Positions 1 through 32,167 of a stretch of DNA of 32,167 nt are shown in pieces. The notes under the pieces were generated by a model, which had not been told where the DNA came from, did no database searches, and worked only from the letters and a program-made list of their open reading frames with translations. How positions within the stretch are numbered: the first letter of the stretch is position 1; each line of letters opens with the position of its first letter. The stretch spans positions 1-32,167 of IMG/VR virus record IMGVR_UViG_3300008963_000017. One strand, written 5' to 3'. Source of the DNA: a virus. The position numbers and the translations under genes are program-made.

Positions 1-8
1 AAGTTATT

Positions 9-17
9 GTATTTATT
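9..17 (-). promoter_or_regulatory. Possible outward-facing late promoter motif
   Basis: Read on the minus strand this is AATAAATAC, letter for letter the motif found in front of the gp6-like gene (5481-5489). It resembles the T4 late promoter consensus TATAAATA. It would direct transcription leftward out of the window. No gene on that side is visible, so this is suggestive only; a 9-base AT-rich match can arise by chance. Confidence 0.25.
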
Positions 18-42
18 ATAAAGTATGCAGTTAATTTTGTCA

Positions 43-51
43 ACTAAATAC
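43..51 (+). promoter_or_regulatory. Late-promoter-like motif upstream of the baseplate genes
   Basis: ACTAAATAC resembles the T4 late promoter TATAAATA and shares the TAAATAC core with motifs at 5481-5489 and 24877-24885. It ends 16 bases before the start codon at 68, leaving a short leader that contains the ribosome binding site AAGGAG at 55-60, seven bases before the ATG. That arrangement fits a late transcript starting just after the motif. Confidence 0.45.
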
Positions 52-67
52 TGCAAGGAGAAACAGT

Positions 68-829
68 ATGGTTGCAGAAGCAATAGGCGGTATCGCTAAC
101 AGTGCCAAAAAAGCAGTAGGAAACCTCGTTCCTGATCCGCTTAAAGACCTATTTGGAGGGTTGCCTACAGACGGGCTTCCTGAACAGAGTTCGGTAGTGG
201 AAGGCACTTTTAACGATGACGCAATTGACTGGAGGGTAAAACTAAGCATTCCTTCTAATTATGAAGACTTTGCAGACGGCGAAGCAAACATTATTCAACC
301 TCTCATTGATACAGGTGGTTTGGTTTTTCCGTACACACCTAATATTTACATCGCTTACAGTGCAAGCTATGACAAGCTGACGCCCACCCACTCCAATTAT
401 CCTTTTCCCATTTACCAAAACAGTTCTGTAGATCAGTTTGTTATTACTGGGACATTTACTGTTGAAAATGCTTCAGAAGGAGCTTATTGGATTGCTGCTA
501 ATCAGTTTTTGAGATCGGTAACCAAAATGGCATATGGACAAAGTTCAAATCCAGGATCTCCTCCTCCGGTTTTAAAACTTAATGGATACGGCGACTTTAT
601 TTTCAAAGATGTTCCGGTAGTAGTAGAACAGTATACAATTACTCTACCCGAAGATGTTGATTACATACAGGTTCCTATAGGGGCAAACGGTTCGTATGTG
701 CCTACAAGATCAGAAGTTTCTCTCACAGTCTTCCCGACCTATAGCAGAGACTCAGTAAACCAATTTAACCTTGACAAGTTTGTGAGAGGAGACTATGTTC
801 TGCAAGGCGGCGGAGGTAAGTACATCTAA
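68..829 (+). CDS. Baseplate tail tube cap protein (gp48/gp54-like)
   Basis: Likely the protein that joins the baseplate hub to the first ring of the tail tube, the place held in T4 by gp48 and gp54. Residues 1-30 form a small-residue-rich, amphipathic helix-like start. The rest is beta-rich and resembles a tube-protein fold, with the marine T4-like signature from about residue 150 to the end: TKMAYGQ, PPPVLKLNGYG, VPVVVEQYTITLPEDVDYI, YVPTRSEV and a final YSRD-F-L-F-G segment. At 253 aa it is shorter than T4 gp48 or gp54. It has a strong ribosome binding site (AAGGAG, 55-60), and its stop codon overlaps the next ATG by one base, so it is probably translationally coupled to the gp53-like gene. 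The family is fairly secure; choosing between gp48 and gp54 is not possible by eye. Confidence 0.72.
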   Translation: MVAEAIGGIANSAKKAVGNLVPDPLKDLFGGLPTDGLPEQSSVVEGTFNDDAIDWRVKLSIPSNYEDFADGEANIIQPLIDTGGLVFPYTPNIYIAYSASYDKLTPTHSNYPFPIYQNSSVDQFVITGTFTVENASEGAYWIAANQFLRSVTKMAYGQSSNPGSPPPVLKLNGYGDFIFKDVPVVVEQYTITLPEDVDYIQVPIGANGSYVPTRSEVSLTVFPTYSRDSVNQFNLDKFVRGDYVLQGGGGKYI

Positions 830-1131
830 TGGCAGAATATAATACAAGTTCTCCGTGGTTCCAAACAGAAATTATAGAAGGTCAATATCTTGATTTGCTA
901 AGGATACGGCCTATTCCAGCAAGTTCAGACGATATTCAGTACACAATCGAACCGCAATTTACATATAGACCTGACCTGCTCGCCTATGGTTTATACGGAA
1001 ATCACAAGCTTTGGTGGGTGTTTGCACAGAGAAATATGAATATAATCAAAGATCCTGTATATGATATCAAACCAGGTGTTGAAATCTATCTTCCTCAGGG
1101 CCCACGCATGAGAGACATTCTAGGAGCATAA
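829..1131 (+). CDS. 53: Baseplate wedge protein gp53-like, LysM-like
   Basis: A 100-aa protein matching the small wedge protein gp53, which links neighbouring wedges during baseplate assembly. Residues 42-90 have the LysM-like layout: RPDLLAYGLYGNHKLWWVFA, then N-I-DP, then KPGVEIYLP, the usual closing strand of such domains. In T4 gp53 (196 aa) a LysM-like domain is also present, so this is close to a core-only version. The start ATG overlaps the stop of the preceding gene (TAATG), with GGAGG at 812-816 as the ribosome binding site. Here the LysM-like fold is expected to bind protein neighbours rather than peptidoglycan; that is inference from the T4 case. Confidence 0.78.
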   Translation: MAEYNTSSPWFQTEIIEGQYLDLLRIRPIPASSDDIQYTIEPQFTYRPDLLAYGLYGNHKLWWVFAQRNMNIIKDPVYDIKPGVEIYLPQGPRMRDILGA

Positions 1132-3387
1132 ATGGCATCATCTGATATTAGAGTAGGACCAAGAAGTACTAGCCTCGGGCCCGCTGGAGTGTTAGATTCG
1201 GTAGTCGACGAAGCACAAGAGGGTTCTGCTTCTTCTTCTTCTCAAGGAAGCGGCCGGTTCTATAACAATGTTCTGTCAGAATATGCTTCTTATAGCTGTC
1301 TTATAACTTTTGGCGTATTGACAGATAGAGAAGTTAACGATCCTGCAAATACATATAGGCAGAACGGGCCTGAAAGAATTATTGCAAAATCTGCAGGATC
1401 CGATTCTAGACAGGTTCCGACGTTATACGAACAAGAACTTGGGATTACCGCTGAGTATTTTATAGATAATTTAGAAATCACATCCGTGCTGGTTCCAACT
1501 GGACAAACCAGGCAGACAAATTCTAATATCATGACTTTTTCTATAAAAGAGCCTTATTCTATGGGTCTATTACTAGAAACTCTTGCAGCAACCGCGCAAG
1601 ATGCTTATCCTGATCGTGCACCTGATGGAAATTTTACTGTATCATATATAGATGTCCCATATCTACTCATGATAGAGTTTGTAGGCTGGAACGACGACGG
1701 TGAATATGTAAAAATACCAAATACTACAAGATTTATTCCTATGCGCCTGACTAATTTAGATTTTACTGTAGATGCTGGTGGCGCCGCTTATAATTGTAGG
1801 GGAGTTGTATGGAATGAAATAGCTTTACTAGATGAGGTACAACGAGTAGAACAAGATATACAAATAGAAGGCACAACAGTGGCCGAATTCCTTCAATCTA
1901 GTGAAGACAATGACAGATCAAGCCTGACCTCGATTTTGAATCAAGTTGAAGAATCTGAAAAACAAGCCCAAAATAAACCTCAGCCGGATCAATATATCAT
2001 TGCATTTCCTAAAGATGGCGCAGCGTTGTCAGCAGAGATTAGACAAACTGAATCGACAAATCAAGGAGCTACTACACCTGGCAATGATCCTGCCCAAACA
2101 ACAGTTTCTTCCGACACAGATGTTACTCTTGATCAAATCAAAGACATAGTAACGAATCCTCAAAATATTAACGAAATAGGACAAGCTAAACTTTCCAAAA
2201 GTGCGTTTGATGCAGGATCAAAGTTTATGGGAATAGCGGATGATGATACCTTAGAAACTACTAATGACGGAACTAAATTTTTTATTAGAAATTCTTTTCA
2301 GGTAAGAGAAGATTTTAATTCTATTTCTTTAATGCGTGGGATCCGTATTCAAGATATTATCGAAAACCTAATACTAATGTCAGAATATGGAGAACAGTTT
2401 GTAACAGCAGACTCGGACGATAAAGGCAAAAAGAAATACTGGCGAATAGAAACGGATGTTTATACCCAGGCAAATCAAGAAAATTATACCAAACGCCAGC
2501 GTTCTGCGAAAATATATGTATTTAAGGTTCTAGTTTATCGTGTAAGTGAGTATCATTTTAATCATACATCTACAACAACAAAAGGCATAGAATCATTAAA
2601 AGCATCGATACCTAAGAAATATGACTACATATATACAGGAAAGAATGATGATATAATTAATTTCGACCTAACATTTAATACTTCTTTTTATGCAGGAATT
2701 GCTCGAGATCAAGGCACGACAAGACAAGATTCGGTAGTACGGAGAGATACCGAGTCAGAATCAGTTCGAACACTTGGCGAGGGCACGCAGCAAACAGGAG
2801 AAGCTACTGTACCACTTGAATCAGTAAGCACGACGACAAGCCCAACTGGAGGGTCGGGCAGTATAGAACAAAGCAATCTTAATAATATCGCGCGTTTTTA
2901 CAATGATGTTATCCTAAACTCATCAGCTGATTTGATAGTTGTAGATTTAGAAATTTGGGGCGATCCTTACTATTTTTCAGATAGCGGCATAGGTAATTAT
3001 ACAGCTAAACCAGATCCCGAACAGCCGCAAACTATGGCCAATAAAACAATTTCCTATCAAAATAACGAGCCTTATCTTTTGTTAAATTTTGCAACACCTA
3101 TTGATTACGATCAAAGTGATAATACCGAATCTTATGGAGAAATGATGTTTCCAGGCACAAAGAACAAACCTGTTAGACAATTTAGTGGAGTATATAGAAT
3201 TCACACTATGACAACTACTATTTCGCAAAACAAGTTTACTCAAATTCTAAAACTTACTAGAGTTAGAAACCAACAAGGCACTGCAGCAGGAGATTCTCTA
3301 ACTGAGGAAGGCAGCACTGATAATCTTAGTTTATTTGCTCAATCGCTTTATGGATGGCAAGCATCTGCCCAAGGTGGTAACGAGTGA
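1132..3387 (+). CDS. Putative baseplate hub protein (gp27-position structural protein)
   Basis: A 751-aa virion protein lying between gp53-like and gp5-like genes, where a hub partner of gp5 would be expected. Three ordered parts can be seen. Residues about 45-260 hold SYSCLITFGVLTDREVND, an IKEPYSMGLLLETL helix and a beta-rich stretch ending CRGVVWNEIALLDEVQ. Residues about 260-340 are a Gln/Ser/Thr-rich linker. Residues about 380-530 hold a second folded part with KIYVFKVLVYRV and YDYIYTGKNDDIINFDL. A second polar linker (about 530-580) precedes a C-terminal part containing VDLEIWGDPYYFSDSGIGNY and a closing SGVYRIHTMTTTISQNKFTQ segment, typical of tube-like hub domains. The start follows AGGAG at 1122-1126. 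A role as gp27 equivalent is inferred from position and beta-rich layout; sequence similarity to T4 gp27 itself is not obvious. Confidence 0.6.
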   Translation: MASSDIRVGPRSTSLGPAGVLDSVVDEAQEGSASSSSQGSGRFYNNVLSEYASYSCLITFGVLTDREVNDPANTYRQNGPERIIAKSAGSDSRQVPTLYEQELGITAEYFIDNLEITSVLVPTGQTRQTNSNIMTFSIKEPYSMGLLLETLAATAQDAYPDRAPDGNFTVSYIDVPYLLMIEFVGWNDDGEYVKIPNTTRFIPMRLTNLDFTVDAGGAAYNCRGVVWNEIALLDEVQRVEQDIQIEGTTVAEFLQSSEDNDRSSLTSILNQVEESEKQAQNKPQPDQYIIAFPKDGAALSAEIRQTESTNQGATTPGNDPAQTTVSSDTDVTLDQIKDIVTNPQNINEIGQAKLSKSAFDAGSKFMGIADDDTLETTNDGTKFFIRNSFQVREDFNSISLMRGIRIQDIIENLILMSEYGEQFVTADSDDKGKKKYWRIETDVYTQANQENYTKRQRSAKIYVFKVLVYRVSEYHFNHTSTTTKGIESLKASIPKKYDYIYTGKNDDIINFDLTFNTSFYAGIARDQGTTRQDSVVRRDTESESVRTLGEGTQQTGEATVPLESVSTTTSPTGGSGSIEQSNLNNIARFYNDVILNSSADLIVVDLEIWGDPYYFSDSGIGNYTAKPDPEQPQTMANKTISYQNNEPYLLLNFATPIDYDQSDNTESYGEMMFPGTKNKPVRQFSGVYRIHTMTTTISQNKFTQILKLTRVRNQQGTAAGDSLTEEGSTDNLSLFAQSLYGWQASAQGGNE

Positions 3388-4994
3388 AAGATTGGGTTAA
3401 TACTAATACCGGTAGTTATAAACGTTCGCCTTACAGCCTTGTAGATAATACCTGGAACCCTGGACCTTATCTCGCAGTTGTAAGGAACCACCTTGATCCG
3501 CAATTTCAGGGCAGAATTGCAGTTGAATTCTTGTATAAAACCTCTGTCGGCAACCTTCCAAAAAATGAAGCCGGCCAAGTGATTTGTACCTATCTATCTC
3601 CATTTTACGGTACTACTCCATTTGAAGGCACAAGTGACAATGACTCTCATGAGTATAGTCAAAAATCCTACGGAATGTGGTTTGTTCCGCCAGATGTAGG
3701 TACCAAGGTTTTGGTTATTATAGGCGAAGGAGATCGGCCTTACTGGATTGGCTGTGTAATAGACGAAGATGTAAACTTTATGTTGCCTGGCAATGATGTT
3801 TCAACTACTTACAACAACGAAAACAGTGACAAAAAACTGCCCGTCGGTGAATACAATCGTAAACAGGACTTTACAGGTAGAGATTCTACAAAATATACAA
3901 AGCCTGTCAACAATGATCTGCAGCGCGTATTAGAAGAACAAGGGCTGCTTTCGGACTCCACTCGCGGTACAACTACTAGTTCTGCTAGGCGAGAAGTACC
4001 TAGCAGTGTATTTGGCATTTCAACTCCGGGGCCCCAAGACAAGCGCCCGGACGCACCTTCAGCAAAATATCAGGGAGTAGATTACTATCATAATCGTCTT
4101 GGGGGTAGCTCGATTGTAATGGACGACGGCGACAGTTCTTTTTTAAGGAAGACGTCTGCTTCAAACGGTCCTCCTGAGTATTCAGACCTAAATCAATCTC
4201 CGCCAGAGTCCGGCGGTGATGTAACAATACCCCACAATGAAATGCTGCGTTTAAAAACACGCACTGGTCATCAGATACTAATGCATAATGCAGAAGACCT
4301 TATCTACATAGGAAATGCCAAAGGCACTGCCTGGGTAGAATTGACATCTAACGGAAAAATAGATATCTATTCAGAAGATTCAATATCAGTGCATACAGCA
4401 GCAGATTTTAATTTCAAAGCAGATAATGACATAAATTTTGAAGCGGGTAGAGATTTTAATGTTAAAACTGGAAGAGATGTGCATCTAGAATCTGCAGCTA
4501 GTACAAAAATTCTTGTAGGAAAAAACAGTAGAATCACTACCAAAGGGCAAACGGATATAAACACAAGTGGTAGTATAAACATAGAATCAGGTGCCGGATC
4601 AACAAATATTCTATCAAATCTAGACAATAACTTTACGGCTAATCGCAATATCAACATTCTAGCACAAGAGCCCGACGAAGAAGAATTTAACCTTGTAAGC
4701 ATTAACGGTCAAAACACACTCAGAGCCACGAGTGCGTCTACGCAAGGAAGTTTTCAGCAATGGCCATTGCCAGGAAATCCCACATCAGCCAATAAAGATC
4801 CTGATCCGATATCTAGTATTTTGCGCAGAGTTCCGCAGCACGAACCGTGGCTGCATCACGAAAACCTCAATCCAGCCTATTACACAAATATCGAAACAGA
4901 TATCAAAAAACAAGTAGAAGGTGCTTTAGACCCTGATCCTCCGAAGACAGCTTCTCTGAGTTCAACAGCTGATACCTTTAGAAAAGGCAGTTAG
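3384..4994 (+). CDS. 5: Baseplate hub/needle protein gp5-like, without lysozyme domain
   Basis: A gp5/VgrG-type hub protein that would form the trimeric needle under the tail tube. Residues about 25-136 are an OB-fold (PYLAVVRNHLDPQFQGRIAV to YWIGCVIDEDVNFMLPG). Residues about 140-290 are a flexible, polar region with TTTSSARREVPSSVFGISTPG. Residues about 296-330 (LRLKTRTGHQILMHN) lead into a repetitive stretch at about 319-427 with short alternating strands (DINFEAGRDFNVKTGRDVHL and similar), which reads as the triple beta-helix spike. T4 gp5 is 575 aa with a lysozyme domain between OB-fold and helix; this protein is 536 aa and no lysozyme catalytic segment is present. The start is GTG, inside a four-base GTGA overlap with the preceding stop, pointing to translational coupling. 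The last 100 residues are Pro-rich and unassigned. Confidence 0.82.
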   Translation: MKDWVNTNTGSYKRSPYSLVDNTWNPGPYLAVVRNHLDPQFQGRIAVEFLYKTSVGNLPKNEAGQVICTYLSPFYGTTPFEGTSDNDSHEYSQKSYGMWFVPPDVGTKVLVIIGEGDRPYWIGCVIDEDVNFMLPGNDVSTTYNNENSDKKLPVGEYNRKQDFTGRDSTKYTKPVNNDLQRVLEEQGLLSDSTRGTTTSSARREVPSSVFGISTPGPQDKRPDAPSAKYQGVDYYHNRLGGSSIVMDDGDSSFLRKTSASNGPPEYSDLNQSPPESGGDVTIPHNEMLRLKTRTGHQILMHNAEDLIYIGNAKGTAWVELTSNGKIDIYSEDSISVHTAADFNFKADNDINFEAGRDFNVKTGRDVHLESAASTKILVGKNSRITTKGQTDINTSGSINIESGAGSTNILSNLDNNFTANRNINILAQEPDEEEFNLVSINGQNTLRATSASTQGSFQQWPLPGNPTSANKDPDPISSILRRVPQHEPWLHHENLNPAYYTNIETDIKKQVEGALDPDPPKTASLSSTADTFRKGS

Positions 4995-5012
4995 TGGAAG
5001 GTTAAATACATT

Positions 5013-5456
5013 ATGTCTTCAACAGAAAAAAACATATACAAACAGGTAAATGTGCCTACTAGCCACCAGCCTAGGCCTAACATTGAAAGTCGTGCGTACC
5101 GAGGAATTTCCACTGTAGATCCCGATGCAAACAATTGGGTATTGTATGATATTTCTCTTATCAAACAGGACCTACTAAATCACTTTAATATTCAAAAAGG
5201 AGAAAAGTTAAGCGACCCTAATTTCGGCACCATAATTTGGAGTGCCATTTACGAGCCGCTTACCGACATAGTCAAAGACGCAATAGTTAATGACGTTACA
5301 AGAATTGTTAACTATGATCCTAGAGTAAACGCAGAAAGCATTATAGTAGATCAATACGACAAAGGCATACAGGTTGAATGTACTTTGAGATATTTGAAGT
5401 ATAATATTTCCGAGTCCTTGAGAATTGCATTCGACGAAAATGCAGGAATTCTATAG
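5013..5456 (+). CDS. 25: Baseplate wedge protein gp25-like
   Basis: A 147-aa gp25/GPW-family wedge protein (T4 gp25 is 132 aa); this family is where sheath assembly begins on the baseplate. The first 45 residues are a polar arm. The core runs from about residue 48: LIKQDLLNHFNIQKGEKL, then DPNFGTIIWSAIYEPLTD, matching the T4 layout DPEFG...PLTAD, then VTRIVNYDPRVN, where D102-P103-R104 replaces the EPR triplet typical of gp25 and type VI TssE proteins. The C-terminal strands (VECTLRYLKYNISESLRIAF) complete the fold. The likely ribosome binding site GGAAGG (4996-5001) overlaps a promoter-like TTAAATAC. The gene lies between gp5-like and gp6-like genes, as in related phages. Confidence 0.88.
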   Translation: MSSTEKNIYKQVNVPTSHQPRPNIESRAYRGISTVDPDANNWVLYDISLIKQDLLNHFNIQKGEKLSDPNFGTIIWSAIYEPLTDIVKDAIVNDVTRIVNYDPRVNAESIIVDQYDKGIQVECTLRYLKYNISESLRIAFDENAGIL

Positions 5457-5480
5457 TAAACGTGCCAGTTAACTCTTTAA

Positions 5481-5489
5481 AATAAATAC
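5481..5489 (+). promoter_or_regulatory. Late-promoter-like motif upstream of gp6-like gene
   Basis: AATAAATAC matches the T4 late promoter TATAAATA except at the first base and has the TAAATAC core seen at 43-51 and 24877-24885. It lies in the 53-base gap between the gp25-like and gp6-like genes and ends 20 bases before the ATG at 5510. AGGA at 5499-5502 follows as ribosome binding site. It would open a transcription unit covering gp6 and the giant gene. Confidence 0.55.
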
Positions 5490-5509
5490 GCTTATAATAG
5501 GAAAAACAA

Positions 5510-8500
5510 ATGTCTATAAGCAACAGACAAAATAGACTGTTAGTATCAGAAGACTGGAAAAGAGTTTATCAATCTTTCAGAAATGCTGAATTTCAGTCGT
5601 ATGATTTCGACAACTTAAGAAGGACTATGATAAACTATCTTCGGGAAAATTATCCTGAAGATTTCAACGACTACATAGAATCTTCTGAATACCTTGCACT
5701 AATAGACATGATGGCTTTTCTAGGCCAAAATATTGCGTTTAGGATAGACCTTAATGCTAGAGAGAACTATCTAGAACTGGCAGAAAGAAGAGAATCAGTC
5801 CTAAGACTAGCAAGATTGCTAAGTTATAATCCTAAGAGGAACCAAGCTGCTAATGGTTTGATGAAAATGGATTCTGTGTCTACCACAGAATCTGTTCGCG
5901 ACTCGAATGGTATAAATCTAGCAAGCCAGTCAATTGTATGGAACGATCCTTCAAACACAAACTGGAATGAACAATTTCAAAGAGTTCTAAACGCTGCTCT
6001 TCCTAACAACGGAAAAATCGGAAATCCAGAAAAAGCAAATAGAATAAACGGAGTTCCTACAGAACAGTATAAACTGAATGGTGCTAGTGATGCTGTACCA
6101 ACATTTAGTTTCACAAAAAATGTTGACGGACGGTCTCTTTTGTTCGAAGTTGTTTCTACAAGTATTCAAGACAACGCAATCTCTGAAGAAGCGCCGCTTC
6201 CCGGCAACAATTTTGGATTTCTCTTTAGAAATGACGGACAGGGACCAGCTAGTACAAATACAGGCTATTTCTGTCACTTTAGACAAGGATCTCTTGATCT
6301 TGGAGATTTTTCTATTGCAAATCCTAGTACAAACCAAATAGCTGCGATTGACTCTACAAATATAAACAACTCAGATGTTTGGCTTTATACTTTAGATGAA
6401 AACGGCAGTGAACAAGAGTTGTGGACCAAGGTAGAAGCTGTTGAAGGCAACAATGTTATCTATAACAGCGTTTCAAATGATCAAAGAAACATCTATTCAG
6501 TGTTAACCAGGGTAGACGATAGAATTAGTCTTATTTTTGCTGATGGCACTTTTGGCAATTTACCCGAAGGCAGCTTTAGAGTGTATTATAGGACCTCGGC
6601 AAGTTCACGTATCTTGATAAAACCTAGAGACATGAGAAATATAGCTGTAAGCATACCGTATATTTCTTCTAGCGGTAAAGCCGAAACTCTCACAATTACT
6701 CTTTCGCTTAAGTATTCCGTTGACAATGCAACACCATCTGAAACAAACGAAAGCATTCGGATAAATGCACCTTCTACCTATTATACTCAAAACAGAATGA
6801 TAACAGGTGAGGATTATCAGGTTGCTCCTCTCAGTCTTAACCAAGAAATAGTAAAGGTAAAATCAGTTAACAGATCTTCTAGTGGCATTTCAAGAAACTT
6901 CGATCTGCTGGATCCAAGCGGCAAATATAGCTCTACAAATATCTTTGCAAAAGACGGTGCTTTGTATAAAGAATTTGTTGACGAAAAGATTGAGTTTTCG
7001 TTTTCTAGTCTCACCGAAATTGAAGGCATTATATTAAATCGAATAGAGCCAATTTTTGAAGACAAAAGTGTATCTAACTTTTACTTTGATCGCTTTCCTC
7101 GTGTTATTGTGCGAGACTTGAATAATACATGGCAAGAAGAAATCAATCAAACAAATTCAAATTCTGGTTATCTTATAAATGCAGGCGGAAACAGAGCAAA
7201 CATAGCAGATTTTTCCTCTTCCAATATTAAATTTGTTAAGGAAAATTCACTGTTAAAATACGAAGCACCGCAAGGTTTTCACTTCATGGATGACGGAACA
7301 CTTATGCAAGGCCCAGCTGATCATCCTGGATCTACCACAGCTATTTGGACAAAAGTTCTTATTGCAGCAAACGACGGGACAGAAACTCAGGACAGCGGAG
7401 CAGGCGCTATTGTTTTAAATGACAAAGTTCCTACAGGTGCTGTGTTAGCAGAAATTATAACACCTTTGCCTAACAGCCTTACAGATGATGTTAGAGGACA
7501 GGCAATAGACCAAATATTTTCTTTTAGAACATTTGGCATAAGATATGACAGAGACATAGGCGAGTGGCAAATTATCACAGAAAACAATTTAGATCTTACT
7601 TCTGATTTTTCTACTGGCAAAACAGGTGATACTACAGATAATAGATTAGACGCAAGCTGGTTTGTTGCATTTGAAACAAGCGGCGATAATTACACAGTTA
7701 CCTATAGGACTCTCAAATATGTTTTTGAATCTGATAAAGAAGTTAGATTCTATTATGACAGTTCTGACAATGTATTTGATGTGCCGACCGGTAAAACCAT
7801 ACAAGATACTATCAGTGTTTTGAATATCAATACCAGACCAGACAGTCGTGAACCTCTCAATCAGAATTTTGATTGGGAAATTGTAAAAGAATACAGAGAC
7901 ACACTGGGATATATTGATTCCAAAAAAATAGAAGTTTCATTTTTTGATTCAGACTCAGACGGCATAATTGATAATCCAGACATCTTTCAACAGCTGGTTC
8001 AAGAATCTGTTAATACAAAAGACAAACTGGTGTTTTTACAATCTATAAGAACAAATGACGGAGTGAATGATTTTGTTTATGTTTCATCTGAAGATCTTAA
8101 CCTGACAGTTTTTGATCAAAAAACTGACTTTGAAAGATTACCAAAAAGTCAATTTGAAGACGGAGAACTTTTCTACTTCTTGACAGAAGATATCTTTGAA
8201 GATATTAACACTGCAACCGGGACTACCCAAATCAATGCAAATTATAGAGCAAGAATAGGCAGAGACGGACTGAGATTTAGATATTTCCATTCAGCAGATC
8301 AAAATGCAAGAATTGATCCAGGAGTTTCTAACATAATTGATATTTTCTTGTTAACAAGGGGATATGATTCTGAATTTAGAGATTGGTTGAGCGGAGAACG
8401 CGACATAAAACCGCTGCCTCCTAGCAATGACAGTTTGTTTACAAGCTTTGGACAGGACCTCAATAAAATTAAATCAATCAGCGATGACATCATTTATCAT

Positions 8501-8986
8501 CCTGTAAAATATAAAGTACTATTCGGTGAAAAAGCAGAACCAGAATTGCAGGCACAATTTAAAATTGTTAAAAATCCAGAGCTAGTTATAAACGATAACG
8601 AACTAAAATCCAAAATCATAAGATCTGTCAACAGATATTTTGCACTCGATAACTGGGAATTCGGAGACAAGTTTTACTTTTCAGAGCTTGCAGCTTATGT
8701 GGTAAACGAAATAGCCCCTGAGGTAGCAAGTTTTGTAATAGTTCCTGTTGCGGGAGATGCTGTGTTTGGTTCACTATATGAAATAAAATCAGAATCAGAC
8801 GAAATTTTTATATCTGGTGCAACAGTTGCGGATATAGAAATCATAGACGAAATTACAGCAACAACCCTGCGAGCAAATGGAAATATACTTACTGAAAGAT
8901 CGGTGTCTGTTACCGGGGTAACAAGCTCAACATTATCTACAAATGCTACAAGAAATACCGGAGGCATGAATACGAATGGCTACTAG
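5510..8986 (+). CDS. 6: Baseplate wedge protein gp6-like, baseplate J family, enlarged
   Basis: The main wedge protein that would form the continuous ring of the baseplate. Residues 1-120 carry the conserved start of the marine T4-like gp6 group (DWKRVYQSFRNAEFQSYDF, IDMMAFLGQNIAFRIDLNAR, ESVLRLARLLSYNPKR). Baseplate-J-type core signals follow: FADGTFGNLPEGSFRVYYR at about 344-362 and NAPSTYYTQNRMITGEDY at about 419-436. D813, D815, D817 and D821 form a DxDxDGxxD loop like those that bind calcium. The C-terminal domain at about 1030-1125 has YFALDNWEFGDKFYFSELAA and FGSLYEIKSESDEIFISGAT. At 1158 aa it is well above T4 gp6 (660 aa), and the extra length sits mainly in the middle (about 450-1000). 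The last 11 bases overlap the giant gene. Confidence 0.88.
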   Translation: MSISNRQNRLLVSEDWKRVYQSFRNAEFQSYDFDNLRRTMINYLRENYPEDFNDYIESSEYLALIDMMAFLGQNIAFRIDLNARENYLELAERRESVLRLARLLSYNPKRNQAANGLMKMDSVSTTESVRDSNGINLASQSIVWNDPSNTNWNEQFQRVLNAALPNNGKIGNPEKANRINGVPTEQYKLNGASDAVPTFSFTKNVDGRSLLFEVVSTSIQDNAISEEAPLPGNNFGFLFRNDGQGPASTNTGYFCHFRQGSLDLGDFSIANPSTNQIAAIDSTNINNSDVWLYTLDENGSEQELWTKVEAVEGNNVIYNSVSNDQRNIYSVLTRVDDRISLIFADGTFGNLPEGSFRVYYRTSASSRILIKPRDMRNIAVSIPYISSSGKAETLTITLSLKYSVDNATPSETNESIRINAPSTYYTQNRMITGEDYQVAPLSLNQEIVKVKSVNRSSSGISRNFDLLDPSGKYSSTNIFAKDGALYKEFVDEKIEFSFSSLTEIEGIILNRIEPIFEDKSVSNFYFDRFPRVIVRDLNNTWQEEINQTNSNSGYLINAGGNRANIADFSSSNIKFVKENSLLKYEAPQGFHFMDDGTLMQGPADHPGSTTAIWTKVLIAANDGTETQDSGAGAIVLNDKVPTGAVLAEIITPLPNSLTDDVRGQAIDQIFSFRTFGIRYDRDIGEWQIITENNLDLTSDFSTGKTGDTTDNRLDASWFVAFETSGDNYTVTYRTLKYVFESDKEVRFYYDSSDNVFDVPTGKTIQDTISVLNINTRPDSREPLNQNFDWEIVKEYRDTLGYIDSKKIEVSFFDSDSDGIIDNPDIFQQLVQESVNTKDKLVFLQSIRTNDGVNDFVYVSSEDLNLTVFDQKTDFERLPKSQFEDGELFYFLTEDIFEDINTATGTTQINANYRARIGRDGLRFRYFHSADQNARIDPGVSNIIDIFLLTRGYDSEFRDWLSGERDIKPLPPSNDSLFTSFGQDLNKIKSISDDIIYHPVKYKVLFGEKAEPELQAQFKIVKNPELVINDNELKSKIIRSVNRYFALDNWEFGDKFYFSELAAYVVNEIAPEVASFVIVPVAGDAVFGSLYEIKSESDEIFISGATVADIEIIDEITATTLRANGNILTERSVSVTGVTSSTLSTNATRNTGGMNTNGY

Positions 8987-11900
8987 AGATCAAAACGATT
9001 TTCCGCTACCAGACGGCAGCGACGGAAATAGGAGAAGTGCGTTCCATCTGCCGAAATATTTTAGAACTGAAGTAAACAATAAATTTCTTGCGTCTACTTT
9101 TGATCAGCTTATGCAGCCAGGTGTTGTAGAAAAAATAAATGGATATTTTGGAAGAAAACAGTCGGCTGCTTATAGACCAGGTGATTTTTATGTAGGGGAT
9201 GTTTCTAAACAGAGAGAAGACTATCAACTCGAACCTGCAGTTGTCATAAAAGATTCTATCGACAATGTTAGTCTTTATAGAGATTATAATGATTATATAA
9301 ACCAAATTAATAACATAGGCGGAGACACTTCGGATCATTCTCTGTTAAACAGACAAGAATACTATGCTTGGGATCCTCACATTGACTGGGATAAATTTGT
9401 AAACTTTAGAGAATACTATTGGCTTCCAAACGGGCCTGACCCTGTTTCTGTTGCAGGACAGTCTTTTGATGTACAATCTGCATTCTCTGTTACTTCGCAA
9501 GACAACGGAGACAACTTTGCTTTTGTGTTCTCTCCAGACGGATTAACACAAAATCCTGAAATAGCACTTTATAGAGGAGTGGCATACAGATTCGAAATCG
9601 ATTCACCTGATATTCCTATAAGTTTTAGAACTCAACGACTTACTGCAAGAGCATGGACTCCGTTTACTTACTATACTACGGGAGAAACGGTGCTAGTTGA
9701 TTCCAAAATTTACACCGCAGTTCTAGATCATAGGTCAGGAGACGAATTTGAAGAAGACGAAGAAAAATGGAACAAGAATCCTAATATAAATTTAAGCCAA
9801 ACCATTCCTGTACAAGGTATAGAACAAGGCATTGTTGAATTTACGCTGGATCAAAACACACCCGATTTCTTATATTATGTGTCAGATATCGATATCAATG
9901 CAGGCGGTCTAGTAAAAGTGTACGATCTAGATGAAGCAGCATTCATAGATGTTGACAAGGAAATTATAGGTAAAACCTCTTACAGAACCGGACAAGGATT
10001 CGATCTTTCTAATGGCATGAAAATTGCGTTTCGAGGAAGAACTTTTCCAGAGTTTTACCAAGAAGGTTATTACTATGTTGAAGGTGTGGGAGAAGCAATA
10101 ACACTAACACCAGAATCTGAACTGATAACACCTACAGATTTTCTTGAAAACGAAATAATCGAATTTGATACAGAAGGTTATGATGTAACTCCTTATTCGA
10201 CTGCTATAGGATTTGCAAGAGAAAAAGACTATTTTACTATTAATAGATCTAGCAGAGACGGTAACCTTTGGAGCAAATACAACAGATGGTTCCACCGTGA
10301 GATAATAGAAAATGCTGCAAGTGTAAACAACACTGAACTTGTTATAGATCAATCTCAGAGAGCAACAAGACCTATTATCGAGTTCGAAGCAGGATTAAAC
10401 CTATTTAACTTCGGTACCGAGACAAAGGATTCCGTTAATCTAGTCGACGATTTTACTGCTGATGTGTTTTCCACAATAGAAGGCAGCTCGGGTTACAGTG
10501 TAGACGGAGTTCAGCTTACGCAGGGCATGCGAGTGCTATTTAACAACGATCCCGACATATTTGTGAAAGGCAAGATTTTTGAAGTAGACTTTATTAGTTT
10601 CAAAGGCGAAAGACAGATTGCTCTGCGTGAAACAGATGATGCTGTGCCGCTAACTAATCAAACTGTACTTTGCAAACAAGGGCGGACCTATAGAGGAAAG
10701 ACACTGCATTTCAACGGGGAAGAGTGGATTCTCTCACAGGAAAAAATAGATGTAAATCAGCCCCCGCTGTTTGATGTATATAATTGTGACGGAGATTCTC
10801 TCTCAGACAAAGAAGTTTATCCTTCTAGCGATTTTGCAGGCACTAAGGTATTCTCCTATAGTATGGGCAAAACGCCAAAAGACACGGAGCTTGGTATAAG
10901 TCTCGATTATAGAAATATACAAAACATCGGTGACATACTGTTTAGATTTGATTTACAGGCAGATAGTGTTACTTATTGTCCTGAAAACAGTCCGATAATT
11001 GACGAAGCAACCGGGCTTGGTTTCTTGAGAAAGTATACCTCAAGAGAAGGGTTTGAACTTTATAATGGCTGGCGCAAAGGCTACGAATTAAGCACACAAC
11101 AGGTTGTTCGTCAGTTCGAAGTAAAGCAGGAATCAAATTTTCCTATCGATGTTTACAACGAAAGCGCACTGCTAGATGATATTTCAATAAAGGTGTTTGT
11201 AAACAATAGACTACAGTTCGAAGCTGAAGATTATCAAATTACAACAGTATCAAATAATCAACTAGAAGTTCAATTTTTTGCCGAACTGCAAACCGACGAT
11301 ATTATTTTAATAAAAACTAAATCTTCTGCACCAAAAAACGAAAACGGTGTTTATGAAATTGCAAGCAATTTAGAAAGAAATCCTAAAAACGAAAATCTCG
11401 AGCTCATAACGTTGGGAGAAATTAATGACCATGTTCAAACAATTGTTGAAAACCTAGACGAATTTCAAGGCACGTATCCTGGAACCAGTAATCTAAGAGA
11501 TACAGGACTTGTAGCCAAATTCGGCAAGAGAATTATAAGACATAGTGCGCCTTTGAGCCTAGCCTTGTATCATCTAGATAACAATGCAGCAAACATAATA
11601 CATGCCTTACGATATTCTAAGAATGAATACGCAAAATTTAAACGAGATTTTGTAGAAATTTCAACAGAATTGGGATTTGAAGGACCTATAAATCAGCATT
11701 TCGAAGCTGTGATGCGACAGTATAGAAAAAACAAATCTGCTGAAGGTCCTTTTTTTGCTACCGATATGTTTGCAATTGGAGCAGCTTTAGTAAGCAATTC
11801 TGAGGTGTCATTTGAAAACGAGGTATTTTTTGCCCTATCTCAAGACTTCACACTTGAAGAACTTAGTAATAGATCTGTATTGGTTTATAAAAATGGTGAG

Positions 11901-14900
11901 CAATTACTGCATGGCTATGATTATACCTTTAACGAAGAAGGTTTTGTAGAACTGTTGGAATCTCCTAATATTCGTGATATTATCACAATTTACGAATTTG
12001 AAAGCACTAATGGTTGCTACGTGCCTGCAACTCCTACAAAACTAGGACTGTACCCTTTGTATAAACCTCAAAAATATCTTGATGATACCTATTTAGAGCC
12101 ACGCGAGGTAATCCAAGGGCATGATGGCAGCATTGTTGCAGCTTATGGTGATTTTAGAGACAATTTAATTCTTGAACTAGAAAAGAGAATATATAATAAT
12201 ATCAAAATTGATTACGATCCTGAAGTTTTTGATATTCATGATTATATTCCCTCTCGATTTAGGAATACTGGTTTAACCAAACATCAAATAGATCAATCAT
12301 TACTGCCTGATTTTATCGGTTGGACAAATCAGATAAATGCTGATTTTACTGATAACAATTTTTACGAAAGAACAAATAGTTTTACATACAATTATTCTGG
12401 CACTGCAAATATAAATGACGAAGTGTTGAACGGCTGGTGGAGAAATATCTATAAAGAAATTTTTGATACAGATCGTCCGCACACTCATCCTTGGGAAATG
12501 CTTGGCTTTTCCGAAAAGCCCGAATGGTGGAATGAACAGTATGGACCTGCTCCTTATACCCGAAACAACCTTCTGTTATGGGAAGATCTAGCAGGTGGTA
12601 TACTGCGCAAGCCCGGTGAAGGCATAAAGATTCTTGATAAGTATATAAGGCCCAAGCTAAATGCATTTATACCTGTAGACGAAACAGGAAAATTGATTCC
12701 GCCTCTTAAAACAAATTATGTTACACAGTATAACAGCTATCAACTAGACGGAAGATTTGTTTTCGGCGACCATGCACCAGTCGAAACTGCTTGGAGACGC
12801 AGTGCAGAATATCCATTTGCGCTAATTTCTTCTCTAGTACAAAATCAGCCAAACAGAGTATTCGCAACGGCGTTTGACAGAAGCAGAATATTTAGGTCAC
12901 CTGTGGGAGAACTTTCCTACAAGTATTCTAATGTACAGTTTCGATTAAGAGATATTGAATTTCCAAACAGACAGACCGACGAAGAAATTGTTTATACCAG
13001 CGGACTTGTAAATTACATAAGAGATTATGTTGATTCAAATTCTGCATACGAAACCTACAAGAATGATCTTAGAAGAATTGAAATCCAAATAGGTTTCAAA
13101 CTGGCCGGCTTTTCAAATAAAGAAAAGTTCAAATTGTTATTGGATTCTCGAACGCCTCTTAATGAAGGCAACGTTTTTGTTCCAGAAGAGAATTACAAAA
13201 TTTTTCTTAACACAAGCTCTCCCACACGAAATATCTTTTACAGTGGTGTGTTTGTAGAAAAAATACCTAGTGGTTTTGTAATTCGTGGATATGACGAATA
13301 TCAACCTTATTTTGAATATTACGAACCTATTAGAAAACAGTCAGACAGCACTATAAACATCGGTGGTATAACAGAACCAACAATCACATGGAGCGAAAGG
13401 CAATTTATAAGCAAAGGTACTGTTGTTCAATTCCGATCAAGATTTTACAGAGCAATAGAATCTCATACTAGTACTTTCGCATTTGAAAGTGAAAAGTTTA
13501 TTGTGTTACCAGACATACCTCGAGAAGGAGGTAGAGACATTATCCTGAGAAGTTCTTTTGATAGGATCGAGTCTGTAAAACTTGATTACGGTACAGTGGT
13601 AGAAAGCATACAGGATGTTATTGATTTCCTGCTTGGGTACGGTGATTGGCTTGAAGACCAAGGATTTGTGTTTGATCACTATGATCAGGACAGTTTAGCT
13701 GTATCTAACTGGAAGACTTCAGCTAAAGAGTTTACTTTTTGGACACTGCAAAACTGGAGTAGCGGCGCTGTTATCTCTCTTTCACCGGGCGCATTCGAAC
13801 TTAAATTTAGAAGAGAATTTGCAATGGTAGACAACATCTATGATACATTTTATGGATATTCTCTTTTCAAGGTTGACGGTAAACCTCTAAATCCAGAATA
13901 TGTTTCCTTGTCTCGCGAAAGCGAAAATGAATTTAAAATTCGTTCAAAAAACACAGAAGATGGTATATTTGGTGTAAGACTTTCTTTAGTTCAAAAAGAA
14001 CATGCCGTAATAATTGATAATAGAACAGATTTTGGCGATATTCTGTATGATCAAGTGCCTGGTTATAGACAAGAAAGAATAAAAACGCTAGGTTATAGAA
14101 CAACCAACTGGAATGGATCTCTCAATATTCCAGGATTTATATTTGATGATGCTAGAGTTGAAGAATGGGAGCGGTGGAAAGATTACTCAATTGGTGATTT
14201 GGTAAGATATAAAGAATTTTTCTATTCAGCAAAAAATAAAATTGCGGGCACTGAAGTATTTGAAGCAGATAATTGGCAATTGCTTGATGGTAGGCCAGAA
14301 CCAGAGTTGTTGCCAAACTTTGATTATCGTGCCAGTCAATTTGCAGACTTTTATGATCTTGATTCTGACAATTTCGACGCCGAACAGCAGAGATTTGCAC
14401 AGCATTTGATAGGGTATCAGAATAGAGATTATCTAGCGAACATTATAAATGATGATGTGAGCCAATACAAGTTTTATCAAGGATTTATACAAGACAAAGG
14501 CACAACAAATGCTCTTACCAAGCTGTTCGATCCGCTGGGGTCGCAAAACCGTGAAAGTCTAGATTTTTATGAAGAATGGGCAATCAAAGCAGGACAGTAC
14601 GGTGCTGTGCAAGGCTTTGAAGAAGTAGAATTTTTAATCGACGAGTTGAAAATAAAAACAGACCCTCAATCGTTTGAATTAGTAAACTCTATTGATTCTG
14701 AATACACAGGAAGAGTAGTCAAGATATTACCGTCAGAGACCTATTTAAAACCAGACAATTATGATCATAGCATTCCGATTCCTGTTAGCATTACAGACAG
14801 TTTTGTAGAAAACAGCGGATATGTAACCAGGCAAGAAGTTTCCTTTATAGTCGATAGATATCAAGATATTCTTGATATTGCTGCAGATAGTTTGGAACTA

Positions 14901-17900
14901 TCTAGCAAAATTTGGGTAGGTAATCTAGACGAAAGCTGGCAAGTTTACACTCTTATAGAAACTGATTTAGTTGTAGAATTAATAGAAAAGATAGATGAAT
15001 CTTTTGCACTAGAATTATCTAGCTCAGTTTTTGATATAAAAGTAGATGATATTATCTGTTTGTTTTTTACTACAAACGATGCAAACTACAGAGTTGTGGA
15101 TATAGAATCCAACCGTATTATTGTGGCCGGCCCAGACAATCTTGAAATTGAAGAAAATTATGCAAAAATCTTTCAATATGTTCCTTCTAGGTTTGAAAGC
15201 GTTAACAAAATTAACGATGCGATATATTTGATCGAAGATGGCGTAGAAAACTTTTACATTGATCAAGACTTAAACAATCGCTGGAAAGTTCTTGAAAGAG
15301 ACAGCTCACTTGTAGCAAAACAGGAAATGCAAAATCCAAATTCTGTTTTGAATTCATTTGGTTCAAGTTTTGCTGTAAATGATAGAAACACAGTGTTAGC
15401 TGTAGGAAGTCCGGGCGACGGAAACGGCAAAGTTTTTGTTTATACTAGACCTAGTGCATCAGGTAATTATAGACTAGCACAGACTTTAACTCTCCAGGAT
15501 TTTATAACAGACGAAAATCCAAAATTTGGTGCTGCAGTGTCAGTATCAGATGATGGAGAGTTTATATTTGTTGGATCACCTGAAGCTTCTAATGTTGTAA
15601 GTCAGTACCAAGGAAAATTTGACGAGGATCGCGGTTATAGTCAAGGAGACGTGGTTCAGTTTAGAGATAACCTTTGGAAAGCCACAACAGATATTCAGAA
15701 ATTTTTAGATAGTGTTCCCCTTGGGTCTTGGAATTCTTATCTTCAAAACCTAATTGAAAAAGACTTAATCGGCCAAGACGACGAAACTATAGAAGTTTTA
15801 CTTGCAGGAAATTATCCGCTATTATCAATAGGAAACCGTGCAAAAGCAGCTACGACCGAAAACCTTAATGCATCGTATGCCGACGGAGTGTTAACTGCAA
15901 ATGTAGACGGCGTGTTTACAGTCGACGGTGTCTCCGAATGGAGACTAGGAGAATCAGTAATAGTCAAAGATCAAGACGATAAAACGATAAACGGATTATA
16001 TTTGATAGCTGATATAGGATCTATATTTAATCCATGGAAGCTTGAAAGAGCAAGTATTATGAACGAGAGCTCTGAAGTTCCAAATTTATTCGTTTTAGTA
16101 AAACAGGGTAATACAAACTTCAATACTGGTTGGATATTCTCTGTTGATAACCAAAATAGTTTCGTTCTAGACGAAGACAATATCGAGGTTTTAAGCTCAC
16201 TTGGAGAAGGTCAACTTAACGATGCCGATCACTTTCTGCTAAGAGCCCCGAGAGACATGTTTCAAGGATCTAGTATAGGCGACGAAATTACTGTCAAGTG
16301 GAATACAAAATCATATGGTTATCAAAATCAAGAGTTAGGTAACACACAACCATTTGACGGTGACATACGAGGATTTGATAATTCTACACTTACAGGCACT
16401 TTAACAATTGCTGATAAAATTGATAGTATATTGTCTGTTCCTGACGCTACTGCTATTCCGGAAGTAGGACAACTTATTGAAACCCCCGAAGCAGTAGGCA
16501 CCATTGCCTATATCTATAACCTAGCATCCTCTTTATCAATCTATATTAAAGACCAAAACGGCGAATATCCTCGAGAAGGTACTGCCATTACTGAGATTGG
16601 AGAATTTATTGGTAGATTTGAACGAATAGAACCAGTAGAAATTACTGCAGATTTTACAGACACGTTTGGCGGTTTTTGGAAAATAGATGTAGGCGAAAAC
16701 TATATTGTAGATGGCAAGAACAGCGATGCAGCAAGAGGCTTAGTGATACATGACGTAATACCGAGTGGTGACACCGATCAAAATAGGTTCTTCTACAATA
16801 TACTAGATTTCGAACCACCTACAAATACAGGACCAGATGATCGTTACAGTGAAATTACAACGCTTAGTTATTCTGGTCTACCTGGCCCGTATGAACAACA
16901 GAACTTCCAACTTGAATCTAATCTATTTGTTATAAGAGCACCGAAGCCTCTCACAGACGGACTACAAGTAGGAGACGAGGTTGATGTATTCTACAATTTC
17001 TTGCCAAATTACGAACAAGGATTAATTAAGGATATTAGTCAAACAGGTCTGTCTGCAGAGGATATTAACAAAACACAAACCGTAGAATATGTTTGGGACG
17101 GATTTATTGATCTAGAGATACAAAACTTTGAAGCAGGACGACCTGTAGAACCTTATGATATATTTTCAGAATTTGTTCAAGTAGATCCAGTCACGGAACA
17201 GCCAATTCCTCTTGTCATACGAGACAGAGAAGAAGGCGGAACAGCAGAAGTAGTATTTTACCAAAAATTTAATGCTGACGATATTCGGATCTATATCCAA
17301 AATATTCAAGGCGATTTTGGCAGAGGCAGGTTAAGTGGCGAACCAAGAACAATTGAATTTTTGGCTGACGGATCTGGCGACAGCTTTTATGATCCAGATA
17401 AAGGATTTAGAAGAATAGGCCAGTCAGTGACACGAAGCTTTCCAAATGCAAGCGAAAACATTGGAAAACTTCTGGTGTTCCAACGACAAATTCCTGTTCG
17501 GCTAAGCAGTGTTACAGATTCAATTTTACTTGAAGCAGAATATTGGTTCTATTATGAGGAAACAGTTTTAGGATCTTCTAGACCTGCTAATTTACCATCT
17601 ACTTTCAACGTCGATTGGGAAAAAACTTTTGCAACTGAAGCGTCAGCCGGCGGAGATCCTAGTGGTTTAGAAAAGGAGGGCTTACTGAGCATATTCAGAA
17701 GAACCGGCAAAATTGAATGGTCTACTTTCGGTAACTACATAGTTCCTGACAGAAAAGATAACAATCGTTTTGGTAGCGACCTTAGATTTGCTAATATGAA
17801 CGGTTTATACAAGCTTCTTGTAAAAGCAGAGGAAGAAAAAACTCTACAATCTCAGTCCTATGGAAAAATTTATACCTTTAAAAATGGATCAGAAAACGGT

Positions 17901-20900
17901 CTTGAATATAATTGGGATATAGGAATTGACAAAAATTATGCAGGAGAGTATATAGAAAATGCGTCAACAAATGATGTAATTTATACCGATGGTAACATAG
18001 TTTACCATGATAATAAACTTTATCAGGCACTTACAAATGTATCTGCCAAACCTTTTGAAAAATCAGAATGGCAAGAATTAGAATCTCCGATAGATTATCT
18101 AGGATATGTTCCTAACGATTCAGATCTTACACTAGATTCATTGTCTGGTCAGATTGACTTTAATGGATTAGAAATTTTTGCAGACGCTTTTGATTTGTCG
18201 AAAAATGGCGAAATAATTGTAATTTCTACGAAGTACATAGATAGAAATAGTGTACAAATTTATAGGAATGTCGACGGCGTTTATGTAAAAACGCAAACTC
18301 TTGCAGAGTTTGATACAGACGAACAGTTTGGATACGACGTTGCCGTGAACAGCACAGGCAGGTTTATTGCAATTTCAGCACCTCTTAATAGTAATAATCT
18401 CTCCGACCAAGGAAAAGTATATCTTTACAAACAAGTATCAGGCGAATTTTTACTAACACAAGAGCTAGTAGGACCTACTCGTGATATTGGTGAACAGTTT
18501 GGCACAGAGATTGCGTTCGATAAAGATCTTCTAGCAGTTACATCAAAAAATTCAAGTTCCGTAATAAAAACAACATTTGATCAAGGCAGAACAACATTTG
18601 ATCAGAAATTTACAAATTTTCTTGATAATGAACAAAACACAGGAGTGGTTAGATTATATCAGATAGTTGATAACAATGCTCTTTATTTCCAAAGTATTGA
18701 TTACGACAATAAAACCAAATTCTTTGGTAAGACACTAGAAGTTAAAAATGACAAGGTTTACACTGCTTTACCTAGATATAATCTCGATGCCAACTCGGGT
18801 GGTATTTTACTTGAATTTGCAAAACAATCATCTGGAGAATTTTGGAGCACAAAAAAACAACTAAAAGACACTATAGATATAAACAAAATCAAGCAGATTC
18901 TTTTATATGACACCGATACCGAAGAGTTAATTCAATATCTTGACTACATAGACCCGCTGCAAGGAAAAATTGCAGGTGTAGCGGATCAGGAGATTGATTT
19001 CAAAATGTATAATGATCCTGCTACTTATAATACAGGTACAGCAGCTAAAATTAATAAAACAAACAGTTGGGGCAAAAAACAGGTAGGAAAAGTTTGGTGG
19101 GACCTATCCAATGCACGATTTAGGAATCCTTATCAAGAATCTGTAACATACTCTGCTAACAACTGGAACAAACTTTTTTCAAATAAAAATTCAATTGATG
19201 TGTACGAATGGGTCGAGAGTGACTTAACTCCTAACGAATGGGACGAAATTTCTGGCTCAGAGCGAGGCTTTACTAGAGGAATAACAGGAACAACTAGATA
19301 CGGCAATAATGCTTATGTTATCAAACGTGTGTATGATGAGATAAATGACACCATAAATGAAAAATACTACTATTGGGTAAGAGATAAAAGCACAATTCCT
19401 GTACAAGAAAGTAGATCAACTTCATCTAGAGATATTGCAAGATTAATTGAAGATCCTTTCGGTCAAGGATATCCATTTATATCTTTGATTTCTCCAAACG
19501 CATTTGCTTTGTACAACTGCAATAGTATTGCAAAAAATCGCAGTGTTGCTCTTAATATTCAGTATTACACCATTGACAATCAAGATGCTAATGTTCACAG
19601 GGAATACAAGATTCTAACAGAAAATCTTGAGTCAAGCATACCAGATGAAACATTAGAAAGAAAATGGTTCGATAGCCTTGTAGGATTCGACCATGCACGC
19701 CGTCCTGTTCCTGATACCTCTTTAAATATAAAACAGAAGTATGGAACACTAGATAATCCTAGACAGGGATGGTTTATAAATCGAATCGAAGCTCTAAAAC
19801 AGGTTATAGAAAGAATAAACAGAATTCTCATTGACAATCTCATAATCGACGAAAAAAACATTTCACGATTGACTGAGCAGGACATGCCTCCTCTTGAATC
19901 AATCAATTATTATGACACAACAGTTGAATCCGAAATTGACCTTGATATTATAGGGGTTGCTAGGTCAAGACGAGCACGCCTTAAACCAATTATTGATGCA
20001 GGTCAAATAGTTGAAGTTAACATCTTGGATGCAGGAAGATCTTACCGGCGTCCGCCAACAGTAGAAATATTAGGCACAGGCACAGGTGCTCAAATTACTA
20101 CAGAAATTGACAGTCAAGGTAGAGTAATCAATGCTATCATAGATAATTCTGGCGAATATTATTCTCAAAATACTTCTATAGTAGTTAGACCGTTTGCTGT
20201 TCTTGTAGAAAGTGATAGTACTATTGCCGGAAAGTGGGCAATATACCAGCGAAACAACCTTAACAATCAATGGATTAGACAAGCCAGTCAGGCATTTGAT
20301 GTTCAGCGTTATTGGGAGTATAAAGATTGGTACTCCGAGGGCTACAATCGAAACACAGACATTAACTTCTTAATAGACGAGAGCTACGAGCTTTTTGCGT
20401 TAAATGATAGAATAGGTGATGTAGTCAAAATAAGGTCAATAAATTCCGGCGGTTGGTTACTGTTAGAAAAAATAGATAATCAAAAAACAGTTGATTATAC
20501 TATAAATTACAAAACTATAGGCAGACAAAACGGAACAATTCAATTCTTGCCTAGACTTTACAGCACAGAAGAAAACCTTGCTGGATATGATTTAACTAAT
20601 TTTGATTCTGTAAATTTTGATGCTTTACCTATCACAGAAACAAGAATAATTCTTGAAACTGTTAGAGACAACATTTTCATAAATGAGCTTGCAGTTGAGT
20701 ACAATAGATTGTTCTTTGCTAGCCTTCGCTATGTGTTCGCTGAACAAAACAATGTAGATTGGGCATTTAAAACCAGTTTTGTAAAAGCACAGCATAATGT
20801 AGGCGAACTTAAGCAGAAACTTACATTTAGTAATGACAATTTGCCTTCTTATGAAAAGTATGTGCGTGAAATAAAACCATACAAAACCAAGATTAGAGAA

Positions 20901-23900
20901 TATCTTTCTAATTATGAAAATAGAGAAAACAGTGCGTCTGTTATTACTGATTTTGATTTACCTCCTAGATTTGTTGAAACAGAAAAGAAAATAAAACCAT
21001 TCAAAACCAGCATACGAGACAATGCATTAGTTACAACGGCTCAGGATATCGATAATGATCCTTACAAAAACTGGAAAGACAGTTTTACATCTGAAATTAT
21101 TAAAATCGATGTAGTCAACTCGGGCAAAGGTTATACTACAGCTCCTATTGTACAAATTACTGGCGGAGGAGGAAAAGGTGCAACAGCGTCTTGTTCTCTA
21201 GGACCAAACGGGACTGTTTCGCAAATTGTAGTAACAGATCCGGGTCACGGTTATACTTCTTCACCTTCGATCTCGATTCTTGGCTCTTTAAGTGAAAATG
21301 GAACAGAAGCAAGGGCAGTTGCAAAAATTGGAAATTCTCGTGTACGATCAACGAGCATGAAAATAAAATTTGACAGATTATCCGGTAGTTTTGAATTTGT
21401 AAATTTAAACACTATAGAAGAATTTAAAGGAAGTGGCTTTAAACAAGAATTCCATCTTAAATGGCCATTAGATTTGAGATCAAATCAAATCTCTGTTTTT
21501 ATTAATAATAACCCTGTTCCTCGAGGTAGGTTTAGTTATGAAAATCGTCTTGACACTTCTCTAAACTATGACAGATTTCTTGGTAAAATTTTCTTTGAGG
21601 CTGCTCCTGCGGCCGGTGCTACTATAAGAATAGAATACAAGAAAGATATAGATATTCTTTCAGCTGCCGACAGAATAAATTTCGAATATAATCCGAAAGA
21701 AGGTCAATTAGGAAATTATATCGGTCAGCTAATGGAGGGTGTTGATTACGGCGGTGTCGAAATTACTGGATTTGATTTTTCTGGTCAGACAGGATGGGAT
21801 TCACAAGGTTGGTTTGCGCAGCCTTGGGATGTCTTTGACACTGAGTTCGAAGATGAAATTATAGAACTTGACGGTAGTACTATATCTGTAGAATTATCAC
21901 AGCCTCTAGAATCAAATGTTGTCTACAATATCTATAGAGTAGCACGTGACATTAACAGCAGAATAGTTAGCAATACTAGAATGGATGATCCTAATTTTGG
22001 TACAGCGGAGCAAACAAACGCTAATGCAGTGTGTGAAAGCATAATTGGAGACGGGTCAACTACTATTGTAGAACTTGATGAATTAAACATTCCGACTACT
22101 GCTGACAATAGTGAAGACAGAATCACGCTTATTATTCGTAAAATTACCAGTGATGGATCTTTTATTCCTGACCCTGATTCTTACGATACATCTATCGTAG
22201 GGGGAGACTTAAATTATGCAAATGCAAAAGGAATTTCTTCAGAAGAAATAGAAATCGACGGCGCCGGATTTGTAACTCCGACAACATCTAAAGGACCTGA
22301 AGAAATAGTACCAGGACAATTAGTTGACACAGTAGATATTCGTGTATACGAGTCACCAGTCGGCGGCGGTAGTCCAATAGAGCTTAGAAACTATGTTGCA
22401 GATGGCACACAAACTGTGTTCTATATAGGAAACATTCCGGTTAATGAAACCGGTGTGTTTGTTAAAATAGATTATTCGTTACAGGACAATACTGATTATA
22501 TTATCGATTATGTCAACGGCTCTGTGATATTTTCACAAGCACCTCAAGAAAATTCAGTTGTTAATATTGTTAACCTTGGAAACAGTGCCTCAAATATAAC
22601 CAGCATAGAAGAATTTAGTGGCGACGGCAGCACAGGCGAGTTCCTTCTTCCTGTTCGCTACAACGACGAAATAGAAATATTTGCAACTGTAGACGGTAAA
22701 GAAAAAGGTTTTATTGTTTTTGAATCAGACGATTCGTACGAGATAGCAGGTTCTACAGTGGTAAAATTTGCTACTCCTCCGGCCAATCAAAGTGCAATTA
22801 ATCTGTTAATCTCTACCAAAGGTATAGAGGCATCAAATATTAGCACAGTAAGAGTCGATGAGTTTATTGCAGACGGTTCTAGCACACAGTTTACTTTGGA
22901 GAATGATATTTTCTCTCAACAACCTGCAGTTAACAATGTATTGGCTTTTGTTAATAATAGTTTATTAAGCTCTGTTTACAACAAACAGTTTGTGATCGAA
23001 GAAAACAAATTGAGTTATCAGCTCGATGTTGCTCAAATACCATCAGATACTACTGATCCTAGATATATAGAAGTTTATCTTAATGGCAACCTGCTTTCTT
23101 ACTTGTCAGATTACACATTTGATCCTAGTGATATACCCGGCGTTGTAAAAGGAAATCAAATTAATTTAAGCCAAGGGTTGGCAGAGCCCGGCGACATATT
23201 AGATGTGTATGTCATGAACACAGGTGATTACAGATTTGGCTTTATTGACGAAACAGGCGAATTTGTAAGACAGCGAGGCGAAGATAGCACATTACCTGTA
23301 TTAAATTTAGATTCAACTTACAATGCAGGTGATAAGATAAAGGTATACAGTTTTTTGAATCATGACACTCAAAAGATCGAAAGACAATCTGTAACTGTAA
23401 ATTACAATCCTAATATTATAGAAGGAACTCCTCAGTATTTTGATAATCAAAAATTAAACAAAGGTGTAATTGATTTAAGAACTTCGGCAGTGAACAGTTC
23501 TGCAGTATGGGTTGTAAAAAACGGCAATCTCCTAAACGGCAATATTGATTACACAGTTATCAATTCAAATAAAACAGTCAAGCTTTCTGGCATCCCTCAA
23601 AACGGAGATGAAATTGAAATTATACATTTTTCTGCTACCCCGATTACAGAAGCGTTCGGATGGAGACAATTTAAAGATATTCTTAATAGAACTCATTATA
23701 AAAGGTTAGGCAAATCTTATGCTATTGTGCAGGATTTTAGATGGTTTGACAAAGAAATTATTGTAGAAAACGCTGATGATTTACCAGAGCCGAAATATAA
23801 CGCAAAACAGCCTGGCATAATATTCATTGAAGGCGAAAGAATTGAATATTTTGTAAAACAGGACAATGTGCTTACTCAGCTGCGCAGAGGCACGCTAGGC

Positions 23901-24881
23901 ACTGGCGTAAAAGAGCTGTACAAATCAGGCACAATATTTGTAGAACAAGGCAGTTCAAATAACCTACCGTATCAAGACTCTAATCAAACTATAACAGTAG
24001 ACTCTGGAGGGTATAGACAAGGAACTGTGGAGTATGAAAACAGTATAGGAATGTCAATTGATGATATCCAATACGATTTTAACAACAACAGTGCATTTCC
24101 GCTAGGCGGACAAGTTGCTACAGTAACAGGATCTGGATTCAGAGAAAATGTCGTTGTATTTGTTGGAGAGACAGAGTGTGATACAACATACATTGATACT
24201 TCCACACTGCAATTTATTACACCAGAATCACCTGTAGGATCATATGATTTAATAGTTGTTAATCCTGCTACAACAGAGCCTCTCAATATTTCGAGAACAA
24301 GCGTTGTGTCGCCTGGCTTGGTTAAATATCTTCAAGTATTACTGCCCTTCGAGCCTCAGCCAAATCCAGATTCTGAAGAAGGTTGGTATAAAGAAACTGA
24401 AGAAATTAGTGTTACCGAACTGCAGATAGGTAGAGGTTATGTTATTAACACTGTAGGTGACACTGATTTTGTCAGTCTTGGTGCACCGGACAACCGTGTT
24501 GGAACAGAATTTATTGCAACAAGAGCAGGAGCAGGTGCCGGAACAGTAATAAATTATACAAGTATTCCGTACGAATACTGGGAAGCACAGGATATAGAAG
24601 TATTTGTAGGCGGCCGAAGATTAAGAAAAGCACCGTATACTGTTTATAACTATGAAGCACTTGATTCTCCTGAAGGAGACAAAACGCAGGAAGCAGAATA
24701 TGCAGTAAACAAGAACATAGGCGCTTATGTAAGACTGACAGAGGCGCCGCCTCCCGGGGTTAAGGTTACTATAGTTAGAAAAACAGGCACACTTTGGTCA
24801 GATTCGGGAACACCTTTAGCACAGTCTGATAGTCAAGTTGCAAGATTTTTGCTAGCGCAGACAACTGAATTGCCACGATAA
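8976..24881 (+). CDS. Giant 5301-aa modular virion structural protein, probable baseplate periphery/wedge
   Basis: One open frame of 15.9 kb starting inside the gp6-like gene (GGAGG at 8960-8964, ATG at 8976). The first part is that of large marine T4-like virion proteins: HLPKYFRTEVNNKFLAST (24-41), QPGVVEKINGYFGR, WDPHIDWDKFVNFREYYWLP (about 132-151), INRSSRDGNLWSKYNRWFHR (about 421-440). Further family landmarks are PATPTKLGLYPLYKP and VIQGHDGSIVAAYGDFRD (about 1016-1066), HTHPWEMLGFSEKPEWWNEQ (about 1170), RFAQHLIGYQNRDYLANII (about 1807), VYEWVES (about 3409), KPYKTKIREY (3967-3976) and GQLMEGVDYGGVEITGFDF (about 4250). Inserted among these are seven FG-type propeller blades, five small aromatic modules, GxGY repeats, beta-sandwich modules, an IPT/TIG-like domain and a C-terminal SDSQVARFLLAQTTELP tail. 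No signal peptide or membrane segment was seen. It follows gp6 where T4 has gp7 (1032 aa), so a wedge/periphery role is inferred. It could also act in host binding. Virion protein: confident; exact role: not. Confidence 0.8.
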   Translation: MATRDQNDFPLPDGSDGNRRSAFHLPKYFRTEVNNKFLASTFDQLMQPGVVEKINGYFGRKQSAAYRPGDFYVGDVSKQREDYQLEPAVVIKDSIDNVSLYRDYNDYINQINNIGGDTSDHSLLNRQEYYAWDPHIDWDKFVNFREYYWLPNGPDPVSVAGQSFDVQSAFSVTSQDNGDNFAFVFSPDGLTQNPEIALYRGVAYRFEIDSPDIPISFRTQRLTARAWTPFTYYTTGETVLVDSKIYTAVLDHRSGDEFEEDEEKWNKNPNINLSQTIPVQGIEQGIVEFTLDQNTPDFLYYVSDIDINAGGLVKVYDLDEAAFIDVDKEIIGKTSYRTGQGFDLSNGMKIAFRGRTFPEFYQEGYYYVEGVGEAITLTPESELITPTDFLENEIIEFDTEGYDVTPYSTAIGFAREKDYFTINRSSRDGNLWSKYNRWFHREIIENAASVNNTELVIDQSQRATRPIIEFEAGLNLFNFGTETKDSVNLVDDFTADVFSTIEGSSGYSVDGVQLTQGMRVLFNNDPDIFVKGKIFEVDFISFKGERQIALRETDDAVPLTNQTVLCKQGRTYRGKTLHFNGEEWILSQEKIDVNQPPLFDVYNCDGDSLSDKEVYPSSDFAGTKVFSYSMGKTPKDTELGISLDYRNIQNIGDILFRFDLQADSVTYCPENSPIIDEATGLGFLRKYTSREGFELYNGWRKGYELSTQQVVRQFEVKQESNFPIDVYNESALLDDISIKVFVNNRLQFEAEDYQITTVSNNQLEVQFFAELQTDDIILIKTKSSAPKNENGVYEIASNLERNPKNENLELITLGEINDHVQTIVENLDEFQGTYPGTSNLRDTGLVAKFGKRIIRHSAPLSLALYHLDNNAANIIHALRYSKNEYAKFKRDFVEISTELGFEGPINQHFEAVMRQYRKNKSAEGPFFATDMFAIGAALVSNSEVSFENEVFFALSQDFTLEELSNRSVLVYKNGEQLLHGYDYTFNEEGFVELLESPNIRDIITIYEFESTNGCYVPATPTKLGLYPLYKPQKYLDDTYLEPREVIQGHDGSIVAAYGDFRDNLILELEKRIYNNIKIDYDPEVFDIHDYIPSRFRNTGLTKHQIDQSLLPDFIGWTNQINADFTDNNFYERTNSFTYNYSGTANINDEVLNGWWRNIYKEIFDTDRPHTHPWEMLGFSEKPEWWNEQYGPAPYTRNNLLLWEDLAGGILRKPGEGIKILDKYIRPKLNAFIPVDETGKLIPPLKTNYVTQYNSYQLDGRFVFGDHAPVETAWRRSAEYPFALISSLVQNQPNRVFATAFDRSRIFRSPVGELSYKYSNVQFRLRDIEFPNRQTDEEIVYTSGLVNYIRDYVDSNSAYETYKNDLRRIEIQIGFKLAGFSNKEKFKLLLDSRTPLNEGNVFVPEENYKIFLNTSSPTRNIFYSGVFVEKIPSGFVIRGYDEYQPYFEYYEPIRKQSDSTINIGGITEPTITWSERQFISKGTVVQFRSRFYRAIESHTSTFAFESEKFIVLPDIPREGGRDIILRSSFDRIESVKLDYGTVVESIQDVIDFLLGYGDWLEDQGFVFDHYDQDSLAVSNWKTSAKEFTFWTLQNWSSGAVISLSPGAFELKFRREFAMVDNIYDTFYGYSLFKVDGKPLNPEYVSLSRESENEFKIRSKNTEDGIFGVRLSLVQKEHAVIIDNRTDFGDILYDQVPGYRQERIKTLGYRTTNWNGSLNIPGFIFDDARVEEWERWKDYSIGDLVRYKEFFYSAKNKIAGTEVFEADNWQLLDGRPEPELLPNFDYRASQFADFYDLDSDNFDAEQQRFAQHLIGYQNRDYLANIINDDVSQYKFYQGFIQDKGTTNALTKLFDPLGSQNRESLDFYEEWAIKAGQYGAVQGFEEVEFLIDELKIKTDPQSFELVNSIDSEYTGRVVKILPSETYLKPDNYDHSIPIPVSITDSFVENSGYVTRQEVSFIVDRYQDILDIAADSLELSSKIWVGNLDESWQVYTLIETDLVVELIEKIDESFALELSSSVFDIKVDDIICLFFTTNDANYRVVDIESNRIIVAGPDNLEIEENYAKIFQYVPSRFESVNKINDAIYLIEDGVENFYIDQDLNNRWKVLERDSSLVAKQEMQNPNSVLNSFGSSFAVNDRNTVLAVGSPGDGNGKVFVYTRPSASGNYRLAQTLTLQDFITDENPKFGAAVSVSDDGEFIFVGSPEASNVVSQYQGKFDEDRGYSQGDVVQFRDNLWKATTDIQKFLDSVPLGSWNSYLQNLIEKDLIGQDDETIEVLLAGNYPLLSIGNRAKAATTENLNASYADGVLTANVDGVFTVDGVSEWRLGESVIVKDQDDKTINGLYLIADIGSIFNPWKLERASIMNESSEVPNLFVLVKQGNTNFNTGWIFSVDNQNSFVLDEDNIEVLSSLGEGQLNDADHFLLRAPRDMFQGSSIGDEITVKWNTKSYGYQNQELGNTQPFDGDIRGFDNSTLTGTLTIADKIDSILSVPDATAIPEVGQLIETPEAVGTIAYIYNLASSLSIYIKDQNGEYPREGTAITEIGEFIGRFERIEPVEITADFTDTFGGFWKIDVGENYIVDGKNSDAARGLVIHDVIPSGDTDQNRFFYNILDFEPPTNTGPDDRYSEITTLSYSGLPGPYEQQNFQLESNLFVIRAPKPLTDGLQVGDEVDVFYNFLPNYEQGLIKDISQTGLSAEDINKTQTVEYVWDGFIDLEIQNFEAGRPVEPYDIFSEFVQVDPVTEQPIPLVIRDREEGGTAEVVFYQKFNADDIRIYIQNIQGDFGRGRLSGEPRTIEFLADGSGDSFYDPDKGFRRIGQSVTRSFPNASENIGKLLVFQRQIPVRLSSVTDSILLEAEYWFYYEETVLGSSRPANLPSTFNVDWEKTFATEASAGGDPSGLEKEGLLSIFRRTGKIEWSTFGNYIVPDRKDNNRFGSDLRFANMNGLYKLLVKAEEEKTLQSQSYGKIYTFKNGSENGLEYNWDIGIDKNYAGEYIENASTNDVIYTDGNIVYHDNKLYQALTNVSAKPFEKSEWQELESPIDYLGYVPNDSDLTLDSLSGQIDFNGLEIFADAFDLSKNGEIIVISTKYIDRNSVQIYRNVDGVYVKTQTLAEFDTDEQFGYDVAVNSTGRFIAISAPLNSNNLSDQGKVYLYKQVSGEFLLTQELVGPTRDIGEQFGTEIAFDKDLLAVTSKNSSSVIKTTFDQGRTTFDQKFTNFLDNEQNTGVVRLYQIVDNNALYFQSIDYDNKTKFFGKTLEVKNDKVYTALPRYNLDANSGGILLEFAKQSSGEFWSTKKQLKDTIDINKIKQILLYDTDTEELIQYLDYIDPLQGKIAGVADQEIDFKMYNDPATYNTGTAAKINKTNSWGKKQVGKVWWDLSNARFRNPYQESVTYSANNWNKLFSNKNSIDVYEWVESDLTPNEWDEISGSERGFTRGITGTTRYGNNAYVIKRVYDEINDTINEKYYYWVRDKSTIPVQESRSTSSRDIARLIEDPFGQGYPFISLISPNAFALYNCNSIAKNRSVALNIQYYTIDNQDANVHREYKILTENLESSIPDETLERKWFDSLVGFDHARRPVPDTSLNIKQKYGTLDNPRQGWFINRIEALKQVIERINRILIDNLIIDEKNISRLTEQDMPPLESINYYDTTVESEIDLDIIGVARSRRARLKPIIDAGQIVEVNILDAGRSYRRPPTVEILGTGTGAQITTEIDSQGRVINAIIDNSGEYYSQNTSIVVRPFAVLVESDSTIAGKWAIYQRNNLNNQWIRQASQAFDVQRYWEYKDWYSEGYNRNTDINFLIDESYELFALNDRIGDVVKIRSINSGGWLLLEKIDNQKTVDYTINYKTIGRQNGTIQFLPRLYSTEENLAGYDLTNFDSVNFDALPITETRIILETVRDNIFINELAVEYNRLFFASLRYVFAEQNNVDWAFKTSFVKAQHNVGELKQKLTFSNDNLPSYEKYVREIKPYKTKIREYLSNYENRENSASVITDFDLPPRFVETEKKIKPFKTSIRDNALVTTAQDIDNDPYKNWKDSFTSEIIKIDVVNSGKGYTTAPIVQITGGGGKGATASCSLGPNGTVSQIVVTDPGHGYTSSPSISILGSLSENGTEARAVAKIGNSRVRSTSMKIKFDRLSGSFEFVNLNTIEEFKGSGFKQEFHLKWPLDLRSNQISVFINNNPVPRGRFSYENRLDTSLNYDRFLGKIFFEAAPAAGATIRIEYKKDIDILSAADRINFEYNPKEGQLGNYIGQLMEGVDYGGVEITGFDFSGQTGWDSQGWFAQPWDVFDTEFEDEIIELDGSTISVELSQPLESNVVYNIYRVARDINSRIVSNTRMDDPNFGTAEQTNANAVCESIIGDGSTTIVELDELNIPTTADNSEDRITLIIRKITSDGSFIPDPDSYDTSIVGGDLNYANAKGISSEEIEIDGAGFVTPTTSKGPEEIVPGQLVDTVDIRVYESPVGGGSPIELRNYVADGTQTVFYIGNIPVNETGVFVKIDYSLQDNTDYIIDYVNGSVIFSQAPQENSVVNIVNLGNSASNITSIEEFSGDGSTGEFLLPVRYNDEIEIFATVDGKEKGFIVFESDDSYEIAGSTVVKFATPPANQSAINLLISTKGIEASNISTVRVDEFIADGSSTQFTLENDIFSQQPAVNNVLAFVNNSLLSSVYNKQFVIEENKLSYQLDVAQIPSDTTDPRYIEVYLNGNLLSYLSDYTFDPSDIPGVVKGNQINLSQGLAEPGDILDVYVMNTGDYRFGFIDETGEFVRQRGEDSTLPVLNLDSTYNAGDKIKVYSFLNHDTQKIERQSVTVNYNPNIIEGTPQYFDNQKLNKGVIDLRTSAVNSSAVWVVKNGNLLNGNIDYTVINSNKTVKLSGIPQNGDEIEIIHFSATPITEAFGWRQFKDILNRTHYKRLGKSYAIVQDFRWFDKEIIVENADDLPEPKYNAKQPGIIFIEGERIEYFVKQDNVLTQLRRGTLGTGVKELYKSGTIFVEQGSSNNLPYQDSNQTITVDSGGYRQGTVEYENSIGMSIDDIQYDFNNNSAFPLGGQVATVTGSGFRENVVVFVGETECDTTYIDTSTLQFITPESPVGSYDLIVVNPATTEPLNISRTSVVSPGLVKYLQVLLPFEPQPNPDSEEGWYKETEEISVTELQIGRGYVINTVGDTDFVSLGAPDNRVGTEFIATRAGAGAGTVINYTSIPYEYWEAQDIEVFVGGRRLRKAPYTVYNYEALDSPEGDKTQEAEYAVNKNIGAYVRLTEAPPPGVKVTIVRKTGTLWSDSGTPLAQSDSQVARFLLAQTTELPR
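9045..9435 (+). other. Conserved N-terminal domain of the giant protein
   Basis: Residues about 24-153 of the 5301-aa protein. Aromatic- and Asn-rich blocks HLPKYFRTEVNNKFLAST, QPGVVEKINGYFGR and HIDWDKFVNFREYYWLP are the most family-like part of the protein. As the first folded piece made after gp6, it is the best candidate for the attachment point to the baseplate wedge; that is inference from position. Confidence 0.5.
9654..9780 (+). repeat. Aromatic CBM5/12-like module 1 in giant protein
   Basis: Residues 227-268. W227, then YYTTGETVLVDSKIYTAV, then an acidic stretch and a closing W265. The G-x-x-V, aromatic-x-A and final-W pattern resembles the small chitin/cellulose-binding modules of families 5 and 12. 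Four more copies occur in this protein. Binding to a sugar polymer is inference. Confidence 0.45.
13389..13515 (+). repeat. Aromatic CBM5/12-like module 2 in giant protein
   Basis: Residues 1472-1513. W1472, then FISKGTVVQFRSRFYRAIES, then FESEKFIVL. It has the same G-x-x-V and Y-x-A core as the other copies, but the closing position is FIVL rather than W, so this copy is the most divergent. Confidence 0.4.
14166..14292 (+). repeat. Aromatic CBM5/12-like module 3 in giant protein
   Basis: Residues 1731-1772. WERWKDYSIGDLVRYKEFFY, then S-A, FEADNW and QLLDG. This is a clean copy of the GD-x-V, Y-x-A, closing W-x-L pattern. It lies just before the conserved HLIGYQNRDYLANI region. Confidence 0.5.
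15609..15740 (+). repeat. Aromatic CBM5/12-like module 4, at the start of the propeller insertion
   Basis: Residues about 2212-2255. GYSQGDVVQFRDNLWKAT, then LGSWNSYL. It follows directly on the second propeller blade and so begins the long insertion that splits the propeller. The pattern is GD-x-V, W-x-A, closing W. Confidence 0.5.
15840..16200 (+). other. Phage tail 'KAATTENL...DGV' module within the giant protein
   Basis: Residues about 2289-2408. The order KAATTENLNASYADGVLTAN, VDGVSEWRLGESVIVKDQ, NGLYLI, WKLERA, LFVLVKQGNTNFNTGW matches a stand-alone module that recurs in tail fibre and tail proteins of unrelated phages. It sits inside the propeller insertion and looks like a separately acquired piece. 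Confidence 0.5.
17970..18083 (+). repeat. Aromatic CBM5/12-like module 5, between propeller blades 3 and 4
   Basis: Residues about 2999-3036. NDVIYTDGNIVYHDNKLYQA, then FEKSEWQELES. It has the same Y-x-A and closing W-x-x-L pattern as the other copies. It interrupts the propeller between blades 3 and 4. Confidence 0.45.
18570..18604 (+). repeat. Short tandem duplication inside the giant gene
   Basis: The 14 bases ACAACATTTGATCA occur twice, at 18570-18583 and 18591-18604, offset by 21 bases (seven codons) so the frame is kept. The product reads TTFDQGRTTFDQK. It lies in a loop of propeller blade 6. Confidence 0.7.
20007..20193 (+). repeat. GxGY-xxPxVxI repeat pair, first copy
   Basis: Residues about 3678-3740. 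AGRSYRRPPTVEI followed by a Gly/Thr-rich turn, then INAIIDNSGEYYSQNTSIVV. This is a two-unit beta-repeat with the form 'strand, GxxY, P-x-V-x-I'. A cleaner copy occurs about 1.1 kb later at 21096-21284. Confidence 0.5.
20868..21020 (+). repeat. Partial 120-base duplication (KPYKT/KPFKT) in the giant gene
   Basis: EIKPYKTKIREY at residues 3965-3976 is followed, exactly 40 residues later, by KIKPFKTSIRD at 4005-4015. At DNA level ATAAAACCAT occurs at 20871 and again at 20991, each followed by a CAAAACCA block. The first copy is the one conserved across the family; the second looks like a local duplication. Confidence 0.6.
21096..21284 (+). repeat. GxGY-xxPxVxI repeat pair, second copy
   Basis: Residues about 4041-4103. 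NSGKGYTTAPIVQITGGGG, then a turn, then DPGHGYTSSPSISILG. This clear two-unit beta-repeat has the same form as the pair at 20007-20193, and the spacing inside the unit is the same. Confidence 0.6.
21415..23640 (+). repeat. Series of beta-sandwich-like modules (GDGSTxxF...xNG) near the C-terminus
   Basis: Residues about 4147-4889. Units of the form 'F-x-G-D-G-S-x-x-x-F-x-L, V-x-V-N-G, DY, I-x-F-x-x-P, I-x-I' recur: EFKGSGFKQEFHL, SIIGDGSTTIVEL, NYVADGTQTVFYI, EFSGDGSTGEFLL, EFIADGSSTQFTL, then the later halves only (YLNGNLLSYLSDYTF and VVKNGNLLNGNIDYTV). They read as stacked beta-sandwich domains, such as those in long adhesins and fibres. The conserved GQLMEGVDYGGVEITGFDF block sits between the first two units. 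Confidence 0.5.
23718..23972 (+). other. GERIEY/QLRRGTLGTG module of the giant protein
   Basis: Residues about 4915-4999. NADDLPEPKYNAKQPGIIFI, then EGERIEYF, LTQLRRGTLGTGVKEL and GTIFVEQGSSNNLPY. This block is strongly conserved among large virion proteins of marine T4-like phages as far as I can recall it. Its function is unknown. Confidence 0.5.
24111..24266 (+). other. IPT/TIG-like Ig domain in the giant protein
   Basis: Residues about 5046-5098. VATVTGSGFRENVVVFVGET, then TLQFITPESPVGSYDLIVVN. The G-S-G-F start, V-F-V-G turn, P-E-S/G-S-Y-D-L-x-V-x-N end is the usual IPT/TIG pattern of Ig-like domains found in adhesins and phage tail proteins. Confidence 0.65.
24402..24552 (+). other. 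GRGYxI...GDTDFxxxGA module of the giant protein
   Basis: Residues about 5143-5193. LQIGRGYVINTVGDTDFVSL followed by GAPDNRVGTEFIATRAGAGA. This short module recurs in tail proteins of many marine phages. It precedes the family-typical C-terminal tail. Confidence 0.45.
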
Positions 24882-24885
24882 ATAC
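24877..24885 (+). promoter_or_regulatory. Late-promoter-like motif overlapping the giant gene's stop codon
   Basis: GATAAATAC differs from the T4 late promoter TATAAATA only in the first base and contains the TAA stop (24879-24881) of the 5301-aa gene. It ends 19 bases before the ATG at 24905. AGGA at 24891-24894 provides the ribosome binding site. It would separate the fibre gene group from the long upstream unit. Confidence 0.6.
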
Positions 24886-24904
24886 ACTGTAGGAATATTA
24901 TAAC

Positions 24905-25516
24905 ATGACAGAACTTAAAGATTACAACGGCGTGCTTTTACAGGGCCATATCAAAATACATGATCCTAATACTAAAGAGGTAATCATAGATAAGAGAAAT
25001 GCAATACATTATGAAAACATTTCAATTTCTCTTGCAGAAAGCCTTGCTAATCAGGGCAACGGGTGGATATCTGAGATGGCGTTCGGAAACGGCGGCACTA
25101 ATGTAAACGAGACAGGAATTATTACCTATCTTACACCTAACTCTACAGGAACAAATGCAGGTTTGTATAACGAAACATTTTCTAAAATTGTAGATGATAG
25201 ATCTGTAAATAATGTCGACCCTATTCGTAACAAGATAGAAACACGCCATCTTAGCGGAACCAATTACACAGATATACTAGTAACCTGTTTATTAGATTAC
25301 GGTGAGCCAAGCGGACAAGAGGCATTTGATACAGCTTCTAGCACAAAAAGCAATTTTGTATTCGACGAACTCGGACTAAGAGCATTTTCTCCTACCGGTG
25401 AAGGTAGGTTGCTTACTCATGTAATATTTCATCCTGTACAAAAGAGTCTAAACAGATTGATTCAGATTGATTACACTGTGCGTGTTCAGTCGTTATCAGG
25501 ATTTAATGAGGTTTAA
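24905..25516 (+). CDS. Virion structural protein, tail/fibre-associated (203 aa)
   Basis: A compact beta-rich protein without signal peptide or membrane segment. It begins with KDYNGVLLQGHIKIHDPNTK, has a central WISEMAFGNGGTNVNE followed by a Thr/Asn-rich strand region, and ends with FDELGLRAF, LLTHVIFHPVQKSLNR and IDYTVRVQSL. I associate that ending with a conserved small structural protein encoded beside the tail fibres of marine T4-like phages. The gene has its own promoter-like motif and is followed after two bases by the first fibre gene, so a role as a fibre-attachment or baseplate-edge protein is a reasonable inference. No enzymatic motif is seen. Confidence 0.55.
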   Translation: MTELKDYNGVLLQGHIKIHDPNTKEVIIDKRNAIHYENISISLAESLANQGNGWISEMAFGNGGTNVNETGIITYLTPNSTGTNAGLYNETFSKIVDDRSVNNVDPIRNKIETRHLSGTNYTDILVTCLLDYGEPSGQEAFDTASSTKSNFVFDELGLRAFSPTGEGRLLTHVIFHPVQKSLNRLIQIDYTVRVQSLSGFNEV

Positions 25517-25518
25517 CA

Positions 25519-27570
25519 ATGTCATATTCTATTCCTTTTACAGACCAATCTACCAACGGTACTATAGTAGTAGTCGATGGCACATTAAATACCGAAACAA
25601 GTCTTAAATTACCTGGCAGGAACTATACAGGATACGGCGGCGTAATAGCTGAAAATTTTTTACACCTTCTAGAGAATTTTTCAAGTCCGATAGAACCTCC
25701 CAGACCTGTTGAAGGACAGCTTTGGTACAATACCTCGGGCAACGGACAGCTTAATGTGTATGATGGAACAGGCTGGGTTCCGGCAGGAGGTCTTTTCAAA
25801 GCAACCTCAGAACCGGATGTTAGTAGAGCTCAGCAGGGCGATCTATGGGCCGATCAAGATAATCAACAACTTTATATATTTTCAGGCAGTGGATGGGTGC
25901 TTGTAGGACCTAGTTTTTCTGACGGATTATCCACAGGAGTTTCTCCGAGAACAATCACCGGGGCCGATAATCAAGAATATACGATAGTAATTGTAGAATT
26001 AAGAGCACAAATTATAGCAATTTATTCTAATTTTGAAATCAATCCCAATCCTGATATTCCAGGATTTGATTTAATTAAGCCAGGGTTTAATCTGTCTAGC
26101 CGAAACTCGACAGGCAGCGGAACTAACAAAATTTATGGAGTTTCAGAAAAATCAGAATCTCTCATTGTGAACAATATACCCGTTGACGGAGGAAATTTTT
26201 TACGAAGCGATGTAACGTCATCGACAGATTTTCCGTTAAATGTACAAAATGATGGCGGAATGTTGATTGGTACAGACGCTAACTTCGGCTTGTCAGTTGA
26301 AGGGCAAGCTAGTATTATACAGAACAGAATTGAAGGTTCAAATATAGATTTTAGAGTAAGATCTAGCGGTTCAAGTAGAACAGTTCTACGAGTAGATGCT
26401 ACACAAAGTGTGGGCATTAATAATGTATCGCCAGATGAGGCACTTGATGTTTCTGGAAACATTCAAACTGATTCAAGCGTACTAATCAATGGAACAGAAC
26501 AAAGCACTAGTATAAATAATGGATCTATTATCTCCAAAGGTGGCGCAGGCATTGCCGGCAACTTGAATGTAGGAGGAGAATCTAAGTTCAATGATTTATC
26601 TACATTTGCAAACCTAATACCAGATGGTAATAACACGAGAAATCTTGGTTCTTCTAGCTCTCAGTGGCAAAATGTTTTTGCAACACGCTTTGTTGGCAGA
26701 TTAGTAGGCACTGTTACCGGCAGAGTTATAGGAAATTCAGAAGCAGCCGATAGACTTACCTCGGCTACTACATTTAGTTTGACAGGAGATGTAACGTCTC
26801 CTGGACTAGTTTTTGATGGCCAACAAGGAGGTGCCACTAAAGAGTTTTCGACTACAATAAGCTCAGATTTTATAACGACAAAAGAACGCGCATCGTCAAG
26901 TCTAAGACAAGACGAAGTGCTTATTAATAGGACAACAGGTAGTACTGGTCTATATAAAATAAGAGTTTCGGATTTTTTTAGTAGGATACCTACTAATCCA
27001 CCAGGAGTCATTATGCCATATGCTGGCATAACAGCGCCTGCTGGATGGCTATTGTGCGACGGCGAAGAGTATAGTCAAACAGAATATGGCACTTTATTCA
27101 ATATTATAGGCTACAGTTTTGGAGGAAGGAATCAGATTGCAGAAACCGACTCACAAGGTAGAAGCTTAGCACAGGCAGGTCTTTTTAAAGTGCCTGATAT
27201 GAGAGGCAGAATGCCATTAGGTGCAGATAACATAGGCGGTAATAACGCAAATGTAGTTACAGGTGATTATGCAGAAGCAGTGGGTCAAAAGGGCGGCAGC
27301 GAAAGCACTATAATAAACATAACAAATCTGCCGGAGCACGAGCACGAACTAACAGACGGAGAAGGACGATCGTTCTTTGCATTAAGAGACGTTATTGATC
27401 TCACTCCTGCAGATAATGTAGAAACAAAAAACCTACCTTACGGCGAAGGACAAGGACAAGCACTGCCAAATACTGGCAGCATATTAACGAATGAAGATTT
27501 AGGAGATCCTCTGAACACAATGAATCCTACATTGACAGTTAGTTACATAATTTATACTGGAAGAAGCTAA
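25519..27570 (+). CDS. Tail fibre protein 1, with C-terminal tail collar domain
   Basis: A 683-aa fibre, first of three tandem paralogues. Residues 1-135 are the shared N-terminal part: DGTLNTETSLKLPGRNYTGY, ENFLHLLENF, GQLWYNT, YDGTGW, then a second GDLW...YIFSGSGW unit. The middle is a shaft with SVGINNVSPDEALDVSGNI, a stalk motif common in phage fibres, and a Thr/Val-rich stretch (LVGTVTGRVIGNS, FSLTGDVTSPG). From about residue 495 a phage tail-collar domain is clear: GVIMPYAGITAPAGWLLCDG and FKVPDMRGRMPLG. H607 and H609 in LPEHEHEL form an HxH motif of the type that binds metal in several fibre tips. In T4 such a domain is found in the short fibre gp12. AGG at 25509-25511 precedes the start. 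The next gene begins directly after the stop. Confidence 0.8.
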   Translation: MSYSIPFTDQSTNGTIVVVDGTLNTETSLKLPGRNYTGYGGVIAENFLHLLENFSSPIEPPRPVEGQLWYNTSGNGQLNVYDGTGWVPAGGLFKATSEPDVSRAQQGDLWADQDNQQLYIFSGSGWVLVGPSFSDGLSTGVSPRTITGADNQEYTIVIVELRAQIIAIYSNFEINPNPDIPGFDLIKPGFNLSSRNSTGSGTNKIYGVSEKSESLIVNNIPVDGGNFLRSDVTSSTDFPLNVQNDGGMLIGTDANFGLSVEGQASIIQNRIEGSNIDFRVRSSGSSRTVLRVDATQSVGINNVSPDEALDVSGNIQTDSSVLINGTEQSTSINNGSIISKGGAGIAGNLNVGGESKFNDLSTFANLIPDGNNTRNLGSSSSQWQNVFATRFVGRLVGTVTGRVIGNSEAADRLTSATTFSLTGDVTSPGLVFDGQQGGATKEFSTTISSDFITTKERASSSLRQDEVLINRTTGSTGLYKIRVSDFFSRIPTNPPGVIMPYAGITAPAGWLLCDGEEYSQTEYGTLFNIIGYSFGGRNQIAETDSQGRSLAQAGLFKVPDMRGRMPLGADNIGGNNANVVTGDYAEAVGQKGGSESTIINITNLPEHEHELTDGEGRSFFALRDVIDLTPADNVETKNLPYGEGQGQALPNTGSILTNEDLGDPLNTMNPTLTVSYIIYTGRS

Positions 27571-29472
27571 ATGGCGTATAGACTAAACAAAACAAATGGA
27601 GAACTATTAGTAGAACTTGCAGACGGAACTGTAGATACCACCAGTTCTGGAATCAGTCTTGTAGGAAGAAATTACAAAGGCTGGGGCGAAGCCTTTAACG
27701 AGAATTTTGTGCGCCTAACTGAAAATTTTGCTAACACCCTTCAGCCGGATAATCCTATAACCGGACAATTATGGTACGATACAAACGAAGCTAAACTGAA
27801 GGTTTACGACGGTACTGTATTTTTACCAGCGGGCTCTCCTGTAGTATCTGCAAATAGACCTGAACTTACTTTAGGAAATTTATGGATCGATAATTCGAAT
27901 CGACAGCTTTATTTTTACGACGGAAATCAAGACGGCGAATATACCTTAGTAGGACCAGACTACAACGTGTTTCAAGGTAAATCAGGATTTGAAGTTGTAT
28001 CAGTAATAGACATAACCGAAAGAAGTCGAACAATTCTTCTATTATACATAGGGAATAGTCTTTTTTCTGCTTTTACTGACGCTACGTTTAGATTAACAGA
28101 TACTCAAAAGATTGCAGGCTATCCAGATGATCCCAATGATACTGTTTTTCCAAGACGTCAGCTTTTTACCAAAGGATTTAATCTTATAGATGATTCTATT
28201 GTATTCGGCGGTGTAGCAGAAAACGCTATTTCATTGATAGACTCTCAGGGAAACACAAAAACAGCTTCTGATTTTTTATCATCTAGCGGAAATACAGAAA
28301 CTACTGGAACACTTACTATTCAAAATAGTTTCGGTTTATTGTTAGGCAATGGTTCTAGTTTGTATAGTCATTTGAGATTAGTCAATAATAACATCACTGT
28401 TTTAAGGACACTGCAAGAAAATACAGATATTGCGTTGCAAACAATTAGTGGAAGTAATTTTAGAAATGCTGTTTATATAAACGGCGCAACAGAAAGAGTC
28501 GGTATTTTTCAAACTAATCCTCAAGCAGAACTAGACGTTGAAGGTGATTTACGAGTATCACAAGATGCTGTAATATCAGGCAATCTTATAGTTAATGGAA
28601 ATGCTACGTATGTTAATGTTGAAGATCTCAGAATTCAAGATAAAAATATACAGCTAGGAATTCAAGACAACCAGCCAGCAGGAGATGATAGTTTTGTTGA
28701 CGGCGCAGGTATTACAGTAAAATCTTCAGATAGCGATAAAGAATTATTCTACGACAATGATACAGAAGCATGGACTTCTAATCTTGATTTTAATTTGTTA
28801 TCAAATCACAGTTACAAAATTGATGGCATTGTTGTGATGAACAAAACTGCAATAGGTGCAAGTGTTACAAAAGCACCGGGTTTAAATCAAATAGGTGAGC
28901 TCGAGTACCTTGATGTTGACAATTTAAGTTTTGACGGAAATACTATTTCAACAGAAACCGGAGGATTGATTATTGATCCTAAGGGCAACATTTCAGCAAG
29001 CTTCAACAAAATTACCGATTTAACAGAACCAGACAATGCACAAGATGCTGCTAACAAGGATTATGTAGATACTTCTACTAGATCAATACCGGTTGTACTT
29101 TCTCTAGACACTACAGGTCTCGATAATCCTAGTTCTATAAATCCTTACAATGATGTTTTGGGTATACTTGAATCAATATCTCCTGCAAGTGAAAAAGAAA
29201 ACGCAGTACCTGCTAGAATCCACTGTGTTTCTTATTTTGACACTCAGTTAACAGGTATTGATATATCAAATGCTGTTAATATCACGAATGAAAGCGTAAT
29301 CAAAGCACCGCTAAATGGCGAACCTATCGATGTTAACGATTATGAATCAGTATCAGTTGTGAAAGACAACGAATTTAACACTATTTCTACTGATTATAAT
29401 ATAACACCAAACAGACAGAATATGACCTTTGAAACAATTAATGGATCGTGGGTGTGGATTAGCACTGATTAG
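27571..29472 (+). CDS. Tail fibre protein 2 (paralogue with different tip)
   Basis: A 633-aa fibre. The N-terminal part is homologous to its neighbours: LADGTVDTTSSGISLVGRNY, ENFVRLTENF, GQLWYDT, VYDGTVFLPAG, then GNLWIDNSNRQLYFYDG. The shaft contains VGIFQTNPQAELDVEGDLRV and VISGNLIVNGNATYVNVEDL, both typical stalk repeats, then AQDAANKDYVDTSTRSIPVV, a common joint before a fibre tip. The last 130 residues (from about 505) are a separate domain ending MTFETINGSWVWISTD and show no similarity to the collar domain of fibre 1 or the end of fibre 3. GGAAG at 27559-27563 lies inside the preceding gene. It is probably trimeric, as most such fibres are. Confidence 0.72.
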   Translation: MAYRLNKTNGELLVELADGTVDTTSSGISLVGRNYKGWGEAFNENFVRLTENFANTLQPDNPITGQLWYDTNEAKLKVYDGTVFLPAGSPVVSANRPELTLGNLWIDNSNRQLYFYDGNQDGEYTLVGPDYNVFQGKSGFEVVSVIDITERSRTILLLYIGNSLFSAFTDATFRLTDTQKIAGYPDDPNDTVFPRRQLFTKGFNLIDDSIVFGGVAENAISLIDSQGNTKTASDFLSSSGNTETTGTLTIQNSFGLLLGNGSSLYSHLRLVNNNITVLRTLQENTDIALQTISGSNFRNAVYINGATERVGIFQTNPQAELDVEGDLRVSQDAVISGNLIVNGNATYVNVEDLRIQDKNIQLGIQDNQPAGDDSFVDGAGITVKSSDSDKELFYDNDTEAWTSNLDFNLLSNHSYKIDGIVVMNKTAIGASVTKAPGLNQIGELEYLDVDNLSFDGNTISTETGGLIIDPKGNISASFNKITDLTEPDNAQDAANKDYVDTSTRSIPVVLSLDTTGLDNPSSINPYNDVLGILESISPASEKENAVPARIHCVSYFDTQLTGIDISNAVNITNESVIKAPLNGEPIDVNDYESVSVVKDNEFNTISTDYNITPNRQNMTFETINGSWVWISTD

Positions 29473-29494
29473 AATTATCAAATAGGAAACAAGA

Positions 29495-31459
29495 ATGGCA
29501 TACACAATAAACAGATTTGATAGATCTATACTGACACAAGTCATAGACGGGACACTAGATAGAACCACTGACTTAAAATTGGTAGGAAAAAACTATGTTA
29601 GTTATGGCGAAGTGCAGAACGAAAATTTCCTATTTTTACTCGAAAACTTTTCTGGTACAAGCGAACCCGCTAGACCACTAAGCGGACAACTTTGGTACAA
29701 TACAGACGGATCACGATTGAAAATTTACAACGGTAACAAATGGGAGTCGCTAGCACTTCTAGAGTTATCAAATGAAGCTCCGTTGCAAGTCAAGGGCAGC
29801 CTATGGAAACCTGCTAACGATAATACACTAAAATTCTTTGATGGTACCAGACACCGCAATCTAGGAATACTAGAAGAATCTGCTCAAGAACCTGCACAAT
29901 CCGATATAGGAAATCTTTGGTGGAACACTAATGCCGGACAACTCTATACATATAACGGTTCTGAATGGGAGTTAATAGGGCCACAGAAAGCAGGTAATAA
30001 TATAACACGTCTTGTTAGCGAAGTTATTACAGACAACAACGACAACGATAACCCGGTTGTAGTATCATATGTTAACGGCGAAAGAGTTTTTATAATCAGT
30101 GATTCTGAATTTACCCTTGATGATTCGACACCTATTCAAGGGTTTGACGTAATTAAAAAGGGCATTACTCTTGTAAATTCTACAGATGAAAAAGGTATTA
30201 CTGATACTGATTCCGAATATTGGTTTTGGGGAACAGCATCAAACGCAAATTATCTAGACGGAATAACTAGCAGTCAGTTTTTGCGAAGCGACGAAGATAC
30301 TGCTCTGCAAGGCAATCTACAACTTGTAGATAATAACACAGGATTAGAGTGGAACGAAAGTGCTGTTACTGTAAAGAATCAAAACGATAAACTTGAGTTT
30401 AGTGTTCCGGATTCGGGTGAATTTCTGTTCTACTATAATGACTTTGGATCAAAAAATCAACTTCTGAAAATAGACACGCAAGAAGGAGTAAACGGCCTTA
30501 CTTTTAGAAATAACACAGTTTGGCACGCGGGTAACCAAGGATCGGGCACAGGCCTTGACGCAGATACACTAGATGGATTTGAAGCTAGCGATTTTCTACA
30601 GGCGAATGCAAAAGCAGTTGATTCTGACCTGTTAGATGGGTTTGATAGTACAGACTTTGTACGCTCCGCAGGCGATAAAATAACGGGAAATTTAGAAATA
30701 CAAGGTGATAAATTAGGCGTTTTATGGAATGCTAACAGTTTTAATTCTGCTGCAATTCGTTTTTACACTAACGACAATACAGAGTCTAGACTAGAATATC
30801 AAATCACTGACGATAATAATGAATTTTTTACTTGGAAGGCATACAATGCAAGTTTTACATCTAGCATAGAATTACTTAAATTAGATACTGTTGACACTAT
30901 AAACGGTTTAAAATTTAGAGGCAATACAGTATGGCACGAAGGTAATCAAGGCCCGGGTACAGGACTAAATGCTGATACACTTGACGGCGTAGAAGCCACA
31001 GGATTTTTACCAATTGACGGCAAAGCAGTAGATGCTGACAGAGCCGACAGAACACCTCTCGCTGATAGAGCGATACAAGCTGATAATGCTGGCACACTAG
31101 AAGGTTTTAATCAATCTGTATTCTATAGAAAGACCGGCGGACCGGTTTCGGACTTTGTTACACTTCATGCTGCCCCTGTTAATGATTTTCATGCTGCTAC
31201 AAAAAAATATGTAGACGACGAAGTTGATCGATTAGAAGATTTAATAAATGAAGACCCTTTATGGGCAGGTGCTACGACACTATCTAATGTTGTTGCTACT
31301 TATAGCAGTTTTCCTGTAGGGACTAGAGTGTCTTTTTGGGATGAGCGTAACTACAGTAGGCCTGCAAATTCTAATGGCGGCTCGGTACATATATCTGATA
31401 GATATCGTAGAACAGTTAAAAAGGCAGGACCCAGTTCATGGGTAGATATAGGAGGCTAG
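29495..31459 (+). CDS. Tail fibre protein 3 (paralogue with LDGF repeats)
   Basis: A 654-aa fibre. The shared N-terminal part is VIDGTLDRTTDLKLVGKNY, ENFLFLLENF and GQLWYNT, followed by three GxLW...Y/F-x-G units rather than two (GQLWYNTDGSRLKIYNG, GSLWKPANDNTLKFFDG, GNLWWNTNAGQLYTYNG). Residues about 250-545 carry five LDGF-type motifs (YLDGITSSQFL, TLDGFEASDFL, LLDGFDSTDFV, TLDGVEATGFL, TLEGFNQSVFY) and two 137-residue units. ATKKYVDDEVDRLEDLI (about 569-585) is a fibre joint. The tip, about 70 residues, ends in a basic stretch (SDRYRRTVKKAGPSSWVDIG). AGGA at 29484-29487 precedes the start after a 22-base gap. No collar or peptidase S74 domain was found. Confidence 0.74.
   Translation: MAYTINRFDRSILTQVIDGTLDRTTDLKLVGKNYVSYGEVQNENFLFLLENFSGTSEPARPLSGQLWYNTDGSRLKIYNGNKWESLALLELSNEAPLQVKGSLWKPANDNTLKFFDGTRHRNLGILEESAQEPAQSDIGNLWWNTNAGQLYTYNGSEWELIGPQKAGNNITRLVSEVITDNNDNDNPVVVSYVNGERVFIISDSEFTLDDSTPIQGFDVIKKGITLVNSTDEKGITDTDSEYWFWGTASNANYLDGITSSQFLRSDEDTALQGNLQLVDNNTGLEWNESAVTVKNQNDKLEFSVPDSGEFLFYYNDFGSKNQLLKIDTQEGVNGLTFRNNTVWHAGNQGSGTGLDADTLDGFEASDFLQANAKAVDSDLLDGFDSTDFVRSAGDKITGNLEIQGDKLGVLWNANSFNSAAIRFYTNDNTESRLEYQITDDNNEFFTWKAYNASFTSSIELLKLDTVDTINGLKFRGNTVWHEGNQGPGTGLNADTLDGVEATGFLPIDGKAVDADRADRTPLADRAIQADNAGTLEGFNQSVFYRKTGGPVSDFVTLHAAPVNDFHAATKKYVDDEVDRLEDLINEDPLWAGATTLSNVVATYSSFPVGTRVSFWDERNYSRPANSNGGSVHISDRYRRTVKKAGPSSWVDIGG
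30249..31125 (+). repeat. LDGF motifs and two 137-codon shaft repeats in fibre 3
   Basis: NTVWHAGNQGSGTGLDADTL near 30512 and NTVWHEGNQGPGTGLNADTL near 30923 lie 411 bases (137 codons) apart. Each is preceded by a GNL...WN...LLK-D-INGL-F unit and followed by LDG motifs. Five LDGF-like motifs occur from 30249 to 31125. The two DNA copies differ at many third positions, so the duplication is old. Confidence 0.75.
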
Positions 31460-31460
31460 A

Positions 31461-31982
31461 ATGAGCGATTTAGAAAGAACAACAGCACTGGCCCAGTTTA
31501 ATAAGTTAAACGGAAAATTTACAACCGTTTTAGGCATGGTAGATGACATTTCTATGCTTAATCATGATTTTTATAACTATCAAGAAGTAGAGATAGATTT
31601 GTACAACGAAACTGTGATAGGAGATTATCACAATTTTGAAATTGTAAATATAAATGAAGGTAACCTCGAAATTACTGAGGATATGCTTAACGAATTAGCA
31701 AGAGATAAAATCGTTAAGGAATACCCAATAGAAAGACAGCTTACAGTTTTAGGTAAAACTCTAGAAAAAATTGCCGATTCGTTGTCATTGGAAGACATAG
31801 ATGATATTAAAGAGATGAATGATTACATCGATGAAGTAAAACGTGTAAATTCGATTCGAAAAGAATTCTATAAAAACAATCCTGATTACGACTATAAGAG
31901 CACAGAAGATTTAGATAGATTAATAAGTGAAAAATATGAAGGAAGTATCCAAGCATACAATGGAGAATTTACAAGTTTATAA
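31461..31982 (+). CDS. Unrecognised 173-aa protein after the fibre genes
   Basis: The product is acidic and mostly helical in appearance, with no signal peptide, membrane segment or catalytic motif. Residues 1-40 are polar with KLNGKFTTVLGMVDDISML. Residues about 75-140 are rich in charged residues and contain EYPIERQLTVLGKTLEKIAD and MNDYIDEVKRVNSIRKEF, possibly a coiled coil. The start follows a very strong site (AGGAGG, 31450-31455) and lies one base after the fibre 3 stop, so it is co-translated with the fibre. Position and helical, acidic make-up would fit a fibre assembly chaperone, but that is a guess from context; no family was recognised. Confidence 0.6.
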   Translation: MSDLERTTALAQFNKLNGKFTTVLGMVDDISMLNHDFYNYQEVEIDLYNETVIGDYHNFEIVNINEGNLEITEDMLNELARDKIVKEYPIERQLTVLGKTLEKIADSLSLEDIDDIKEMNDYIDEVKRVNSIRKEFYKNNPDYDYKSTEDLDRLISEKYEGSIQAYNGEFTSL

Positions 31983-32167
31983 AATTTACGAATACGATGT
32001 TGTAGATTCGGTATTCGACAAAATTTCCAAATTGGAAGAGCCTAGATGGATTGAGAGAAAATATTTGCAGCCAGGAAGAGCTGTAAACAATTCTCACTGT
32101 AGGTATGATTATTGTAATTTTGTTCAAATGCCGCAGACTCTACAAGAATTTTTTAAAACTATTGCGC
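31936..32167 (+). CDS. Partial gene of unknown function running off the right end
   Basis: An open frame with no stop for 77 codons, cut by the window edge. From ATG at 31936 it overlaps the 173-aa gene by 47 bases in another frame. A second ATG at 31960, after AAGGAAG (31939-31945), is also possible and gives a start reading MENLQVYKIYEYDVV. Visible features are LEEPRWIERKYLQPG and two Cys in NNSHCRYDYCNF. Too little is present to name it. The charge pattern and continued + strand packing support a real gene. Confidence 0.5.
   Translation, partial: MKEVSKHTMENLQVYKIYEYDVVDSVFDKISKLEEPRWIERKYLQPGRAVNNSHCRYDYCNFVQMPQTLQEFFKTIA

Follow-up and report, generated by a model that had tools for sequence, protein, structure and literature searches.

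T4 and type VI secretion systems build their baseplates from wedges in which a single gp7 (T4) or TssG connects two copies of gp6 or TssF by way of a helix bundle and a trifurcation unit (PMC6300606). The T4 wedge initiator gp7 has 1032 aa. In cyanophages, the protein annotated as gp7 (phrog_2885) reaches 5195 aa in P-SSM2 (PSSM2_111) and 4878 aa in Sf-CH8 (SfCH8_62), and its gene follows gp25 and gp6. Both phages also carry a second giant gene (~2470-2510 aa) two genes after gp7 (Sf-CH8, L024:18696-26102; P-SSM2, L265:20244-27764).

A single gene of >3000 aa directly downstream of gp6 is likewise found in jumbo phages with a phrog_10938 protein, and the gene described here is of the same kind. 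The cultured orthologues comprise those of Phosso (4555 aa), Atu_ph07 (4449 aa), PA5oct (3857 aa), Vibrio phage 2.275.O (3771 aa), PHA46 (3342 aa), GAP32 (3341 aa), RaK2 (3326 aa), 121Q (3323 aa), XacN1 (3313 aa) and RAS14 (3138 aa). The orthologue lies directly 3' of gp6 in Phosso, Atu_ph07, PA5oct, RaK2, 121Q, GAP32, Hallingskeid, PHA46 and Vibrio 2.275.O. The PA5oct orthologue, gp355, is listed as detected in the virion by ESI-MS/MS, according to the record annotation only, and PHROGs assigns the family to 'head and packaging', not to tail. In main-text passages of the papers on Atu_ph07, MIJ3, PA5oct and RaK2, the gene is not discussed by name. In Salicola phage SCTP-2, the 3807-aa orthologue (L004:5627-14917) is preceded by a 3096-aa giant ORF, not by gp6, whose homologue is far away, near 231-235 kb. 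In Salmonella phage SD-1_S14 (L012:8521-18468), the giant gene is divided into three CDS, while its 121Q-type close relatives are intact; the split is most simply explained by sequencing frameshifts.

The window analysed here, a 32,167-bp contig of an uncultured myophage, is an entire virus record from a metagenome collection; the features given below up to position 25516 are on its plus strand. The giant gene (8976-24881) runs from an ATG start to a TAA stop over 5301 codons with zero internal stops (translation table 11), and its predicted product has a mass of 601 kDa and a pI of 4.5. Its start overlaps the stop end of the gp6-like gene by 11 bp, and a GGAGG at 8960-8964, 11 nt 5' of the ATG, is a candidate ribosome-binding site. 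No tandem repeats were found.

The giant gene is embedded in a baseplate cluster. A gp53-like small baseplate wedge subunit (829-1131, phrog_7145) is followed by a gp5-like hub/spike protein (3384-4994, phrog_13211), a gp25-like wedge protein (5013-5456, PF04965 and phrog_261) and a 1158-aa gp6-like wedge protein (5510-8986, phrog_10646 and phrog_219), the immediate upstream partner of the giant. Downstream lie a 203-aa conserved neighbour (24905-25516, phrog_11259), which follows the giant in relatives too, and fibre genes. This order agrees with gp6-gp7 of T4 and gp25-gp6-gp7-gp8 of P-SSM2. The hub protein showed weak OB-fold (PF04717) and VgrG-like (DUF2345, PF10106) matches; a Pfam lysozyme domain, as in T4 gp5 and RaK2 gp078, was not found. 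The three fibre-like genes (25519-27570, 27571-29472 and 29495-31459) are ~29% identical over their N-terminal 250-330 residues, with the common consensus ...GRNY..YGE...ENF..L.ENF....GQLWY.T..., and are therefore paralogues; only the first carries a Collar domain.

Using tblastn, the giant protein matched 57-61 records of cultured phages at 23-33% identity, nearly all of them from RaK2-, PA5oct- and Atu_ph07-like jumbo phages. The two protein halves matched phrog_10938 with E-values of 1.2e-272 and 7.2e-81, and the profile covered residues 737-1728. The initial annotation was right in placing a virion protein at the gp7 position.

Scans of viral and genome contigs with the plain protein returned no relatives, whereas an alignment of the segment holding a KGT motif (see below) did find them. 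With residues ~1770-1900 as the query, 571 relatives were found in viral contigs, and with residues 3270-4037, 589; 80 of each were fetched, some contigs being common to both sets. The frame was closed at both ends in 43 and 46 loci of these two overlapping sets. All closed single ORFs but one encode 4451-5583 aa, and they occur in independent contigs with the same two neighbours. The exception (L090) has 3680 aa and a stop 9 bases short of the contig end, so that its short length is probably an edge effect. A gp6 relative was located upstream in 116 of the fetched loci and a relative of the 203-aa gene downstream in 113. In uncultured phages of 484-595 kb with gp6-like matches, only ordinary-sized genes adjoin gp6. 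The initial annotation had named uniform full-length similarity to equally long proteins as evidence against its proposal, and such similarity does exist: 27 complete relatives aligned with the window protein at 41-51% identity, with 80-95% of the positions covered. Moreover, compared with three relatives (L036, L031 and L029), substitutions were most frequent at codon position 3, followed by 1 and then 2, in every 500-codon block. Because of this coding pattern in every block and the closed single ORFs in independent contigs, an assembly artefact is excluded, and 8976-24881 is a single real gene, as had been proposed from its uninterrupted frame.

Such a gene occurs at the same spot in hundreds of uncultured relatives and dozens of cultured giant phages, which makes the giant an unremarkable representative of a known, poorly understood family. 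Although it is indeed far longer than T4 gp7, as first pointed out, its 5301 aa are no record and not exceptional for the position, considering P-SSM2, Sf-CH8, Phosso and uncultured relatives of up to 5583 aa. A phage structural profile, phrog_701, extends over 6136 positions.

Pairwise and multiple alignments established a colinear core of four blocks, which allowed the core to be separated from the insertions as the initial annotation had suggested. Block 1 (residues 19-165; 9030-9470) is common to all cultured jumbo relatives at 28-42% identity, and block 2 (residues 328-1925; 9957-14750), which includes the phrog_10938 region, is the best conserved; blocks 3 and 4 comprise residues 3270-3625 (18783-19850) and 3770-4037 (20283-21086). 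Conservation with the cultured jumbo phages extends from residue 19 to ~4037; PA5oct has a further conserved patch at 4870-4978. These phages share the four blocks and the giant single gene after gp6 with the window, but their proteins are shorter (3138-4555 vs 5301 aa) and carry other modules in the insert and at the C-terminus.

Length varies mainly in an insert at residues 1926-3269 (14751-18782) and in a C-terminal extension at residues 4038-5301 (21087-24878). The insert comprises 1344 aa in the window and ~1480 in Phosso and Atu_ph07, but only 298 in PA5oct and ~190 in RaK2-type phages; in one sub-clade of the uncultured relatives, no more than roughly half of it is present. In XacN1 and RAS14, the extra length lies within the first core instead (2384 vs 1907 aa). 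In the alignment of the uncultured relatives, conservation of the core far exceeds that of the insert with its modules, and the final ~260 residues of the protein are conserved mainly among these relatives. Since the size differences fall into discrete blocks around a colinear core, growth by insertion, as initially proposed, appears from these alignments to be a fair description in part, albeit for a family in which such variation was known before.

Several modules were recognised. A CBM5/12-like carbohydrate-binding module at residues 226-256 (9651-9743, PF02839) scored above the cut-off with the whole half-protein as the query and below it with a single segment; the block holding it is missing in RaK2-type relatives. 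A second CBM5/12 fold was found in the structure model at residues ~1729-1771 (14160-14288, pLDDT ~90), matching chitin-binding domains and a baseplate chain of a contractile injection system. The insert contains a weak FG-GAP-type repeat at residues 2127-2156 (15354-15443, PF14312, E 0.013) and a further one at residues 3114-3151 (18315-18428, PF14312, E 4.6e-6). The C-terminal extension begins with a beta domain (21087-21311, phrog_460, E 3.5e-20) also present in head-closure (Hc2) proteins and cyanophage gp7, and includes an IPT/TIG immunoglobulin-like domain at residues 5038-5098 (24087-24269, PF01833, E 4.9e-9). These are presumably ordinary phage-tail modules with a surface-binding or structural role.

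The relation to gp7 itself is only hinted at, by a possibly shared helix motif. A full-length profile comparison of the T4 gp7 family with the whole giant family gave no match (hhalign probability <1%), and T4 gp7 is five times smaller. A match between T4 gp7 and the cyanophage giants was obtained at the motif FYxxKGxxxSxxxLF (93.6% probability). In the window protein, a helical segment (14343-14555) carries KGT/KGS at residue 1841, which is invariant in 37/37 aligned family members, and is a candidate gp6-binding element of the Tri2/gp7 type that T4 gp7, also encoded after gp6, may share. When a profile of the gp7/cyanophage-gp7 motif was compared with 148 windows, the two KGT-holding segments ranked 1st and 2nd (scores of 25.0 and 24.3 vs 17.1 for the next), but with a probability of only 21-26%. 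The profile scored in no other ORF of the window, single-sequence searches did not show the motif match, and Pfam and PHROG scans of the segment revealed no gp7 or P2 gpI family. The cyanophage gp7 proteins resemble the giant in size class, in position after gp25-gp6 and possibly in a KGT/KGI-type helix motif, although their motif lies near the N-terminus and not at residue 1841. In the comparison with these cyanophage giants, of the kind advised at the outset, blastp gave only short module matches, including a beta module common to Sf-CH8 gp7 and the giant (E 1e-6), and no full-length similarity.

In the AlphaFold model of residues 1490-1925, confidence was high only at the CBM and its flanking parts; it fell below 50 in the KGT helices, which might be as expected if these helices fold only with gp6. 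The model of residues 700-1480 was better (pLDDT 82.7, pTM 0.79), and its strong matches were predicted viral proteins of its own family, for example, that of Atu_ph07 (TM 0.69). Neither segment matched a solved structure at E <= 0.001. Weak local fold matches to fibre and tail-tip proteins were also seen.

Considering the position after gp25 and gp6, the phrog_10938 match, the synteny, the virion annotation in PA5oct, the KGT motif and the CBM5/12, FG-GAP and TIG modules, the giant is probably a baseplate-wedge protein at the gp7 position, from a large uncultured myophage that is a relative of the jumbo phages RaK2, PA5oct and Atu_ph07. Counting against this reading are the missing full-length gp7 match, the low probability of the KGT match, the missing solved-structure match, the PHROGs label and the separate gp6 of SCTP-2. 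By analogy with T4 gp7 and TssG, each of six wedges would contain two copies of gp6 joined by one copy of the giant. Its conserved core would build the wedge, and its beta-rich and carbohydrate-binding inserts would form the outer baseplate, holding fibres and touching the host surface. It is conceivable, though doubtful, that the N-terminal ~1900-residue core is a baseplate-scaffold fold absent from the PDB, that one chain replaces T4 gp7, gp8, gp10 and others, and that the cyanophage giants arose from a different gp7.

The sugar-binding and other surface modules, the fibre and tail-tip fold matches and the undetectable full-length gp7 homology would also suit a protein of the baseplate periphery or fibre network that binds host surface sugars, with another protein as the true gp7 partner of gp6. 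Such an arrangement seems unlikely, as the giant directly follows gp6 in nearly all relatives, no other window ORF responds to the KGT profile, and the core is much better conserved than the insert with its modules. We give considerably less weight to translation of the whole chain followed by cleavage into several virion proteins by a phage protease, so that no 5301-aa chain would be present in the particle. The chain is very long, and the authors of the RaK2 paper propose processing of capsid protein by a phage protease; on the other hand, our Pfam scans found no self-cleaving domain, and the passages of that paper on gel positions report agreement with the predicted mass for several tail proteins, among which the giant is not named. 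Fusion of several genes during assembly has next to no probability: split records such as that of SD-1_S14 exist, but the closed single ORFs in many independent contigs and the intact genes of cultured phages already refute it.

For several abundant groups of large phages, single-chain baseplate giants of 3-5.6 thousand residues are the norm, yet the core segments 700-1480 and 1490-1925 modelled here matched no solved structure. The present contig adds one more example, together with a clean map of core versus inserts.

Follow-up and report, generated by a model that had tools for sequence, protein, structure and literature searches.

A baseplate-linked array of paralogous fibre genes with a probable tip-exchange slot in a jumbo-phage-like contig

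Introduction

Three consecutive genes in a viral contig of 32,167 bp (the window, meaning the whole stretch of DNA analysed) encode fibre proteins that begin alike and end differently, and the question is whether such a set supplies alternative tips for branched or mixed fibres, as the first-pass annotation had proposed, or distinct parts with roles of their own. We consider it probable that the genes belong to an array of paralogous trimeric fibres linked to the baseplate of a jumbo myovirus within the wider RaK2/PA5oct relationship, and that most slots of this array (classes A, B and Z) keep their tips and one (class M) is an exchange slot. This reading turns the impression of a ‘multi-tip’ set into a testable layout of fixed structural fibres versus a host-recognition exchange port. 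Among open-access full texts we found no paper on this array.

The genes and their neighbourhood

On re-reading of the ORFs the coordinates, order and strand originally given for the three genes (F1, F2 and F3) proved exact. All are codirectional, with 0 bp between F1 and F2 and 22 bp between F2 and F3, and ORF reading together with Pfam and PHROG matches places them after gp25-like, gp6-like and giant ORFs, the giant one standing in the gp7 position. The contig is jumbo-phage-like. The genes are as follows:

24905..25516, + strand: g24905, 203 aa, phrog_11259, conserved neighbour just upstream of F1
25519-27570, + strand: F1, 683 aa, class A fibre/pin gene, constant slot, collar-bearing
27571-29472, + strand: F2, 633 aa, class B fibre gene, constant slot
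29495-31459, + strand: F3, 654 aa, class M fibre gene, exchange slot

Homologues of g24905 number 81 matched ORFs in related loci (the window’s own copies counted in; 37 non-redundant), and in the window lineage, as well as in RaK2, 121Q, Atu_ph07 and PA5oct, one lies immediately upstream of the first base gene; its product is a possible socket or adaptor. No solved relative was found by sequence for g24905 or for F1, and in VIA-align the g24905 model gave a best Z of 5.8 to an unrelated PAS domain and a weak match to phiKZ gp139 (Z 4.6).

A common N-terminal base

Pairwise BLASTP gave 29% over 335 columns for F1/F2 (E 4e-31), 29% over 350 columns for F1/F3 (E 2e-28) and 30% over 297 columns for F2/F3 (E 2e-24), with chance-level matches only beyond these N-terminal stretches. 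The similarity is tight over about 85 residues and looser up to about 230–260, and an HMM of 84 base columns matched all three proteins and no other ORF of the window. The modules, and a further unit in F3, lie at:

25519..25779, + strand: F1 base module, aa 1–87, HMM E 3e-33
27571..27822, + strand: F2 base module, aa 1–84, HMM E 4e-33
29495..29746, + strand: F3 base module, aa 1–84, HMM E 5e-35
29873..29971, + strand: extra GxLWY hairpin unit of F3, aa 127–159

The pairwise E values and the HMM matches therefore put a common base far beyond chance, and the arrangement first described, three tandem genes with one base followed by divergence, is borne out. The motif reported with it (DGT...L-GRNY...ENF...L-ENF...GQLWY) is right overall, although F3 has GKNY and F2 has LTENF. 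Membership of the wider family was defined by an N-terminal DGT..G[RK]NY..ENF..ENF..GQLWY module with HMM E < 1e-18; F1–F3 belong to it, as do proteins of the jumbo myoviruses PA5oct, RAS14, XacN1 and RaK2, and it overlaps phrog_15511, phrog_14394 and phrog_8309.

The base was modelled as a monomer with middling confidence (pLDDT 77, pTM 0.47). Foldseek of this model (F1 residues 1–235) against the PDB gave nothing at E ≤ 0.001, and the best VIA-align rows were collagen trimerisation domains (Z < 6), followed at Z < 4 by Mtd and by tailspike or baseplate proteins of phages. Residues 90–138 weakly resemble the trimerisation domains of collagens XV and XVIII (Z 5.7, 49 aligned, rmsd 3.4), and F1–F3 are presumably trimeric. 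A peroxiredoxin, the sole match of the base profile against the PDB, was dismissed as chance.

Bases are sorted by gene position

Array genes of related loci were divided into class A (F1), class B (F2), a facultative slot M (F3) and Z, the usual last slot; class M is a positional class that does not form a single clade, and seven three-gene arrays were assigned to it by hand. In a tree of 129 bases the position label changes 18 times against a mean of 67.0 in shuffles (0 of 200 shuffles were as low), and the bases bear class-specific residues. As the bases are sorted by gene position, F1–F3 are old, specialised paralogues. The sorting and the class-specific residues speak for fixed, separate roles over interchangeable ‘mixed’ fibres. 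Under that alternative, three equivalent bases would compete for one type of baseplate site and each virion would carry a random mixture of tips; the membership of all three proteins in one base family and the codirectional, almost back-to-back genes are in keeping with it, but equivalent sites would predict gene conversion or tip traffic between slots, and the sorting across many phages and the lack of A, B or Z tip replacement at high base identity (see below) argue the other way. We regard it as improbable.

Tip replacement is found in slot M

Beyond the base, the following C-terminal features were located:

27004..27126, + strand: F1 Phage Tail Collar domain, PF07484, aa 496–536, Pfam E 1.3e-14
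29071..29469, + strand: F2 tip, aa 501–633, present in 23 intact array genes including F2 itself
31190..31216, + strand: joint HAATKKYVD of F3, aa 566–574, beyond which F3 and its L005 orthologue are unrelated
31253..31456, + strand: F3 tip, aa 587–654, 73.5% identical to the tip of contig L139 and unrelated to that of L005

Pfam found the collar in F1 and none in F2 or F3, just as had been noted from the sequence. Among all intact array genes the F1 tip has 79 matches, the F2 tip 23 and the tip belonging to the usual last fibre 66; the F3 tip matches only itself. Against 50,697 phage records the F3 tip gave six records at E 2–10, taken as chance, and Pfam gave no useful tip identity for eight genes that are of class M or stand last in the arrays of relatives. 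A hint of likeness to Milchi CDS0193 (29% over 65 aa, E 0.001–0.004) appeared in small sets and was absent from a two-sequence profile search and from the 50,697-record search.

Unrelated tips on bases of at least 0.75 identity were found in 16 of 57 class M pairs and in none of the A (0/209), B (0/119) or Z (0/114) pairs, all counts being from related phages with non-independent pairs. The 16 M pairs reduce to four contrasts:

F3/L005
L048-L050 vs L046, L054, L065, L076
L033/L036
L057, L073 vs L040

Similarity breaks off at about aa 580 in F3/L005, aa 1250 in L048/L046 and aa 350 in L033/L036. The M genes of the L020/L021 group retain a single tip family, and slot M is therefore not always in flux.

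The idea of a multi-tip set survives in part: there is one base with several tips, and a tip has been replaced relative to relatives, but not every tip changes, only that in F3’s slot. Since that slot alone shows replacement at high base identity, co-inheritance of tips, which had been named as evidence against the idea, applies to two of the three genes, F1 and F2, but not to F3. Equal hypervariability of all tips was rejected for F1 and F2 on the tip hit counts and the zero replacements at high base identity. Nor do the tips change faster by point mutation, as had been anticipated: dN/dS (rough figures, dS being high) is 0.04–0.07 for bases and 0.10–0.17 for tips, and tips do not exceed shafts except in class Z (0.17 vs 0.13). 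With values of 0.04–0.17 throughout, no positive selection on tips was seen.

In the arrangement that we propose, each fibre would dock by the same kind of N-terminal module at its own site, the base perhaps contacting the baseplate or the 203-aa neighbour. Slots A (F1, collar/pin), B (F2) and the usual last Z would hold fixed tips, and in the facultative slot M (F3) the C-terminal tip, a putative host-range tip, would be swapped by recombination at the conserved joint, in several lineages along with the helper gene or genes directly 3′ (in the window, g31461 and one or more others).

Helper genes downstream of F3

The window ends with two such genes:

31461..31982, + strand: g31461, 173 aa, phrog_13209, helper gene recurring with the F3 tip
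31960..32166, + strand: second helper ORF, start only, truncated where the contig stops, homologous to a 158-aa L139 gene

The F3 tip and g31461 (72%) occur together in L139; L005 lacks g31461, and its M tip has no helper gene. L005 is nearer to the window phage than L139 is (F2 identity 64% vs 48%), and with L139 further removed, the tip–g31461 cassette would most simply be ancestral, having been replaced in the L005 lineage. Horizontal transfer between the window phage and L139 is not needed as a source of the common tip. The L139 158-aa gene is 2OG-Fe(II)-oxygenase-like by a sub-threshold match. Direct BLAST of g31461 against a 158-aa gene of L044 gave no match (E 1.9), but both match phrog_13209, and the L139 homologue matches the L044 gene at E 1e-5. 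Six M loci were read and have a downstream gene of 122–134 aa; two of these genes were scanned, with matches to phrog_8716 (tail fiber protein) and weaker ones to phrog_188 (tail fiber assembly). The helpers may assist tip folding or modify the tip.

It should be noted that the source is a linear fragment, and that three genes is what this fragment shows and perhaps not the whole set. In L139 the array continues after the g31461 homologue with two further small genes and then a fourth fibre, and the window’s right end falls within the first of the two. The count of three is probably due to truncation by the fragment end, and a fourth (Z) fibre would be expected just past it.

Comparison with known systems

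In PA5oct (gp357–gp360) and MIJ3 (gp384–gp387; Wroclawvirus) the order is gp6, giant gene, small ORF, gene of about 201 aa and base genes, as in the window, but with two tandem genes instead of three; both have this base, and the second carries a YADLAE motif. In the base tree the two bases form a pair and thus probably stem from a separate duplication. PA5oct gp357–gp360 are flagged ESI-MS/MS in the sequence record, i.e. as virion proteins, and MIJ3 gp386, a base gene product, was detected by LC-MS/MS (PMC6892783). The joint presence of the PA5oct homologues in virions speaks against a phase-variable or cassette switch with a single tip expressed at a time. The adjacency of alternative tips would suit such a switch, but F1, F2 and F3 each possess a separate base and start, the number of promoter-like sites (25) is about that expected by chance (23.4), and the tips are not surrounded by long inverted repeats; it is extremely unlikely. 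The longest inverted pair is 23 nt at 83% and does not flank the tips, and an invertible segment of the Mu G type was rejected on this ground.

In T4 the genes for gp9–gp12 come after those for gp6–gp7–gp8, and gp12 has a collar-type domain. The window resembles this arrangement in its run of fibre or pin genes after gp25-like, gp6-like and giant (gp7-position) genes, although no sequence link was found between the base and T4 proteins; T4 gp9–gp12 were absent among the VIA-align rows listed for the base model, which excludes nothing. F1–F3 might accordingly be mainly structural baseplate parts with specialised C-termini, of which one or none contacts a receptor. Besides the location, the F1 collar suits this, as does the PA5oct counterpart, whose first base gene ends in T4 Gp10_C (E 9.8e-24) rather than the Pfam Collar of F1. 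T4 gp9–gp12 are encoded by sequential genes and form peripheral baseplate trimers of common origin, gp10–12 being co-transcribed, alike in fold and interacting (PMC3004832). What speaks against this view is that the M tip has been replaced wholesale repeatedly, in some lineages with fibre-assembly-like genes. Such replacement is usual in receptor-binding tips and unusual in purely structural parts. We therefore hold a mainly structural role for all three to be rather doubtful, though it is the least improbable of the alternatives.

The same base, with the g24905 homologue upstream, occurs in one copy in the stretches read of RaK2 (ORF065), 121Q (gene 577) and Atu_ph07 (AUZ94958). The RaK2 base gene lies in the baseplate-gene region, separate from gp526-534, the genes of the branched long fibres (PMC10253068). 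Ackermannviridae TSP1-4 and CBA120 have several receptor-binding proteins with modular exchange (PMC10253068); there, one organiser bears XD domains and the tips are enzymatic, neither of which was recognised in the window. By analogy with these phages and with the RaK2 long fibres, F1–F3 could form one branched complex in which one protein docks and carries the others. Several adjacent fibres with related N-termini fit this, and the CBA120 TSP4 N-terminus (Foldseek E 0.12, VIA-align Z 2.7) and TSP3 (Z 3.8) matched the F1 base model weakly, but all three proteins have the same base instead of one anchor plus branching domains, and the single RaK2 base gene lies apart from the long-fibre set. 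XD domains, including the T4 gp10-like one, and depolymerase domains were not found in F1–F3 at Pfam thresholds, at which sequence models can miss depolymerase tips. A branched complex is distinctly unlikely, and the array of separately docked fibres remains our preferred reading.

Homologues of g31461 also sit after tail-fibre genes in PhiPA3 and Milchi. In the phiKZ-like PhiPA3, three tandem paralogous virion proteins (gp152–gp154) are followed by the g31461 homologue gp155 (E 6e-18) and two further homologous helpers. The PhiPA3 fibre proteins themselves are unrelated to those of the window: the base HMM at an E limit of 0.01 matched none of the 66 ORFs of L137 (the PhiPA3 comparison), and F3 matched no PhiPA3 ORF at E 0.5. 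A fibre-associated helper cassette thus appears to be common to unrelated jumbo phages, the phiKZ group included.

Stenotrophomonas phage RAS14 and Xanthomonas phage XacN1 each have six tandem genes with the same base and a different tip in each, i.e. more slots than the window, and these arrays do not adjoin gp6. Between the two phages slots 1, 2, 3 and 6 are nearly full-length orthologues, and slots 4 and 5 are alike over about 270 N-terminal residues only, which resembles the division into fixed and changing slots described above. More widely, and tentatively, several groups of jumbo myoviruses may use one unnamed docking module in arrays of one to six fibres, with most tips fixed and one or two exchange ports, where tips arrive with helpers; one helper set (phrog_13209, the oxygenase-like protein and one further small protein), common to otherwise unrelated phiKZ-like and Milchi-like phages, might chemically modify the tip, all forming one cassette. 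The RAS14 and XacN1 array genes are annotated as hypothetical or misnamed, and a tail-fibre homologue had been reported absent from XacN1 (PMC5852040); in both phages a fibre array has been overlooked behind hypothetical annotations.

Gene order of the window

The window is a linear virus record of 32,167 bp; its right part holds the features listed here.

Features of the window
5013–5456, gp25-like gene (Pfam GPW_gp25, E 6.2e-8)
5510–8986, gp6-like gene (phrog_10646, baseplate wedge, 1016 bits)
8976–24881, single 5301-aa ORF, flanked by the gp6-like gene and g24905
24905–25516, g24905, 203-aa ORF (phrog_11259)
25519–27570, F1, base fibre gene
27571–29472, F2, base fibre gene
29495–31459, F3, base fibre gene
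31461–31982, g31461, 173-aa helper gene (phrog_13209)
after g31461, last ORF, extending past the window end

As the nearest relatives of the gp6-like protein are in the jumbo myoviruses Phosso, Atu_ph07, SCTP-2, GAP32, RaK2 and 121Q (about 32–36% identity) and the record of one relative (L021) is 353,123 bp long, the window, judged by sequence, is a fragment of a jumbo-phage-like genome. Shorter counterparts of the 5301-aa ORF encode 3857 aa in PA5oct, 4449 aa in Atu_ph07 and 3326 aa in RaK2. A strong terminator-like hairpin lies within F1 (26783–26803, + strand), and the region holds nine terminator-like sites where 3.9 (sd 2.3) would be expected. The predicted structure of g24905 (pLDDT 73) did not clearly resemble any protein of known function.

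The common base of F1, F2 and F3

The first-pass annotation had described three tandem fibre genes with one base of about 220 residues, different tips and a collar domain in the first only. Pairwise alignments bear out the common N-terminal base (E 4e-31, 2e-28 and 2e-24), and an 84-column base HMM matches F1, F2 and F3 and no other ORF of the window. The likeness is tight over about 85 residues, extends across GxLWY-type hairpins (F3 has one extra unit) and a second block as far as about residue 230–260, and fades beyond; among the three, F1 alone has the collar. The predicted structure of F1 residues 1–235 (110 sequences, pLDDT 77, pTM 0.47) had no convincing match in the PDB, and its residues 90–138 are weakly like collagen XV/XVIII trimerisation domains (Z 5.7) and the Mtd N-terminus (Z 3.5). 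Matches in the viral library show this N-terminus joined to proteins of various names (collar, Gp10_C, collagen, C1q, auto-processing chaperone; E 6e-14 to 1.5e-3).

Sorting of bases by array position

Relatives were gathered by scans with F1 (78 loci) and F2 (7 loci) and the base HMM was applied to their ORFs. Base genes were present in 85 loci (window included, copies of its own record excluded), and omission of 12 distant or named-record loci left 73. These could be divided into 30 with four base genes (positions A, B, M and Z), 16 with three of type A, B, Z, and 27, including the window, that are cut, interrupted or undecidable as to array type; dropping near-identical A proteins leaves 17 four-gene and 13 A-B-Z arrays. 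Positions A, B and M (F1, F2 and F3) are visible in the window. A tree of 129 bases, resting on 86 columns and with many forks unresolved, has 18 position-label changes compared with 67.0 in shuffles (0/200 as low). First-position bases (30/40, support 81) and second-position bases (35/42, support 92, drawn open) form their own groups, those falling outside being mostly from distant phages, while the F3 base forms a pair with that of the third gene in the related locus L005 (96*), whose fourth gene groups with the last genes of other phages. Eleven alignment columns, one an indel, tell the classes apart, each class agreeing internally to 80% or more (for example, position 44 is A in class A and N in B and Z). 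On these sequence characters the array paralogues are old and specialised.

Locus L081 has five base genes in tandem, and the 353-kb record of L021 has four strong base matches within the array and one weak match (E 2e-5) elsewhere. The second base gene seems interrupted in L029 (8565–10427) and L030 (10085–11881), with an open frame of just 86–87 aa; it is intact in their close relatives, and frameshift, assembly error or real loss are all possible. ORFs downstream of the array in L139 (9493–10516), L083 (12809–14522) and L018 (17062–17853) have, by eye only, a sugar-transferase-type look.

Recent tip replacement in the M slot

Among all intact array genes, tip matches number 79 for F1, 23 for F2 and 66 for the last gene of L005, as against one (itself) for F3 and for the third gene of L005. 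The comparison set after near-copy removal held 40/67 (A), 38/57 (B), 24/38 (M) and 29/45 (Z) sequences, and unrelated tips gave a mean identity score of 0.18 (maximum 0.27, 200 draws). At base identity of at least 0.75, tip identity fell below 0.30 in 16/57 M pairs and in 0/209 A, 0/119 B and 0/114 Z pairs; the 16 collapse to four contrasts, and class M is defined by position, with seven three-gene arrays (L023, L039, L045, L046, L054, L065 and L076) assigned by hand. As tips below 0.30 occur in every class at base identity 0.45–0.75 (fractions A 0.14–0.17, Z 0.16–0.24, B 0.29–0.91, M 0.85–0.92), the claim for the M slot is limited to recent replacement. The M proteins of L048 and L046, for instance, are similar to about residue 1250 and unrelated after, and the A tips of this pair are 94% identical. 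In one closely related group dN/dS was 0.04–0.07 for bases and 0.10–0.17 for tips, tip exceeding shaft in class Z alone.

The F3 tip and its putative helper genes

F3 resembles its L005 orthologue as far as about residue 580, shortly beyond an HAATKKYVD motif; past that point the two are unrelated, and no g31461 homologue was found in the L005 locus. Both the tip of F3 (73.5% identity in 68 residues) and g31461 (72% in 173) are shared by L139, yet L005 is nearer to the window (F1 76%, F2 64%, versus F2 48% for L139), so the simplest reading is that both a tip replacement and the loss of the helpers took place in the L005 lineage. L139 also has a homologue of the window-end ORF (55% over 69), followed by a 151-aa gene and a fourth base gene, 505 aa long; on this layout a fourth fibre very probably follows beyond the window end.

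Homologues of the three L139 helper genes follow tail-fibre genes, in unchanged order, in PhiPA3 (E 5e-21, 6e-24 and 2e-30) and Milchi (E 3e-28, 3e-22 and 4e-7), and the base HMM gave zero matches on the compared stretches of these two phages.

Three-helper set (phrog_13209, oxygenase-like, third small protein)
L139, 4989–6435
PhiPA3 (L137), 6974–8488
Milchi (L138), 7010–8489

The order is conserved behind unrelated tail fibres in three phage groups. The second helper is like 2OG-Fe(II) oxygenases (PF13532, E 9e-5, under the curated cut-off); its 'DNA endonuclease' annotation seems doubtful. Among 50,697 phage records, 72 hold a g31461 homologue, all of them from Pseudomonas phages. Loci L037, L040, L043 and L048–L050 have a different tip family followed by a gene of 122–134 aa, and two of these downstream genes, on scanning, hit phrog_8716 (tail fiber protein) and, less strongly, phrog_188 (tail fiber assembly).

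Proposed roles and comparison with named phages

We suggest that fibre trimers dock through the base, each at a separate baseplate site. F1 would most likely be a pin or short-fibre part, because of its collar and the T4 Gp10_C domain in its PA5oct counterpart; F2 would be a second constant fibre and F3 an exchangeable, putatively receptor-binding tip, which the helpers may fold or modify. The layout would work like T4 gp10–gp12, described in PMC3004832 as sequential, co-transcribed, of common fold and interacting at the baseplate periphery; the likeness is one of gene arrangement. The branched long fibres of RaK2 have a gene set of their own (PMC10253068; PMC3622015), distinct from its base gene.

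In the stretches read, RaK2, 121Q and Atu_ph07 have a single base gene after the g24905 homologue (assigned in RaK2 from gene order and size). Two are present in PA5oct, in whose record gp357 to gp360 are labelled as detected by ESI-MS/MS; the base HMM did not detect a base in gp360. MIJ3 gp386, which corresponds in position, size and base match to PA5oct gp358, is reported as detected by LC-MS/MS in purified virions (PMC6892783). For XacN1, in which its authors report finding no tail-fibre homologue (PMC5852040), and for RAS14, six tandem base genes apiece are present (XacN1, L142 9176–18232, ORF237–ORF232, annotated hypothetical; RAS14, L140 12091–20768, annotated hypothetical, one gene as D-alanyl-D-alanine carboxypeptidase). 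Between these two phages slots 1, 2, 3 and 6 align nearly full length, whereas slots 4 and 5 align just over about 270 N-terminal residues.
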